Origin: an uncultured Saprospiraceae bacterium
GTDB lineage: Bacteria; Bacteroidota; Bacteroidia; Chitinophagales; Saprospiraceae
Direction of reading: 5' to 3'
NCBI GenBank assembly: GCA_937951685.1
Contig: CALFBG010000061.1
Span: 1 to 64,000, forward strand
Length of the DNA stretch: 64,000 nucleotides
This document shows, piece by piece, positions 1 through 64,000 of this stretch (its first letter is position 1; each line of letters starts with the position of its first letter). The notes under the pieces are model-generated. The model did not search any database, had not been told where the DNA came from, and was given only the letters and a program-made list of their open reading frames with translations. The translations under genes were made by a program, and so were the position numbers.

Positions 1-14
1 TTAGCGGAGGCTTC

Positions 15-3000
15 CTAGTGCAAGAATATCATTTTCTGGATTTTGCTTTTCCCCGTTTTCGTTTGTAGATGATAATAATATACACCTGCTTGGTAAGCAA
101 GATCACTCGCTCGCAGCGTTACTTCATGCCAACCCAACGGATACTGCCCACGTATTTGCTTCATGAGTTTACCCGCAGCATTATAAATATCTAATTGAAT
201 CTCCGTGGCTTCCCCTAATTCAAAAGCAATTGTAGTCTGCTCATGGAAAGGATTAGGTGTATTTTGCAATAAGCGTACGGACCGCATCGCAACTTCTTGC
301 CCTTTAAATTGTAGCTGTACTGCTTGTAATGCTTCTAGCTCAAAATTACGGTCTCCCGCGTAAGCTTCCGAAACTAACATCTCCGAGTTGATCCATAATG
401 CTTCCCGTAATCGAATCCTCTTTTTTGATTTCAATTTAAGATAAAACAAAATAGGATTTTCCTCAAGCAAAGTTGAACTCATCCGATTCCAACTAAAGCC
501 TAACGTACCTTGTGCTTGTCGATGCCAACCAAAATTATATCTGCCAATATCTGCAATCGTCCCCGTTTCTATATCCACGATCTCTATTGCATCCGCCGGA
601 AAGCCCAGCGTAAATTGACAACCTAGAATTTTAGAAAATTCATTCGCGTATACGGGCACTAAATATTCTTCCCCTACTTGTAGCAATTGATCTTCTATCT
701 CCAAGCGTAGTGTTCCTTCCGTATTTCTAACGGCTGCCGCTCCCGTCAAAGCGTTTGGATTTGCGGAGCAATCAATATCCCCAACTTTGATCCCAATAAA
801 ATCAGAATTATTCAGATTCTCGTACAAGCTATTAATCGAGAAGGATTCTGGAAAAGTATTTTGAAAAGGATTCGTAGGATTTGGAAAAACGTAACTCGAT
901 TCTACAAATCGCCAAGAAGTATTATTTGGAAATTCTAAACTTAGAAATAAAATGAATTTTCGTAGATCAATCACATCAAAGATCGAAATATGCCCAGATC
1001 GATTCACATCCGCCGCAATCTGCTTATAAGGAGAGTCAATATTTTCAATGTGAAGCAAATGTTTCGTAATAATAATTAAATCAAAAGTCGTAATGCCATT
1101 CCGAGGAAGCGTATCCTTTCTGGGTGTAATGGTAAAATTACCACCAGGGACCAATTCTTCAAAAGTGTACTGTCCCGAAAAATCCGTGGTTACTTGATTG
1201 GTCTCATCTCCACTTAGATTAAATTCTACGCCCGCCAGTCCTACTCCATTTGCATCTTCTACCCCACCCGAAATATTAACCGTTGGACAATTTCCTCCGT
1301 TATCTTGTATTTCTACTACCGTTACACAGGTAGCCGTATTGCCAGCTTCGTCCGTCACCAATAAACTGACATTTTGGAAACCAACGTCATCACAATCAAA
1401 ACTAGAAGGTTGAACCTCAAAGCTTAAATTTTCTGGTGCCGAACAATTATCCATACTCCCATAATCCAGCATTGCCGAGGTCAATTCGACGGTACCGCCT
1501 TCCGTGAGATTCGCCACCAAGCCCGTAATACAAATCACACTCGGATTAGTCCGGTCAACCACGGTGACTTGTATTTCGCAAGTACTGATATTACCACACT
1601 CATCCGAGACTTCATACTCAACGAGGTGTACCCCAACTGGATATATTCCACTCGCATCCGCCGTAGCTTCCTCCGCGTAAGGACTATTATTCGTAATACT
1701 CAAATTAGGGTTACAATCCATCCCCGTGACTGGAGCAATAGTCACGTAAGTCCCCGCACAATCATTTGCGTAAGCCTCTACCGTTATATTTTCCGGACAA
1801 TCCACAACTGGAGCTTCATTATCTAAGACTCTGATAATTTGAGTGTAAGTCCAATAACCTTCATTCGTACCACTGTTTGGATCAAAACTACACCATTCTA
1901 CTACTACCCAGTTACGCAAAATCGTGTAGCACGCAGGTGCCGCAAGGTTAAAAAAGTTATCTGTATGGCTGATCCCAACATCTTTGCAGGTTCCATTCAT
2001 GATTATAGGCGACCCCGTAATGCTCTCCTCCACCGACGTACCGCAAGTATAGCTAATAAACTCCGGCGGAAATTGCACCGTCATGGGATTAGTATCCTCT
2101 AGGTAAATCCACTGCGTGCAAATCTGTTCATTGCCTTCTGTATCTACTGTCGTCCACGTTCGTTCAACGCTCCCTGTATTACAGGTATTAAGGTTGAGTT
2201 GGTCGGTAAAATAAATCGTATCAATGCTACAATTATCCGTACTTGTTGCCACGCCCGTTAGTCCTAAATCTTCGTAATCTTCCACACAAGCAATCGTTAC
2301 GTCTGCCGGGCAACTAATCAATGGATAAATATTATCCGCCACTTGTATCGAACTACTACAGCTGCTAAAATTACCGGCTGTATCATAAACCCTCAAGTGA
2401 ACTGGAATTGGCGAAGCCGCTATATCTGTACAATCAAAACTTAGAAAAGGGGTGAAAGTTACACCGTCTCTACTCAATTCAAAATAATCAATTCCACAAT
2501 TGTCGGTACTAGCGCTATTCACCGCAGTTGGTAGTAAAATGGCTGTTCCGATATTCGTTAAACTGATCTCTAAAGTTTCCGCGCAAGCGGCTAAAGGCGT
2601 AACGTCGTCAACCACCGTAATCGTCATCTGACAAGTATCTTTATTGCCACATTCATCCTCGGCAATGTATGCCACGTTATGGACACCAATGGGTACCTCA
2701 TCAAAAGGACCATAGCCATTTCCGAAAGCCCAACTTGGTACGATCGTCACACTAGAACAATCATCCGTCGCACTAGCTGCGGGTAAATTAATCGTCGCAC
2801 CACAAGTAGAGGAAGTCGTTCCAACCACAAGATTGGCAGGACAGCTTAACACAGGAGGCGTTTTATCTTTCAATTTTATCAATTGTACATCTACGACAAA
2901 CTCACCGTTGCATTCGTCTAATAATGTCCAAGTTCTCAGAATATTGACACTATTAGGAGAGCAAGCTGGTAAGACTTGATCCGAAGAAGAAATTAAAAGT

Positions 3001-3788
3001 TCGCAATGCGTTGAATTTGTTAATAGCATACCAGCTAAACTTGGTGCACCAGTAAGGCTGAAGTCACTTGGATCATCCAGACAATCTAGCGATGGACTTT
3101 CTACGTCGTCGCGATTGAGTGGCAACATAATATCATTTAGCGTGGCCCTTTTGAAATATATGTTTTGCACACACACCCCCGTATTACCAGCGTCGTCCGT
3201 TACACTCCAAGTTCGTTCTATACGACTCGTAATAGAATCTCCTCCTTGATTCGTAAAACAAGTCAAATCGTAAAAGACATCTGTATAACTCAGATCATTC
3301 ATATCTAAGTTACTACAATTATCTACGACGGTTGGATATCCAATATCTTCGGGAGTCGCCGACTCAATGCACCAAATGGTTGTATCTTGACAAAGGATAT
3401 TTGGTGAAAAATTATCGCTTAGTATAATCGTTCCCCCACAAGAGTTGCCAGTAAAAATATTAACAATGCTATAGTTCAGTATTTGACCGATTTGGCTACA
3501 ATCAAGTACTCCAAAGAGCGGCGCTCCATTTTCATCTGTGATTGCTAAGCTAAAATCAGCTGGATCGCAGGCAGGATTAGCAAGCCCCAACTCAACCGTA
3601 ATCACCGCTTCTCCACTACTACCTAAAGCGATACTCAATGCCGAATTGCAAACTGGTGTACATTGCGCCTGTAGTTTAAGATTTGTTGCTAGTGTTAGCA
3701 ACAGGAAAAGTACTGGTAGAAGACTAGGCCTCCACAGTACAATACGTTGAATCGAATTCCAATATGTTTGATGACGCAACTTAAGCAT
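15..3788 (-). CDS. HYR-domain, dockerin/cohesin-like T9SS type A cargo protein
   Basis: The 1257-residue product is a secreted, probably surface-attached protein of unknown substrate. A signal peptide with a long n-region ends near residue 42 (LKLQAQ). The body is rich in Cys-containing beta-sandwich modules, including two recognisable HYR domains at about 308-395 and 652-742 (TPPVLSCP and APVVDCPENITV starts, DECGN motifs). A carboxypeptidase-regulatory-like module near 845-890 is followed by a dockerin-like pair at about 890-955. Its second loop is canonical (DVNRSGHISIFD) and its first is degenerate. A cohesin-like domain covers about 1024-1160, and the last 86 residues are a type A T9SS sorting domain (NTPNPF start, KIQKMIFLH end). 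The peroxidase at 22675-25608 carries the same tail order. The gene stands 600 bases downstream of the SprF-like gene and is probably transcribed separately. Domain calls were made by eye; the overall class is secure and the function unknown. Confidence 0.9.
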   Translation of the reverse strand: MLKLRHQTYWNSIQRIVLWRPSLLPVLFLLLTLATNLKLQAQCTPVCNSALSIALGSSGEAVITVELGLANPACDPADFSLAITDENGAPLFGVLDCSQIGQILNYSIVNIFTGNSCGGTIILSDNFSPNILCQDTTIWCIESATPEDIGYPTVVDNCSNLDMNDLSYTDVFYDLTCFTNQGGDSITSRIERTWSVTDDAGNTGVCVQNIYFKRATLNDIMLPLNRDDVESPSLDCLDDPSDFSLTGAPSLAGMLLTNSTHCELLISSSDQVLPACSPNSVNILRTWTLLDECNGEFVVDVQLIKLKDKTPPVLSCPANLVVGTTSSTCGATINLPAASATDDCSSVTIVPSWAFGNGYGPFDEVPIGVHNVAYIAEDECGNKDTCQMTITVVDDVTPLAACAETLEISLTNIGTAILLPTAVNSASTDNCGIDYFELSRDGVTFTPFLSFDCTDIAASPIPVHLRVYDTAGNFSSCSSSIQVADNIYPLISCPADVTIACVEDYEDLGLTGVATSTDNCSIDTIYFTDQLNLNTCNTGSVERTWTTVDTEGNEQICTQWIYLEDTNPMTVQFPPEFISYTCGTSVEESITGSPIIMNGTCKDVGISHTDNFFNLAAPACYTILRNWVVVEWCSFDPNSGTNEGYWTYTQIIRVLDNEAPVVDCPENITVEAYANDCAGTYVTIAPVTGMDCNPNLSITNNSPYAEEATADASGIYPVGVHLVEYEVSDECGNISTCEIQVTVVDRTNPSVICITGLVANLTEGGTVELTSAMLDYGSMDNCSAPENLSFEVQPSSFDCDDVGFQNVSLLVTDEAGNTATCVTVVEIQDNGGNCPTVNISGGVEDANGVGLAGVEFNLSGDETNQVTTDFSGQYTFEELVPGGNFTITPRKDTLPRNGITTFDLIIITKHLLHIENIDSPYKQIAADVNRSGHISIFDVIDLRKFILFLSLEFPNNTSWRFVESSYVFPNPTNPFQNTFPESFSINSLYENLNNSDFIGIKVGDIDCSANPNALTGAAAVRNTEGTLRLEIEDQLLQVGEEYLVPVYANEFSKILGCQFTLGFPADAIEIVDIETGTIADIGRYNFGWHRQAQGTLGFSWNRMSSTLLEENPILFYLKLKSKKRIRLREALWINSEMLVSEAYAGDRNFELEALQAVQLQFKGQEVAMRSVRLLQNTPNPFHEQTTIAFELGEATEIQLDIYNAAGKLMKQIRGQYPLGWHEVTLRASDLAYQAGVYYYHLQTKTGKSKIQKMIFLH

Positions 3789-4299
3789 ACGATCTCATTG
3801 GACTATATTTACTACATAGATTTTTATAAGTACTTATGTTCTAACTCACTTTCTCTTTTCAAAAATTTATGTTCAAATCATTTGCATTACGCACTAATGA
3901 AATTTTCAAATACCAGATTCCTCATCAGCGAATACCATGATGAAATTTTCTAGTGTAAGTAAAGCCTTTCGGCTAAACAACCTTATTTACAAAGAGGGTA
4001 AAACCATATCATGCGAGAGGGAGTGCATGAACAACGGGGGGCAAATAGTATTTTCTCAGGCAGTTTTTTACAAAAAACTTAAACTTCATTCCCGAAAAGA
4101 GTCAACTATTCGTAGACTATAGATCAAGTATCAAGCCGATTTCTAATTTTTAAGAAAAATCTAGCCTTTCCGGCTAAAAATCTAAGAATATGTCTAAATT
4201 TTCATGATTGCGCGAAAGGGAATAAATATTTTGATCACTTGGGGGCTTTTCAAGGAGTAGGCGGTATAAGGTAGCACTCAAGGCAGATAAATAAACTGA
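3789..4299. other. intergenic region without a recognised gene
   Basis: About 500 AT-rich bases lie between the start of the HYR protein gene and the terminator of the SprF-like gene. Short open frames of 60-70 codons are present but show no protein-like composition. A short motif with AGCCTTTC and GGCTAAA occurs twice, near 3963 and 4163. It may be a small hairpin, and nothing more can be assigned. Confidence 0.5.
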
Positions 4300-4341
4300 C
4301 CAGAAAAGAGAAGCCCCCTCCTGACTAAGTCAGGAAGAGGC
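4300..4341 (-). terminator. intrinsic terminator of the SprF-like operon
   Basis: On the minus strand a 12-bp stem (arms 4313-4324 and 4330-4341, with G-U pairs, 5-nt loop) is followed by TTCTCTTTTC. It lies about 75 bases past the stop codon of the PorP/SprF-like gene, where an operon terminator is expected. Confidence 0.6.
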
Positions 4342-4415
4342 CATCCCAAAAACCAATTGTTAAAGGTTTCTTTAATTAGGATTGAAGTTCGCTCAATACT
4401 TATCGTTTACTACGA

Positions 4416-5378
4416 TTACTTATTTTTATTTTTGTCGGAGCGACCAAATTCAAACCCAATTGTTATTTCGTGTGATCCGCCGTTGAAACTTTGGAATTCA
4501 TCCAAAAAGACATCGTAGGAATAGAAAAATCTTAATGCTTGGTACTTCGTACCAATTAATACTCCAAAGGAACTTACGCCGTCTAACTGTTCGGGTAGAC
4601 CCGCAAGATTTCCAGTAGTTGCTCGGTAAGAAACACCACCAATCAATTTCTCATCTAGGAAAGAAGCTTTCAAATTGATATCAAATTGGAAAGGTACATT
4701 TCTTACTTTCTTCAATAAGAAAGAAGGCTCTAATGAAAAACTATTGCTGACCTCAAATTTATGTCCCGCGTGTAAGGTAAAATATTGGATAAAAGAGTTG
4801 CTCGTAGAATCAACGCCAATATTATCTAAACGGTTTCTAATCAAGTTTGGCAAAGCGATTCCAAAGAAGGTATTCTTCTTATAACTTCCCGTAAATCCTA
4901 GGGAGGCATCAAACGCTTTTACACCTTCTTCCGCATCTCCAACTACTTCATCTCCGGCATCATATAATGGATTGTCCAAAGAAGAATTATTCAAGCGCAT
5001 TTCGTGAAATTCTGTAGAGAGTCCCAATGCAAAGCTCAAACCTCGATCCTCAATATCATAGCGAAAAGCGTAAGATAATTGCGCGCGGTAACTAGATACA
5101 TTTCCAATACTTTCTGCGTAAAGCAGCGCACCAATTCCTAATCGCTTACCGATTGGACCATTGTAACTCACGGAGTAAGTTTTAGGTGCACCTGGAAAGC
5201 CCGTCCATTGTGTACGCGTATTGATAAATAATTTGTGATGCTCTGCATCGAAACCTGCCGTAGCAGGGTTGATGAGTAATGGGTTAATTTGATAGTGCAT
5301 TAAGACTGCCTCTTCTTGCGCCTGCGACCATTGTACTAAAATACAGCACGCAAATATAAGTGTGATAAACTTTTTCAT
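4416..5378 (-). CDS. PorP/SprF family type IX secretion system outer-membrane protein
   Basis: The 320-residue product belongs to the PorP/SprF family, predicted outer-membrane beta-barrels that work with T9SS. SprF of Flavobacterium johnsoniae is needed to secrete or attach SprB, a type B sorting-domain cargo. The protein has a signal peptide (cleavage after WSQAQ, residue 21), the family N-terminal signature (HYQINPLLINPATAG, then a TRTQWTGFPGAP segment) and alternating beta-strand patterns to the end. The length is normal for the family. It starts 32 bases after the giant SprB-repeat gene, whose C-terminus is a type B sorting domain. The pair therefore reproduces the sprB-sprF arrangement, and this protein is probably the dedicated partner of that cargo. 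No symbol is given because the genome will have several paralogues. Confidence 0.93.
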   Translation of the reverse strand: MKKFITLIFACCILVQWSQAQEEAVLMHYQINPLLINPATAGFDAEHHKLFINTRTQWTGFPGAPKTYSVSYNGPIGKRLGIGALLYAESIGNVSSYRAQLSYAFRYDIEDRGLSFALGLSTEFHEMRLNNSSLDNPLYDAGDEVVGDAEEGVKAFDASLGFTGSYKKNTFFGIALPNLIRNRLDNIGVDSTSNSFIQYFTLHAGHKFEVSNSFSLEPSFLLKKVRNVPFQFDINLKASFLDEKLIGGVSYRATTGNLAGLPEQLDGVSSFGVLIGTKYQALRFFYSYDVFLDEFQSFNGGSHEITIGFEFGRSDKNKNK

Positions 5379-5410
5379 GTTAGATTAAGTTAAGAGTTTT
5401 TGGGAATAAA

Positions 5411-8400
5411 TTACCTTCTCAATAATGTCACGTGACCTTTCGTTTGCTGGTTAGCCCCCGAACTATCTTTGTAAGCAAAGACGTAGAAATATGTACCTTC
5501 TGGCAAGTCATCACCATCTAAGGTTTTTCCAATCCAACTATTATCATAGCTGTCCGCACGGTATACCAATTGTCCCCATCGGTTATAAACCTCAAGACTA
5601 TTTTCTGCGTATAGGTTTGAACAGTTGATAATAAATTCATCGTTCTTTCCGTCTCTGTTTGGCGTGATAATATCTCGCACTTCTAAGCAATCTACTGGAT
5701 CTTCTAAATCAACTTGTCCCGTAGCCGTACAACCGTTCGCATCTGTTACTAAAACAGCATACAAGCCTTCCGGTACATTTGATAATTCAGAACCAATGGT
5801 TCCTCCAGAATTGTTCCACTGATAATTGAATGGCGCAGTACCGCCAATTGGAATCGCTTTAGCGTAACGTCTTGCACCATCCGCTTCAAACTCTACTACA
5901 ATTGGATCCGGCTCCGTCAAGGTAAAGTCAACTGTTCCTACTCTGTTGTTGGCATCCGTTACCGTTACGGTATAGTTTCCAGCACAAACTAAGAAGATTG
6001 CATCGTTGATATCACCTCTACTCCACAAGTAAGTATAAGGTGCTGTTCCTCCAATTGGAATCGCAGATAACTCACCGTCGCACTCTCCGTTGCAACTAAT
6101 TACTTCATCTACACTAATCTCCACCACGAATGGCTCTATGGATGGTAAGATAAATGTTTCTGTAGTTACACAAGCTCGACTGTCTGTAACAACTACGGTG
6201 TAAGATCCACCGTTGATGCCACCGATATCTTGCGTTGTTGCACCATTATTCCAATCGTAACTGTAAGGAGGAGTACCACCCGTTACCGTAATATCAATCG
6301 CACCGTCGTTACCGACTAGTGGTGCGGTGATTTGATTATTTGAAATGCTTAATGCTGCACTTGGAGCGCTAATCACTAAGGCATCATTGATAAAGCTATT
6401 ACCTCCTTGATCCGTAATCGTCACTGCGTACGTTCCTGGACTAAGGTTACTAATGTTTTGATCTGCTGAAGTAAATCCAGGTCCCGTCCAAGTAAAAACA
6501 TAAGCTGGGCTTCCACCAGAAACATTCGTTACAATAGAACCATCATCCTGTCCAAAACAACTCACATCCATAACATCAAAGTCAACGACTAAGCCTAACT
6601 CTACTACAATGGAAGCAGAACCAGCTGGACAGCCATTCGCATCCGTTACAACTACGTTATATGGACTGTTATTATGACAAAGACCTGATACATCTTGACT
6701 GATTGGTCCGTGACTCCACACATAACTATAAGGTGCTACACCTCCTGTTACAGAAATATTTATCGCACCAGTACAATTCGTTTGTGTTGGATCGGTATTA
6801 TTAATTACTGCATCTACGGTAATTACTATTGGATCAGGTTCTTCAATCGTGAACCCTTGCGTAGTCATTAAACCACCATTATCTGTAATCGTAACCGTAT
6901 AGTCACCTGCTGTTAATTCATCGAAACAAACATTTCCGGTCAAACTATTGATAACGTTACCAGCACCAAGGCTAAAGGTGTAAGGTTCACAACCACCGAA
7001 GATCGAAATACAAGCTTCTCCGTCATCTCCACCATTACAATTTACATCCGTCTCGTTGATTTCCGCAATGATTAAGGGTGCAGGTTCGATAGTGATATCG
7101 TTAGAAACTAGAATACATCCTTTATTATCCGTAACGGTAACACTGTAATCATTTTTGCACAAGTTTGCAACGTTCTGGCTGATAGGTCCGTGGCTCCATT
7201 CAAAGCTGTACGGCAAGGTTCCTCCTGCCACACTAATGTTGATCGCACCATTACAGCCCTGTCCAGACTCATTGGTAATATTGACATTGGTTAAAGTCAT
7301 TGCCGTTGGTTGTCCTACCGTATAGGTTTCTGTAATGGTCAAGCCTAAATTATCCGTTACCGTTACCGTGTAACTTCCTGCGGTTAATCCAGTAACAACC
7401 GAAGAGATCGAACTTTGTACGTCCCACTCGAATTCGTATGGTGCATTTCCACCCACAATTTGCAGCGAGATAGAACCATCATCTCCACCAAAACAAGATA
7501 CATTATTAACTGTCTGAATAACATCAAAAGGAATTTGCACCTGGAAACAAGTTGATTCGGTACAACCATTATCATCCGTCACCGTTACGCAGTAGTTTCC
7601 TAAAGCTAAGTTCGTGAGATCTTCCATTACCGATGTAAATCCACTAGGTCCTTCCCAAGCATAGCTGTAAGGAGAAGTACCACCCGTCGCTGTAAGATCA
7701 ATTGATCCATCATTATTAGCAGAACTGGCATTAACTACATTCCCCGTGAGCGCGATTGCACTTGGCTCAGAGATATTAATGGTACCAGAGCTTCTAGTAC
7801 AACCATTTGCATCCGTAACGGTAACTGCGTAGTTTCCTGCACATAAGTTCGCTAAGTCTTCGTTGATACTAATTTGCGTATTGGTATCTTCGTTAAACCA
7901 ACTATAGGAATAAGCTCCCGTTCCACCACTTGCACCTAAGTCAATTGATCCGTTACACTGACCCGCACAACTTAAGTTTGCTGGTGTAAAATCGATGCTA
8001 ATTGCTGTCGGTTCGCTAATCATTACCCCACTCGTAATCGTACATCCATTATCATCTGTGATCGTTACCGTGTAAGATCCTACTGCTAATCCGCTAGGAT
8101 CCTCCATGCCATCGTAAGCATTATCATTCCAATCATAGTTATAAGGGAGTGTTCCTCCAGTAACCGTTAAATCAATACTTCCGTTGGTCAAACCATTACA
8201 AGTAATATCATTTCCAATGATTGTTGCGCCGAGTACGTCGGGCTCCGTTACCATCATACTAGTAGTCTCGGTACAACCATTATCGTCCGTTACCGTTACC
8301 GTGTAATTTCCAGCACAAAGTCCGGTAGGGTTTTGATTTGTACCCGCACCATTACTCCAAGCAAAACTATAAGGAGCAGTTCCGCCGGTAGCACTTAAGT

Positions 8401-11400
8401 TTAAGCTTCCATCACAGACGCCATTACAACTTGCATTACTTCCCGTCACGGTTAAGTCAAGCGCTAATGGTGTACCTACAGTAATCACACTCGATACAAT
8501 TGCACAACCATTATCTCCGGTAACCGTCAAGGTATAATTTCCAGCTGCTAAATTTGTTAAATCTTCCGTAGTGGCTCCTCCCGTCCAAAGGAAAGTATAA
8601 GGAGCAATACCATTCATGATAGTTACATTAATGGCACCATCCATATCACCATTACAAGTGACGTTCGTTATATCTATTTGATCAATAGTAGGACAAGAAG
8701 CTGCTCCTACGGTGAAGGAGTTCGTTCCAGTACAGCCATTATCATCGGTTACGGTTACAGTATACGTTCCTGCACTCAAACCGGTTAAATCAGCATCCGT
8801 ACCTTGTCCCGCCGACCATTCGTAATCGTATGGAGAAGTTCCTCCCGATACGTCAGTATCAATACTTCCATCGTTGCCTGCCATTTCGTTCATTACCGTT
8901 CCAGTAATTAAAATTGGCATTGGTTCTGTAACCGAAGCCGTAGTAACCATTTCACATCCTTGGTCGTCCGTTACCGTTACATTATATACACCTGCGCACA
9001 AACCGTTAGGATCTTCGTCCGTTCCAGCTCCATTATCCCAAGCATAAGTATAAGGACTGGTTCCGCCGCTAACGGCAAGATTAATTGATCCATCACAAAC
9101 GCCGTTACAGCTTGTTGCTATTGGTAGTACCACTAAGCCTAAGGCATCGGGTTGATCTACCGTAGCAGTAATTGTTTCCGTACAACCATTTTGGTCAGTA
9201 ACGGTAACGGTATAATTAGCTGCACATAAGTCACTAGGATCTTCATTTGTAAAACCATTACTCCAAAGGTAAGTGTACATCCCCATTGCTCCGTTGATTG
9301 TTAAGTCAATACTTCCATCGCATACACCATCACAACTTGCATCGGTAGGATTTACACTTAACGTAACGCCCGTTCCTCCACCAACAATTCCAGTGATCGT
9401 TTCCATACAACCATTATCATCGGTAACGGTAACAGTATACGTATTAGCACATAAGTTCGTTGGATCTTCGTCCGTACCTGCACCATTGTCCCAAATATAA
9501 GTATAAGGTGCAGTTCCCGTATTCACGGTCAGGTTGATACTTCCGTCACAAACGGCTCCACAACTTGCATCACTCGGAGCAATACTAAGATCTATTCCCG
9601 CTCCATTATCTATTGTTCCAGTAATTGTTCCAGTACAACCATTATCATCGGTAACCGTTACACTATAACTATCTGCACACAAATCGCTAGGGTCTTCATC
9701 CGTACCCGCACCATTGTTCCAGATATAGGTATAAGGTGCAGTTCCCGTATTCACCGTTAAATTAATACTTCCATTACAAACACCATCACAGCTAGCATCC
9801 GTAGGTGAAATACTAAGATCTATTCCTGCTCCATTATCTATCGTTGCTGAAATTACTTTCGTACAACCATTATCATCAGTCACCGTAACGGTATACGTAT
9901 CCGCACACAAATCGCTAGGGTCTTCGTCGGTACCAGCACTGTTGTCCCACGCAAATGTGTAAGGACTCGTTCCGCCTGAAACGTTTAAGTCAATGCTTCC
10001 ATTACAAACACCTGCACAACTAGCATCCGTAGGGGTAACACCCAAGGTAATATCAGTTGGCGATCCTATGGTTGCACTTGTGGTTGTCGTACAACCATTA
10101 TCGTCTGTAACCGTTACATTATAAGTATCTGGACATAATCCAGTTGGATCTTCATCTGTACCAGCACCATTATCCCAAACAAAAGTATAAGGGCTAGTTC
10201 CTCCAAGCACGGTCAAAGTGATTGATCCATCACAAACTCCGTTGCAGCTTACATCGTTGCCCATCGCAATCGTATTTAAGAGCAATGGCTCTGTAATTGC
10301 TTCCGTTGCGGTGGTTGTACAACCATTGTCATCCGTGACCGTGACGCTATAACTACCTTCACATAAGTTATCAACATCTTCCGTTGTACTGCCATTACTC
10401 CACAAGAAACTATAAGGATTCGTTCCGCCCGTAACCGTAAGATCAATACTTCCATCACAATCTCCATTGCAACTTGCTCCCGTGGCAGCAGTTGTAGCAC
10501 CTAATGCTGTAGCCGGTTCTGTTACCGTATAAGTATCCGTTACCGTAGCGGAACTATTGTCCGTTACCGTTACCGTATAAGTATCAGCGACTAAGTCTGC
10601 AATGTCTTGTGTGGTCGCACCATTACTCCAGAGATAACTATACGGCATATCTCCGCCCACGACGGTAATGTCAATGCTTCCAGTATTATCCCCGTTACAA
10701 TCTACCTCCGTTACAGTATTACTTACAATATCCAAAGGACCTTCGCCACCGGGACTTTGTACGGTATAATCACAGCCAATGGTTTGAAAATTAATCGCTG
10801 GTGGACTATTGATATCCGCTACTTCAATTGCGGTAGGTACATTTGTTATATTAAAAAATCCGTCATCGCCAACGTTACCCGTTACGTCAAAACACGCTGA
10901 GAAAATAACAGTACCATCAACGAGCGTTTGACCATTCACTGGGTTTTGGGCCAACCAGAAAACGGTAATCGCAGAATCTCCTACGATTCCAATATTTCCA
11001 CCTTGTTGGTTCGGATCATAAAAAAGCAAAGTTGGATTGGCTCCTAAGTCAATCGTATTAAATTTCATCACGTTAGTATCCCATTGCATACTATACGTCA
11101 TTCCAGTAATATTAATAAAATTGTTGGCCATAAAATCAAAGCAAACCGTAGAATCTGGGTTGACTTCTGGACAAGAGGTAAATAAAGTAATTCCATCAAA
11201 AACACCCGTTACCGTTACACTTCCCTCTTGACCATCAAAGTTTAACTCTGGTGGGCTATTCACATCGTTGGCTGAAATATCACTTGGTTCGTCCGTAAAA
11301 GAAATCGGACTAACCTGTCCAGCGGAGCCAATGACGTTGAAGCAAACAGAATAAATGGTAGTGTTATTGGCTAAGCTCTGTCCCGAAATAGGATTCGGGG

Positions 11401-12655
11401 CGAGATAAAAGAACGTTAAAGCCGTATCGGGAATTCCATTTCCAGGATCGCCCTGTGGACCAAAGTTTCCTCCTACCGTTGGATTATAAAAAAGTCCCAA
11501 GGGATTCGCTCCCAGCAGGACAGTATCAAATTCTAAGATCGTTGGATCCCAAGCCATCGTATACGTAACACCAGTGATTGAATCGAAATCAGCTACGCTA
11601 AAATCAACACAGATTTCAGTACCTTCGTCAGCAGTTTCCGTCGAAGCAATAAAACTCACCGTTTCAATGCCCATTCCAGTTCCGGTTATATCTACTTTGC
11701 CGGGTACCGTTGTAATTGGGTAACAACCATCACATTGACTAGTGTCGGTCGCTAATAAGTTTTGTGGCATATTGGTAAAGCCAATCGGAGAAGTCGTCCC
11801 GCCGGCACCAACAAGCGTAAAGTATAGTTTAAATACATCTGCACCCGTAGGAATGGTTACGCCCCCACCATCAGAATCAAACCAAACCATTTCTAAGATT
11901 CCACTAGAAGCTGCATTAGCATTGAAGGATTGCTGTTCCAATTCCGGTACGTTAAATCCACCGACAGAATCAAAACTTAGAAGTGTTGATTCCCAAGTAT
12001 ACGTTCCTTGTAAGCTAATTAGTTCGGTAAAGCCCGTTGCACTAATCGTTACACATACGGATTCTCCCGTTTCGCCCGATTCCTCAGAGGCGGTAAGAGT
12101 TAGTCCGTTAGCGGGTGGAGGTGGTGTACCATTGATGATTACGTTTCCAGCTGTCCCGGAAAGGGCAGCACCTTCTCCCGAAGTGGTTGTAAAAGATAGT
12201 GGTGTTGGGTTGCCCGTTACGGCTACGGAAGTTGAAGCTCCTGGATTATCTTTCGCAATAAACCGGATCGTATAGATCACAGTATTATTAGCAACCGTCG
12301 TTGGAATCAATGCCGGATGATTATAAATCACCGTAATTTGTCCATCGACAACGCCCATATTACCAGCGTGCTTTGTCGTTCCAAAATGGGAAAACCAATT
12401 CAACCCGAATAAGTCAGTCGTGTTGAAAAAAGAAATGGTATCAAATTCTAATACCGAAGAATCCCAGTTAATGGAATGACCGAACGCCACATAGTTAACG
12501 TAGTCATCCATCGTAACGTCATATAAAATGACATCTCCAGGATCAGCGTTAACGGTAGCTGTAGGGGTAATGTTAAAGGTTGGTTGCGCGTAAGTAAATA
12601 CAGAACAAAGAAGCATCAACCCTAATGTTAGTAGGAAAGTTTTTACTTTACTCAT
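5411..12655 (-). CDS. giant cell-surface protein: four cohesin-like domains, SprB repeat array, type B T9SS sorting domain
   Basis: The 2414-residue product is predicted to be a surface adhesin or scaffold. A signal peptide ends near residue 24 (VFTYAQ). Four cohesin-like beta-sandwich domains follow at about 28-175, 183-325, 330-490 and 492-635; each has a W-D/E-S/T/P-x-x-L-x-F-D-like strand such as NWDSSVLEFDTI. From about 640 to 2315 there are about 21 SprB repeats plus one decayed copy, each 75-85 residues (CNGxCDGSI, GGTxPYxYxWxNG, YTVTVTDDNGC). The last 95 residues are a gliding-motility-associated type B sorting domain (DIITPNRDGKNDEF, EVYNRWGQLVY). SprB repeats occur in the mobile adhesin of F. 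johnsoniae, but no gliding genes are visible here. The gene lies 34 bases after the small cohesin gene and 32 bases before the SprF-like gene. The combination of cohesins with SprB repeats is unusual. Confidence 0.92.
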   Translation of the reverse strand: MSKVKTFLLTLGLMLLCSVFTYAQPTFNITPTATVNADPGDVILYDVTMDDYVNYVAFGHSINWDSSVLEFDTISFFNTTDLFGLNWFSHFGTTKHAGNMGVVDGQITVIYNHPALIPTTVANNTVIYTIRFIAKDNPGASTSVAVTGNPTPLSFTTTSGEGAALSGTAGNVIINGTPPPPANGLTLTASEESGETGESVCVTISATGFTELISLQGTYTWESTLLSFDSVGGFNVPELEQQSFNANAASSGILEMVWFDSDGGGVTIPTGADVFKLYFTLVGAGGTTSPIGFTNMPQNLLATDTSQCDGCYPITTVPGKVDITGTGMGIETVSFIASTETADEGTEICVDFSVADFDSITGVTYTMAWDPTILEFDTVLLGANPLGLFYNPTVGGNFGPQGDPGNGIPDTALTFFYLAPNPISGQSLANNTTIYSVCFNVIGSAGQVSPISFTDEPSDISANDVNSPPELNFDGQEGSVTVTGVFDGITLFTSCPEVNPDSTVCFDFMANNFINITGMTYSMQWDTNVMKFNTIDLGANPTLLFYDPNQQGGNIGIVGDSAITVFWLAQNPVNGQTLVDGTVIFSACFDVTGNVGDDGFFNITNVPTAIEVADINSPPAINFQTIGCDYTVQSPGGEGPLDIVSNTVTEVDCNGDNTGSIDITVVGGDMPYSYLWSNGATTQDIADLVADTYTVTVTDNSSATVTDTYTVTEPATALGATTAATGASCNGDCDGSIDLTVTGGTNPYSFLWSNGSTTEDVDNLCEGSYSVTVTDDNGCTTTATEAITEPLLLNTIAMGNDVSCNGVCDGSITLTVLGGTSPYTFVWDNGAGTDEDPTGLCPDTYNVTVTDDNGCTTTTSATIGSPTDITLGVTPTDASCAGVCNGSIDLNVSGGTSPYTFAWDNSAGTDEDPSDLCADTYTVTVTDDNGCTKVISATIDNGAGIDLSISPTDASCDGVCNGSINLTVNTGTAPYTYIWNNGAGTDEDPSDLCADSYSVTVTDDNGCTGTITGTIDNGAGIDLSIAPSDASCGAVCDGSINLTVNTGTAPYTYIWDNGAGTDEDPTNLCANTYTVTVTDDNGCMETITGIVGGGTGVTLSVNPTDASCDGVCDGSIDLTINGAMGMYTYLWSNGFTNEDPSDLCAANYTVTVTDQNGCTETITATVDQPDALGLVVLPIATSCNGVCDGSINLAVSGGTSPYTYAWDNGAGTDEDPNGLCAGVYNVTVTDDQGCEMVTTASVTEPMPILITGTVMNEMAGNDGSIDTDVSGGTSPYDYEWSAGQGTDADLTGLSAGTYTVTVTDDNGCTGTNSFTVGAASCPTIDQIDITNVTCNGDMDGAINVTIMNGIAPYTFLWTGGATTEDLTNLAAGNYTLTVTGDNGCAIVSSVITVGTPLALDLTVTGSNASCNGVCDGSLNLSATGGTAPYSFAWSNGAGTNQNPTGLCAGNYTVTVTDDNGCTETTSMMVTEPDVLGATIIGNDITCNGLTNGSIDLTVTGGTLPYNYDWNDNAYDGMEDPSGLAVGSYTVTITDDNGCTITSGVMISEPTAISIDFTPANLSCAGQCNGSIDLGASGGTGAYSYSWFNEDTNTQISINEDLANLCAGNYAVTVTDANGCTRSSGTINISEPSAIALTGNVVNASSANNDGSIDLTATGGTSPYSYAWEGPSGFTSVMEDLTNLALGNYCVTVTDDNGCTESTCFQVQIPFDVIQTVNNVSCFGGDDGSISLQIVGGNAPYEFEWDVQSSISSVVTGLTAGSYTVTVTDNLGLTITETYTVGQPTAMTLTNVNITNESGQGCNGAINISVAGGTLPYSFEWSHGPISQNVANLCKNDYSVTVTDNKGCILVSNDITIEPAPLIIAEINETDVNCNGGDDGEACISIFGGCEPYTFSLGAGNVINSLTGNVCFDELTAGDYTVTITDNGGLMTTQGFTIEEPDPIVITVDAVINNTDPTQTNCTGAINISVTGGVAPYSYVWSHGPISQDVSGLCHNNSPYNVVVTDANGCPAGSASIVVELGLVVDFDVMDVSCFGQDDGSIVTNVSGGSPAYVFTWTGPGFTSADQNISNLSPGTYAVTITDQGGNSFINDALVISAPSAALSISNNQITAPLVGNDGAIDITVTGGTPPYSYDWNNGATTQDIGGINGGSYTVVVTDSRACVTTETFILPSIEPFVVEISVDEVISCNGECDGELSAIPIGGTAPYTYLWSRGDINDAIFLVCAGNYTVTVTDANNRVGTVDFTLTEPDPIVVEFEADGARRYAKAIPIGGTAPFNYQWNNSGGTIGSELSNVPEGLYAVLVTDANGCTATGQVDLEDPVDCLEVRDIITPNRDGKNDEFIINCSNLYAENSLEVYNRWGQLVYRADSYDNSWIGKTLDGDDLPEGTYFYVFAYKDSSGANQQTKGHVTLLRR
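5710..10735 (-). repeat. in-frame tandem SprB repeat array
   Basis: About 21 coding units of roughly 225-255 bases follow each other. Neighbouring units share long stretches around the codons for CDGSI, YTYxWDNGAGTDEDP and VTVTDDNGC. Units 3-8 are the most alike (between about 9000 and 10300), which suggests recent expansion. Such arrays can change copy number by recombination and may be misassembled from short reads. Confidence 0.85.
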
Positions 12656-12689
12656 GAGTCCTTGGAATTTGGGATGTTGAGAATAAATT

Positions 12690-13487
12690 TTATCTCATTA
12701 ACATCATCTTTTTAATTAATAAATGTTTTGAGGTTTGAATAGAATAGAAATACGTACCCGTTGTTGGTAAGAAGTCAGGGGATATTGGTACCTGGTGCAA
12801 ACCTTTCTGATAATAGGCACTATGTGCGTATATTTCTTTTCCAGCTAAGTCGGTTATTTTTAAAGTTATATAATCAGCATTTTTTAGTTTAAATGGTATT
12901 TGCGTTACCTTATTGAAAGGATTGGGCTCATTCTGAAAAAGAACGAATTGTTCATTTTCCAACGACTGGGAAATAGCGGTAAGGTCATCAATCATAATGG
13001 AACCGTTCTCAGCGGTAACGTCGAGATTAATTACTTGGTAGTCAGCAGAAGCAGTGTCCAACATTCCGAATACGACACTGGTAGGTTCTTGCACAAATTC
13101 CAAAGGAGAACTTTCGCCTTTCTCACCAATCAATTCGAATCGAATCGTGAACATAGAATCATTGTCTGCTAAATTTATGCCAGATACGCTATTATCTATC
13201 CAAAGAAAAAACAATTTTCCATCTTCCGCCTGCGTCGTCCCAAAGGAAGCTGCGGATAATAAGGGTAGATTAAAATTCGTTGTTTCTACAAACTTAACAA
13301 CGTTGGGGTCCCACTGTATCGTAAATTGCGCAGCCACAATATAACTGAAGCCTTCTACACTAATGTCTACGTCAATGGTCTCTCCTTTTTTGCCAATTAG
13401 CTCAGGAGAAATTATGGTGAGTTGTGCCGATGAAGGCACAACAAACCACAATAGCAAAGCAAAATATAACAGTAAACCTTTAAACAT
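12690..13487 (-). CDS. small cohesin-domain T9SS type A cargo protein
   Basis: The open frame extends to 13538, but the Met at 13487 is preferred because it gives a compact signal peptide (MFKGLLLYFALLLWF, cleavage after PSSAQ) and a 265-residue product. One cohesin-like domain fills about residues 22-165 (GETIDVDISVEGF, QWDPNVVKF). A type A T9SS sorting domain covers the last 85-90 residues (NEPNPFNKVTQIPF, ending LIKKMMLMR). It is the first gene of a three-gene operon, 34 bases before the giant cohesin/SprB protein. In architecture it looks like a single cohesin of the giant protein with its own sorting signal. It may bind dockerin-bearing cargos such as those at 15-3788 and 22675-25608, but this is inference. 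The family is clear and the role unknown. Confidence 0.88.
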   Translation of the reverse strand: MFKGLLLYFALLLWFVVPSSAQLTIISPELIGKKGETIDVDISVEGFSYIVAAQFTIQWDPNVVKFVETTNFNLPLLSAASFGTTQAEDGKLFFLWIDNSVSGINLADNDSMFTIRFELIGEKGESSPLEFVQEPTSVVFGMLDTASADYQVINLDVTAENGSIMIDDLTAISQSLENEQFVLFQNEPNPFNKVTQIPFKLKNADYITLKITDLAGKEIYAHSAYYQKGLHQVPISPDFLPTTGTYFYSIQTSKHLLIKKMMLMR

Positions 13488-13538
13488 TTTTAACAATTGG
13501 TTAAGCGATGACTCTCTTACCGTTGACAAGTAAGTCAT

Positions 13539-14614
13539 TAAGATTATTAAGTTAATTCATTTGGGGGCAGTTAAGTTTGTCAACTCATCAACATGCTTTA
13601 CCGAAGTAAAGCGCATCATAAAGCAACCAACTTAATGCTTATCTCGAGGAAAAAATGGGGAATACGTCTAACGAAATTGACTCTCCTACCAATCGTACAA
13701 CGACGGTCAGGGTCTGATAGAGTAAAAGTTGAAAAGAAGTAAAGTTCACGTTCCTATATGAGATTATAATTTGTTAATATGATATATGTTCTGAATGCTA
13801 GTATTTTTATCAAGACCGAAGTCTACTTTCTCTGGTTAACTCATAGCAAAGTATCGCTAGACTAGCTCATCAATAGATAAAACTAAAATAGCAGCTTAGC
13901 ATCCCATGAAACTAAGCGAAAACATACGCCTGAAAAATAATAGTGAAATTGCCGATACCAGTGCATTGGAGTATAAACGTAGATTCACACTGGCTAGCAA
14001 ACGGACTACTCCAACGAAATTGAAATAGTGATAGATAAGATAAGAAAATAATTAGTGGTTCATGGGATATAGATTTAATTATTTCTTACCAAAATTATGT
14101 CAAGATTTTAATACAGAATCTTTACTCTGTAGTTTTTAAACTCTTTTTGATTGTTCTTATAAAACAAAGGTACACTATAAGTCATAGCTTTTTGTACCCC
14201 AAAAGTGGTATTTTTAATATTAAAAAGAAACAAATATTTGTCACTAAAATATCTTATTTTGAAAACCTTACTCAAGAGAAGTCCATAATGCGCTATTTAT
14301 TCCCTGTCACAAATCAAACAAAAAAACAATCTCATTTATACAATAAATTATATTTAAAAATCATACAACTATCGCATAATGCTAAAGAAAAAGGCGGCAA
14401 ATTAACGCCCCGCAAACTTAGTTAAGTAATCAATAAAGGCATGGAAATGGAGGAAAAACCTTGCACTAAAGTGCGCACGGAAGTTTCAATATGCAAAGCA
14501 ATGGTCCTAAACCAACTACATAAATCTTCCCAAAAATTATAAAATAGATGACTTCGAAGAAGCGCTAAAGTGCTTTTCAACAATCTATCTTTTTACAAAA
14601 AAGTCGACTATTTT
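13539..14614. other. 1.1-kb intergenic region with a possible pseudoknot
   Basis: No convincing gene is present. A 92-codon open frame on the plus strand (14147-14425) has composition typical of translated AT-rich noncoding DNA. The interval must hold the promoter of the cohesin/SprB/SprF operon. A possible H-type pseudoknot lies at 13958-14014, described separately. Small palindromes such as GCACTAAAGTGC occur near 14460. Confidence 0.45.
13958..14014. other. possible H-type pseudoknot in untranslated DNA
   Basis: Two perfect inverted repeats interlock in the order A-B-A'-B'. CCAGTG (13958-13963) matches CACTGG (13988-13993), and TTGGAGTA (13966-13973) matches TACTCCAA (14007-14014). In RNA from either strand this would give a pseudoknot with 6-bp and 8-bp stems. 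Chance is not excluded, and no known riboswitch was recognised. Confidence 0.25.
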
Positions 14615-15280
14615 CTAAATCAAACTATTATCGTAGGCCAGTTTGATCAAACCAGCCGTATTGCTTACGCCTAATTTTCGCATGATATTCTTACGGTGTA
14701 CACTGACGGTTTGGTCACTGATGTAGAGTTCTTTGGCAATTTGTTTATTACTCAACGCTTGCGTAATCAAGCGCAAAATCTCAATTTCTCTTTTTGTAAG
14801 GTTGAATTTCTTGATAAAGCGATCTTCAAAATGATCTTGCTCCTGTTTTTTCTCAGGACTGTCCATCATGCCATTAAGACTAACGCCTTTACCAAGATAA
14901 GTCTTACCATCAAGCACTTCGTCTATTCCTTTAATCAACTCTGGAATACCGACATTTTTAAGGATGTAACCATCTACACCAGATTTGAAGGTAGATTTTA
15001 CAATTTTGTGGTCGTCGTACATCGTCAAGGCGATAATCTTGAGCGCAGGAAATTGCTCTTTGATAATATTCAACATATCCAACCCATTGCCTTCCGGCAT
15101 ATTGAGGTCCAATAGTAGTAATTCTGCTGGAACTGTTTTTAACAACTCGAGCAAACTTTCTCCCGTATGGGCCGTTCCTACAATCCTGAAGTTACGACCT
15201 TCCGCTTCATTTAGAATAGTCTTGAGACCAAGGATGAATAAGTGATGATCGTCGGCTATAATTATTCTCGCGTTGTGCAT
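14615..15280 (-). CDS. NarL/LuxR-family two-component response regulator
   Basis: The 221-residue DNA-binding regulator has a receiver domain at residues 1-122 with the acidic pair near D10/D11, the phospho-accepting Asp near residue 58 (LLLLDLNMPEGNG), a switch Thr (IALTMYDD) and Lys (YILKNV). A LuxR-type helix-turn-helix occupies about 155-217 (LTKREIEILRLI, SNKQIAKELYIS, VSVHRKNIMRKLGV). Length and order match the NarL/FixJ group. No histidine kinase gene is next to it, so it is an orphan in this window and its signal and targets cannot be inferred. Gaps of over 650 bases upstream and 1 kb downstream suggest it is monocistronic. Confidence 0.95.
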   Translation of the reverse strand: MHNARIIIADDHHLFILGLKTILNEAEGRNFRIVGTAHTGESLLELLKTVPAELLLLDLNMPEGNGLDMLNIIKEQFPALKIIALTMYDDHKIVKSTFKSGVDGYILKNVGIPELIKGIDEVLDGKTYLGKGVSLNGMMDSPEKKQEQDHFEDRFIKKFNLTKREIEILRLITQALSNKQIAKELYISDQTVSVHRKNIMRKLGVSNTAGLIKLAYDNSLI

Positions 15281-15933
15281 AAATAATTTCTCGTTTTTGG
15301 GCTTAAGAAGACTTGTTGTTTATACAAGCTTCAACGTTAGTACGTGGAAGTTTTTTAAAAAATACTCGTTTGGTAGACGAGCGCTAAGTTTAACTTCCAT
15401 GCTTCTGGTTCGTTTCTTACCTAAGCAGTAAAATGGTAAATTTACCGTTTAAAACATGCTTTTTCCACCTCCAATAAATTGAGCGTGAAAACTTTAATTA
15501 TCATATTATGGAAAGCTCCTATCTCTAGCAGTACTGCAAAACCGATGCCAGTATCTAAAGTCACCAACCACTCAAAATCTATTTTTAAACAGTTTCATCA
15601 CTGCTCAAATCCTTAGCTAAGCAAAAGCTTAGCGCAGTTTTCGCAGCTTGATGCGGTTCAAAATCTAACACAATTTAAATGGTTATCCAATTTTGAACCT
15701 TACTCAGGTTGCAGTGTAGTCAATAATTAATGGAGTTTTAAACAAGTTTTTAAGGTGTCGATACTTGTGTGAGTACGCAAATATACAAAATCTAGGGCTT
15801 TTCTAAGCTTCCGAACTAGATTTGTTGCTCATCCAACAAATCTAATGGGCATCAATCGCTCTACAGCGGAGTAATTAATCATTACCCAACAGACGTTCAG
15901 AAAGCATTATTATCTTTAAAGTCGTTTTAAGAT
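15281..15933. other. intergenic region rich in hairpins
   Basis: This 650-base gap between the response regulator and glycosylasparaginase has no supported gene. It holds a palindromic repeat-element copy (about 15580-15705) and an 11-bp perfect hairpin at 15817-15844 (arms TAGATTTGTTG and CAACAAATCTA, 6-nt loop). The hairpin lacks a T-run on either side, so it is not a standard terminator. It may act as a 3'-end stabiliser for the upstream gene. Confidence 0.5.
15580..15705 (-). repeat. palindromic MITE-like element, copy B (inverted relative to copy A)
   Basis: Read on the minus strand, this segment matches the element at 16997-17163. They share TAAATTGTGTTAGATTTTGA, then a GAAAAC(C/T)GC block, a CTAAGC-TTTTGCTTAG hairpin and a TTTGAG block in the same order. 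Internal inverted repeats are GCTAAGC/GCTTAGC (15615-15632) and GGTTCAAAAT/ATTTTGAACC (15655-15699). The outer ends are less well conserved than in copy A, so the borders are approximate. Confidence 0.6.
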
Positions 15934-16935
15934 TTATCCTTTATAATAATCCGCATCAACCATTACTCCCTGTTTTCCATTTTGCAACAAAGCATAATTG
16001 AAGCCTGGATGAATACAATACGATCCGTATGCTCCTTCCTTATTAATGGCAATGTACCCGACTTGGATATCTTTGTATTTTTGTTTTTTAATAATCCGCA
16101 TTACGGCTTCTTTGCAAGCTTCGGCGGGTGTTCTACCCTGACGCATTAATTCCACCACTAGAAAAGAGCCCAAAGTTTTCAGTACGGCTTCTCCCATCCC
16201 CGTAGCGGTCGCGCCACCAACTTCATTATCCACAAAAAGCCCCGCGCCTAAAATTGGCGAATCGCCTACTCTACCGTGCATTTTGTACGCCAAGCCACTC
16301 GTCGTACAAGCTCCAGCAATATCTCCATGCTGATCCATCGCGAGTAAGCCAATCGTATCGTGATTTTCAACATTGATAATCGGTTTATATGCCGCTTCCT
16401 TTTTCCATTTTTCCCAAGCTGCTTTAGCGCCTGGTGTCAAAAGGTTTTCTTTTTCAAATCCATGATCTAAAGCAAATCGCAACGCACCTGCTCCCGCCAA
16501 AATAACGTGCGGCGTTTCGTCCATCACCTTACGAGCTACCGAAATGGGATGTTTAATATGTTGTAAAAAACAAACTGCTCCTCCGTTCCCCTTTTCGTCC
16601 ATAATGCAAGCATCCAAGGTTACCTTCCCGTCGCGATCGGGCAAGCCTCCATAACCAACAGACGTTACTTTGGGATCTGCTTCCACCAGTTTTACGCCTT
16701 GTTCCACCGCATCAATAGCGCGCCCTCCTTTACCAATAACTTGCCACGCAGCATCGTTCGCCACCAAACCATGATTCCAAGTAGAAATAACGAGCGCCTT
16801 GTCCATCCCCTTGGTAGTTGGTCTTTGGGTAGCACAAGTTTCGCTACTCGCAACAACCGTTGCGTTTACTCCTAAGAGTCCTAAAGAAAGCGTTCCCGCA
16901 ATCGAATCATTCAAAAATTTTCTTCTACTTGACAT
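15934..16935 (-). CDS. N4-(beta-N-acetylglucosaminyl)-L-asparaginase (glycosylasparaginase), Tat-type signal
   Basis: This Ntn-hydrolase cleaves the GlcNAc-Asn bond left after glycoprotein breakdown. The open frame reaches 16983, but the Met at 16935 is preferred because it opens with a twin-arginine signal (SSRRKFLND followed by a hydrophobic stretch), giving 333 residues. The self-processing, catalytic Thr is at residue 194 of this form in NHDTIGLLAMD. The substrate-pocket segments GRVGDSPILGAGLF and GGATATGMGE are present. It follows the GH92 mannosidase and FadH on the same strand, but a 170-base palindromic element separates it from GH92, so co-transcription is uncertain. With GH92 it would complete mannose removal and Asn release from N-glycans. 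The family is secure and the exact substrate is inferred. Confidence 0.93.
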   Translation of the reverse strand: MSSRRKFLNDSIAGTLSLGLLGVNATVVASSETCATQRPTTKGMDKALVISTWNHGLVANDAAWQVIGKGGRAIDAVEQGVKLVEADPKVTSVGYGGLPDRDGKVTLDACIMDEKGNGGAVCFLQHIKHPISVARKVMDETPHVILAGAGALRFALDHGFEKENLLTPGAKAAWEKWKKEAAYKPIINVENHDTIGLLAMDQHGDIAGACTTSGLAYKMHGRVGDSPILGAGLFVDNEVGGATATGMGEAVLKTLGSFLVVELMRQGRTPAEACKEAVMRIIKKQKYKDIQVGYIAINKEGAYGSYCIHPGFNYALLQNGKQGVMVDADYYKG

Positions 16936-16996
16936 GAGTTGTTGTATTAGTAGGTTAGGAATTGAAAGTAAGTAAAAGAGCATTATTAATTTTGCC

Positions 16997-17163
16997 TTAA
17001 GTACTAAGACAAAATTACTTTGCCATTAAATTGTGTTAGATTTTGATCAGTATTGAGGCACGAAAACCGCCCTAAGCCTTTGCTTAGGAAGGCTTTGAGT
17101 AACGAAGATACTGGTCAAAAGATAATGCAAGTTAATAAGTAATTTAATTTGTCTTAGTACTTA
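16997..17163 (+). repeat. palindromic MITE-like element, copy A
   Basis: Outer arms at 16997-17020 and 17137-17163 are inverted copies (TTAAGTACTAAGACAAA against TTGTCTTAGTACTTA, with a 3-base indel further in). A second nested inverted pair is TTTTGATCAGTAT/ATACTGGTCAAAA. A perfect 7-bp hairpin, CCTAAGC-CTTT-GCTTAGG, lies at the centre. The whole segment can fold into one long stem. It lies just upstream of glycosylasparaginase, and its left arm holds TAATTTTG on the minus strand (17010-17017), matching the TAnnTTTG promoter element. It might therefore supply a promoter, although no -33 TTG is seen at the usual spacing. Confidence 0.7.
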
Positions 17164-17189
17164 CTACTTAAAGTTATTTTATCTTAAGC

Positions 17190-20132
17190 TTATTTTCGTT
17201 TGTGACTAATCCAAATCTCGTCTACAAAAATCCAAGATTTTCCACCTGCACCAATGTGCCATTCGGGAACGAAACCTCTATTTTTTGCTTTCACCTTGAG
17301 GTATCTCGCTTTGCATTTTTTGTTTAACGTAAAGTTTTTCAAAATACCGCCATCCGCCCGTTCGTCCAAATTATTTTTCACGATCCCAATACTACGGAAT
17401 TGTTCTCCATCCTCCGAGATTAAATATTCTACGGTGAGCGGCATAAAAATCCAAGAGTTTTGATCTTGCAGACAGCCTAATTCTACTTTGTAAATAGACT
17501 TTACTTTTCCCAAATCTACAATCGCTTCTACATCTTTTCCTTCGTACCCTTGCCAAGTGCCTACTCTAAAATCCTCCGCACCGCGTTGAAAGTCAATCAA
17601 AGCATTCTGGCCACCGCCGTGATATTGCGGCGCGTAATCGGTCAACAGTTCAATACTGCGATCACTTGGGATTTTGAAAAATTCAGCACTAATTGTTTTG
17701 GATTGCCCTAAGGCTTCATTTTGGGCAAAAAATTGAAGCGTAGTCGTTTCACTCAATTCAATCGGCTCCGTGTAACGAGTGGATAAAACGGAAGGCTTTT
17801 TCCCGTCAAGGGTATAATAGATCGCTGCATCTTCAATCGCACAAGCCAATTCAATCGTATCTTTTTTCATAAACGTTTTTGCGCCTTTGGCAACGAAAGG
17901 TAAAGGCATAATCAAATGCTCATCAATACTAGAAACGGGGCAATTTATTGCTTCACTTGCCCAAGCTTTATTGGGAGTAGGTCCCATCTCAAATTCAAAT
18001 ACGCCACCACTCAAAATAGCTTCGTGCTTCAAATAACTATTCTCATAGACTTGTCCATTGAGCTTCGTGAATTGAATGTAGATGTTTTCTTTACTCAGTT
18101 GGTTCGCTTTAAAAGTAAATTTATTTCCATTTTCTAAATGAATCGTCGCTTCTGGAAACCAAGGCGTTCCTAAGACGTAAGTATTGTCACCCGGCGTAAC
18201 GGAATACATGCCCATTGCACTCAAAATCAACCACGAAGACATCTGCCCACAATCCTCATTACCAGATAAACCATCTGGCTGATCCGTATACATTTCATCC
18301 ATGATTTGCCGAACTCGTTGCTGTGTTTTCCAAGGTTTGCCCAAGTAATTGTACAAGTAAGCAATATGATGACTCGGCTCGTTACCATGCGCATACTGAC
18401 CAATCAAACCTGTAATATCAACTTGGTGCCTACCCGTAGTTTCCATGCTTGCACTGAATAATTGATCAAGCTTTTGCTCTAAATTCTCCTTGCCGCCCAT
18501 TAAAGTATAAAAGCCTTTAATATCTTGTGGGGCATAAAAACTGTACTGCCAAGCGTTGGCTTCCGTATAATGAAAATTAACTTCCGCAGGATTAAAATTA
18601 GCCACAAACCCATTGTTCAATTTCGCACGCATAAAGCCCGTCGTTGGATCAAAAATATTTTTGTACGACTGTGCGCGTTCTAAGTATTTTTTGTAAATAT
18701 TTCCTTCTCCCATACTTTTCGCCATCATGGCAATACACCAATCGTCGTAGGCGTATTCTAAAGTTTTAGAAACGGATTCGGCTTCTTCATTAGACGGAAT
18801 GTAGCCCCATTTTTTGTAGGCGTCTAAACCTAAATGGTTTTCTTCCGCACTCACCTGCATCGCTGCTAAAGCTTGCTTGGCATCAAATCCGCGAATACCT
18901 TTTTGATACGCATCCGCAATTACGGGGATCGAGTGATAACCGATCATGCATCCTGTGTAGTTGGCACTCAATTCCCAAATGGGCAAAATTCCACCTGCTT
19001 CAAATTGCTTCAAAAAAGTCTTGATAAAATCGTTCGTCCGTTCTGTTTCGATGAGCGTATATAAAGGATGTGTCCCTCGGTAAGTATCCCACAATGAGAA
19101 AATCGTATAGTTGGTATGATCTGCTGATTCGTGGATTTTCAAATCCATGCCTCGATATTTACCATCAATATCTTGGTATAAGTTTGGAGCAATCATCGCA
19201 TGGTACATCGCGGTATAAAAAATAGTTTGCTGTGCTTCGCTACCACCGCTCACCTCAATTTTGTTCATCGCAATAGACCAAGCTGTTTGCGCTTGTTGGC
19301 GATGTTGCTCAAAATCCCAAGCTGGCATTTCTGCGGTTAAATTTTTACGCGCGCCTTCGATACTCACCGCAGAGATACCTACTTTGGCTAATACTTTTTT
19401 CTCTTTTGTGACATCAAATTGAAATCCGTACACTAAGCTATCCGTATCAATCGAAATTTGATCTTTTGCGAAAGCTTCCGAAAATTTAATCACAAAATAT
19501 AAATGTTGTTCTTTTGCCCAAGCATTTGAAATCCGCACGCCCGCTAATTCCGTATCGCTAATCACGTACAATTTTCCGTTGAGGACTTGATCTCGATGTT
19601 TCAAGTCTACAATTACGTTTCCTACCTTTGCTGTATTGTCAAAAGTATAGCGATGCATCCCCGCTCGTGGACTTGCCGTCAATTCTACGCCTACCTGATA
19701 GTCTTCCAAATAAGTTTTATAATAACCTGCACGGGCTACTTCCTTATTTTTTTCAAAACGAGAACGATATCCGGCAGTACCATCCGCACCATTATTCAAG
19801 CGCAACTCGCCCGTCGTTGGCATTAGTAAAACATCACCGTAGTCAGAGACGCCCGTTCCACTTAAATGTGTATGACTAAAGCCATAAACGATAGAATCCG
19901 TAAAGTGATAACCACTACAACCATCCCAACCTTCCAAGCGCGTATCTGGACTCAGTTGCACCATCCCAAATGGCATCGTAGCGCCAGGAAAAGTATGACC
20001 ATGTCCACCCGTACCGATAAATGGATCAATAAAATCGGCTAAATCAATGGGCGTAGGGGTTGAATTTTTACACGCAAAAAACGATACTGAAATCGCTAAG
20101 GACAGCAGGGCAAAATAGCTTTTGATTGACAT
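17190..20132 (-). CDS. GH92 family alpha-mannosidase lipoprotein with chitobiase-like and F5/8 type C-like C-terminal domains
   Basis: The 980-residue glycoside hydrolase of family 92 is a calcium-dependent exo-acting alpha-mannosidase family active on N-glycans and mannans. The start gives a signal peptide with a lipobox-like SFFAC, so it is probably lipid-anchored. The N-terminal beta-sandwich carries the family opening (DPFIGTGGHGHTFPGATMPF) at about 33-60. The (alpha/alpha)6 domain carries GNEPSHH and GLSGNEDCGQMSSW, holding the expected acidic active-site residues. After about residue 750 there is a chitobiase-like beta module (YYTLDGKKPS), then a discoidin-like carbohydrate-binding domain to the end. 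FadH starts 75 bases beyond it on the same strand, and glycosylasparaginase follows. The family is certain; linkage specificity cannot be read from sequence. Confidence 0.95.
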   Translation of the reverse strand: MSIKSYFALLSLAISVSFFACKNSTPTPIDLADFIDPFIGTGGHGHTFPGATMPFGMVQLSPDTRLEGWDGCSGYHFTDSIVYGFSHTHLSGTGVSDYGDVLLMPTTGELRLNNGADGTAGYRSRFEKNKEVARAGYYKTYLEDYQVGVELTASPRAGMHRYTFDNTAKVGNVIVDLKHRDQVLNGKLYVISDTELAGVRISNAWAKEQHLYFVIKFSEAFAKDQISIDTDSLVYGFQFDVTKEKKVLAKVGISAVSIEGARKNLTAEMPAWDFEQHRQQAQTAWSIAMNKIEVSGGSEAQQTIFYTAMYHAMIAPNLYQDIDGKYRGMDLKIHESADHTNYTIFSLWDTYRGTHPLYTLIETERTNDFIKTFLKQFEAGGILPIWELSANYTGCMIGYHSIPVIADAYQKGIRGFDAKQALAAMQVSAEENHLGLDAYKKWGYIPSNEEAESVSKTLEYAYDDWCIAMMAKSMGEGNIYKKYLERAQSYKNIFDPTTGFMRAKLNNGFVANFNPAEVNFHYTEANAWQYSFYAPQDIKGFYTLMGGKENLEQKLDQLFSASMETTGRHQVDITGLIGQYAHGNEPSHHIAYLYNYLGKPWKTQQRVRQIMDEMYTDQPDGLSGNEDCGQMSSWLILSAMGMYSVTPGDNTYVLGTPWFPEATIHLENGNKFTFKANQLSKENIYIQFTKLNGQVYENSYLKHEAILSGGVFEFEMGPTPNKAWASEAINCPVSSIDEHLIMPLPFVAKGAKTFMKKDTIELACAIEDAAIYYTLDGKKPSVLSTRYTEPIELSETTTLQFFAQNEALGQSKTISAEFFKIPSDRSIELLTDYAPQYHGGGQNALIDFQRGAEDFRVGTWQGYEGKDVEAIVDLGKVKSIYKVELGCLQDQNSWIFMPLTVEYLISEDGEQFRSIGIVKNNLDERADGGILKNFTLNKKCKARYLKVKAKNRGFVPEWHIGAGGKSWIFVDEIWISHKRK

Positions 20133-20206
20133 TGATTGATAAGGTGTTTTAGATTAAAGTTAAAGTTTTTTCCGGTTACCAGCTAATGGCAAGTTATAGG
20201 GGATGT

Positions 20207-22237
<2,031 letters not shown>

Positions 22238-22341
22238 TTATAAATTTTATGGTTTTCGAAAAGATGAAAGTTCCTTGTCGCCTTCCCTTGGGCAATTTTG
22301 CTTAAAAATACGACTGTTCTATTCCTTAGATGCTTTAAAAT

Positions 22342-22546
22342 GAAGTTGTTTAATAATTCTAAAAGCAGTTGAGAAAGGCTTTGCCTTCACGCAAATAAGC
22401 AGATATTTTTGTTCAAACCTGCCTCTGCCGGCAGGCAGGTTGAAGCTCTTTTTGGAGTTCGTAGCAGCGCTACGGAGGATGAAAAAGCTAAAAAGTTGGA
22501 CAAAAAGATCAATTCGTAAACATTTTTGGAGTTTTTAAACAACTTC
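22342..22546 (+). repeat. MITE-like element with terminal inverted repeats, long copy
   Basis: The segment begins with GAAGTTGTTTAA and ends with TTTAAACAACTTC, forming 11-12 bp terminal inverted repeats. It contains a CCTGCCTCTGCCGGCAGGCAGG palindromic core. Most of it recurs in reverse orientation at 44812-44942, including AATTCTAAAAGCAGTTGAGA and AAGGCTTTGCCTTCACGCAA. This copy has about 75 extra bases near its right end. It encodes no protein. No clear target-site duplication was found. Confidence 0.7.
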
Positions 22547-22603
22547 AATGAAAGTATTACATCAGAAGGTAAAACGAGCGGACAATACCATTCGTTTGCA
22601 AGT

Positions 22604-22644
22604 TAAAAAAAACGGGCAGACAAAATAAATTGTCTGCCCGTTTT
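22604..22644 (-). terminator. intrinsic terminator of the haem peroxidase gene
   Basis: A perfect stem of at least 12 bp (ACGGGCAGACAA/TTGTCTGCCCGT, loop AATAAA) lies at 22611-22642. On the minus strand it is followed by a run of at least six T. It starts about 35 bases past the peroxidase stop codon. The other side has TTTT, so it may work both ways. Confidence 0.85.
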
Positions 22645-22674
22645 AAGTGCTGATCATAGCGATATTATAACTAA

Positions 22675-25608
22675 TTATGGTCTGCTCGTACGCAAGAGTA
22701 CCATTTTCTTCGTTTTCGTACCCGTTTCAGTTTGCAATTGATAATACAATACACCGTCCGTAGCAATACTACTACGATCCAATTCTATCTGCTGATAGCC
22801 TTTTTCGAAGTACTGTGTTCTGTTCAATACGGCTCTTCCCGCAAGATCAAAAATACGCAACGTAGCTTGTCCAGCAGTTGGTAATTCGAAACCAATCATC
22901 GTCGTTTCCGTAAATGGATTCGGTTGGTTTTGGTAAAGTTTGAAATTACGTTCTGTCGTCGCTATAGCAGCTTCCTTAGACTGAAAGTTTAAAGCAATAT
23001 CCATCGCTTCTGATTGCTTATTGTATGCTTCTTTTTGTGTTAATCGAGAATTAATACTAATGATATCACTCAACTTAGCATTTTCTTGCACTTCAAAAAC
23101 GATGGTAAAAAGTACTTCGTCTTCGACGTCGTCTGCTTCTCCGTACCAAATCGTAGTGATGGCACCAGCCGCTTCAAAAATACCAAAATTATCTTTCGTT
23201 AATCCAGCTAAAGCGCCTGTCTTAAGCTCGCGGAAAGCTAATTTTTCCGTATCATACCCCAAGGTAAATTGATAGCCTTCCATATCTGCAAGATCAGCAG
23301 ACCTAAAAGCAAGTTCATAACGCTCTCCTGCCACTAATGTAGCGTCATCTACTTCAAAGTTTAAGGTGCCTGCAAATCCTCTCACTTCACTAGAGAGTAA
23401 ATTATTGGGGTCCGCAGAATTATCAATATCTCCTAATTTAACCGCTACAAAGTTCGCCGCACTAGTTGCGCCCGGTGCAACGACCACGGATTCAGGAAAA
23501 CTCTCTGATAAAGGGTCATTCAGATTTGTAAAATTATAACCGGCATCCACAAATCGCCAAGTTTGGTTCGATGGAAAATCGCTCGTAATATTCAAAATAA
23601 CTTTTTGAATTTCAATCATATCCAATATCGTAAAGCCATCTTGCATATTAACGTCTGCCGCAATGTATTCATAGGGCGAATCTAAAAAGTCGAGGCTCAA
23701 TAGATGTTTTCTAAGGATAAGCATATCTGAAAGTCCAATTCCACTTGCTGCCGTGCTACTCTTGGTCGGTGTAATCGTATATTCGTGCATCGTAGGCAAG
23801 TTCGTGAATCGGAAAATTCCGTTATCGTTTGTCAAACCACCCGCAATATTTCCCGGATCGCTACTCGTGATATCTAAAGCGACGGAAGGTATTCCTACTG
23901 AATTAGCCGTTTCTACGCTTACTAAAATATTAGCTGGAATAGAATCGTGTGGCATCGCTTCAAAGACTTTCTCTTGCATCAAGGTAATTCCTGTATTGTG
24001 CATCACAAGATCATGCATTGTCGTTTGCTTAATCATTGCCTTTTCTTCTGTACTCAAGCCTGCATCTACTTCATAGTAAAAACGATCTCCATCTCTAATG
24101 ATTTTGAATTGCTCTTCCATGATCTTCATGATCGTCGGTCCAAAAAGAGCATCCGACATATGGTCTTCTGCCAACATTCCCACCCAAGAATCAATATCGT
24201 CAACATCACCATAAAGCGTCGTTAAAGCGGCAACGGCTTCTGGATTAGAGCAAAGTTCTGAAATCGTAGTATAAGGTGTCAAACCAAAATCCTCCCGTAC
24301 TTTGTTAAAATCGGGGATTCCTCTTTCTCTTCCTCGGTTAATATTGATCGCCGCTAAGTCTAAGCCACCCGCTCCTGGAGGACCGAACAAGAAATTACGC
24401 ACATCGTCAATCACCTTCGCATCCATTTCTTGCTGAATTTTAGCCGCCATTCCTTTGAATAAAGGATCCATTCCCCCACCATCAATAAATTCTAAAGGAT
24501 TGAAGAACGCAGATAGTAAACCAATATCTCCCTGAGGAATCATATTGCCTTCATTATCCATTCGCTGAATATTAGAATTCAATAACGTATGTCCCAAACG
24601 GAAGGCCGAAGCAGAAAATACATTAAAGATATTTGGATTTTGAGTAGCATCATATCCCGCATAATCAGGAACGTGAACGCCCATCGCTGGCAACCATTCT
24701 TCGTAAACAATGGCTTGTAACATTCCAATCACTAATCTCCTTGCGTGTTGGTAAAGCATTTCATCCGTCCAAGTAGGATTAGCAAGGATTAATTCGTCGC
24801 ATAAACGATTATGTTCTCGCACAAATAGAGTATGCATCCCGATCAATAATAAGTTTTCATTAGCCCGTACATCGCCTGCTACAAATAGCTTGGGAGACAT
24901 TCCTACATCATCTGCCATATGTGGCGCAGTAGGATCAATTTCACTTTCAAGTTCTCCGTCAAGGGTATTAAAAGGTAAGTTATTGCCCGCAGAAGTTTTT
25001 AACTTGCCATCACTAAACGTACGCAACCAATTGGCTCGATCCAAGTCTGAACCGTAAACGCCCGAAGCATCTAAAAACGCAGTAATTCTGTTGGGATGTT
25101 GACGCGGATTAGCAAAAGAAGTTCCTGTACCGGCAAGCACCTCCGAGCGATTCATACCAATAAAGGCAATCCCCGTATTGAAAGGATCAAACCAAGGATC
25201 ACCGATGGGCACTTGAATATTAGCCGTTTCGGTATTATTTTCAACTAGGGTAATATCATGGTCAATGAACTGACCAAAGACCCATACAAAATCACTCAAT
25301 TTGAGCGCATCATTAATCAGGCTGTCTTGTGCAAATAACGTATTACTAATCAGTCGTGGATTCGGTCGACTTGCACCACCGGGCAAAGAGATACCATCTC
25401 CGTAATCGACGGTTGTTTTGCGAGCTAACGGCGCACCAGCTGCCCCCCAATCTGATTGTTGTAAATTATTTCCAGTACCATCAAAACTTCTGTACTCTTG
25501 GGCTGATCCAGGCAGGATACCCATAGATAGGCAAATTAATACCAGTAAAGGCTTTAGCCTTAATTGTAAATGTTCGTTCATGGTCAAATAATTGATAATA
25601 TCGTTCAA
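22675..25608 (-). CDS. animal-type haem peroxidase with dockerin/cohesin-like tail and T9SS type A sorting domain
   Basis: The 977-residue secreted protein has an N-terminal peroxidasin-like haem peroxidase domain at about 35-520. The distal His is residue 117 in FGQFIDHDITL, and the proximal His is residue 340 in FRLGHTLLNSN. Family members oxidise halides or organic donors with H2O2; the substrate here is unknown. Met-10 (25581) may be the true start, just before a hydrophobic signal segment ending GSAQ. From about 560 a carboxypeptidase-regulatory-like module leads into a dockerin-like pair (AADVNMQDGFTILD), a cohesin-like domain (about 745-885) and a T9SS sorting domain (NQPNPFTETTMIGF, ending KTKKMVLLRTSRP). 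This tail order matches the HYR protein at 15-3788. The gene is flanked by a terminator and a divergent intergenic region, so it is probably monocistronic. Confidence 0.92.
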   Translation of the reverse strand: MNDIINYLTMNEHLQLRLKPLLVLICLSMGILPGSAQEYRSFDGTGNNLQQSDWGAAGAPLARKTTVDYGDGISLPGGASRPNPRLISNTLFAQDSLINDALKLSDFVWVFGQFIDHDITLVENNTETANIQVPIGDPWFDPFNTGIAFIGMNRSEVLAGTGTSFANPRQHPNRITAFLDASGVYGSDLDRANWLRTFSDGKLKTSAGNNLPFNTLDGELESEIDPTAPHMADDVGMSPKLFVAGDVRANENLLLIGMHTLFVREHNRLCDELILANPTWTDEMLYQHARRLVIGMLQAIVYEEWLPAMGVHVPDYAGYDATQNPNIFNVFSASAFRLGHTLLNSNIQRMDNEGNMIPQGDIGLLSAFFNPLEFIDGGGMDPLFKGMAAKIQQEMDAKVIDDVRNFLFGPPGAGGLDLAAININRGRERGIPDFNKVREDFGLTPYTTISELCSNPEAVAALTTLYGDVDDIDSWVGMLAEDHMSDALFGPTIMKIMEEQFKIIRDGDRFYYEVDAGLSTEEKAMIKQTTMHDLVMHNTGITLMQEKVFEAMPHDSIPANILVSVETANSVGIPSVALDITSSDPGNIAGGLTNDNGIFRFTNLPTMHEYTITPTKSSTAASGIGLSDMLILRKHLLSLDFLDSPYEYIAADVNMQDGFTILDMIEIQKVILNITSDFPSNQTWRFVDAGYNFTNLNDPLSESFPESVVVAPGATSAANFVAVKLGDIDNSADPNNLLSSEVRGFAGTLNFEVDDATLVAGERYELAFRSADLADMEGYQFTLGYDTEKLAFRELKTGALAGLTKDNFGIFEAAGAITTIWYGEADDVEDEVLFTIVFEVQENAKLSDIISINSRLTQKEAYNKQSEAMDIALNFQSKEAAIATTERNFKLYQNQPNPFTETTMIGFELPTAGQATLRIFDLAGRAVLNRTQYFEKGYQQIELDRSSIATDGVLYYQLQTETGTKTKKMVLLRTSRP

Positions 25609-26452
25609 ATAAGTCCTGTTCGTGACTCGGTTGTTGGGATATTTTTAGTAAGATTCGTATAAAGAGATTACAATCGGAGGGAAATTATTGCCGTAAAGAT
25701 AAGGCTTTTTCAATTAATTTGCCAGACTTTTATGACGAATCAGTTCCCTCAATTCAACTCTTTGATATAAAAGCTAGTTAAATAGTTAACTATCTTGAAC
25801 TTACTAATTAACAAAAATACTATTAAATCCTTAAATTCTTAGTATTTACATAGTTATAATATATGATTTTTGTCAAAGTTCGCACTACTCCTTTTTGAAG
25901 GTACTCGATTGGCTAAAAAATCTACTACCTTTGATCCTTCTTTTAGCGTTTATTTACACATCCTCGACTAAGCGCCTGTTTCCGACACTGTAAAAAAGCA
26001 GTTTACACACAATTATCGTCTTAACAATACTCTTAATGCCACTTTAAACTTCTGTTAAACTTCGTCATCTAGCGGCTCGTTTTTAACAAAACAAAATTTG
26101 GAATGATCTGTTTTGAGTTGAAAAACATATTTCTCAAAATCAATCATAAAAAATTGATTATCAATTACTTGCATTCAATTCAAAATTACCAAAAAAGCTT
26201 AATCTACGATTGTGAAACTTACTGAAAGTTCTTAAAACGATAATTAAGCTGACTTTTTTCTTGGCAAAATATGTGATACTTTAGATTAAGATTAAGGACA
26301 GAACAGCAATTAACTTTGCTACTATTTTCCTTAAGAGTAAAAAAAGTTGTTTTAAAACGCCATTTAATAGCTACAATCGGAAAATTTAAGTATCCGCTTC
26401 ATATTCAAGATAATATTAATACATTTGACGAAAATCTACAAAATTTAGAATC
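25609..26452. other. AT-rich divergent intergenic region
   Basis: About 840 bases separate the peroxidase gene (minus) from the barrel/Ig-repeat gene (plus). No gene or RNA was recognised. The region must carry both promoters; only a -7-like element at 26420-26427 could be picked out. Confidence 0.5.
26420..26427 (+). promoter_or_regulatory. candidate -7 promoter element (TAnnTTTG)
   Basis: TACATTTG matches the Bacteroidota -7 consensus TAnnTTTG and lies 25 bases before the ATG of the barrel/Ig-repeat gene. No TTG is seen at the usual 17-23 base spacing, so confidence is low. Confidence 0.3.
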
Positions 26453-29400
26453 ATGAAACAAGCACTCAAATACGCATGGACATTTATCCTGGCAATTTTA
26501 TTCCTACCCTTGCTACAAGGACAAGAATATACTACAAACGCATACGATCGACAAGCGGGGTATTGGACCTTAGGGCTTAATGCTGGTTTGGCTTATCAAC
26601 AAAGTGACGTTTGTTCTGTCCTAGATGGTTATGGTTTTGGATTAACACTCGCCAAAAATATCTATTATCGCCCAAGGGCAATTTTTGCTTTCGACATCAG
26701 AGGACGCGCCTTATTTAATCGAACGGTTGGTCTCGACGATACGCGTTCTTTTGGTTTAGCTAATAATCAAGCATTAAATGGTACCAATAACCCAAACCTA
26801 GATTATCAAAGTCTCGGCTATGTATACCAAAATTACCAAATGAATGCCATTGAATTAGGTTTAGAGGGAGTGCTTAGTTTTAACCGCCTAAGAGAACGTA
26901 CCAATGTCATTCTATCTCTATTTGGTGGTATTGGTCTAGATCTTTACCAAGTGGAAATTGATCAATTGGATGCTCAAGGTCAGCTTTACGATTATGATCT
27001 ACTCGGAGAGAATCCTAGTCGCTCAGATATTCGCTCGATTTTAGATAACAATTACGAAACCATTTCAGACGGTTTTAAAGAAGATGAAATAAAAGTAGGT
27101 TTGATGCCTAACTTGGGAATAGAGTTGGGTTACCAGTTCACGCCTAGATTTTCAATGGGTATCGGTCATAAAGTGACCTTTACGCAGGTTGATTTTTTTG
27201 ATGGACAACAATGGAGAAATGACAATACAAGTTCTACCGATAACGATATTCATCATTATACGAATTTACACTTACGTTTTATTATTGACCAAGGCAGGCG
27301 AAAAACATCGCCACCACCAGTGATCGAAGTTACTCGACCTTACGGTAATCCTTACACAACAAACGAAGTAAGCACCCCTATTCGAGCCAATATCCAACAC
27401 GTAAAAAGTGCTGTGGACGTAGAATACTTCGTAAATGGTCAAACCGCTAATTTCAACTATAATCGTGGTAATTTCTCTAGCCAAGCACGCTTACGCCCTG
27501 GTAGAAACGAAGTACTCATCAAGGCACACAATAACGTCGGTAGCGACGAAGCGCTGATTATTATCAACTACAGTCAGGGGGATATCATTCCTCCAGCGAT
27601 GAGTAAACCTGAGGTTGATTTTATCAAACCCAGTAGAACCGGAACTACCGTTACGCAAAGCAATTACGAAGTGCGTGCATATGTTTATAATGTCTTTAAC
27701 AAAAGTGATATTGAATTTACCCTAAACGGTACTCAACAAAATAATTCTAGCTTTAGCTTCGACGAGGAAACACAAATTTTACGCGCCAATATTCAATTGG
27801 TACGCGGCGAAAACTATCTACGTATTGCGGGTAGAAACAAAGCGGGTAGAGATCAAGAAAATACAGCAATCACTTACGAAAGAACCGGAACTACCCAGCA
27901 AGGCCCCCGCGTACAAATTACGAATCCAAATCGAAATCCATTCACCACGGACAACGCTCGAATCAATATCAAAGCAAGAATTGACAATGTAAGTAATCAG
28001 CGTAATGTACAGTTTTATGTCAATGGAAGAATTAACAATAGTTTCAACTTCTCGGGATCAAACTTTAACGCCAACGTGAATTTGCAACAAGGCAACAATG
28101 AAATTAAAATTGTTGGTCGTAACCAAGCGGGAGAAGCGAGTGATGTCGTTACGGTTATTTACAATAGAGAAGTTATTACGCCAACTACGCAAAGACCACG
28201 CGTCACAATTACTTCCGCGAGTATGCCTACCACCAATCCGCTAAAGCCGAACGAATGTAGAAGTACCGTCATTGCAAAAATCTTGAATATTACGAGTAAA
28301 AACAATATTCGTTTTTCTGTAAACGGGCGTAGCAACAACAATTTCAGCTTCAATACCGCGACCAAGGAGTTTGTCGCACAGGTTGATTTATCACCTAATG
28401 ACAATGTCTTTGTAGTTAAGGCAACGAATAGTGCGGGTTCCGACCAAGATCAAGCAAGCGTTACTTGCGAAAGTAGCAAGCGCTTACCCACCGTAACGAT
28501 CACCTTACCAACTAAAACTTCTTCTAGTACCACGAAAGCCGTGCAAAATGTAAAGGCAAGCACCAAACACGTTCGTACAAAGAATGATATCGAGTTTAAA
28601 TTAAATGGTCAGCGGATGACGAACTTTTCTTTTAACGCGACGACGGGAATAATTACCAATACGGTGAATTTGAAGCAAGGAAACAATACCATTGAAATCA
28701 AAGTACGCAATAATGACGGTACCGACCAGGCAACTGCAAAAGTAAAATACAACCGAGCGACGACCATTCCAAAAAACCCTCCCGTCGTCAGTATCAGTAA
28801 GCCGAGTAATAATGCTACCGTTAAAAAGGCATCTTTAGGTTTGGTGGCAAAAGCATTGAACGTTGGTAACAAAAATGATATCAAAGTTACGCTCAACAAC
28901 AAAAACATCAGCAATTTCAGTTACAACATTCGTTCAAAAGCCATTAGTACAACTTTGACTTTGAAGGAAGGTAAAAATACCATCGTCGTAAGCGGAACCA
29001 ATAAAGATGGCAACGACGAAGCGAAAGTAGTTGTAAACTATCAAATAGATCGCACTCCTCCTTCCGTAGATATTACGAGTCCTAGAAATAATAGTACTAC
29101 GGATAAAAACTTTGGAACCGTAAAAGCGACTGCTAAAAATATCACCAAAAAAAGCCAAGTAAAATTCTCCGTCAACGGAAAGAATCTCACGGGCTTCACT
29201 TATTTGAGTGGAAAAATATCTGCGCCAATTAATCTCAAAGAAGGTAAAAACACCGTCTTAATTAAAGTAACAAATAGTGATGGAGATGCTTCGGATCAAA
29301 TTGTGATTAACTACAAAAAGGCAGCAGCGAAACCTGTAGTTAAGATTACAAATCCTTCTAAGCCAGGTATTAGTAGTAAAAATGCTAAATACACGATCAA

Positions 29401-29890
29401 AGCAACAACGCAAAACGTTGCCAAACAATCTGAACTTTCCGTAAAAGTGAATAATCGAGCGGTGAAAAACTTCTCTTTTAAAAATAATGTAGTTACGCTG
29501 ACAACGAACTTGAAAAGAGGCAACAATAGCATTGTCATCGAAGCAAGTACCGCCGGTGGTACGGCGAAAGCACAAACTTCCATTATTTATACGGCTCCCG
29601 TTTTAGCTAAAGCACCTATTGTTAAAATTGTATCGACGAGTCAACCAACGGTTAATCCATTGAATCCTGACGACGGAAGAAGTACGGTCATCGCGAGTGT
29701 CCTCAATGTAAGTTCAAAGAATGACATCAAAGTCACCGTCAATGGTAAAAACTTCACGGGCTTTAGTTACAATAGTTCGACCAAGCAAATGGTAGCAACA
29801 GTAAGTCTGAAAAAAGGACAGAATACGATCGTTGTGAGTGCGACTAACAGTGGCGGATCAGATCAAAAAACAACGACGGTAAACTTTTAA
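26453..29890 (+). CDS. outer-membrane beta-barrel protein with nine Ig-like repeats
   Basis: This 1145-residue protein has no recognised named family. A signal peptide ends near residue 24 (LPLLQGQ). Residues 25-285 look like a small outer-membrane beta-barrel (alternating strands such as YWTLGLNAGLAYQ and FSMGIGHKVTFTQ). From about 300 to the end there are nine repeats of roughly 95 residues. Each has a K/R-N-D-I-x-F/V-x-V/L-N-G core, an F-S/N-F/Y-N strand, and then LKxGxNxIxIxxxNxxGSDxA. They resemble glucodextranase-B or Big-type Ig-like domains. There is no T9SS sorting domain. The layout of barrel first and Ig array after recalls intimin-like display, but whether the array faces outside or the periplasm cannot be told. 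It ends 68 bases before a strong terminator. Confidence 0.88.
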   Translation: MKQALKYAWTFILAILFLPLLQGQEYTTNAYDRQAGYWTLGLNAGLAYQQSDVCSVLDGYGFGLTLAKNIYYRPRAIFAFDIRGRALFNRTVGLDDTRSFGLANNQALNGTNNPNLDYQSLGYVYQNYQMNAIELGLEGVLSFNRLRERTNVILSLFGGIGLDLYQVEIDQLDAQGQLYDYDLLGENPSRSDIRSILDNNYETISDGFKEDEIKVGLMPNLGIELGYQFTPRFSMGIGHKVTFTQVDFFDGQQWRNDNTSSTDNDIHHYTNLHLRFIIDQGRRKTSPPPVIEVTRPYGNPYTTNEVSTPIRANIQHVKSAVDVEYFVNGQTANFNYNRGNFSSQARLRPGRNEVLIKAHNNVGSDEALIIINYSQGDIIPPAMSKPEVDFIKPSRTGTTVTQSNYEVRAYVYNVFNKSDIEFTLNGTQQNNSSFSFDEETQILRANIQLVRGENYLRIAGRNKAGRDQENTAITYERTGTTQQGPRVQITNPNRNPFTTDNARINIKARIDNVSNQRNVQFYVNGRINNSFNFSGSNFNANVNLQQGNNEIKIVGRNQAGEASDVVTVIYNREVITPTTQRPRVTITSASMPTTNPLKPNECRSTVIAKILNITSKNNIRFSVNGRSNNNFSFNTATKEFVAQVDLSPNDNVFVVKATNSAGSDQDQASVTCESSKRLPTVTITLPTKTSSSTTKAVQNVKASTKHVRTKNDIEFKLNGQRMTNFSFNATTGIITNTVNLKQGNNTIEIKVRNNDGTDQATAKVKYNRATTIPKNPPVVSISKPSNNATVKKASLGLVAKALNVGNKNDIKVTLNNKNISNFSYNIRSKAISTTLTLKEGKNTIVVSGTNKDGNDEAKVVVNYQIDRTPPSVDITSPRNNSTTDKNFGTVKATAKNITKKSQVKFSVNGKNLTGFTYLSGKISAPINLKEGKNTVLIKVTNSDGDASDQIVINYKKAAAKPVVKITNPSKPGISSKNAKYTIKATTQNVAKQSELSVKVNNRAVKNFSFKNNVVTLTTNLKRGNNSIVIEASTAGGTAKAQTSIIYTAPVLAKAPIVKIVSTSQPTVNPLNPDDGRSTVIASVLNVSSKNDIKVTVNGKNFTGFSYNSSTKQMVATVSLKKGQNTIVVSATNSGGSDQKTTTVNF
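27340..29887 (+). repeat. nine in-frame Ig-like repeats
   Basis: Nine coding units of about 285 bases make up the C-terminal three quarters of the barrel protein. They are clearly homologous at protein level (VNGKNFTGFSYN, LNGQRMTNFSFN, VNGRSNNNFSFN and similar) but well diverged in DNA, which suggests an old array. Confidence 0.8.
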
Positions 29891-29957
29891 ATTAATGCTC
29901 GCGGAGTAGTACCTTTCAAACTACTCTGCACTCAACAACAGTTCACCACAAACCGGG

Positions 29958-29996
29958 CTGCGCTTTAGACATCGTTCTAGAGCGCAGTTTCTTTTT
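29958..29996 (+). terminator. intrinsic terminator after the barrel/Ig-repeat gene
   Basis: A 12-bp stem with one G-U pair (CTGCGCTTTAGA/TCTAGAGCGCAG) is followed by TTTCTTTTT on the plus strand. It lies 68 bases after the stop codon and separates this gene from the next one. Confidence 0.8.
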
Positions 29997-30162
29997 GCGA
30001 AACTTTAGCCTTTATCCAAGTACAAACAAGGAAGTTGTTTGAAAATAGATCTTAATACTTCCAGGTATAAGTACCAATACAAACGTAACGCCCATTACTT
30101 TTCTTTAACTTCACCGCTCAATCACGCACCTAAGCCGCTTTTTTTACGTTGTAACTCAGGTA

Positions 30163-33100
30163 ATGATCAGATTTTTTGCAAGTTTCCTCCTTTGTGTGCT
30201 CTTCTCCCTGACCAGCACCGCCCAGCAAGATGCTTTTTCGAACTGGCATACTAAGACCTTGCAACTTACTCAAGGAGAGCATTTTATTGATAGTTTGACC
30301 ATTATTCCTTCCACGGTAAGTGTTTTTGATGATGAAACGGGAACCCTTTTGCCCAAAAACGCTTATCAAGTGACTACTCACGGATTGATTTGGAAGCGAG
30401 CTCCCCAACGAGTCAATCTCCGATATCGCGTATTTGCCTTTAATCTAGATCAAAGCTTTAGTCACTTGGATACGAGTCGCATTCGAACGGCTGCCGATGG
30501 AAGCTATATTGGTTTTGATTACAACCCCTACGATCCTCAGCAGGGCGTGATTGATTTTAAAGGACTCGATTATAATGGAAGTTTTGCGAGGGGAATTTCT
30601 TTTGGGAATAATCAGAACTTAGTGCTTAATTCGAGTTTCAATTTACAATTGTCTGGAAAGCTGGGCGATGACATTGAAATTTTAGCCGCCATTACCGATA
30701 ATAATATTCCACTCCAACCCGAAGGAAATACACAGCAATTACAAGAATTTGATAAAATTTTCATTCAACTCAAAAGGGGAAATAGCAGTTTGATTGCTGG
30801 AGATTACGAACTCTCACGACCGGATGGCTATTTTATGAATTACTTCAAAAAATTACAAGGCGCCACTTTTAGCAATAAAAGCGAAATTTTATCCAAGGGT
30901 ATCTTACGTTCAAAAGCGAGTATTGCCATTGCGCGAGGTAAATTTGCGCGCAACACTTTACCCATTCAAGAAGGAAATCAAGGACCTTATAAATTGCGGG
31001 GACAAGAAGGCGAACGTTTCATTATCGTTTTGGCAGGAACCGAGAAAGTTTACGTTGATGGTCAATTAATGACACGCGGGCTCGAAGAAGATTACGTCAT
31101 TGATTATGATCAAGGGAATATTAATTTTACCAATCGAAGGTTAGTGACCAAAGACATTCGAGTCATCGTAGAGTTTGAATACTCTGATCAAAACTATACC
31201 CGATCTTTGGTCGCAATCAATACCGATTATACCTACGATAAATTACAAGTTTATTTTAATCTTTTTTCTCAACAAGACGGTAAAAGTTCTGGTGGGGCGC
31301 AAGATTTAAGTCCAGAAGAGAAGAAAGCCTTAGCGGATGCTGGCGATGACTTAGATAATGCTTTTGCTTCGGGACTGGATACCTTAGAAGAATTTAGTGA
31401 ATTTCGGGTCAAATACAAATTGGTTGATAGTCTGGGCTACGACAGCATTTTGGTTTTTTCCACCAATCCAGATAGTGCGCGTTTCGTTGCTAATTTTTTA
31501 TTGGTGGGAGAAGGTCAAGGCAACTACGTACAAATTCCTTCGGCGGCAAATGGTCGCGTCTATAAATGGGTAAAACCGGATGACGATAATCAGCCGCAAG
31601 GAAATTACGAACCCATTGTCAAACTATCGGCGCCCAGCAAACAACAAATGTACACGGTGGGAGCACGTTATGCTTTCAGTAAAAACTCAACCATTCAAAC
31701 AGAGCTTGCCATGAGTAATTCCGATCTGAATCGTTTTTCAGATTTGAATAGCGATGATAATGTGGGCTACGCTTTATTTAGTCAATATGAATTTAAAAAG
31801 AAGCTGGGCAAAAAAGAAAAAGACTGGGAGATACAAACGGGGCTGCAATACGAATTTGTAGATCGGAATTTCAAAAACATTAATCCTTACCGAGCCGCAG
31901 AGTTTACACGAGATTGGAATATTGATCAAGTCAATGTTACCCAAAAAGCAAATCTCAACGAACATTTAGCACAAGCGACCGTAAAAATCAATCGCGGTCG
32001 GAAGAGCAGTTTGGAATATGGCTTTGGTACCTTCTTGCGAGATACTTTATATACGGGAACCAAGCACAGTTCGAGGCTGATTTATCAAGACAAAGGCTTT
32101 CAGGTCAATGCACAAATGAGTTTATTGGCAGCACAAACGCCCGACGAAGAAAGTCAGTTTTTTCGACCGAACCTCGATATTTCTAAAAGCTTTAGCCGTT
32201 TAGGCAATTGGAAAGTTGGCCTTTATGGGGAAGAAGAAAAAAACAGTCGTCGTTCTCTTCGCGCCGATACCCTTTTGCAAAGTAGTTTTTACTACGACTT
32301 GTATCGGGTTTACCTCCGTAGCCCCGAGCAGGAAAACTTCAGCTTTAACGTACAATATGGTCAGCGTTACGATTACTTTCCCGTGGGGAATGCATTTCAA
32401 CAAAATACCTTAGCGGACGAGTTTAATTTAAATGGAAATTGGCGACAAAGTAGCGCCTCTAATTTGCGCTGGAATTTGACCTATCGGCAATTAAAAATTG
32501 AAGACCCTGAATTAACAAATCAACAAGCGCAAGCGACCTACCTTGGTCGTACCGAATACAGCTTACAACTCTTCAAAGGCACTATTCGCTCCAGCACTGT
32601 TTACGAAATTGGTTCGGGGCAAGAGCCTAAAATTGAGTATCAATATCTCCCCGTCAATGCTGGAGATGGTGCTTATTATTGGGACCTTTCCAGAGATTTG
32701 AATGGCGATAGTATCCCTCAAGTGAATGAATTTGAAATTGCCAATTTTCAAGACCAAGGAAATTTTGCACGAGTCTCCATTTTTACGGATGAGTTTATTC
32801 GTACTAATAATGTACAATTCAACCAAAGCTTGAGTTTGAACCCAAAAAAGATTTGGAATCAAAAAAAAGGATTTGCGCGCCTCTTAAGTAAATTTTCTAC
32901 CCAATCTACTTTGCGAATTACGCGACGGACGCGAGAGTCCGACGAAATTGCACCTTGGAATCCTTTTCAACTCAGTATTGCTGACACCGCTTTGGTTTCT
33001 GTGAGTTCCAATATTCGAAATGTGCTTTACCTCAATCGAGCTAGTCCGGTGTACGATGTACAAATAGGGATGTTTGACAATAGCAACAAAAATGTATTGA

Positions 33101-33648
33101 CGACGGGATTTGAGAGCAAACGCATCAGCGAGCAATTTTTGCGGGCACGGTGGAACTTCAACCGTCAATTTAGTACACAACTAAATTTGGTAAAAGGCCG
33201 ACGAGAGAATGATTCGGAATTTTTTAACAATCGAGATTATCAATTGAACTTTTACGAAGTAGAGCCACAGTTTACCTATTTGCGGAATCAAAACTTCCGC
33301 GTAATTCTGAGCTATCTTTTTAAAAACAGTAAAAATCAGTTGCTAGAGAATGGAGAACAAGCGAGTCAGCACGATTTCAAAACAGAATTCACCTACAACC
33401 AAAGTACCAATACGGCGATTCGACTGAAGCTTTCGTATGTAGATATTCAGTACACGGGCGAGCCCAATACGCCCATTTCTTATGCGATGCTCGCGGGGTT
33501 ACAAAATGGTAAAAACTACCTTTGGACTTTGAGCTTTGACCGACAATTAGCAAAAAACATTCAGCTTAACCTAAGTTATGAAGGTCGAAAAACGGGAGAA
33601 GCACGCGTGATCCACGTAGGAAGAGCTCAAATCCGAGCTAGTTTTTGA
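30163..33648 (+). CDS. large conserved outer-membrane protein, function unknown
   Basis: The 1161-residue protein has a signal peptide (FASFLLCVLFSL, cleavage after TSTAQ). Residues 100-260 contain LDYNGSFARGISFGNN, ITDNNIPLQPEGNTQQL and GDYELSRPDGYFMNYF, a conserved pattern I associate with large uncharacterised Bacteroidota outer-membrane proteins. The rest is dense in alternating polar and hydrophobic strands with many aromatic residues (for example SLQLFKGTIRSSTVYEIG), ending with a strand-like ARVIHVGRAQIRASF. This suggests a large beta-barrel ending in a C-terminal aromatic. There is no T9SS sorting domain. An internal acidic segment near 380-400 follows a barrel strand. It is separated by a terminator from the upstream gene and by 260 bases from the downstream protease, so it is probably monocistronic. 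Relationship to SprA-like translocons is possible but not shown. Confidence 0.85.
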   Translation: MIRFFASFLLCVLFSLTSTAQQDAFSNWHTKTLQLTQGEHFIDSLTIIPSTVSVFDDETGTLLPKNAYQVTTHGLIWKRAPQRVNLRYRVFAFNLDQSFSHLDTSRIRTAADGSYIGFDYNPYDPQQGVIDFKGLDYNGSFARGISFGNNQNLVLNSSFNLQLSGKLGDDIEILAAITDNNIPLQPEGNTQQLQEFDKIFIQLKRGNSSLIAGDYELSRPDGYFMNYFKKLQGATFSNKSEILSKGILRSKASIAIARGKFARNTLPIQEGNQGPYKLRGQEGERFIIVLAGTEKVYVDGQLMTRGLEEDYVIDYDQGNINFTNRRLVTKDIRVIVEFEYSDQNYTRSLVAINTDYTYDKLQVYFNLFSQQDGKSSGGAQDLSPEEKKALADAGDDLDNAFASGLDTLEEFSEFRVKYKLVDSLGYDSILVFSTNPDSARFVANFLLVGEGQGNYVQIPSAANGRVYKWVKPDDDNQPQGNYEPIVKLSAPSKQQMYTVGARYAFSKNSTIQTELAMSNSDLNRFSDLNSDDNVGYALFSQYEFKKKLGKKEKDWEIQTGLQYEFVDRNFKNINPYRAAEFTRDWNIDQVNVTQKANLNEHLAQATVKINRGRKSSLEYGFGTFLRDTLYTGTKHSSRLIYQDKGFQVNAQMSLLAAQTPDEESQFFRPNLDISKSFSRLGNWKVGLYGEEEKNSRRSLRADTLLQSSFYYDLYRVYLRSPEQENFSFNVQYGQRYDYFPVGNAFQQNTLADEFNLNGNWRQSSASNLRWNLTYRQLKIEDPELTNQQAQATYLGRTEYSLQLFKGTIRSSTVYEIGSGQEPKIEYQYLPVNAGDGAYYWDLSRDLNGDSIPQVNEFEIANFQDQGNFARVSIFTDEFIRTNNVQFNQSLSLNPKKIWNQKKGFARLLSKFSTQSTLRITRRTRESDEIAPWNPFQLSIADTALVSVSSNIRNVLYLNRASPVYDVQIGMFDNSNKNVLTTGFESKRISEQFLRARWNFNRQFSTQLNLVKGRRENDSEFFNNRDYQLNFYEVEPQFTYLRNQNFRVILSYLFKNSKNQLLENGEQASQHDFKTEFTYNQSTNTAIRLKLSYVDIQYTGEPNTPISYAMLAGLQNGKNYLWTLSFDRQLAKNIQLNLSYEGRKTGEARVIHVGRAQIRASF

Positions 33649-33907
33649 CCGACAATAGCCAAAACGGGTAACTTAACTTCCTCTTTACAGCAAAAATCAG
33701 CTCTTATTTTTAGAATTCAATTGACATGAGTATCTTTGGAGTCGTTTTAAAACCTTAACGAGGCTAAGAACATGATCTTTGTGTTCTAGGTGACTAATTA
33801 GCGTAATTTTGAATTGTGCTAACAACTTTTCCTTTATTATTTCATTATCATTGTAAGCTATTCATGGTCAACCATGACTTTTATACATTAATTTTAATAC
33901 AAACAAT

Positions 33908-36900
33908 ATGATGCGTAGTTTGACTTTAACGACATTATTCCTTTTAAGTGGTTTAGTGGCTTTTGGGCAAAATGACTTCTGGACAAATTCTGCTCAAAGT
34001 AGAGTTAGTAATACTCCAGTGGTAGAAAATGAGGTTTTCCCCGAAAAACTTAGTGCTTTTACTTTAGATTTAAGTGCGCTTCGACAGAAATTGCGGCACG
34101 CGCCCGAAGAACGTTCGGCGGCGGCACGCTCTAATCCTTTGTCTATCGTTCTTCCTTTACCAGATGGTAGCCGAGAGCAATTTAATTTCGTTAAATCCGC
34201 CATCATGGCGCCTGAGTTAGCGGCTAAATATCCTAAGATTTCAACCTATTTCGCAGAAGGGGTAGAAAATCCTGCGATTAGCCTGAGAGCTGTAATAACC
34301 GCTGAGCATGGCTTTCACGTGATCATGCATTCGCCCAAAGGCACGATTTTCATCATGCCGTCTTCTAAAGACCAAGTGAATCACTACATCAGTTTCTTTG
34401 CGAATGATGTTCCCGTAGACGAGCGCTACCAAGAAGGGTTCACTTGCGAGATGAATACCTTAACCCACGACGAAACAGATTTTGTGGAAGAAGAAGCAGC
34501 TTTATTAGCAACCGCAGTTAAGAGTCGATCTGCGATTCCTACGGATCTTAAAACCTACCGTTTCGCTTTAGCGACTACCGGAGAGCTATACAACTTTTAC
34601 GGTAATACACCGACTAGTGTGATGGATAATTTGGTCATTGATGTGAATAAGCAAAACAGTGTTTTAGAACGAGAAGTTGCCGTTCGATTAATTTTGATTG
34701 CCAACAATGATTTATTGTTTTATAGTGATCCTGCTACAGATCCATATACAAATGGAAGTACGGGAGCCATGCTAGGTGAAAATCCTGATGCGATCAATAG
34801 TATTGTTGGTTTTGGAAGTTATGATATTGGTCACGTATGGGGAACGAATGGCGGAGGATTAGCTTCATTGGCTTCTGTTTGTACAACCTCAAAAGCCAAT
34901 GGTGTTACTTGCCGTTTTGGGGCTTACATTGATGTTTTATTTTACCGTTTGTCCGCACATGAAGTTGGTCACCAATTTGATGCACCACACACTTTCAATT
35001 TTTGTGATGGTAACGAAAATCCAGGAACGGGTTATGAGCCTGGTAGTGGGAGTACCATTATGAGTTATTCTGGAGCGGGTTGTATTGAGTGGGTACAAAA
35101 TTTTAACGAAGAATATTACCACATTAATTCGATATTGCGCATTCGAAATTTCACAGAAAATGCGGCGGGTAGTAGCTGTGCAACGAGCCTTACGACGAGT
35201 AATAATAATATGCCAGAAGCTTCTATTCCTGAGCTAACCGACGGATTCTATATTCCAATTAGTACTCCTTTTGAGTTGACTGGAGCGGGAACAGATGATG
35301 ACGGAGATGATTTGACGTACTGTTTTGAGCAATATGATTTAGGGCCAATGAGTACTTTGGGAACACCGATTTTGTCGGCACCCGCATTCCGATCTTTCCC
35401 TCCTACGACTTCTCCTACGCGAACTTTCCCTAGGATGACCAATATTGTTAACAACTTCAGCGATCAGGATGAAGTTTTACCTACTTATAATAGAGAACTT
35501 ACTTTCAGACTTACCGTCAGAGATAATCATCCCGAGGCGGGAGCTATTGACTGGGCGGAAATTGGTTTTGAAGCCACTGAGTCTGCGGGTCCTTTCCGAG
35601 TTACCGAGCCGAATGTAAATAACATCTCTTTGGAAGTGGGGGCGTATACAGAAGTAAAGTGGGACGTTGCCAATACGGATAACAATTTGGTAAACTGCAA
35701 GAGCGTTAATATTAAATTATCTGAAGATGGCGGCTTTACTTATCCATATACTTTGGTAGAAAATGTGCCAAATGATGGTAGCCACTTCGTGGTTATTCCT
35801 GACGTTGTAACCACTACGGCAAGAGTACGCGTAGAAGCGGCAGATAATATCTTTTTTGATATTTCTAATAATAATTTCGAAATCACGCCTCCTTCACAAG
35901 CGGGATTTTCTTTTCAAGTAACACCGTTCAGCCAACAAGTCTGTCTTCCCGAAAGTCCAGTTATTGACCTCAACGTCGGTTCCTTACTTGATTTCACGGA
36001 ACCTGTGACCATCGCCGTTAGCGGCATTCCTCAGGGTGCGACTCCCGTTTTTACCGCTAATCCAGTATTGCCCGGTAGCACCGGAAACAATTTGACCTTC
36101 AATACGGACAACGTAACTTCTGATGGTAACTACGAAATAACCATTAAGGCTTTTGTGGCGGGTACCATGGATACAAGTTTCCGTACCGTAAACATAACAA
36201 CGATTTATAGCGATTTCTCTAGCTTTGCTGTGACGTCACCTGCTCCGGGGATGTCGGGTGTTGAAGTAGTACCAACTTTCGAATGGACGGCTAATGGTAC
36301 TTCGGATGCTTATGACATTGAAATTGCAACGAACCCAGCTTTTGAGGCAGATGATATTGTGGATGCCGTTTATGACTATACAAGTACTAGTTTTCAATCA
36401 GACATTGTATTATCTGCCAGTACCCTTTATTATTGGCGAGTGCGACCGAAGAATATTTGTGGTGATGCGGATTTCACGAGCATTTCTACTTTTCATACGG
36501 TTGCATTAAGTTGTGAAATTTATGACAGTAGCGATGGCCCTAAGTTTATCTCTGAGTCTCAGTTGCCTAATGTTATCTCTACGATTAGTGTTTTTCCTGA
36601 AGGCCCAATTAGTGATGTCAACATACTCAACATTAATGTAGATCACAACTCCGTGCAGCATGTAGATGGCTATTTAAAAGGACCAGATGGTACTGAGGTG
36701 AAATTATTCTCACAAGTTTGTGGAAACACACAAAAATTCAGTCTCGGATTTGATGATCAAGCTCCTACTCAGGTTCCATGTCCTCCCGTCAGTGGTTTGG
36801 TACACACCCCAGAAGAAAGTTTGAGTGTTTTTAATGGCTTGGGTACTTCTGGAGATTGGCAGTTTCGAATCAAGGTAGTAGATACAGATGGAGACGGTGG

Positions 36901-37561
36901 ATTTTTGAATTCTTGGAGATTAGAACTTTGTTCTAGCAGCAGTCAAAATGGTCCCGTCTTGGTCAACAATAAAGAATTGCCATTACCTCCGACGGCGAGT
37001 CGAAAAATTTCCTTGGATTTCTTATTAACGGAAGATGATAATAATACTGCAGAAGAATTAATCTATACAATCGTTTCAACGCCCATCAACGGTGATCTTG
37101 AACTCGATGGAACTGTTTTAACAATTGGAGATCAATTCAAGCAGAGCGATATTGATTTGTCTAAATTACAATATAACCACCTTGCGGCGGCGACCACTAA
37201 CGATCAATTTGGATTTACGGTTATCGACGGAGATGGTGGATGGATTGATATTACACAGTTTAATATCTTGATTGATCCAAATGTAGTGTTGAGTACGATT
37301 GATGTTGAAAAAGCCAATAGCACGTTAATTTTCCCGAATCCAACGCAAGACGTTTTGAACGTTGAATTTGCGAGTGCTTTTGACGGAGAAGTTGTATACA
37401 GCATTTTCAATGTACAAGGAAAAAGCTTACTTAGCGGTGTCATTGGTGCCAAACAAAAAAATACACAAATCAATACGGCAGCCTTGAGCAATGGTATTTA
37501 CTTACTTAAATTCCAAAGCGGAAATGCGGTTTTCACTAAAAAAGTGACTATTCAGCAATAA
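33908..37561 (+). CDS. metzincin-type metalloprotease with P-domain and T9SS type A sorting domain (paralogue 1)
   Basis: The 1217-residue secreted protease has a signal peptide ending near LVAFGQ (residue 21) and an N-terminal propeptide-like region to about 205. A reprolysin-like zinc protease domain covers about 212-425. The zinc-binding motif is HEVGHQFDAPH at residues 351-361, with a Met-turn (STIMSYSG) downstream. The usual metzincin Gly is Asp here. An Ig-like region and a fibronectin-III-like segment follow. A proprotein-convertase P-domain lies at about 868-1015 (SDGPKFISESQLP, GDWQFRIKVVDTDGDGG), then a cadherin/CSPG-like repeat and a type A T9SS sorting domain (IFPNPTQDVLNVEF, ending TKKVTIQQ). 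The tandem paralogue at 37844 has the same layout. Substrate is unknown. It ends before a strong terminator. Confidence 0.93.
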   Translation: MMRSLTLTTLFLLSGLVAFGQNDFWTNSAQSRVSNTPVVENEVFPEKLSAFTLDLSALRQKLRHAPEERSAAARSNPLSIVLPLPDGSREQFNFVKSAIMAPELAAKYPKISTYFAEGVENPAISLRAVITAEHGFHVIMHSPKGTIFIMPSSKDQVNHYISFFANDVPVDERYQEGFTCEMNTLTHDETDFVEEEAALLATAVKSRSAIPTDLKTYRFALATTGELYNFYGNTPTSVMDNLVIDVNKQNSVLEREVAVRLILIANNDLLFYSDPATDPYTNGSTGAMLGENPDAINSIVGFGSYDIGHVWGTNGGGLASLASVCTTSKANGVTCRFGAYIDVLFYRLSAHEVGHQFDAPHTFNFCDGNENPGTGYEPGSGSTIMSYSGAGCIEWVQNFNEEYYHINSILRIRNFTENAAGSSCATSLTTSNNNMPEASIPELTDGFYIPISTPFELTGAGTDDDGDDLTYCFEQYDLGPMSTLGTPILSAPAFRSFPPTTSPTRTFPRMTNIVNNFSDQDEVLPTYNRELTFRLTVRDNHPEAGAIDWAEIGFEATESAGPFRVTEPNVNNISLEVGAYTEVKWDVANTDNNLVNCKSVNIKLSEDGGFTYPYTLVENVPNDGSHFVVIPDVVTTTARVRVEAADNIFFDISNNNFEITPPSQAGFSFQVTPFSQQVCLPESPVIDLNVGSLLDFTEPVTIAVSGIPQGATPVFTANPVLPGSTGNNLTFNTDNVTSDGNYEITIKAFVAGTMDTSFRTVNITTIYSDFSSFAVTSPAPGMSGVEVVPTFEWTANGTSDAYDIEIATNPAFEADDIVDAVYDYTSTSFQSDIVLSASTLYYWRVRPKNICGDADFTSISTFHTVALSCEIYDSSDGPKFISESQLPNVISTISVFPEGPISDVNILNINVDHNSVQHVDGYLKGPDGTEVKLFSQVCGNTQKFSLGFDDQAPTQVPCPPVSGLVHTPEESLSVFNGLGTSGDWQFRIKVVDTDGDGGFLNSWRLELCSSSSQNGPVLVNNKELPLPPTASRKISLDFLLTEDDNNTAEELIYTIVSTPINGDLELDGTVLTIGDQFKQSDIDLSKLQYNHLAAATTNDQFGFTVIDGDGGWIDITQFNILIDPNVVLSTIDVEKANSTLIFPNPTQDVLNVEFASAFDGEVVYSIFNVQGKSLLSGVIGAKQKNTQINTAALSNGIYLLKFQSGNAVFTKKVTIQQ

Positions 37562-37612
37562 GCGATTTATAATACTTTAGAAAGAAATTCCTTTTAACTT
37601 TCTTTCTGCAAC

Positions 37613-37651
37613 AGCCCCTTCTGATTCCATACAGAAGGGGCTATTTTTTTT
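37613..37651 (+). terminator. intrinsic terminator after metalloprotease paralogue 1
   Basis: A perfect 11-bp hairpin (AGCCCCTTCTG/CAGAAGGGGCT) with an 8-nt loop is followed by a run of eight T on the plus strand, about 50 bases after the stop. The two tandem proteases are therefore probably separate transcripts. Confidence 0.9.
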
Positions 37652-37769
37652 CTAAAAATATTTGGTTTTAAATCCCCTAAATCCAAAAGCCAAACACCGT
37701 TTTGCTTTGCTTCCTTGCTATAGAAGCGACAAAACCCGTTTCAGATTCACAAGTAAAGGCACAAGCGCT

Positions 37770-37777
37770 TATCTTTG
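37770..37777 (+). promoter_or_regulatory. candidate -7 promoter element (TAnnTTTG)
   Basis: TATCTTTG matches the Bacteroidota -7 element and lies about 70 bases upstream of the second metalloprotease. The preceding strong terminator means the gene needs its own promoter. A matching upstream TTG was not found. Confidence 0.35.
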
Positions 37778-37843
37778 TAAGATAAATAACTTTCTAGATC
37801 ACTTCCGTAGGCTATATCGACCATACCTACATTTACAAAATAA

Positions 37844-40800
37844 ATGACTATGCGCATTTTGTTTACCCTTTTATTGCTTAGTTACTTAAGCTCAACCAGT
37901 ATCGCTCAGCCAAATACTTCCCTGTGGACTTCCGTTCCCGAAGAAACAATTGAACGAGCCGATGATTGGCAACAACGCATTATTCCACAACAGTTTGATA
38001 CTTATCGCTTAGATTTGGCGCAGTTAAAAACCCGTTTGCGGCAAGCACCACTAGAAGGACGAAATGGGGATGGATTGACTTTGTCTTTACCTTTTGCAAA
38101 TGGTACTTTCGCTAGATTTGAAGTATTTGAGTCGCCAATTATGGAACCCGGCTTAGCCCTAAAATATCCCAATATTAAAACCTATAAAGGCTATCTTATT
38201 GAAAATCCGGCGACCACGGTAAGAATGGATTTCACGCCAAACGGCTTTCACGCCATGATCCAATCTACCTCCGAAGGCACGATTTTCATCGATCCTTATG
38301 CTTACGGGCAACAAACGTATCACATGGTTTACCACAAAAAAGATTTCCACCCTTCGGAGGAAGCGATTGCTCAAAAAGTTTGTCACGTTGCCACACCGAC
38401 AACCTCCTTAGCAATAGACCAAAGCAATAAAGCTGCGGCAACGACACTCAACGAATGGGCTAGTTCCAGAACGCCTTCAACTCCAATCGAACTACGCACT
38501 TACCGCTTAGCGGTAGCGACAACGGGAGAGTACACGATCTATCATGGCGGAACGGTCCCACTCGCCCTCGCAGAAATGGTTACCGCGATCAACCGCGTCA
38601 ATACCATTTTTGAAGCAGAAATTGCGGTGAGAATGATTCTGGTGGCCAACACCGATTTAATCATCTTTACGAATCCTGCAACGGATCCTTTTACCAATGG
38701 AAATACGGGAGCGATGATTGACGAAAACCCTGCAACGGTGAATAATGCGATTGGATTTAACAATTATGACGTTGGTCATGTTTTTGGGACTAACGCGGGT
38801 GGTTTAGCACAATTAGGCTCCGTTTGTGGCAACAGCAAGGCACGTGGTGTAACTTGCTTAGGGAATCCCATTGGAGATCCATTTTACGTAGATTATCTTT
38901 GCCACGAATTGGGACATCAATTTGATGCCAACCATACCTTTAACAACTGCGGAGGTAATGAGAATTCTGGAACAGCTTTCGAGCCGGGTAGTGGGAGTAC
39001 GATCATGTCGTACTCTGGTTTGTGTGGTAGTAATAACGTGCAGTTTGCTGCTAATCCCAATTATCATTCTTACTCCTTGGAGGAAATGATTCTCTTTACT
39101 CGAATAGGACAAGGAGACGGTTGCGCAACCAAAGTAATGACGAGCAATAATACACCAGAAGCCACAATTTTACTTGAAGATGGATTTTATATTCCGATCC
39201 AGACGCCTTTTGCCTTAACGGGTAGTGCGACCGATCAGGATGGCGATAATTTGACTTACAATTGGGATCCTTTTAACCTCGGTCCACTTCAGCAACCCTT
39301 AGGCTCCCCCGCGGGGAACTCCCCTCTCTTTAAGTCCGTCCTTCCGAGTACTTCTCCAACGCGGATTTTTCCAAAGCTCACGAGTATCATTAATAATTTT
39401 TCTGACGATACGGAAGTCTTACCGAGTATTTCTCGCTTACTAAATTTCCGGTTTACCGTAAGAGATAACAACGTAGAAGGTGGCGGCGTAGATTGGGATG
39501 AAATTGCCTTTGAAGCTACGGCCTCAGCGGGACCATTTTTGGTAACCGCTCCAAATACGAACGTTGATTGGAAGGTAGGAGATTACGTAGAAGTCAATTG
39601 GGACGTTGCGAATACAGACAATAGTTTAGTAAATTGCCAAACGGTAAATATCAAATTATCGACGGATGGTGGTTTTACTTATCCTATTATGTTGATGGAA
39701 GCAGTTCCTAACGATGGAAGTCATTTTGTGGTAGTTCCAAATTTGGTCGGGACAACTTGCCGAGTGATGGTCGAAGCGGCGGATAATATTTTCTTTGATA
39801 TTTCCAATACGAATTTTAAAATTATTCCGCCAACGGAGGCTGGTTTTGCTTTAAATGTTACGCCTTACAGTCAGCAAGTTTGTTTGCCTAATAGTCCGAT
39901 CATTGATTTAGACATTAGCGCTTTATTGAACTTTGATGAACCGGTTACTTTTGAAGTAACGGGGCTTCCCGCAGGTGCCGTTCCCGTTTTTACAACTAAT
40001 CCTGCATTGCCTACGAGTACAAACAATACTTTGAGTTTTGATATGAGTGCGGTGACGGTAGATGGTGATTATCAGTTACAAATTATCGCTTACGGTGACA
40101 ATACGGATACCACTTATCGAGAAGCAATTTTTTCTACGATTTATAGCGACTTTACTAGTTTCACTTTGACGGAGCCAGCACCGGGTAGCTCTGGGGTAGA
40201 AGTAGCGCCCGTTTTTAAATGGACGGCTAATGGAAGCTCTGATGCTTACGATATTGAGATTGCGACGAATCCAGCGTTTGGTAGTTCAATCATTGATGCC
40301 ATTTATGATTTTACGGGTACGGAATTTCAATCAAATATTGTACTAGATGCCAATACGCTTTACTACTGGCGAGCACGACCAAAAAATATTTGCGGCGAAG
40401 GAAATTATACGGACATTGCTACTTTCCATACCGTTTCTTTGGGCTGTGAAGTTTACTCCAGTAACGATGGGCCAAAGTTTATTTCTGAATCTCAACTGCC
40501 CAATGTCAGCTCAACGATTGCGGTAGTGGCAGACGGAACGATAAACGATTTAAACATCCTCAATATTGACGTTGAGCACGATGCGGTGCAACACGTTGAT
40601 TTATTTTTAAAAGGACCCGACGGGACGGAAGTTAAACTATTATCAAGTGTTTGTGGAAACACCAAAAACTTCAGCCTTGGTTTCGATGATCAGGCGCCCT
40701 CGGTAGTTCCTTGTCCGCCCATCGGTGGTTTAAAGCACGTACCCGAAGAAAGTTTGAGTGCCTTCAATGACTTGAGTACTGCCGGAGATTGGCAATTTAG

Positions 40801-41494
40801 AGTAAAGGTCATTGATACCGATGGCGACGGTGGATTTCTAAATTCTTGGAAGTTAGAGCTTTGTTCTAATGTTAATCCTTCTGGTCCTACCTTGATCAAT
40901 AATTTAGAATTGCCTTTACCTCCGAGTGCGGATCGTGCCATTACTTTTGATTTCCTTTTGGCGGAAGATGTAGATAATGTTGCGGAAGAATTGGTTTATA
41001 CTTTAGTTAGCTTACCTACGAATGGCAATTTATTATTGAATGCGCAAGTCCTTACCGTTGGCGATCAATTTAGCCAAAGAGATATTAATGAATCTCGATT
41101 GGATTACTTTAATACCAACGTGGCTGCGACGGAAGATCATTTCCTATTTACGGTGGTTGATGGCGATGGTGGTTGGATTGATATTACGGAGTTTGATATT
41201 TTGATTGATCCAGACGTTAACATTAGTACCCTTGATTTGGTTTATGCCAACTATACTTCTATTTTCCCTAATCCCGCAGATCAAAGTATCAATATTCATT
41301 TTGCGGAAGCGATGCAAGAAATAGTTCAGTATACGATCCTGAATATTCAAGGAAAAGAATTATTAAGTGGTACCATTGCTGCGACTCAGCAAGATCATCT
41401 GGTTCCCGTTCAGCAGTTGTCGAACGGTATTTATTTTGTAAAATTCCAAATGGGACAGGCTTATTTTGCAAAGAAATTTAGTATTCAACGATAA
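37844..41494 (+). CDS. metzincin-type metalloprotease with P-domain and T9SS type A sorting domain (paralogue 2)
   Basis: This 1216-residue protein is collinear with the gene at 33908: signal peptide (ending SSTSIAQ), propeptide-like region, protease domain, Ig-like modules, P-domain from about 867, cadherin/CSPG-like repeat and T9SS sorting domain (IFPNPADQSINIHF). The zinc motif HELGHQFDANH is at residues 354-364, again with Asp in place of the metzincin Gly, and STIMSYSG forms the Met-turn. The Met at codon 3 (37850) is an equally good start. Conservation with paralogue 1 is strongest from the protease domain to the P-domain and weaker in the propeptide and tail, as expected for an old tandem duplication. 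Differences near the active site (APH against ANH) could mean different specificities. It has its own likely promoter and terminator. Confidence 0.93.
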   Translation: MTMRILFTLLLLSYLSSTSIAQPNTSLWTSVPEETIERADDWQQRIIPQQFDTYRLDLAQLKTRLRQAPLEGRNGDGLTLSLPFANGTFARFEVFESPIMEPGLALKYPNIKTYKGYLIENPATTVRMDFTPNGFHAMIQSTSEGTIFIDPYAYGQQTYHMVYHKKDFHPSEEAIAQKVCHVATPTTSLAIDQSNKAAATTLNEWASSRTPSTPIELRTYRLAVATTGEYTIYHGGTVPLALAEMVTAINRVNTIFEAEIAVRMILVANTDLIIFTNPATDPFTNGNTGAMIDENPATVNNAIGFNNYDVGHVFGTNAGGLAQLGSVCGNSKARGVTCLGNPIGDPFYVDYLCHELGHQFDANHTFNNCGGNENSGTAFEPGSGSTIMSYSGLCGSNNVQFAANPNYHSYSLEEMILFTRIGQGDGCATKVMTSNNTPEATILLEDGFYIPIQTPFALTGSATDQDGDNLTYNWDPFNLGPLQQPLGSPAGNSPLFKSVLPSTSPTRIFPKLTSIINNFSDDTEVLPSISRLLNFRFTVRDNNVEGGGVDWDEIAFEATASAGPFLVTAPNTNVDWKVGDYVEVNWDVANTDNSLVNCQTVNIKLSTDGGFTYPIMLMEAVPNDGSHFVVVPNLVGTTCRVMVEAADNIFFDISNTNFKIIPPTEAGFALNVTPYSQQVCLPNSPIIDLDISALLNFDEPVTFEVTGLPAGAVPVFTTNPALPTSTNNTLSFDMSAVTVDGDYQLQIIAYGDNTDTTYREAIFSTIYSDFTSFTLTEPAPGSSGVEVAPVFKWTANGSSDAYDIEIATNPAFGSSIIDAIYDFTGTEFQSNIVLDANTLYYWRARPKNICGEGNYTDIATFHTVSLGCEVYSSNDGPKFISESQLPNVSSTIAVVADGTINDLNILNIDVEHDAVQHVDLFLKGPDGTEVKLLSSVCGNTKNFSLGFDDQAPSVVPCPPIGGLKHVPEESLSAFNDLSTAGDWQFRVKVIDTDGDGGFLNSWKLELCSNVNPSGPTLINNLELPLPPSADRAITFDFLLAEDVDNVAEELVYTLVSLPTNGNLLLNAQVLTVGDQFSQRDINESRLDYFNTNVAATEDHFLFTVVDGDGGWIDITEFDILIDPDVNISTLDLVYANYTSIFPNPADQSINIHFAEAMQEIVQYTILNIQGKELLSGTIAATQQDHLVPVQQLSNGIYFVKFQMGQAYFAKKFSIQR

Positions 41495-41520
41495 GTTGTT
41501 TTCACCAATAAGATGAATGG

Positions 41521-41562
41521 ATATCCCGAATGGCACTAAATGGTCATTCGGGATATTTTTTT
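41521..41562 (+). terminator. intrinsic terminator after metalloprotease paralogue 2
   Basis: A perfect 12-bp hairpin (ATATCCCGAATG/CATTCGGGATAT, 12-nt loop) ends in a run of seven T on the plus strand. It lies between the convergent metalloprotease and CHAT genes. Confidence 0.9.
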
Positions 41563-41623
41563 AAATTTTTAGTACCGAAGAGATTGCTCGAAAGATGTGA
41601 ACGAGTTCCGTACCAACGAGTTC

Positions 41624-44518
41624 CTATTGACGCTCCCCTATCTCACGCGCACGATAGTTTTGTAATCCAAAAAAGACCGCCAAACTAAGCAAGCAAATAA
41701 TTCCTAATCGCAAGTACAGATGATGCTCCGTTAGCGCAATCGGTTTCATATCTCCGATGGGAATAAATGCCGCCCAGAAAAAAGGATGGCTATGCTCATT
41801 TCTGTTTTGCTGAATGTACTTCAATTGTGCTTGTCGCAAAGCTTCTGCCTTGTTATTGCCCGCTTTAATATTTTGATAAAACTGTTCCATCAAATCTGCC
41901 GTTTTTTGATCGTTGACGGACCACAAGGTTGTGATAATACTTTTGGCACCCGCATAGGAAAAACCTCGGGCTAAACTCGTAATACCTTCCCCTTTTTGCA
42001 ATTCCCCTAAGCCTGTTTCGCAAGCGCTTAAAACGACCATATCGGCGTTGAGTTTGAGATTGTACAAATCTTTGACGTGAAGCATTTCATTTTCTATCGT
42101 ATCTTTTTGGGTTGCAAAAACGAGATAGGAATAATTGTTTTCGTCATCGTTGGTTTGAGCGTGTGTAGCAAGATGGATAATTTTATAATTTCTAGCCTGC
42201 TCGATGAAATTGCTCTCTGTCGCTTCCGTGCCGAGTAAAACCTCTCCTTCCAACAAGTTTGCGATGCGTTGTGCTTCTTTGGTGTTGAATTGTAAATTGC
42301 CAAAAGCACGCTGTGTGCTCCATTCCTGATCCCCTGCGAATACGGGAGCAAAAGCAATCAAGTTTTTTTGTGGCGGCGAAGCTGAATGTAGTAAATCTTG
42401 CTGAAGCAAACTTGCGGAGAAACTATAACTCAATGCAAATTTTTTCAATAAAAAATCGTACCGGCGATACTTTTCTAAGGTCTGGGGATAACTCGTTAGT
42501 AAGACTTCAAAAGGCAGATATCCGAGTACTCCATCCGGAATAATTCTAAGCTTTTCGATCGCGTTTAACTGGAGTGATCCAAGTAATTTACGGTGTAAGT
42601 CAAAAGCTAGTTGTGCAAAATGTTGTGCTTCGTGGTCTTTGGCTTCCAACAAGCGGCGAGGATAAGTGATAATATTGGTCCGTAATGCGGCGATCCAATC
42701 TCCCAAAGGAAAATCTTTTTTGATTTTATAAAGTTCAATTTTTTCCTTTGTAATTAAAAAGCAAAAGATGTCTGCTTCCCCAACAAAATACTCTAAGAGC
42801 GCTTCTTTTTCTTCGAGCAGTTCTTTTTGGATATGATCCACCGAAATGATTTTCCTACGATACTTCAGCTGAAAATAGGCAGGATAATCTTGCTCAAATT
42901 TATTCATTAAAATAGCGTAAGATTGTTTTAAATCGAAGGTTTTATTTCTAAATAAAGTAAGTTCCTCCCTTTCTTTTCCAGCTACTTTTAGCCGATACGT
43001 TTGCTTCTCATAAAAGGAAATCCCGAGCCGTAGCGTCTGTTCTTTTTCGATCAAACTATCCGGAATTCCCGTTGATAAAATACCCTTAGATTTATATAAA
43101 GTTTCCAATAAAACGACACTTTTACTTTTCTCAGAAAATTGAAAGGCTTGGCGCAGCCAATCTACTTCCCCCGTGCGTTGATGCAATTGATAACAGTAAT
43201 TAATGGCTTTGGTAAAAATGGGATAGTAAGTATCGAGCAATTGCAATTTGGCTTTATTCTCCAAGTATTGAATACGCAAAAAGTCAATAATTTCCATCGC
43301 GACTTTACAATCGACCAAAGCTGTTTGCAACAAAGAGCTTTGTTGATCGCTGTTGTATATTTTTTCAAAAAGAGCAATTCGATGTTCTAAAGTCTCCAAA
43401 ATGCGAACACCTGTATTTCTATTTTTATAAGTTTTTTCATTTTCAGGATCGAAGGCTAAAGTTGTTAATGCGGCTTCAAAATATTTGAGCGCTGCTGGCA
43501 CGTCATTTAGATCGATGGCTAAATTTGCTAAGTGCTTATAAATTGTAGCTAAAATTGGAACGTCATTTTGATAACAAGCTTGCATACTCGTCAAAGCCTT
43601 TTTGTATTGCAAGTTGGCGGATTGATACTTTTTCTCTCTTTGATAAATCAAGCCAATACTACACAAACTCTCCGCGTAATGCGCACTGCAAGTCTCTTCG
43701 TTATTTTGATAAATCTGTAGCGCTTGACCATAAAAGTATAAAGCCTTTTTGGATGCTCCAATTTTGGTATAGCACTCCCCTAGATTATTATACGTCGTAG
43801 CTAAAAAGCTATGTTGGTCTGGTAACAGTTTTAATTTTATCGCTAAGGACTTTTTAAATAAATCTAATGCTTCGCGATAATTCCCTTTTGCCAGTTGGAC
43901 ATTTCCAAGGTTGTTGTATTTCCCGAGAATTCGATCATCTGCAAGACCGTGATTAACTAAAATAATATCCAATGACTTTTGAAAGAGTTCGTTGGCTCTT
44001 TCAAAATCCTGCATTTGATAGTAGCAAGCTCCTTGGTTGGCTAACGTTCCAATGAATTGATCGTGACTGTAGGTATGAAATTTCTGATACAATAATTTAG
44101 AAATTTTATCATAGTACATACTCGCCATTTGATAATTGCCCAAGTAATAATAACAAAGTGCTAAAACATTTAGCTGCTGGGTTAGCGCAATTTCTTGTTT
44201 TTCTGCAAGGCTTAGTATTTCCACACCACGCGTGGCATAAGCGATTCCACCTTCTATGTCCCAACTTCGTAAGGCAGCGACGCTCATCGGTTTATAAGCT
44301 TTGGCGAGGCGAACATCGTTCTTTCCATACTTTTGGGTATAGTGATTTAGCGCTTGTGTAGCCAATGACAATGCATCTTGATATGCTCCAATAAAGTTTA
44401 AAGAATCTGCTGTTACGATCCAATTTTCTGCTTTTTTATCGGAGGAGGAAGGTTGGCCGTGGATGCTTGTTGCCCCAAAAAGGCAAAGGAATAGTATAAT
44501 CCAATTTCTCATGCTCAA
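41624..44518 (-). CDS. TPR-CHAT protein with C-terminal membrane anchor
   Basis: This 964-residue caspase-like CHAT protein has a signal peptide-like N-terminus (IILFLCLFGATSIHG) and about ten tetratricopeptide repeats from residue 30 to 420 (ATTYNNLGECYTKIG-type units). A helical linker leads to a CHAT domain at about 590-925. The catalytic dyad is His786 (IIHLATHA) and Cys833 (VLSACETGLGEL), followed by WSVNDQKTADLM and HPFFWAAFIPIGD. A transmembrane helix near 936-953 precedes a short basic tail. CHAT proteases act on partners recognised by their TPR domains. The signal peptide and C-terminal helix would place the bulk in the periplasm, which is inference. It converges on the metalloprotease genes and has no obvious operon partner. 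Function is unknown beyond a probable peptidase. Confidence 0.92.
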   Translation of the reverse strand: MSMRNWIILFLCLFGATSIHGQPSSSDKKAENWIVTADSLNFIGAYQDALSLATQALNHYTQKYGKNDVRLAKAYKPMSVAALRSWDIEGGIAYATRGVEILSLAEKQEIALTQQLNVLALCYYYLGNYQMASMYYDKISKLLYQKFHTYSHDQFIGTLANQGACYYQMQDFERANELFQKSLDIILVNHGLADDRILGKYNNLGNVQLAKGNYREALDLFKKSLAIKLKLLPDQHSFLATTYNNLGECYTKIGASKKALYFYGQALQIYQNNEETCSAHYAESLCSIGLIYQREKKYQSANLQYKKALTSMQACYQNDVPILATIYKHLANLAIDLNDVPAALKYFEAALTTLAFDPENEKTYKNRNTGVRILETLEHRIALFEKIYNSDQQSSLLQTALVDCKVAMEIIDFLRIQYLENKAKLQLLDTYYPIFTKAINYCYQLHQRTGEVDWLRQAFQFSEKSKSVVLLETLYKSKGILSTGIPDSLIEKEQTLRLGISFYEKQTYRLKVAGKEREELTLFRNKTFDLKQSYAILMNKFEQDYPAYFQLKYRRKIISVDHIQKELLEEKEALLEYFVGEADIFCFLITKEKIELYKIKKDFPLGDWIAALRTNIITYPRRLLEAKDHEAQHFAQLAFDLHRKLLGSLQLNAIEKLRIIPDGVLGYLPFEVLLTSYPQTLEKYRRYDFLLKKFALSYSFSASLLQQDLLHSASPPQKNLIAFAPVFAGDQEWSTQRAFGNLQFNTKEAQRIANLLEGEVLLGTEATESNFIEQARNYKIIHLATHAQTNDDENNYSYLVFATQKDTIENEMLHVKDLYNLKLNADMVVLSACETGLGELQKGEGITSLARGFSYAGAKSIITTLWSVNDQKTADLMEQFYQNIKAGNNKAEALRQAQLKYIQQNRNEHSHPFFWAAFIPIGDMKPIALTEHHLYLRLGIICLLSLAVFFGLQNYRAREIGERQ

Positions 44519-44692
44519 GTTGTTCGAATCTTCATAAAATGTACACAGAGTACGTTAAGTTAAGAGCGAAAACTTGAATATTTTACGGCTGTAAGATTTT
44601 GTTTTTTAAAACCATTTCTTAAGACAGCCTATAAGTAATTCTAATATAACAAAAAAAATACAAACAAAAAAATAGCGCTCGCTAGTTATAAC

Positions 44693-44770
44693 AAAAAAAA
44701 TAGCGCAAGCCTAATTCCTACATTGAAAGATCAACTTCTTGGTAGTAAATTAGACTTGCGCTAAGCAAGT
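44693..44770 (-). terminator. long hairpin with flanking A and T runs, likely terminator of the S9 peptidase gene
   Basis: Arms TAGCGCAAGCCTAATT (44701-44716) and AATTAGACTTGCGCTA (44748-44763) pair over 16 positions with one mismatch. An eight-A run precedes and a T-run follows, so termination could occur in either direction. It lies 180 bases past the peptidase stop because a repeat element sits between them. Confidence 0.6.
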
Positions 44771-44811
44771 TTTTTTAGTAAAATGAGCTTAAGTACTTTA
44801 TAATATAAATT

Positions 44812-44942
44812 GAAGTTGTTTAAAAACTCCAAAAAGAGCTTCAACCTGCCTGCCGGCAGAGGCAGGCCTGAACAAAAAACGCTGCTTACTTGCGTGAAGG
44901 CAAAGCCTTTCTCAACTGCTTTTAGAATTATTAAACAACTTC
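44812..44942 (-). repeat. MITE-like element with terminal inverted repeats, short copy
   Basis: This is a reverse-oriented copy of the element at 22342-22546, with the same GAAGTTGTTTAA ends and CCTGCCTGCCGGCAG core but lacking an internal block of about 75 bases. Its end lies only four bases from the stop codon of the S9 peptidase, between the gene and its likely terminator. Confidence 0.75.
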
Positions 44943-44946
44943 CTTA

Positions 44947-47088
44947 TTAAGGCTTCAACTTATCTTCGATGTAGCTCAATACTTTATTCATCAAATGTAC
45001 GCGATCCTTACCCCGCACATTATGAGGATGCATAGGATAAGGCATGAAGTCGATCAAGATGCCATCTTGTACAAACTTTTGTACCAAAGACAAATTGTGC
45101 TGCATCACAACAACGTCATCAACCGTACCGTGAATCAATAGTAAATCACCTTCTAAATTTTGTGTATACTCCATCAACCGTGCTTTTTTGTAACCCGCGG
45201 GGTTTTCTTCGGGTCGATCCATATAGCGCTCTCCGTACATAATTTCGTAGTATTTCCAATCGGTAACGGGACCGCCCGCGACACCAACTTTAAACGTTCC
45301 GGGTTCCCGCAACATCAACGAAGTCGTCATAAAACCGCCGTAACTCCAACCGTGTACCGCCATCCGGTCACCGTCGATGTAAGGCAAAGATTTAAGATAA
45401 TTGACCGCAGCGATTTGATCTGCGATTTCGGCGTCTCCTAGTTTACGGTGAATGACACTTTCAAATTCGAAGCCTCTATTTTTGGAACCTCGATTATCCA
45501 CCGTAAAAATAATGTATCCCTTTTCTGCCATGTAGTGCATCCAAAGCGGCGCGCCACCCAACCAACGATTCGTGACCATTTGTGCGTGCGGACCACCGTA
45601 AACGTAAACTAAAACCGGATATTTTTTTTGTGGACCAAAGTCGCTCGGCTTAATCATTCTAGCGTGTAAGGTTGTTCCGTCGGCACCTTGCAAGTCAAAG
45701 ATTTCGGTTGTTCCAACTCGATATTCCTCCAAAGGATTTTCGGAAGTTAACAAGTTTTTCAATCTATTCCCTTTTAAGTTAATGAGATTGATGACACTTG
45801 ATTTTTGTAAATTAGAATACCGATCCAAAAGATAAGCGCCATTATCACTTAAAGCAAAACGGTGTACTCCGGCTTCTACATTGATCCGCTCAGATTGTTC
45901 AGATTGCAAGTCGGAAACGTAAGCATAAATATTCAGCCCCGTATCGTCTGTTGCTTCTACTACGACGCGCTTTCCCGTATCATCGAGTCCTAAAATATTT
46001 TGTACAACCCATTTCCCTTTGGTGATTTGATTGAGCAACTTCCCGTCGGTGTTGTAACGATATACGTGTTGAAAACCATCTCGTTCACTCATCCACAAAA
46101 ACTCTGAATTGTTGTTGGGTAAAAACCAAACGGGATGTTCTGGTTCTACGTAGCGTTCGTGCTTTTCTTCAAATAAGGTTTTCACCAAGTTGCCCGTAGC
46201 GACGTCATATTTATTGAGCCACATTTGGTTTTGATCTCGATTCACAACGGCGATATAAACAAACTTCTCTTCGGGTCCCCAAGCTAAGTTGGTTAAGTAT
46301 TGCTCGGGATCGCCCGTGACCTTGAGGTAAATCGTTTTATTCGTTTTAGTATTGTAAATACCGACTTTAGCCGTTTCACTTTTTTGTCCTGCCATCGGAT
46401 ATTTGATCTTGCGTAAGGTTCCGGGCGTCGTGCTAATATCAAGTAAAGGATAATCTGCAACGGCGGTTTCATCTTTTTGATAAAAAGCAAGATGACTGCC
46501 TTTGGGCGACCAAAAAGTACCTTTTCCAATACCAAATTCATACCGTGCAATCGCTTGTCCACTCACCACATTCGCATCCGCAATATCCGTTACTTTAATC
46601 GCAGCCTCACTTGGCGTGGCCAAGTATAAATTATTATCTACGGTATAAGCTAAGCGCTTTCTGGCAACGTCAAAGTCTAAGTTTGCCGCACCTGCAGGAA
46701 TCGCCATAATCATGCTTCCCGTCTTCGTTTGATAATTATATTGGTAGTATTTTCCTTTAGAAGAGAAATAAAATTCTTGGTTATTGATCCAACGAATAAA
46801 GGGCATTCGCGCCAAAGATAAATCAAGTGCGGTATTCACCTGCGACAACAAAACCATCGGTGTTGTATTTCCTCCCGCCGCAAATTCAATAATTTCATCT
46901 CCGTCGGCAGAAGTACAACTTAGGCTATTTGCATTTTTCACCCATTGCAAATTAGACATCCTTTCTGGACCTAAAGTTGAAAAGCCTTTTAAAACTGCAT
47001 CATTTAAGCTCAGTTCTTTTTTTTGCGCTTGTAGGTTAAGCCCCCATCCAAATAGTAGTAGGGTTGCTAGTAAAGCAATTTTTCTCAT
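44947..47088 (-). CDS. dipeptidyl peptidase IV-like S9 family serine peptidase
   Basis: The 713-residue exported peptidase has a signal peptide (LLATLLLFGWG, cleavage after NLQAQ). Residues 40-470 have the DPP-IV N-terminal beta-propeller pattern, including ARYEFGIGKGTFWSPKG, which resembles the Glu motif region. The C-terminal alpha/beta-hydrolase carries the catalytic Ser582 (GWSYGGFM), Asp657 (HGTVDDVV) and His689 (PHNVRG). DPP-IV enzymes remove Xaa-Pro dipeptides from peptide N-termini, here probably in the periplasm. With the nearby T9SS proteases it would complete extracellular protein digestion. Length is normal for the family. It is likely monocistronic. The family is certain and the subfamily very likely. 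Confidence 0.95.
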   Translation of the reverse strand: MRKIALLATLLLFGWGLNLQAQKKELSLNDAVLKGFSTLGPERMSNLQWVKNANSLSCTSADGDEIIEFAAGGNTTPMVLLSQVNTALDLSLARMPFIRWINNQEFYFSSKGKYYQYNYQTKTGSMIMAIPAGAANLDFDVARKRLAYTVDNNLYLATPSEAAIKVTDIADANVVSGQAIARYEFGIGKGTFWSPKGSHLAFYQKDETAVADYPLLDISTTPGTLRKIKYPMAGQKSETAKVGIYNTKTNKTIYLKVTGDPEQYLTNLAWGPEEKFVYIAVVNRDQNQMWLNKYDVATGNLVKTLFEEKHERYVEPEHPVWFLPNNNSEFLWMSERDGFQHVYRYNTDGKLLNQITKGKWVVQNILGLDDTGKRVVVEATDDTGLNIYAYVSDLQSEQSERINVEAGVHRFALSDNGAYLLDRYSNLQKSSVINLINLKGNRLKNLLTSENPLEEYRVGTTEIFDLQGADGTTLHARMIKPSDFGPQKKYPVLVYVYGGPHAQMVTNRWLGGAPLWMHYMAEKGYIIFTVDNRGSKNRGFEFESVIHRKLGDAEIADQIAAVNYLKSLPYIDGDRMAVHGWSYGGFMTTSLMLREPGTFKVGVAGGPVTDWKYYEIMYGERYMDRPEENPAGYKKARLMEYTQNLEGDLLLIHGTVDDVVVMQHNLSLVQKFVQDGILIDFMPYPMHPHNVRGKDRVHLMNKVLSYIEDKLKP

Positions 47089-47361
47089 AGTATTTTTTTT
47101 AAATTAACTTAATTTTTTGGGGCAGTCCTTTCACTTGCTAGAAGCCAAGATTTACTAACTCCACCAATAACACCTTATTAAATACTTCGTTTATCGAACA
47201 TTTTGAACCTGCCTTTTCGGCCTACTCCACATCGGCTCCTCGCCTTAACCCTTTTCAAGGATTAGACTCCGGGCTTCCTTGATTAGCACAAAAGTCCAAC
47301 GCTCAAAATATTCACAAACTTAAATTACAAAGCAGTAAACCTATAGTTTTAAAACGTGCTT

Positions 47362-48066
47362 TTATCCCCATTCTCCGCTAACGGGGCTATCTTTAATTTT
47401 TAAATAATTTTCAATTTCTCGTTCGATGTATCGAGCATAACTATCCGAGTGTAAGCCTTTCACCAGATTGAACGCTGATCTATCGGTCAAGATCAAATCT
47501 ACCGAAAAGGCATAAACCGGAGTATCATTAGACCTACCCACTTCGTATCGTTTGACATAGAGTTGCTTAATATCTTGAGGCGTGAAGTACTTATCTTTTT
47601 GAATCAGAAAATTAAGTGGTTTGTGTTCGACCGACAGCTGATTTTCATCAACGGTAATGTAGGTTGTATTGACGAGGTAACCGATTCCTGCGTAAAGCAG
47701 ATAAACCCCTACTGCGATGAATGGAATCATAAAAAGTGCAACGCCAAATTCTCCAGAGAAGATCGTAATGCTTGTAAAAAAAAATACAAAAACATTCCAA
47801 AACAAGGCAAAAAAGAGCGTAAAAAACTTACCGGACTTACGCCACTTTACCATAATTTCTAGTTCATTCATCAACTTCAAAACCTCAATTCCCGGAGGAA
47901 TAATCAATGGTTCATTGCGCAATACGGTAGGAAATTCTCCCCTTTCTTCTCGCTCTTTGGTAAATTCAAAAATATTATTGCAGCTTTTGCATTTCGCAAT
48001 AGTCTTGACGATATTGATGTCGTCATAAGGAATGGGAAACTGACAGTCTGGGCAGTTTAAGGCCAT
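47362..48066 (-). CDS. zinc-ribbon membrane protein of unknown function
   Basis: The 234-residue protein starts with a zinc-ribbon (CPDCQFPIP and CKSCNNIFEF, Cys near residues 5, 8, 27 and 30). A soluble stretch is followed by two close transmembrane helices at about 82-105 and 108-135 (FFALFWNVFVFFFTSITIF, FMIPFIAVGVYLLYAGIGY). The rest is a beta-rich domain like a PH/GRAM-type fold (ITVDENQLSVEHKP), although this is only an impression. No characterised homologue is recognised. Neighbours are a DPP-IV-like peptidase and a methyltransferase on the same strand, each more than 200 bases away, so it is probably a single-gene unit. Confidence 0.85.
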   Translation of the reverse strand: MALNCPDCQFPIPYDDINIVKTIAKCKSCNNIFEFTKEREERGEFPTVLRNEPLIIPPGIEVLKLMNELEIMVKWRKSGKFFTLFFALFWNVFVFFFTSITIFSGEFGVALFMIPFIAVGVYLLYAGIGYLVNTTYITVDENQLSVEHKPLNFLIQKDKYFTPQDIKQLYVKRYEVGRSNDTPVYAFSVDLILTDRSAFNLVKGLHSDSYARYIEREIENYLKIKDSPVSGEWG

Positions 48067-48273
48067 AACGGAATAACTTGTTTATTACAATTGGAGATCA
48101 GCTAATGATGAAGCACGACATTACGCAACGTGTTTAGCAACGAATTTAATAAATCTTAGCAAAAGAATCGCTAAAATGGGGCAATGTTCTCTTATAATTG
48201 GTAGACAAAAAGGGATTTAAAGCTTAAATGCACGATGAAGTTGTTAAAAAAAGGAACTATAGCCTTGCGATAC

Positions 48274-49365
48274 TTAATCTTTTGCGGCCAATAGCACATA
48301 ATAAGGTGCCAATCGAACGCCTTGTGTCCCCAATCTTCCGATCATCCAGTTGAACATTGCCTTGATCTTATTCATCATTCCATTTTGTGGACTACTTCCG
48401 TAGAAGCCTTGGACGACTTGGGTTGTAAAAGCTTGTTGCGCTAGAATTTCGTTGAGTTGGTAAGGATTCATTAGCTTTTCGCACCAATTTCCCGTCAAGG
48501 GATCACAAGTATTTGTGGGGTGGTCAATCGGTTGCGGTAACACGCCTGTAGCTAGATAGTTTTTGGCGGCAGCTTCGATATCTTTTTTGATTTTTCCGCG
48601 AGTCAATTCGCTGAGTTGTTCAATTTCTTGTTCGTTCAATTGATCGTTTGCAAAAGCTTGGAGCAATTGCTTGCGAATCGTCGCGTAAGCTTGTAAACTA
48701 TCTTGTTCCTTTTTCCCCGGATACATTTCTCGATCTAGTTGATCTACCTTTTGCTGAGCTTTCTTTAAGCGACGGTTAATCATCGGGTTCAAGCTATTCG
48801 CCGCAGTCTCTAAGACGATTCGCAGTGGCGTATCGTTTCCTAACTGCGGTAAGGCCACGAGTAAACGTTCAATCTCGTAGACGTGTTCGATCACTTCACT
48901 AGATAGCACTACTTGACAAGCGATGGATTCCGTTTTGCAATAGCGAATTACGTCGGTCACGTCGCCTTGTACAAAAGTTATTTTGTAGCCTAAGGCTTCC
49001 GCTAAGACTTGAGCATCATGACAACAAACTTCATAAATATCATTATAAATCACTTTGGCGAAGCCTAATTCTGCCGCCAAGAAGGAGAGAATTCCCGTTC
49101 CACCACCATAATCGACCACTACCATTTTTTCCCGATCTACGGGATGCTGATCGAGCGCCAAATACAAAAGGTAGGTATACATTTGTAGACTATGTTCCAA
49201 GTGGGTAAGATGATGTGCTGCGTACTTTCGAATATAAGCAGAAATCTCTAACTCCTCTAAGTTTAGTCGATTGAGCTTAGTCTCTAAGCGCAGGGCAGCT
49301 GCGGACAATGTTGCAATCAATTTTTGATTGGGAAAACGAGGGCCTTGCGGATAGACAAATTTCAT
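48274..49365 (-). CDS. class I SAM-dependent methyltransferase
   Basis: The 363-residue cytoplasmic protein has a helical N-terminal region (1-80) and a Rossmann-type methyltransferase core at about 80-185. The core has the SAM-binding motif VVDYGGGTGILSFLAAELG, the acidic residue of motif II (VIYNDIYEVC) and a motif IV-like stretch (QVVLSSEVIEHVYE). A long charged helical segment (about 215-300) and a short C-terminal domain follow. The substrate cannot be inferred. A good promoter match lies just upstream, and the tRNA cluster starts about 90 bases beyond. Confidence 0.9.
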   Translation of the reverse strand: MKFVYPQGPRFPNQKLIATLSAAALRLETKLNRLNLEELEISAYIRKYAAHHLTHLEHSLQMYTYLLYLALDQHPVDREKMVVVDYGGGTGILSFLAAELGFAKVIYNDIYEVCCHDAQVLAEALGYKITFVQGDVTDVIRYCKTESIACQVVLSSEVIEHVYEIERLLVALPQLGNDTPLRIVLETAANSLNPMINRRLKKAQQKVDQLDREMYPGKKEQDSLQAYATIRKQLLQAFANDQLNEQEIEQLSELTRGKIKKDIEAAAKNYLATGVLPQPIDHPTNTCDPLTGNWCEKLMNPYQLNEILAQQAFTTQVVQGFYGSSPQNGMMNKIKAMFNWMIGRLGTQGVRLAPYYVLLAAKD

Positions 49366-49386
49366 AGGTACGAATGATTAGCCCCG

Positions 49387-49419
49387 CAAAGATACAAGAA
49401 TTACGAAGGTAAGAACCAA
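49387..49419 (-). promoter_or_regulatory. Bacteroidota-type promoter of the methyltransferase gene
   Basis: On the minus strand TTG (49417-49419) and TATCTTTG (49387-49394) are separated by 22 bases, fitting the Flavobacterium consensus TTG-N17-23-TAnnTTTG. The predicted transcription start is about 15 bases before the ATG at 49365. This is the best promoter match found in the window. Confidence 0.5.
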
Positions 49420-49456
49420 GTTCATCGAACCTTAATACAATTATCGTTTAAAATAG

Positions 49457-49530
49457 TACTCCCGACGGGGTTCGAACCCGCAACCTCTGCTGTGAAAGAG
49501 CAGTGACTTAACCAATTCGTCTACAGGAGC
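49457..49530 (-). tRNA. tRNA-Glu (anticodon UUC)
   Basis: The 74-base sequence folds as a cloverleaf: acceptor stem GCTCCTG/CGGGAGT (G-U at 1-72), D arm with TTGG, anticodon stem CTGCT/AGCAG with loop CTTTCAC (anticodon TTC), and T arm GCGGG-TTCGAAC-CCCGT. No CCA is encoded. It is the last unit of a minus-strand tRNA cluster. Confidence 0.85.
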
Positions 49531-49552
49531 AATTCATATGAAGTACGATTAG

Positions 49553-49624
49553 AAGTTCGAGAAGGATTCGAACCTTCATCCCTAGAATCAAAATCTAGGA
49601 TCTTCACCCTTAGACCATCGAACT
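49553..49624 (-). tRNA. tRNA-Gln (anticodon UUG)
   Basis: The 72-base cloverleaf has a perfect 7-bp acceptor stem (AGTTCGA/TCGAACT), anticodon stem CTAGA/TCTAG with loop TTTTGAT (anticodon TTG) and T arm GAAGG-TTCGAAT-CCTTC. CCA is not encoded. The discriminator base appears to be U, and pair 1-72 is A-U. Confidence 0.83.
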
Positions 49625-49633
49625 ATTTTATTG

Positions 49634-49707
49634 TACCTCAGGAGGGACTCGAACCCACAACATCGTGATACTAAGTCACGCATCTCTGCCAATTGGATTA
49701 CTGAGGC
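49634..49707 (-). tRNA. tRNA with anticodon UAG but a short variable loop (Leu isoacceptor, atypical)
   Basis: The 74-base cloverleaf has acceptor GCCTCAG/CTGAGGT, anticodon stem CGTGA/TCACG with loop CTTAGTA (anticodon TAG, reading CUA), and T arm GTGGG-TTCGAGT-CCCTC with one T-T mismatch. A Leu tRNA should have a long variable arm, but only five bases (ATGTT) lie between the anticodon stem and T stem. It may be decayed, charged with another amino acid, or nonfunctional. Confidence 0.6.
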
Positions 49708-49734
49708 ATTTCGTTTTTATATTTTTACAGTAAG

Positions 49735-49875
49735 GTGCGAACCCCCTTTCATTTTGGTCTAGCAGCTTAGGATTTGAGCCTAAACGTTCTTTTCATTGCG
49801 TTGCCAATCAACTTGCTGGCAATGAAAGATCTAGTTTTTCAACTAGTCCGCTTCCTTAGCGTGCTGCTTTTCCAG
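49735..49875 (-). pseudogene. decayed tRNA-like sequences in the tRNA cluster
   Basis: Two tRNA-like pieces occur. One has an anticodon arm TTAGG-CTCAAAT-CCTAA (49767-49783, anticodon CAA as in Leu) followed by a GTTCGCA T-loop-like segment near 49734-49743, but its D and acceptor arms do not pair. The other has CTAGT-TGAAAA-ACTAG (49831-49846), a 5-bp anticodon-like stem with only a 6-nt loop, and no T arm. A TTGCCA/TGGCAA hairpin lies between them. They read as degenerate Leu- and Ser-type (class II) tRNA remnants. Confidence 0.4.
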
Positions 49876-49934
49876 TACTTGTTTTGGTAACATTTTTTTA
49901 TAAATGCTCCCCGTTGATTTTTCATAGCTTTGGT

Positions 49935-50001
49935 TTTCTCGCTCAGAGTCGAACTGAGACAATACGTTTTGGTTGGTCTCTCCTACTAGAGACAACGAGA
50001 A
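49935..50001 (-). pseudogene. degenerate tRNA with collapsed anticodon and variable regions
   Basis: The 67-base sequence has an acceptor stem (TTCTCGT/GCGAGAA), a perfect D stem (TCTC/GAGA) and a T arm (CTCAG-TTCGACT-CTGAG). Only about 18 bases lie between the D and T arms instead of 22 or more, and no 5-bp anticodon stem with a 7-base loop can be drawn. It is probably a deleted tRNA gene. Confidence 0.45.
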
Positions 50002-50009
50002 TATTTTCG

Positions 50010-50083
50010 TGGTGACGGATAGATTCGAACTATCATCGCCAAGGGCTTCAACCTTGCGCTCTACCAATTGGAGCTACATCACC
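50010..50083 (-). tRNA. tRNA-Phe (anticodon GAA)
   Basis: This standard cloverleaf has acceptor GGTGATG/CGTCACC, D arm GCTC with TTGG and GAGC, anticodon stem CAAGG/CCTTG with loop TTGAAGC (anticodon GAA) and T arm GATAG-TTCGAAT-CTATC. CCA is not encoded and the discriminator is A. It is the first unit of the minus-strand tRNA cluster. Confidence 0.93.
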
Positions 50084-50621
50084 TTAGTATTGATCTGATG
50101 TTGCAATCAATGATCTAACTTCTAAGTATCCATTGACACCGAAGTTGATTATAAATTGAAGCACTAATAAAAACTAGCACGGTGTACGAAAAACCTATTT
50201 TGCAAAAAAATTGCAAAAAAGCAGATCAGCGAAAAGGAATGGTGAAAAAGAAATGTTTTCGCTGCTGCTTGGACTAACAGCTGCGAATTCGTGAGAAGGC
50301 AAACTATTAGTAGGGATGACGGTCAACAAAATCGGCTTGCACCTCGATCCGTTCACCAGCACCAAGGGCTGGAAACAAATCTTGCGAACCGAAGGATTTG
50401 GAAGCCGTAAAAATATTTTGTTGTAAGAATAACATCTTAAATGTTTTATTCGTGAATTTAAAATCGTTGATCAAATCATATTGTCATGATCCGTTACGAC
50501 CTATTAATGCTTTTTGAGACTAGATTAGTTCCATGAGGTTAAAAAAATATTTGGAGCCATTTAAATTTTATTATAAAAAACTGGTTTACAGTTTTTTAGT
50601 AGGAAGGAAAAAATATCTTTT
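50084..50621. other. intergenic region upstream of the tRNA cluster
   Basis: This 540-base gap holds the presumed promoter of the tRNA cluster and a short open frame that looks protein-like (50307-50435, listed separately). No other gene was recognised. Confidence 0.45.
50307..50435 (-). pseudogene. short protein-like open frame, possible gene remnant
   Basis: A 42-codon frame from Met at 50435 to TAA at 50307 encodes a balanced, non-repetitive peptide (SKSFGSQDLFPALGAGE, ending ADFVDRHPY). It stays open about 16 codons further upstream to an in-frame TGA. The composition is more protein-like than the surrounding AT-rich DNA. It may be the C-terminal relic of a larger gene or a real small protein. 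No family was recognised. Confidence 0.25.
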
Positions 50622-51008
50622 CTATACAAGATCATCTTCCTTTTTCAAACTAATATACCGATCACTGAAATAAAAAATCACGATGGTTACTAAAAAAGTG
50701 GAGCCGTAGTAAATCAATTTCAGAAGATCTACTTTTTGGGAAGCATCAGAAATGAAAAACATAAAATAGCTCAAAAGAATGAGCACACTTTTTGCTAAAG
50801 GGAAAATTGCCCAAGACTTGATACTGAGTTGCACGTATTCGTGTTTGAGGACAATTAGGATAATGGCTGCTAATTGGAAAAACATGGTAAACAATACTGT
50901 GAAATCTTGCAGCACGAGTAACTTGATGGCACTCAAGTTGAAAAAGCCAAAGATGACCAGTAAGACAAAATAGATATAATATTTATTATGATAAATTGCT
51001 TTTTCCAA
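50622..51008 (-). CDS. small four-helix membrane protein, function unknown
   Basis: The 128-residue protein has four predicted transmembrane helices at about 10-31, 36-54, 67-87 and 95-114 (YIYFVLLVIFGFFNLSAI, LFTMFFQLAAIILIVL, LAKSVLILLSYFMFFI, IYYGSTFLVTIVIFYF). A short charged C-terminal tail (SLKKEDDLV) follows. The hydrophobic segment spacing and basic/acidic ends support a real inner-membrane protein despite its size. No family is recognised. A TATTTTTG promoter-like element lies 28 bases upstream. It lies between the tRNA cluster and the CotH genes. Confidence 0.75.
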   Translation of the reverse strand: MEKAIYHNKYYIYFVLLVIFGFFNLSAIKLLVLQDFTVLFTMFFQLAAIILIVLKHEYVQLSIKSWAIFPLAKSVLILLSYFMFFISDASQKVDLLKLIYYGSTFLVTIVIFYFSDRYISLKKEDDLV

Positions 51009-51035
51009 GGTAAAGATTCAGGTTAATATTTTTCA

Positions 51036-51043
51036 CAAAAATA
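51036..51043 (-). promoter_or_regulatory. candidate -7 promoter element (TAnnTTTG)
   Basis: TATTTTTG on the minus strand lies 28 bases before the start of the small membrane protein. No TTG was seen at the expected upstream spacing, so this is weak support. Confidence 0.3.
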
Positions 51044-51156
51044 GTCAATAAAACTTAGTTGGTAAGACGTATTTGGATAACGGTACCGAAAGTTATTAAT
51101 TGTCTTGGTAAATAGTAAGCCTTGGTATCACTATTCTAGGATGGAACCGTTTTAAA

Positions 51157-51195
51157 ATAAAATAGCAGACCAGTAAAAACCAGTCTGCCATTTTA
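51157..51195 (-). terminator. terminator of the first CotH gene
   Basis: GCAGAC (51165-51170) pairs with GTCTGC (51183-51188). The stem extends through AAAAT/ATTTT across a single mismatch. On the minus strand the hairpin is followed by a T-rich stretch. It lies about 30 bases after the stop codon. Confidence 0.65.
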
Positions 51196-51222
51196 AATTT
51201 TTCGTTTTGTTGACCTAATGCA

Positions 51223-54200
51223 TTAGTCTCTTACTTTCATGAAGCTTTTAGATTTTGGTGCAAAACCGTCCACCTTCAAATAAATCAGATAAAATCCAGC
51301 GGGTAAATCTGTAACATCTAGGGTTAATTGATTTGCTCCTTTTGATAATTCTGTATCGGTATGGAAGAGTTCAACGCCTTGTGCATTTGCTACAATTGTT
51401 TTAACTGCCGCATTTTCTTTGAGCTCAAAGTCAAGCGCTACTTCTCGTTCTACCGGATTCGGATACAAGCTTAAGCCCTCGATCATTTCTGCTGCCAAAC
51501 GAGCATTAACGCTACTGAGATTAATTGTATAATCTTCCACTTCTCCAACCGGAAATTCACCACAAGGATCCGCATACGCTTCTCGCTGCATGGCTACTCG
51601 CATTCTTGTCGTTCCTGAACTTGCCGTATTCGGTACGGTAATAAAGTCTGTAATGGTTGCGTTCGGTGTGCCATTGATTGGTTTGGGCAGCATACCAGAA
51701 AACGCTAATTCTTGTGGCTCTTCAAAAATATTATTTTGATTGTAATCAATCCATACTTTCCAATATTCGTCGTAAGTCGTGTAACTAAATCCTGCCGTCA
51801 AACTAAGCGTATAGGTATTTCCAATTGTAAGATTAGCACTTTGATTTGTAAAATCACTATACGTTGACTTGGAAGAAGTATGATTTAAGTCTGCTAAATT
51901 AACACTACTAATCCATTCGTGCCAAGGGAAAACGCCACTTGCTTCGCAGTACTCCTCCGCCGTTTGGCCAGTTGTTACGTTAAAGCTGCGTGTAACTGGT
52001 GGTGCCGCATTGAAGTCTGCGTTCCCTGCTTGCGTTGCACGTACAACTACCGTTCCGGTGCCCCCCGTCAAACTTAAGGTGTTTCCAAAAACTGCAGCAG
52101 GTCCCGCTAAAATTTCAAAACTTACAGGAAGGCCAGAACTAGCCGTTGCCGTTAATTGAAACGGACTATTAGTCGCCGTTTGGTCTGGAATATTTGCAAA
52201 GCTAATCGTTTGGTCTTCCACAGGAGAAACACCGCTATTAACACAGATTTTAATTTCTCGGATTTTAGCTTCGGAAGCTGTTTTATCAAAGCGTAGGTAT
52301 CTCGTCGTTAAATTCAAGTTTTCAAATTTTTCCCATTGGAGATATTGTGCAGTGTTATAACTCACCACTTTATTCCCCCAGTTTCCAGGTGTACCCTCAA
52401 AGATTTCGAAGTCTCCAATCCCACTACCATCTAAAAGTGCAATTGTATTAATTTCATAAACTGCGCCGAGATCAATATAAGCAGATTGTGGGCCCCAAGG
52501 TAAATTCCATTCTTGGGTAGGTGCAGTACTTCCTTCTTCGCAAATTGGATCACCCGCTTCGCTTTGTTCATCTACTAAACTGCCACCTTGATTGACGACG
52601 TAAACGTTAGAGTTGTTACTCAAGTTCGTAATCATATCTGGCGTTAAGTTCAGTACCGTACAATCACAGCCTGTTGGTCCAGAAGAAGTCACATTAAAAC
52701 TACGATCCACATTGGGCGCAGCATTAAAATTAATATTACCCGCTTGACTCGCTCGTACGGTAACGGTTCCCGTACTTCCCGTTAGGCTAATTACATTTCC
52801 TGCGAGGGTTGCTGGTCCAGAAATAAGGGTAAAGCTTACGGGTAAACCAGAACTCGCGGTTGCGCTCAAGCTAAATGGAGCTGCCGTTGTTGTTTGATTA
52901 GCAATTGAAGTAAAACTAATCGTTTGGTTCTGAGGCGTTGGAGTTGTCGTTGTACCATTGACTGCGCCCGGCGTTGCTGGAATGGCTGTCCAACTTTCCG
53001 CTAAGGCATTATCCAAACTAGGATTTGTTAATTGTAAAGTTGGTCCATCACCATCCGCTGCGGTTGGCCAAGGATCTTTATCGTCATATTCTACGGCATC
53101 AATTAAAACGCCGTTCGCATTTTTCAAGGTAATTCTTTCTCCACCACCGCTTAAGCCGAAGCCGCCTGGATCTTGACCGAAGTCCCCTACGTAATTAGTC
53201 ACCGAAGGATAGACTGCGGTAAAACTAGCTTCCTCTTCTACGAGTACGAGATAACCACCTGCTGGTAAAACCGTATTGGCAGGAAGCCCAAAAAAGTCAT
53301 CACTCTCATCTTCAAAATACCACCCCGAGATATCCACTGAAAAATTATTCGGATTATGAAGTTCTATCCAATCTGCTGGATCAGGACTATCTGGAGAGTT
53401 GTAATTGATTTCATTAATTACGATTGGCGCCGTCGTTGTAGAACCTAACCCAAAGTTAGCGGTCAAACTGGCGTTACTGGAAATATTAATTGCCGTCGTG
53501 GCATTCGAACTATTACTCGCACCAGACCAATTATTAAAAACAAATCCGCGATTCGCTTTTGCACGGGCGGGAATATCAATGCCGCGGAAGTAAACGCCAG
53601 AGAACGGTAAGTTATCTTCTTCTAAGGTCAAGGTGCTATAAAAAATAGTTCCCCCATTTGCAGGATTTGCATTCACTGCGACGTTACCTGTTCCTGTGAT
53701 TTCGTCAAAAGCTTCTACGAAATGATTGCGAACTGTAGGTACTCGATTATTAGCAAACAACCGTAATTTATCTACGTTTTGTGTCCAAGAGAAGAATCCA
53801 CCAGACCATCTATCTTTGTGTGCTTGGATTTCTGGTTCGTATGTATTTTCTAACGCATCAATTTGACTCACTACTCTACTTGGATTATATAAAACATTGA
53901 GTTGATCCGCCATTTTATTAATCATGTCGTGGCGCCAGCCATCGTTCTCTACAATTTTTCGAAACAGTTGCGTTGCTCTGATTGAGTTCGGCCAGTTGAA
54001 ACCGTTAGGAACCAACAATCGTTCGATCGAATTCTGTGTCCAATTTCCAGTGTTCCATCCACCATTAAGGTTAAACAAACCGAAGCTAAAATCGAGATCA
54101 AAAGTCATCCATCTCCATTGTCCATCTTCTGCTCTTTCTCTCCAGCGCTTATCATTATTTGCGGGCCAATCTACGTTATCGGTGTACAAATTGAAAACGA

Positions 54201-55707
54201 TGTAATCCATGTAATGATCGACGTCTAATCGTTCCGCCAACAAGTCAAAGTTTGCAGCGTTATTAAAATTATTATCTTCTACGAAATCTGCGAAGCTATT
54301 CCACTCCTCTGCGTCACCTTCTTTTACTTCCGTAAAATTTTCCAAGAAATCAATTTCGTTATCGTCTAATCCAAAATGTACTTTGAGGTATCGCTTATCG
54401 GTACGTTCTCGAATATTATGAATGCCGAAATATTCTCCATTTTTATAAAGTACACCAGGACGGTATCCTTGCGTGTATAATTTAGGTTGTTGTATAATTC
54501 CACCAACATCTCCTACATTACGAACCAAGCCCGTAACCATTGCATCCCGAAACATCGTAATATTCCAGTCTTGTCCAGAACTTCGAAAGATAAGACTTCG
54601 GTATTGGTCGAAGGGAAGATCGTCGTAAATTGGATAATCAATGACGTCCGAACCTAAGCTAGATTTTGCTTTTACGCCGAGTGACTTTTGAGGAAGGCTC
54701 AGACTTCCAGAACCGTTCAACTCCATTTCCAACAATTGGCTAAACGCTTGATCGCCGTTCGGTTCAAATAATTCTACGTTCGCTTTGATTTCAATATCCT
54801 CTTCCGTTGTCTCATACATAAAATCAAATTCATCCGGATCAACAGAAACCGCAATGATTGGAAATTGATGATTAACGTTAAATAAGTAAGTTTGAGAAAT
54901 CACCTCACTTGGCAATAAAGGTTCCGCAAAACTACGTGCCCGAATCGTGCTCGTCGAGCTAATACTGATTGGTCCTGAATATAAAATACTTGACGTTGTC
55001 GGTTCGGAACCATCTAAGGTATAATAGATATCTGAGTCATTGGTGGCGCTGCTCCAACTAAGTGTAACGGCACTAGAAAAAACACCTCCAACAATAGAAG
55101 GCACCGGATTTGCTACCGTTGGTGCACCTGGATCTGTGTCGTTGGTTGCGCCTGGCGTTGGTTCTCCAAACAAATCCCAATCATTTCCTCCGTCCGGCAC
55201 TCGACCTTCAGAGATATCTGTGATCTGTGGACCAAAAGTATAACTATCCAAAATACTCGTACCATCTGCGGCTACGAGTACAAGATCTTCTCCTCCGGAA
55301 CCTAGTTTAACATCAACGTGTAAAGGGCCTTGTTCCATTTCTTTATCAAACCACAATAGCAAAAATCCGCCTGCGGGAATTGTCGTGACGCTTGGATTAT
55401 TCGTAGGAATTTGCCATTGCGTAAGTTCGGTCAAATCATCAGATACATACATTCCTCCGATATTAACGGGACTATTACCAGCATTATATAATTCTACCCA
55501 ATCATCAAAATCAGCACCATCGGCAATTGTACTTGTGTTGGATGCCATGAATTCGTTGATGTAAATTTGAGCGTTTAAATTGCTAATACAAAAAAGCAAA
55601 CCCATCGCTAAGACAATTGGTCGAAACGAGCGCGAAGTAGTTTGGGTAATCAACTCCGAAGCGCGAAGCAGCAGTGTAGCGAACTTCTCAAAGTAAGGTG
55701 TATTCAT
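51223..55707 (-). CDS. CotH-kinase/lamin-tail T9SS type A cargo protein with GEVED domain
   Basis: The 1494-residue secreted protein has a long n-region before its signal segment (PIVLAMGLLFCISNLNAQ, ending near residue 47). Modules in order: lamin-tail domain at about 48-165 (INEFMASNTSTIADGADF, WVELYNAG), chitobiase-like domain at about 200-275 (YYTLDGSEPTTS), CotH-like kinase domain at about 285-640 (KNGEYFGIHNIRERTDKRY, MTFDLDFSFG), a divergent-InlB-like segment, and a second lamin-tail domain near 770-890 (INEINYNSPDSPDPADW). Then come two putative-Ig segments, a discoidin-like module, a GEVED domain (YNQNNIFEEPQELAF, GEVEDYTINL) and a T9SS sorting domain (LYPNPVEREVALDF). CotH of Bacillus is a spore-coat protein kinase; the role here is unknown. 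It shares its front half and upstream region with the next gene. Confidence 0.92.
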   Translation of the reverse strand: MNTPYFEKFATLLLRASELITQTTSRSFRPIVLAMGLLFCISNLNAQIYINEFMASNTSTIADGADFDDWVELYNAGNSPVNIGGMYVSDDLTELTQWQIPTNNPSVTTIPAGGFLLLWFDKEMEQGPLHVDVKLGSGGEDLVLVAADGTSILDSYTFGPQITDISEGRVPDGGNDWDLFGEPTPGATNDTDPGAPTVANPVPSIVGGVFSSAVTLSWSSATNDSDIYYTLDGSEPTTSSILYSGPISISSTSTIRARSFAEPLLPSEVISQTYLFNVNHQFPIIAVSVDPDEFDFMYETTEEDIEIKANVELFEPNGDQAFSQLLEMELNGSGSLSLPQKSLGVKAKSSLGSDVIDYPIYDDLPFDQYRSLIFRSSGQDWNITMFRDAMVTGLVRNVGDVGGIIQQPKLYTQGYRPGVLYKNGEYFGIHNIRERTDKRYLKVHFGLDDNEIDFLENFTEVKEGDAEEWNSFADFVEDNNFNNAANFDLLAERLDVDHYMDYIVFNLYTDNVDWPANNDKRWRERAEDGQWRWMTFDLDFSFGLFNLNGGWNTGNWTQNSIERLLVPNGFNWPNSIRATQLFRKIVENDGWRHDMINKMADQLNVLYNPSRVVSQIDALENTYEPEIQAHKDRWSGGFFSWTQNVDKLRLFANNRVPTVRNHFVEAFDEITGTGNVAVNANPANGGTIFYSTLTLEEDNLPFSGVYFRGIDIPARAKANRGFVFNNWSGASNSSNATTAINISSNASLTANFGLGSTTTAPIVINEINYNSPDSPDPADWIELHNPNNFSVDISGWYFEDESDDFFGLPANTVLPAGGYLVLVEEEASFTAVYPSVTNYVGDFGQDPGGFGLSGGGERITLKNANGVLIDAVEYDDKDPWPTAADGDGPTLQLTNPSLDNALAESWTAIPATPGAVNGTTTTPTPQNQTISFTSIANQTTTAAPFSLSATASSGLPVSFTLISGPATLAGNVISLTGSTGTVTVRASQAGNINFNAAPNVDRSFNVTSSGPTGCDCTVLNLTPDMITNLSNNSNVYVVNQGGSLVDEQSEAGDPICEEGSTAPTQEWNLPWGPQSAYIDLGAVYEINTIALLDGSGIGDFEIFEGTPGNWGNKVVSYNTAQYLQWEKFENLNLTTRYLRFDKTASEAKIREIKICVNSGVSPVEDQTISFANIPDQTATNSPFQLTATASSGLPVSFEILAGPAAVFGNTLSLTGGTGTVVVRATQAGNADFNAAPPVTRSFNVTTGQTAEEYCEASGVFPWHEWISSVNLADLNHTSSKSTYSDFTNQSANLTIGNTYTLSLTAGFSYTTYDEYWKVWIDYNQNNIFEEPQELAFSGMLPKPINGTPNATITDFITVPNTASSGTTRMRVAMQREAYADPCGEFPVGEVEDYTINLSSVNARLAAEMIEGLSLYPNPVEREVALDFELKENAAVKTIVANAQGVELFHTDTELSKGANQLTLDVTDLPAGFYLIYLKVDGFAPKSKSFMKVRD

Positions 55708-55775
55708 AATTTTAGGTTAAAAAAGTGAAGCTTAATCAAGAAGTTACAAAAAATGCTAACTTCTAGCTTTATTAT

Positions 55776-56001
55776 ATGTCTTCAAGGAAGAATCGTTGAT
55801 TCACTGGTAAAATTGGTAGGAGGTCACCATTTTATTACTAGAATAGTTTCCAGTGATCTGTGTCGGTTTTTGAACGCTTTAATAAAAGCTTTTTCATTTG
55901 TTACCAAAAATACAAAGATCCATTTATCTATGCATCTTTCTCTGCTAAAAAATAGGTAAAAAGAGGGATAAATACCCAAAAGTATTAGAGATTACATCAA
56001 G
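55776..56001 (-). repeat. upstream region duplicated with 61436-61663
   Basis: The segment beginning ATGTCTTCAAGGAAGAAT and ending ATTACATCAAGG aligns along its whole length with 61436-61663. They share AATACAAAGATC and similar blocks. Each copy lies upstream of a CotH gene, showing that gene and upstream region were duplicated together. It probably contains regulatory sequence. Confidence 0.75.
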
Positions 56002-56039
56002 GATAGTTTAGATATTAGGTAATTTTAATCGTTTTTCAA

Positions 56040-56077
56040 TAAAAATTGCCTCAAGTTCCTAAGGAATTTGAGGCAAT
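56040..56077 (-). terminator. terminator of the second CotH gene
   Basis: A stem of about 15 bp with a G-U pair and a 3-nt loop (ATTGCCTCAA ... TTGAGGCAAT, inner TTCC/GGAA) ends on the minus strand in TTTTTATTG. It lies about 50 bases after the stop, and a homologous hairpin follows the third CotH-like gene. Confidence 0.75.
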
Positions 56078-56125
56078 ATAAATGTGTTTTTATAAATATT
56101 ATCTGAATCGCTATCAGCCTAAACC

Positions 56126-59100
56126 TTATTTAATAATCAATTTTTGAATCGCTAAACCTTCTTCCGAGCGAATACTTAAGTAGTAAATGCCTTGTGGTAA
56201 TTCTGCTAATTGAATCGGAACGCGAAAGGCTTTTCCAGTCATGCGCTGTTGAAAAAACTGCTGCCCAATCGTATTGTAAATACTTACCTTAAAAGTCTGC
56301 GGCTGCGTCGTCGCAAAATTAAGTTCAAAGTTTCCGTTAGATGGATTTGGATAAATTTCAAAATTCGTTAGACTTTCAATTGTATGGGTACTCGTAGTAA
56401 GTGATAAAGTAATTTCTTCTTCGTGGCTGCAACCATTAGCATCCAACACTTTTACACTATATGTTCCTGCGCCTAATTCTTCAATCATAATATTACTTAC
56501 CAAAGTTTCATCTAAGTAAATTTGATAAGGGATTACCCCTCCCATAATCTCAAGTTGAATTGTTCCTGCAACTTGTGGTGTCGGCTGAGTCACCGTCGAA
56601 GTAACGACCAATTCCGTGGGCGATAAGATCGTATGCGTTTCGACTAGCTTGCAATCGTTATCATCCGTAATCGTCAGTTCGTAGGCACCTGCTAATAAGT
56701 TTTCTAGGCTGTTTCCATTTTCATTATTGTCCCAAGTGTAACTTAAGGTTCCGGTGCCCCCAGAAGCTGTTACTACTATACTTCCATTCGTGTCGCCGAA
56801 GCAAGCTAAGTGATCAATCGCAGCGGTTCCTACGATAGCTGGCGCTTGTGTAAGAGTAATATTTTCGACAAAAGAACAGTTGGCAGCATCAGTGATGGTT
56901 ACCATATATTCGTTGGCTGTTAATTCATTGACCATAGCAGTAGTTGCTCCATTACTCCAAGCATAATTGTACGTTCCCGTACCACCAGAAACATTTAGAT
57001 TGATACTTCCATCCGCACCGTTAAAACAGCTAATATGTTCTTCTGCTACGGTCGATGTAAGTACCGGAGGCGCTGAAATTTCGTAGCTTTCAATTACTAT
57101 GCAGTTGGCGGCATCCGTAATGGTTACCGTGTAATTATCTGCGGCTAAATCGGTCAAGGAAGAAGTGGTCAATCCATTGCTCCACAAATAAGTGTAGGTT
57201 CCCGCGCCGCCCGTTGGTGTAAGATCAATACTACCATTTTCTTCGCCATTACAAGCTATATTCGTTGTATTAGCCTCAGCGGTCAAGGCGGTAGCTTCTG
57301 TGATTTCAAAAGTAGCGATATCTTCACAACCTGCCCCGTCTGTAACCGTAACGGTATAAGCCGCTGCCGCTAAATTATCAATCATTGCTGTGGTCGCATT
57401 CGTATTCCATAGATAAGTATAATCACTATTTCCGCCCGTAACGGCAAGCTCAATACTTCCATCATTCGCGCCGTTGCAAAGGATAGGATTGATGGTAGCA
57501 TTAGTAGCAATCATTGCTGTCGTTGCTACTTCATAGGATTCGACTCGTTGGCAATTAGCCGCATCAGTAATTGTAACGGTATACGTATCCGCAACTAATT
57601 CTTCAATCATTGAAGTTGTAGCGTTGGTATTCCACAGATAAGTATAACCGTTCGTCCCCCCCGTCACATTCAGTGCGATTTGACCATCTGCATTGCCATG
57701 ACAAACGATAGTTTGTATAGAAGCTTCTACGTCCAGCATTGTCGGCGTAGTAATTTCAAAACTTTCAATGTAGTTGCAATTTGCAGCATCCGTTACCGTC
57801 ACCGTATAAGTATTTGCCGCTAAGGCATCAATCATTGCCGTTGTAGCGGCATTACTCCATAGGTAAGTATAAGCTCCGGTTCCTCCAGTTACCGATACAG
57901 CAATACTTCCACTTTCCTCTCCAAAGCAGTCATTACTATTTACTTGTTTCGTTAGTGATAACGCGGTAGGTGCCGTAATTTCAAAATTTTCAACCGCACT
58001 GCAATTAGCCGCATCCGTTACCGTTACAGCATAGTTGTTTGCAAGCAAATTATTTATCGTCGCCGTCGTAGCACTCGTGCTCCAGAGATAATTGAAGCCA
58101 CCGCTGCCACCAGTGATTGTCAATCCAATGCTTCCATCTTGAGCATCAAAACAACTTAGGTTCGCGACCGTTTCAGTTAATACGATTTCGGGAGAGGCGG
58201 TGATTTCGTAGGTTTCAGTGATTTGACAATTCATCGCATCCGTAATGGTAACCTGATAGGTATTCGCCGTTAAATTATTCAGGCTCGCCGTCGTCGCGCC
58301 ACTATTCCACAGGTACGCATAATTGCCCGTTCCTCCCACACTGCTCAAGCTAATACTTCCGTTATTCGCCGCGTGGCAAATCGTTGTAGAGACTTGTGCC
58401 GTGGTGGTAATTGGAGTGGGACTTGTAATCGTTAAGTCAACGATATTTTCGCAATGTGTTTCACTAATTACTAATACCTCATAATTGCCCGCTGCAACAT
58501 CTTCTAGGTCTTCGCTAGTCACCGTATTGCTCCAACGATACGTTAATCCTGCTCCACTTGCCGTCAAGTTAATTGCGCCATCGGTTTCTCCAACGCAAGA
58601 AACGTTGGTAGTAGAAAGTCCGGTAACGATATCGCCTGGCAGTTGATTTTGCGTTAAGCGCTGACAATTGACTGTATTCGGTGTTGGTAAAATAGCGATC
58701 CAATTACTTGCTACATTATTATTAGACGAGGCATCAATTAATTGTAAACTCGGCCCGTCGCCATCGGCAGCTATTGGCCAAGGTGTTTGATCGTCGTAAG
58801 CGACAGCGTCAATAATTACATCATTTGCATTGCGTAGGTAGATTTTTTCTCCGCTGTTTGCTAACTTGAAGCTACCTTCGTCAAGGTTTTCAATCAGGTT
58901 GGTTTGGCTAGGATAAACCGTTAGGAACTGTGCCCGCTCGTTTGCCATCACCACATAACTTTGTGCTGGAATAACAACACTCGTTGCAATTTTAAAAGCG
59001 TCGCCCCCTTCATCCTGTAAAACCCAGCCTGAAATATCTACGGGTGCATTGGTAGGATTATACAATTCAATCCAATCGCCAGCATCCGTGGCATCCGGAG

Positions 59101-61279
59101 AGTGGTAATTAATTTCGTTGATGACAATTGGATCTGTTGCCACAGAACCTTGCACAAAGTTCGCGGTAAGATTATAGGTTCCAGTAAAGTCAAGTTCTAT
59201 ACTAGCTTGATTTGGTAAACTGGGATCACTCCACCCCGCAAAGATGTAGCCTTGATCAGGAATCGCGGTAACGCGTACCGGAACTCCTTCAAAATAAATT
59301 CCTGCCCAAGGATAAGTTGGAACGTCAATCGTATTCAAATGCAGTTGACCATTACCATTAACATCTAAGTTAAGTTCATTCGTATCATTTAAAGCAAAAT
59401 GACTGAGCACATAGTTTCTTACCAAGTTAGGCCGCAAGTTGAAAAACCGTTCAATATCGCTTACTCGATCTTCCCATTCTACCATATTTAAAGTATCATT
59501 CCACCGCTCAAACTCTCTCGGTAATTCTAAGACAATTTTATTCTGTTCTTGCAATAGTAAACTATTCCCAGCGTCGGGCAGGTATATGGTGTTTAATAAA
59601 TCCGCAGTACGATTGATCGTTTTATTGCGAAATGTTTCGTTGACGGTTAAAGCTTCTGGAATGAAATTACACCATTTTGAAGGATTGCTACTGCCATAAT
59701 CACCAAAAGGATCCCAGCCCAAGAGACTGATTCCACGATCTAAATCCCAGACCGTAAATTCCCATTTTCCATTTGCTGTATTTTCTTTGTACGCAGAAGC
59801 TCCCCAGCTCCAACTATGGTAAGCCGTACAATGTCCATAAGCTAAGAAATTGACGAGGTTATCTATATCGAATATCGTTTCTGCTTGGGCGTAATTAGCT
59901 GGGTCAGAAAAGTCGTTATTCATGATAAAGTCCGTCATTGTATTCCAATCGTCCATCGTTCCATTTTTGAGTTCTGGACCACTATTTTTAAATCGAATCA
60001 TATCGAAATCATCCCAGCCGGTATGAGATTCGATAAATTCTTCGTTGATACTTTCTCTAATTTCGTAAATTCCCCAGTAGACGCCGTTGATTAACAGCAC
60101 TGCCCAGTTTCCATCTGAAATTAATCCACCCGATTGTCGATAGCCGATATTGCTAATTGGATCACGCAGTAAGGTTCCGTCTGGTGTTGTGATATCATCA
60201 TCGTAACCTGCTCGGAGTACTAAGTTTTTGAAGCTAGTTACTGAATTTCCATCAAACATTGGATATTCTAAAGTAGCTGCGCCGTATTCTGATTCAAAAA
60301 ACAAGCGAAATGACTTTTTAGGTAGACCGACAGAACTATTCCCTTGGATTCGAATACCGGCGTTGATCGCAAAGGCAAGATTTTCATCTTTGAAATATTC
60401 CATTTGACAAAAACGCTCCCAATCCGAACCGTCCATGTTAGGGTTAGTATAAATTCCCGTTGGTCCAAACATATTATCTGGATCCGTCATCAAGGAAAGT
60501 ACAGGTAATTCGTAAGCTTCTTGAATGAAATAAGAATGACTTGTAAATTTACTATCGAGTAATCCAGCATTTACCGCAAAGGCTCTAACAATCGTTGAGC
60601 TACTCACCGTAAAGCTTCCGGTATACAGTATAGCGCTGGTACTCGGATCTTCCCCATCAAGGGTATAATATATGGCTGCGCCGGGAGTAGCCGAAGTAAT
60701 TTCTACGGTTAGACTATTATCGTAAAAACCGCCCGTAAAGTTAAAAACGGGGCTTGCCACGAAGCCCGTGCTTCCGTTGGCCAAGTTCGTACTTCCTGGC
60801 GTAGGATCATCAAAAAGGAAAAAGCTATTGGAGCCATCCGGATATCGTCCGTTGGAAAGATCATCGTTTTGTGCACCGAAAGTGACGGAATCGACTAATT
60901 CTTCCGAAGGAGAAAAAAGAGCAATTGTTTCTCCGCTCGCCGAAAGCTTGAAATTTAGGTGTAAATCTCCTTGATCCAAATCGTTATCTGCCCAAAATAG
61001 CAGATGTCCCATTGGAGGGATAATCGCCGTGGTTGTAATTTGAAACTTTGTTGAGTTGGAAATATCGTCGGTTAGGTAGAAGCCATTGAGATCTACTGCG
61101 GTGCTGCCCGCATTGTAAAGTTCAATCCAATCGTCGTACTCTCCTGCTTCATCGTCGATCGTTGCCGAATTTTTGGCCATCCATTCGTTGATAAAAATAT
61201 TTTGGGCGAGCAGTGTTGGAGCTGCGCTTAATAATAATAGCGTAACTACCAGCGATAGCTGTTTCATTAATTTGTTCAT
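56126..61279 (-). CDS. CotH-kinase/lamin-tail/SprB-repeat T9SS type A cargo protein
   Basis: The 1717-residue secreted protein has a signal peptide ending near residue 25 (APTLLAQ). Order: lamin-tail domain at about 27-140 (INEWMAKNSATIDDEAGEYD), chitobiase-like domain near 180-250 (YYTLDGEDPSTS), CotH-like kinase domain at about 255-610 (INGVYWGIYEIRESINEEF, FTVWDLDRGIS), divergent-InlB-like segment, and second lamin-tail domain at about 710-830. Ten SprB repeats follow at about 881-1630 (CFGDTNGSIVVTASGGTG, ANTYTVTVTDAANC types), then a T9SS sorting domain (IYPNPSNGNFELNF, ending LAIQKLIIK). Its front half parallels the gene at 51223. Its SprB and sorting region is nearly identical to the partial gene at 62018. 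Unlike the giant protein at 5411, its SprB repeats have only the two usual cysteines. Confidence 0.92.
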   Translation of the reverse strand: MNKLMKQLSLVVTLLLLSAAPTLLAQNIFINEWMAKNSATIDDEAGEYDDWIELYNAGSTAVDLNGFYLTDDISNSTKFQITTTAIIPPMGHLLFWADNDLDQGDLHLNFKLSASGETIALFSPSEELVDSVTFGAQNDDLSNGRYPDGSNSFFLFDDPTPGSTNLANGSTGFVASPVFNFTGGFYDNSLTVEITSATPGAAIYYTLDGEDPSTSAILYTGSFTVSSSTIVRAFAVNAGLLDSKFTSHSYFIQEAYELPVLSLMTDPDNMFGPTGIYTNPNMDGSDWERFCQMEYFKDENLAFAINAGIRIQGNSSVGLPKKSFRLFFESEYGAATLEYPMFDGNSVTSFKNLVLRAGYDDDITTPDGTLLRDPISNIGYRQSGGLISDGNWAVLLINGVYWGIYEIRESINEEFIESHTGWDDFDMIRFKNSGPELKNGTMDDWNTMTDFIMNNDFSDPANYAQAETIFDIDNLVNFLAYGHCTAYHSWSWGASAYKENTANGKWEFTVWDLDRGISLLGWDPFGDYGSSNPSKWCNFIPEALTVNETFRNKTINRTADLLNTIYLPDAGNSLLLQEQNKIVLELPREFERWNDTLNMVEWEDRVSDIERFFNLRPNLVRNYVLSHFALNDTNELNLDVNGNGQLHLNTIDVPTYPWAGIYFEGVPVRVTAIPDQGYIFAGWSDPSLPNQASIELDFTGTYNLTANFVQGSVATDPIVINEINYHSPDATDAGDWIELYNPTNAPVDISGWVLQDEGGDAFKIATSVVIPAQSYVVMANERAQFLTVYPSQTNLIENLDEGSFKLANSGEKIYLRNANDVIIDAVAYDDQTPWPIAADGDGPSLQLIDASSNNNVASNWIAILPTPNTVNCQRLTQNQLPGDIVTGLSTTNVSCVGETDGAINLTASGAGLTYRWSNTVTSEDLEDVAAGNYEVLVISETHCENIVDLTITSPTPITTTAQVSTTICHAANNGSISLSSVGGTGNYAYLWNSGATTASLNNLTANTYQVTITDAMNCQITETYEITASPEIVLTETVANLSCFDAQDGSIGLTITGGSGGFNYLWSTSATTATINNLLANNYAVTVTDAANCSAVENFEITAPTALSLTKQVNSNDCFGEESGSIAVSVTGGTGAYTYLWSNAATTAMIDALAANTYTVTVTDAANCNYIESFEITTPTMLDVEASIQTIVCHGNADGQIALNVTGGTNGYTYLWNTNATTSMIEELVADTYTVTITDAANCQRVESYEVATTAMIATNATINPILCNGANDGSIELAVTGGNSDYTYLWNTNATTAMIDNLAAAAYTVTVTDGAGCEDIATFEITEATALTAEANTTNIACNGEENGSIDLTPTGGAGTYTYLWSNGLTTSSLTDLAADNYTVTITDAANCIVIESYEISAPPVLTSTVAEEHISCFNGADGSINLNVSGGTGTYNYAWSNGATTAMVNELTANEYMVTITDAANCSFVENITLTQAPAIVGTAAIDHLACFGDTNGSIVVTASGGTGTLSYTWDNNENGNSLENLLAGAYELTITDDNDCKLVETHTILSPTELVVTSTVTQPTPQVAGTIQLEIMGGVIPYQIYLDETLVSNIMIEELGAGTYSVKVLDANGCSHEEEITLSLTTSTHTIESLTNFEIYPNPSNGNFELNFATTQPQTFKVSIYNTIGQQFFQQRMTGKAFRVPIQLAELPQGIYYLSIRSEEGLAIQKLIIK
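56390..58637 (-). repeat. in-frame tandem SprB repeats of the second CotH gene
   Basis: Ten coding units of about 225 bases are present. Several are nearly identical to units in 62290-64000, for example the unit reading VCHGNADGQIALNVTGG. This suggests recent duplication or gene conversion between the two genes. Confidence 0.85.
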
Positions 61280-61343
61280 GGGTGTACTTTTAAAATAACT
61301 TCTATGTTAAGAATACGTTTTGCGCAGCCTAAACAATAATATC

Positions 61344-61435
61344 ATTTGTTTAAAAATAGATTCAAAACACCTACACCTACGCTATACGATAGGCAGGCAG
61401 GTTCAGTTCTTAACTTCATCTTTAAAACAATTTCT
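61344..61435. repeat. partial relative of the GGCAGGCAGG-core repeat element
   Basis: The stretch with AAATAGATTC, ACACCTACACCT and GGCAGGCAGG parallels the left part of the segment at 61662-61881 (AAATAGATCA, TACCTACACCT, GGCAGGCAGG). It is flanked by two similar sequences, TTAAAATAACTTCTATG (near 61290) and TTTAAAACAATTTCTATG (near 61422). It is probably a degenerate or nested element copy. Confidence 0.35.
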
Positions 61436-61663
61436 ATGCCTTCAAGGAAAAATCATTGATCCACCGGTGAAATAGGTAGGCGTTCACCATTTTTATTGCT
61501 AAAAAGCGATTAGTGGTCTATTCGGTTCTTGAATGCTTGGTAAAACCTCATTATTAATTTCACCATCGAAAATACAAAGATCAGCTTATCCTTGCACTTT
61601 TCCTAACTAAAAATTACAAAAAGAGGAGTATAAATGCCAAAAAGTAATAACGCTTACATCAAA
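61436..61663 (-). repeat. upstream region duplicated with 55776-56001
   Basis: This segment is homologous to the region upstream of the first CotH gene (TCAAGGAAAAATCATTGATC, GGTAGGCGTTCACCATTTTT, AATACAAAGATCAGC). It is interrupted at its right end by the inserted segment at 61662-61881. Confidence 0.75.
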
Positions 61664-61881
61664 GTTATTTTAAAATAGATCACAATACCTACACCTGCCG
61701 GCAGGCAGGGCTAAAGCATTGCAATCCAGTACTTCAGCTTTTTCTCGTCACCGTAGCGATGGCTGCATAAATTCTGAACAGCATTTACCGCTTGCGGATG
61801 GGATGCAAAAGAGCTTCATCCTGACTTACCAGCCTTTATCTTCGGTTGCTAACATCATTTTAAAACAACTTCAGCTAGAAC
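61662..61881. repeat. short insertion with terminal inverted repeats
   Basis: The ends are AAGTTATTTTAAAAT (61662-61676) and ATTTTAAAACAACTT (61857-61871), inverted repeats matching at 14 of 15 positions. A CCTGCCGGCAGGCAGG core as in the elements at 22342 and 44812 lies near the left end. The corresponding place in the paralogous intergenic region (about 56000) lacks this segment and continues directly into the shared sequence before the terminator hairpin. It therefore looks like an insertion. Confidence 0.5.
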
Positions 61882-61919
61882 AACTTAAATTTTAGATAAT
61901 TCCTAGCCGTTTTCAAATA

Positions 61920-61958
61920 AAAACTGCCCCAAGTTCTTACTGAATTTGAGGCAATTTT
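61920..61958 (-). terminator. terminator of the third CotH-like gene
   Basis: CTGCCCCAAGTTC pairs with GAATTTGAGGCA around a 5-nt loop with one mismatch, and a T-rich stretch follows on the minus strand. It is homologous to the hairpin at 56045-56077 and lies about 60 bases after the stop codon. Confidence 0.6.
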
Positions 61959-62017
61959 ATGATCTTATTTATATGATCTTATTTAGTGTGGTAATACTTA
62001 CACCGTATACTAGTTTA

Positions 62018-64000
62018 CTACTTGATGATTAGTTTTTGAATCGCTAAACCTTCTTCCGAGCGAATACTTAAGCAGTAAATGCCTTGTGGTAATTCTGCTA
62101 ATTGAATCGGAACGCGAAAGGCTTTTCCAGTCATGCGCTGTTGAAAAAACTGCTGCCCAATCGTATTGTAAATACTTACGTTAAAAATCTGCGGCTGCGT
62201 CGTCGCAAAATTAAGTTCAAAATTTCCGTTAGATGGATTTGGGTAAACTTCAAAATTCGTTAGACTTTCAATTGTATGGGTACTCGTATTAAATTCTAAG
62301 GTAATTTCTTCTTGGTGGCTACAACCATTAGCATCTAACACTTCTAAACTGTACGTTCCCGCGCTTAATCCATGAATCATAAAGTTACTTACCAAAGTTC
62401 CATCTAAATAAGTTTGATAAGGGACTACCCCTCCAGTGATCGCAAGCTGAATCGTTCCTGTAACTTGTGCCGTCGGCTGAGTCACCGTCGAAGTAACGAC
62501 CAATTCCGTAGGCGATAAGATCGTATACGTTTCAACTAGTTCACAATCATTATCATCCGTAATCGTCAGTTCGTAAGCACCTTCCAATAAATTTTCTAAG
62601 CTATTTCCATTTTCATTATTGTCCCAAATATAACTTAAAGTTCCTGTTCCCCCCGAAGCTGTTACCACTATACTTCCATTCGTGTCGCCGAAGCAAGCTA
62701 AGTGATCGATTGCAGCGGTTCCTTCAATAGCTGGCGCTTGTGTAAGGGTAACATTTTCAACAAAAGAACAATTGGCGGCATCGGTAATGGTTACCGTATA
62801 TTCGTTAGCTGCTAATTCATTGACGGTGGCAGTAGTTGCGCCATTACTCCAAGCGTAGTTATAGCTTCCAGTGCCGCCAGAAGTACTTAGATTAATACTT
62901 CCATCCATCCCATTAAAACAACTAATGTGATCTTCTGCTACTGTCGATGTAAGTGCTGGAGGTTCTGAAATTTCGTAGCTTTCAGTTACTACGCAGTTGG
63001 CGGCATCCGTAATGGTTACTGTGTAATTATCCGCAGCTAAATTGATCAAAGAAGAAGTCGTCAATCCATTATTCCATAGATAATTATATCCTCCTGTGCC
63101 GCCCGTTGCCGTCAGTTCAATTGCGCCATTTCCGTCCCCATTACAAACTATGTTTGTCGTATTCGCCTCAGTGGCTAAGGCGGTGGCTTCTGTAATTTCA
63201 AAAGTAGCGATGTCTTCACAACCTGCTCCGTCAGTTACCGTAACCGTATATGCATTCGCAGTTAAGCCATCAATCATTGAAGTTGTAGCATTTGTATTCC
63301 ACAAATAGGTATAGTTATTATTTCCACCCGTAACGGCAAGACCAATACTACCATCATTGGCTCCATTACAAAGGATAGGATTGATGGTAGCCGTCGTAGC
63401 AATCATTGCGGTACTCGTAACTTCGTAAGATTCGACTCGTTGGCAATTAGCCCCATCGGTAATTGTAACGGTATACGTATCCGCAACTAATTCCTCAATC
63501 ATTGAAGTCGTGGCATTTGTATTCCACAGGTAAGTATAACCGTTAGTACCGCCCGTAACATTGAGTGCGATTTGACCATCTGCATTTCCATGACAAACAA
63601 TAGTTTGTATAGAAGCTTCTACATCCAACATCGTCGGTGTAGTGATCTCAAAACTTTCAACGTAGTTACAATTCGCAGCGTCTGTTACCGTAACGGTATA
63701 AATATTTGCCGCCAAGGCATCAATCATCGCTGTTGTAGCTGCATTGCTCCAAAGGTAAGTATAGCTTCCCGTTCCTCCGGCTACCGATACAACAATACTT
63801 CCATTCTCCTCTCCGAAGCAATCATTGCTATCTATTTGTTCCGTAAGTGATAAGGCCGTAGGTGTTGTAATTTCAAAACTTTCGACCGTGCTACAATTGG
63901 CAGCGTCCGTGATGGTCACCGTGTAAGTATCCGCCGTTAAGGCATCAATCATTGCCGTCGTAGCATTCGTATTCCACAGGTAAGTATAATCGTTGGTACC
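62018..64000 (-). CDS. SprB-repeat T9SS type A cargo protein, 5' end beyond the window
   Basis: The reading frame stays open through the window edge, with 16 in-frame codons of SprB repeat beyond the Met at 63952, so no start is visible and only the C-terminal 660 residues can be read. It contains about eight SprB repeats (CFGEENGSIVVSVAGG and similar) and a T9SS sorting domain (VYPNPSNGNFELNF, ending LAIQKLIIK). Both are nearly identical to the C-terminal half of the gene at 56126. The missing N-terminus is therefore probably lamin-tail plus CotH, as in its two neighbours, but this cannot be seen. A small difference is Cys in place of Tyr in the last strand of the sorting domain (GIYCLSIRSEEG against GIYYLSIRSEEG). 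Confidence 0.9.
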   Translation of the reverse strand, partial: GTNDYTYLWNTNATTAMIDALTADTYTVTITDAANCSTVESFEITTPTALSLTEQIDSNDCFGEENGSIVVSVAGGTGSYTYLWSNAATTAMIDALAANIYTVTVTDAANCNYVESFEITTPTMLDVEASIQTIVCHGNADGQIALNVTGGTNGYTYLWNTNATTSMIEELVADTYTVTITDGANCQRVESYEVTSTAMIATTATINPILCNGANDGSIGLAVTGGNNNYTYLWNTNATTSMIDGLTANAYTVTVTDGAGCEDIATFEITEATALATEANTTNIVCNGDGNGAIELTATGGTGGYNYLWNNGLTTSSLINLAADNYTVTITDAANCVVTESYEISEPPALTSTVAEDHISCFNGMDGSINLSTSGGTGSYNYAWSNGATTATVNELAANEYTVTITDAANCSFVENVTLTQAPAIEGTAAIDHLACFGDTNGSIVVTASGGTGTLSYIWDNNENGNSLENLLEGAYELTITDDNDCELVETYTILSPTELVVTSTVTQPTAQVTGTIQLAITGGVVPYQTYLDGTLVSNFMIHGLSAGTYSLEVLDANGCSHQEEITLEFNTSTHTIESLTNFEVYPNPSNGNFELNFATTQPQIFNVSIYNTIGQQFFQQRMTGKAFRVPIQLAELPQGIYCLSIRSEEGLAIQKLIIK
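62290..64000 (-). repeat. in-frame tandem SprB repeats of the third CotH-like gene
   Basis: About eight units of roughly 225 bases are visible and the array runs off the window edge. Most units have a direct counterpart in the same order in 56390-58637, with scattered synonymous changes. Confidence 0.85.

Follow-up and report, generated by a model that had tools for sequence, protein, structure and literature searches.

A candidate cohesin-based docking scaffold combined with an SprB-type adhesin in an uncultured Saprospiraceae bacterium

A three-gene cluster from an uncultured Saprospiraceae bacterium encodes a giant protein in which four N-terminal cohesin domains precede an SprB repeat array and a type B sorting domain of the type IX secretion system (T9SS). 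On balance, we lean slightly toward the view that the three genes provide a docking site resembling a scaffoldin at the cell surface, where the giant is probably held. The domain identities, their order, their recurrence among relatives, and the presence of a dockerin gene nearby are all supported at the level of sequence.

Organization of the gene cluster

All features described here lie on the reverse strand of the window, which is the whole 64,000-nucleotide stretch analyzed. The small gene (12690–13538) encodes 282 amino acids, including a cohesin (12990–13424; PF00963, E 2.2e-11) and a T9SS type A sorting domain (12705–12926; Por_Secre_tail in Pfam). Pfam upholds its initial annotation as a single-cohesin T9SS cargo; however, the start then placed at 13487 is an internal Met in an ORF that runs to 13538, although what appears by eye to be a plausible signal peptide remains. 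By ORF coordinates, a gap of 34 bases separates this gene from that of the giant (5411–12655, 2414 amino acids), and a further 32 bases separate the latter from a gene for a 320-amino acid PorP/SprF family outer-membrane protein (4416–5378), confirming the three-gene cluster. A LuxR-type response regulator (14615–15280, Pfam) is encoded upstream, and a terminator-like stem of 14 pairs (4312–4342) lies ~74 bases 3' of the PorP/SprF gene. Scans for promoters (31 versus 30.5 in shuffles) and terminators (9 versus 8.3) were both at the shuffle level.

The SprB array spans residues 650–2283 (5807–10708) and comprises 21–22 repeats: Pfam reported 22 stretches (E 1.4e-176), and our own profile found 21 repeats, with 14 of the 20 spacings falling at 72–77 residues. 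The C-terminal CHU_C/T9SS type B sorting domain (residues 2327–2411; 5423–5677) was recognized by Pfam (E 1.3e-24) and NCBIfam (53.3 bits, cut-off 35). The 320-amino acid protein matched PorP_SprF in Pfam (E 1.7e-53) and the PorP/SprF family in NCBIfam (196.9 bits, cut-off 90.55). These searches bear out the ~21 SprB repeats, type B sorting domain, and PorP/SprF partner first described from the sequence; together, the three features give the giant the composition of an SprB-type adhesin. Searching the PDB by phmmer with the whole giant gave no matches beyond two "Decoration protein" chains (E 0.0025 and 0.0034), both of which align to the SprB array. According to passages of two reports, type B proteins require a partner PorP/SprF, and SprB has been found bound to SprF (PMC12618676, PMC9143113). 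A PorP/SprF gene next to a type B protein is an ordinary pairing, and by analogy, the PorP/SprF protein probably shuttles and anchors the giant as its cognate partner.

Recurrence in Saprospiraceae and the dockerin-bearing proteins

A search of relatives showed that the operon layout recurs. Our comparison set held 28 other proteins with at least three cohesins and with neither a dockerin nor a type A domain. A PorP/SprF gene lay on the same strand at most 400 bases away in 22 of these loci, including one in which it follows the multi-cohesin gene with a one-base overlap (L099), and five of the six remaining loci end at a contig border. A small cohesin gene was found upstream of the multi-cohesin gene in 14 of the 28 loci, and a relative of the LuxR-type regulator within 8 kb upstream in 10. 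The 257-amino acid protein of L208 is likewise a small cohesin protein, misread as type B by sorting-domain profiles. Cohesin number ranged from 3 to 10 per protein in these relatives, which were selected for at least three, and some contain near-identical copies (up to 100% within L199 and 88% within L178). As far as sequence can indicate, such variation in copy number resembles that of scaffoldins.

In 17/28 loci, a same-strand dockerin gene lay no more than 5 kb away, and this frequent proximity suggests a surface docking scaffold. With an even spread assumed and as many as 30 dockerin genes per 5 Mb, a rough hand estimate still expects fewer than 2 of the 28 by chance. Among 20 solitary-cohesin loci used as a control, PorP was found beside none and a dockerin near one, ~6 kb off. 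Counting against a docking scaffold are the 11 loci without a dockerin gene within 5 kb, although eight of these have less than 2.2 kb on at least one side; the other three (L178, L250, and L253) have flanks of at least 2.2 kb. A further point against is G071, a genome with a multi-cohesin type B protein in which no dockerin of the type described here was found.

Across 199 genomes of the family, cohesins were present in 183 and dockerins in 184 (both in 182, neither in 14, cohesin only in 1, and dockerin only in 2), a co-occurrence that would also arise from pairs in cis alone. Nine genomes with weak cohesin scores and 6–23 dockerin matches, plus G071, were checked at one locus each; weak-score genomes with few dockerins, such as G003, G022, G113, G190, and G191, were omitted. 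Five (G002, G071, G102, G177, and G192) had one type B ORF with at least three cohesins plus a PorP gene. The ORF in G019, cut by the contig end, had one cohesin, CHU_C, and PorP, and the loci read in G004, G052, G123, and G171 lacked PorP and carried a single cohesin per ORF. The idea that weak-score genomes might keep dockerins without a multi-cohesin protein was dropped once 5 of the 10 showed such a protein, though it may still hold for G004, G052, G123, and G171.

Both products named as dockerin-bearing in the initial annotation do carry the domain. The neighbor of the cluster is a HYR-repeat protein (15–3788, 1257 amino acids) with a type A sorting domain, a dockerin (927–1130; profile and Pfam), and a cohesin (297–713; own profiles). 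The second is an animal-type haem peroxidase (22675–25608; Pfam and profiles) with a tail of dockerin (23572–23775) and cohesin (22969–23367), both located by profile. For the HYR-repeat protein, Pfam Dockerin_1 scored 17.8 bits with the whole protein and 23.3 in the genome search (cut-off 22.9), and our dockerin profile matched 4uyp_B, a dockerin solved in complex with a cohesin, at E 3.8e-12. Between its two F-hands, 5.8 of 15 residues agree when aligned in register, compared with 0.6–1.8 when shifted; internal symmetry of this sort is known from dual-mode dockerins. Judged by these matches, dockerins of the type in the HYR-repeat protein constitute a bona fide dockerin family. The profile gave nine matches in the genome, of which eight were located. 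Those eight dockerin-tail proteins include the haem peroxidase, a sortilin/BNR-type protein, and four with HYR repeats, with no recognized cellulase among them (Pfam for seven; own profiles only for L052); the "dockerin-bearing enzymes" originally envisaged as cargo are not borne out as such. More broadly, HYR repeats occur in 96 of 123 dockerin proteins, and five relatives' dockerin proteins without dominant HYR repeats contained no plant-cell-wall enzyme domain at E ≤ 0.001.

Of the 123 full-length dockerins, 102 precede a cohesin in the same polypeptide, with 63–73 residues in between in 96 cases. This count was unselected for distance, in contrast to a figure of 87/90 at 63–73 residues that came from a distance-preselected set; the 80 named contigs stem from a cohesin/type A query and thus lean toward the cohesin–type A tail. 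Sixteen of the 21 dockerins without a detected cohesin in cis leave 192–216 residues before the type A domain, room for an unrecognized cohesin. AlphaFold2 modeled the dockerin–cohesin tail with a pLDDT of 93.5 and a pTM of 0.81 over 425 residues, the two scores from which the model was judged. In our judgment these scores exceed what three units with free joints would give, and the model suggests a fixed arrangement. Invariant residues fall between dockerin and cohesin (W127, K169, G171, and D172) and within the cohesin (Q226). Taken with the tail model, the prevalence of cohesins in cis means that the dockerins may be occupied and unavailable to the giant. These observations favor an alternative that we consider unlikely but worth serious attention, namely that the tail is a self-contained module whose dockerin contacts the cohesin of the same chain or links head-to-tail to that of the next molecule. 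Such a tail would stabilize and space type A proteins, with the cohesins of the giant acting as end-caps or partners for chains instead of free sockets. It leaves unexplained why dockerin-free multi-cohesin proteins recur beside a dockerin gene and why cohesin copy number has grown in some relatives.

Cohesin domains of the giant

The four domains comprise residues 26–174 (12134–12580), 184–323 (11687–12106), 332–482 (11210–11662), and 488–632 (10760–11194). Pfam found no cohesin in the whole giant at E ≤ 0.1. When domains were submitted singly, domain 2 matched PF00963 (E 4.4e-5) at 24.1 bits, exactly the cut-off, and domains 1, 3, and 4 were not recognized as cohesins even with the E limit at 10. 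Owing to this failure of Pfam to prove all four, the case rests on profiles and fold. Domains 1, 3, and 4 align with domain 2, alignments that together with profiles define domains 1 and 3, and with the cohesin of the 282-amino acid protein. A five-domain profile retrieves solved cohesins (5nrk, E 2.5e-7), and a 45-domain family profile reaches PDB cohesins at E 8.2e-11. The model of cohesin 2 superposes on 5nrm with Z 17.4 (132 residues, 1.8 Å), and that of cohesin 4 on 2jh2 with Z 14.4 (130 residues, 2.6 Å). In a structural comparison of the four-domain model, the top 31 matches were all cohesins (Z 13.1–17.4) on domains 2 and 4, followed by a cohesin pair spanning domains 1 and 2 (3l8q, Z 11.7); matches 33–50 were other folds (Z 9.7 or less). 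Matches on domain 1 alone were pilins (Z 9.2), and domain 3 was barely covered. Sequence comparison supports the N-terminal domains as cohesins, with domains 1, 3, and 4 assigned only through the family profile, and the models support a cohesin fold for domains 2 and 4. The four cohesins of the initial annotation therefore stand on profiles, PDB cohesins, and, for two domains, fold, whereas Pfam sees only domain 2; the other fold named beforehand as its counterevidence did not emerge from the top structural matches, which fall on domains 2 and 4.

One position on strand 3 is Gln in 70/70 tail cohesins and 38/45 other cohesins, a conservation that speaks for docking. Two sequence features count against a docking scaffold. 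Identity among the four cohesins is 18–42%, unlike recent scaffoldin-type duplicates, and the strand-3 Gln is retained in cohesin 2 but lost in cohesins 1, 3, and 4. Together with the missing Pfam matches, the pilin matches to domain 1, and the GldB and GldM homologues encoded in the genome, they favor a reading that we regard as improbable, in which the domains are plain β-sandwich adhesion modules on the tip of an SprB-type gliding or surface adhesin, binding sugars or surfaces rather than dockerins. Against it stand the unbroken run of cohesins at the top of the structural comparison, the lower scores of other folds beyond it, and the dockerin gene near most related loci.

Relation to known systems and proposed role

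Cellulosome scaffoldins of the CipA and ScaA/ScaB type are secreted, non-catalytic proteins with tandem cohesins in variable copy number. The giant is similarly a non-catalytic protein with tandem cohesins from a genome that encodes dockerin proteins; unlike scaffoldins, it has a T9SS type B end and an SprB array, and most of its potential partners have HYR repeats, with a cohesin in cis as the usual case. No carbohydrate-binding module appeared among its Pfam matches at E ≤ 0.1. Owing to this and to the absence of a recognized cellulase among the eight dockerin-tail proteins, we rejected cellulosome membership. The scaffold idea of the initial annotation consequently keeps its cohesins and nearby dockerin genes but loses its enzymes and its cellulosome analogy. 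Non-cellulosomal cohesins, namely NagJ of Clostridium perfringens (2jh2, 2w1n) and 2xdh of Archaeoglobus fulgidus, are among the structural matches of the giant; to our knowledge, neither is a multi-cohesin T9SS adhesin with a PorP/SprF partner. Foldseek matches for the four-domain model included the Aureispira grappling-hook protein GhpA (9flw, 9flp), which we take to be a giant surface protein of a Saprospiraceae member. Given that the giant had no sequence match to GhpA in the PDB at E ≤ 0.01, a relation was rejected, and we attribute the fold match to tandem Ig-like domains of a generic kind.

For Ca. Stygibacter (Cloacimonadota), a protein that resembles a scaffoldin and ends in a T9SS-type domain has already been proposed. 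In the passages concerned, its cohesins accompany CBM2/CBM3 and its dockerin proteins are enzymes (GH18, GH57, and peptidases); those passages mention neither SprB repeats nor a PorP/SprF gene, both of which occur at the locus of the giant (PMC8542988). We found no published description of SprB repeats joined with cohesins. As far as passages on Flavobacterium johnsoniae SprB/SprF describe, that system shares the SprB repeats, type B domain, adjacent PorP/SprF, and GldB and GldM (PMC9143113, PMC12618676); features that set the present family apart are its 3–10 N-terminal cohesins and, in 17 of the 28 loci, a dockerin gene close to the cluster. We think it quite improbable that the giant is an SprB-like mobile adhesin whose cohesins load dockerin proteins for the gliding motor to carry along the surface, with a second cohesin locus that has a PorE-like gene (L050, L251) as the fixed version; no PorE-like gene lies beside the PorP/SprF of the giant, as Gorasia et al. 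postulate for mobile type B proteins in a passage of PMC9143113, and the GldB and GldM homologues in the genome also fit this reading.

Under the favored proposal of a docking site, the giant would be exported by the T9SS, after which the neighboring PorP/SprF would hold its type B end at the outer membrane, as we infer from F. johnsoniae and Porphyromonas gingivalis. The SprB array would serve as a spacer, and the cohesins, presumably facing outward, would act as sockets into which dockerin proteins of the same cell may plug. The HYR-repeat protein encoded next door is the first candidate partner, and docked proteins would form a multivalent adhesive layer.

Cellulosomes are the best-known setting of cohesin–dockerin assembly. 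If the docking proposal is correct, plug-and-socket assembly would also build an adhesive surface layer, in combination with the T9SS and SprB-type adhesins and widespread in Saprospiraceae, and would be a source of new orthogonal cohesin–dockerin pairs. Cohesin annotations in such bacteria were earlier taken as signs of cellulosomes by one study, in which one of two cohesin-bearing Bacteroidetes MAGs belongs to Saprospiraceae (PMC8547425); these annotations would then gain a function.

Cohesin domains of the three-gene cluster

ORF analysis confirmed the three minus-strand genes of the initial annotation, separated by 34 and 32 bases, which encode a small protein of 282 residues (12690-13538), a giant of 2,414 residues (5411-12655) and a PorP/SprF-family protein (4416-5378). 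Pfam and NCBIfam searches likewise bore out the type A sorting domain of the small protein, the SprB array and type B sorting domain (CHU_C) of the giant, and the PorP/SprF assignment. The claimed cohesins were recovered in part by Pfam: the small protein matched (E 2.2e-11) and, with domains tested singly, one of the giant's four N-terminal domains reached the cut-off, the other three having no cohesin match. In profile searches, solved cohesins were retrieved both by a profile built from the five-domain alignment and by a 45-domain profile (E 8.2e-11). Giant residues 24-730 were modeled using AlphaFold2 (mean pLDDT 75.0, pTM 0.37), and all of the top 31 rows of the structural comparison were cohesins. 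Domains 2 (Z up to 17.4, 132 residues, 1.8 Å) and 4 (Z 14.4) matched cohesin folds, in agreement with the original assignment. Row 32 was a cohesin pair spanning domains 1 and 2 (11.7); domain 1 alone returned pilins (Z 9.2), and domain 3 had hardly any coverage. Across the giant proteins, many cohesins share a conserved cysteine pair in the alignment (window 10466-12586), possibly a disulfide; the window's domain 1 and small protein lack both cysteines, and its domain 2 retains only the first.

Recurrence across Saprospiraceae and beyond

Cohesin profile matches were found in 183 of 199 Saprospiraceae genomes and dockerin matches in 184; 182 genomes had both and 14 had neither. One genome (G071) had cohesins without dockerins, and two (G033, G135) the reverse. 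Loci were compared in a non-random sample comprising 40 regions from high-scoring matches of the family search, 80 named contigs, 18 regions added after the phylum search, 12 own-genome regions, and 10 regions from G071 and nine genomes with weak cohesin scores and 6-23 dockerin matches. This set contained 28 non-window proteins with at least three cohesins, no dockerin and no type A domain (pairwise identity ≤75%).

The layout recurs in related genomes, a search that the initial annotation had proposed. A PorP/SprF gene lies on the same strand within 400 bases in 22 of 28 multi-cohesin loci, downstream in 20 and upstream in two (L196, L207); five of the other six loci reach a contig end, the exception being L197. 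CHU_C was detected in 23 of the 28 proteins, with the remaining five extending off the contig. SprB repeats also occur in 23; L251 carries HYR repeats instead, L099 carries neither, and three are cut. Further neighbors include a small cohesin gene within 700 bases upstream (14/28), a same-strand dockerin gene within 5 kb (17/28) and a relative of the window's LuxR-type response regulator (14615-15280) within 8 kb upstream (10/28). Among 20 solitary-cohesin control loci from the family search, three of them stretches only 4-6 kb long, no PorP gene was found and one dockerin gene lay about 6 kb away.

Other cohesin genes also recur. Twenty loci of related genomes (L171, L172, L174-L177, L179-L182, L184, L187, L190, L193-L195, L200-L202, L209) encode a small one-cohesin protein with no detected sorting domain; a signal peptide was seen by eye in the three examined, and at least six lie near a putative tRNA 2-thiouridylase gene, judged from its first residues. 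No short ORF of this type was among the own genome's cohesin matches. A second cohesin-SprB gene (L051:7627-9464, L236:6725-11329, L238:348-4724, L239:4821-9398, L258:8279-11601) neighbors what we take to be fabH-like and biotin carboxylase-like genes. Its type B domain is present in L236, L238, L239 and the second ORF of L258, L051 being cut, and no PorP gene was detected beside it at these five loci. In L050:1-9325 and L251:3-10414, a type B protein alternates cohesins with HYR domains and is followed by PorP and then a PorE-like OmpA/PD40 protein.

In the phylum search, 17 of 395 genomes matched the cohesin profile at E ≤ 1e-8, namely five of the six Saprospiraceae genomes listed and 12 others. 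One stretch was inspected from each of 11 of these 12 (all but G570). Our profiles detected neither an SprB array nor CHU_C nor PorP in them, and any sorting domains present were type A. The SprB/type B cohesin layout therefore looks special to Saprospiraceae in the sample examined. Cohesin-dockerin-cohesin proteins occur in 3 of the 11 stretches. In L225, also outside the family, a 2,582-residue protein (L225:3184-10932) has six matches to the cohesin profile and ends in a type A sorting domain, with a cohesin-dockerin-cohesin protein two genes away.

Dockerin partners and their tails

The five-domain cohesin profile gave 20 matches (E ≤ 1) in the own genome, an assembly of 399 contigs totaling 6.58 Mb. 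Among the matched proteins are three further ones of type B or with SprB. C22 and C374, each adjoined by PorP, have two cohesins and CHU_C, along with HYR repeats in C22 and one SprB repeat in C374; C43 (cohesin and SprB) is cut at a contig edge. Eight of nine dockerin matches were placed in proteins examined: the 15-3788 product and the peroxidase at 22675-25608, both correctly anticipated as dockerin-bearing, and proteins of L050, L052, L053, L054, L055 and L056. In all eight the dockerin is followed by a cohesin, and each protein has a type A sorting domain; four also bear HYR repeats.

In profile searches the dockerin is related to dockerins whose structures were determined together with cohesins (best match 4uyp_B, E 3.8e-12), and its two F-hands are identical at 5.8 of 15 positions in register vs 0.6-1.8 when shifted. 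Counted once per protein, full-length dockerin matches number 123. A cohesin follows in the same protein in 102, at a spacing of 63-73 residues in 96 of those; 16 of the 21 others have 192-216 residues before the type A domain, room for an unrecognized cohesin. HYR repeats occur in 96 of the 123. The 425-residue tail of 15-3788, modeled with 69 relatives, reached a mean pLDDT of 93.5 and pTM of 0.81, and its cohesin aligned with 4ums (Z 11.9, 129 residues, 2.8 Å). Since such a pTM would be unexpected for three freely jointed units, the dockerin-cohesin-type A tail is probably one assembly in the predicted model. The strand-3 position aligned with an Asp of 5nrk (Asp39 of CipA cohesin 2, a residue in contact with dockerin) is Gln in 70/70 tail cohesins and 38/45 others; within the giant only cohesin 2 has this Gln, which the small protein also retains.

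Elsewhere in the window, 33908-37561 and 37844-41494 encode adjoining reprolysin-type metalloproteases of like build, with cadherin-like and type A sorting domains. Tandem CotH-kinase/lamin-tail-domain proteins follow (51223-55707 and 56126-61279), the second with nine SprB repeats, and the ORF at 62018-64000, with six SprB repeats inside the window, is the 3' portion of one of 2,046 residues (L060:2019-8159) that extends beyond the window end.

A putative docking scaffold

The giant's pairing with PorP/SprF is ordinary: secretion of type B proteins requires a specific PorP/SprF protein (PMC12618676), and binding of SprB to SprF is reported in PMC9143113. The latter paper also postulates that mobile type B proteins have no PorE-like neighbor. 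When 1,379 ORFs of the locus set were searched with the PorE-like protein of L050 (phmmer, E ≤ 1e-20), L050 and L251 were the only cohesin clusters in which PorP adjoins such a protein; two more PorE-like proteins lie in solitary-cohesin loci (L181, L194), and none adjoins the window's cluster. The own genome has 18 PorP/SprF matches, one GldB match and two GldM-like matches. Movement of the putative scaffold along the cell surface, suggested by the missing PorE-like neighbor together with GldB and GldM, is improbable.

No protein combining SprB repeats and cohesins was found in the literature searched, which covered titles and abstract openings, with subscription journals mostly outside coverage. 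PMC3796261 handles SprB in one section and cohesins in another. In a cellulosome context, two Bacteroidetes MAGs, one from Saprospiraceae, are reported to have cohesin-related genes (PMC8547425), and PMC5831590 reports finding no cohesins or dockerins in its organism. The closest precedent found for the initial annotation's idea is a 3,755-residue scaffoldin-like protein of Ca. Stygibacter (Cloacimonadota), which joins tandem cohesins to CBM2/CBM3 and has a surface-attachment domain at its C-terminus; dockerin-bearing enzymes are described with it (PMC8542988). The initial annotation envisaged a T9SS analogue of a scaffoldin that captures dockerin-bearing enzymes. Its enzyme component is not supported. 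The cluster combines known parts in an arrangement that is real and recurs, one whose description was not found in the literature searched, and its putative role as a docking scaffold is likely.
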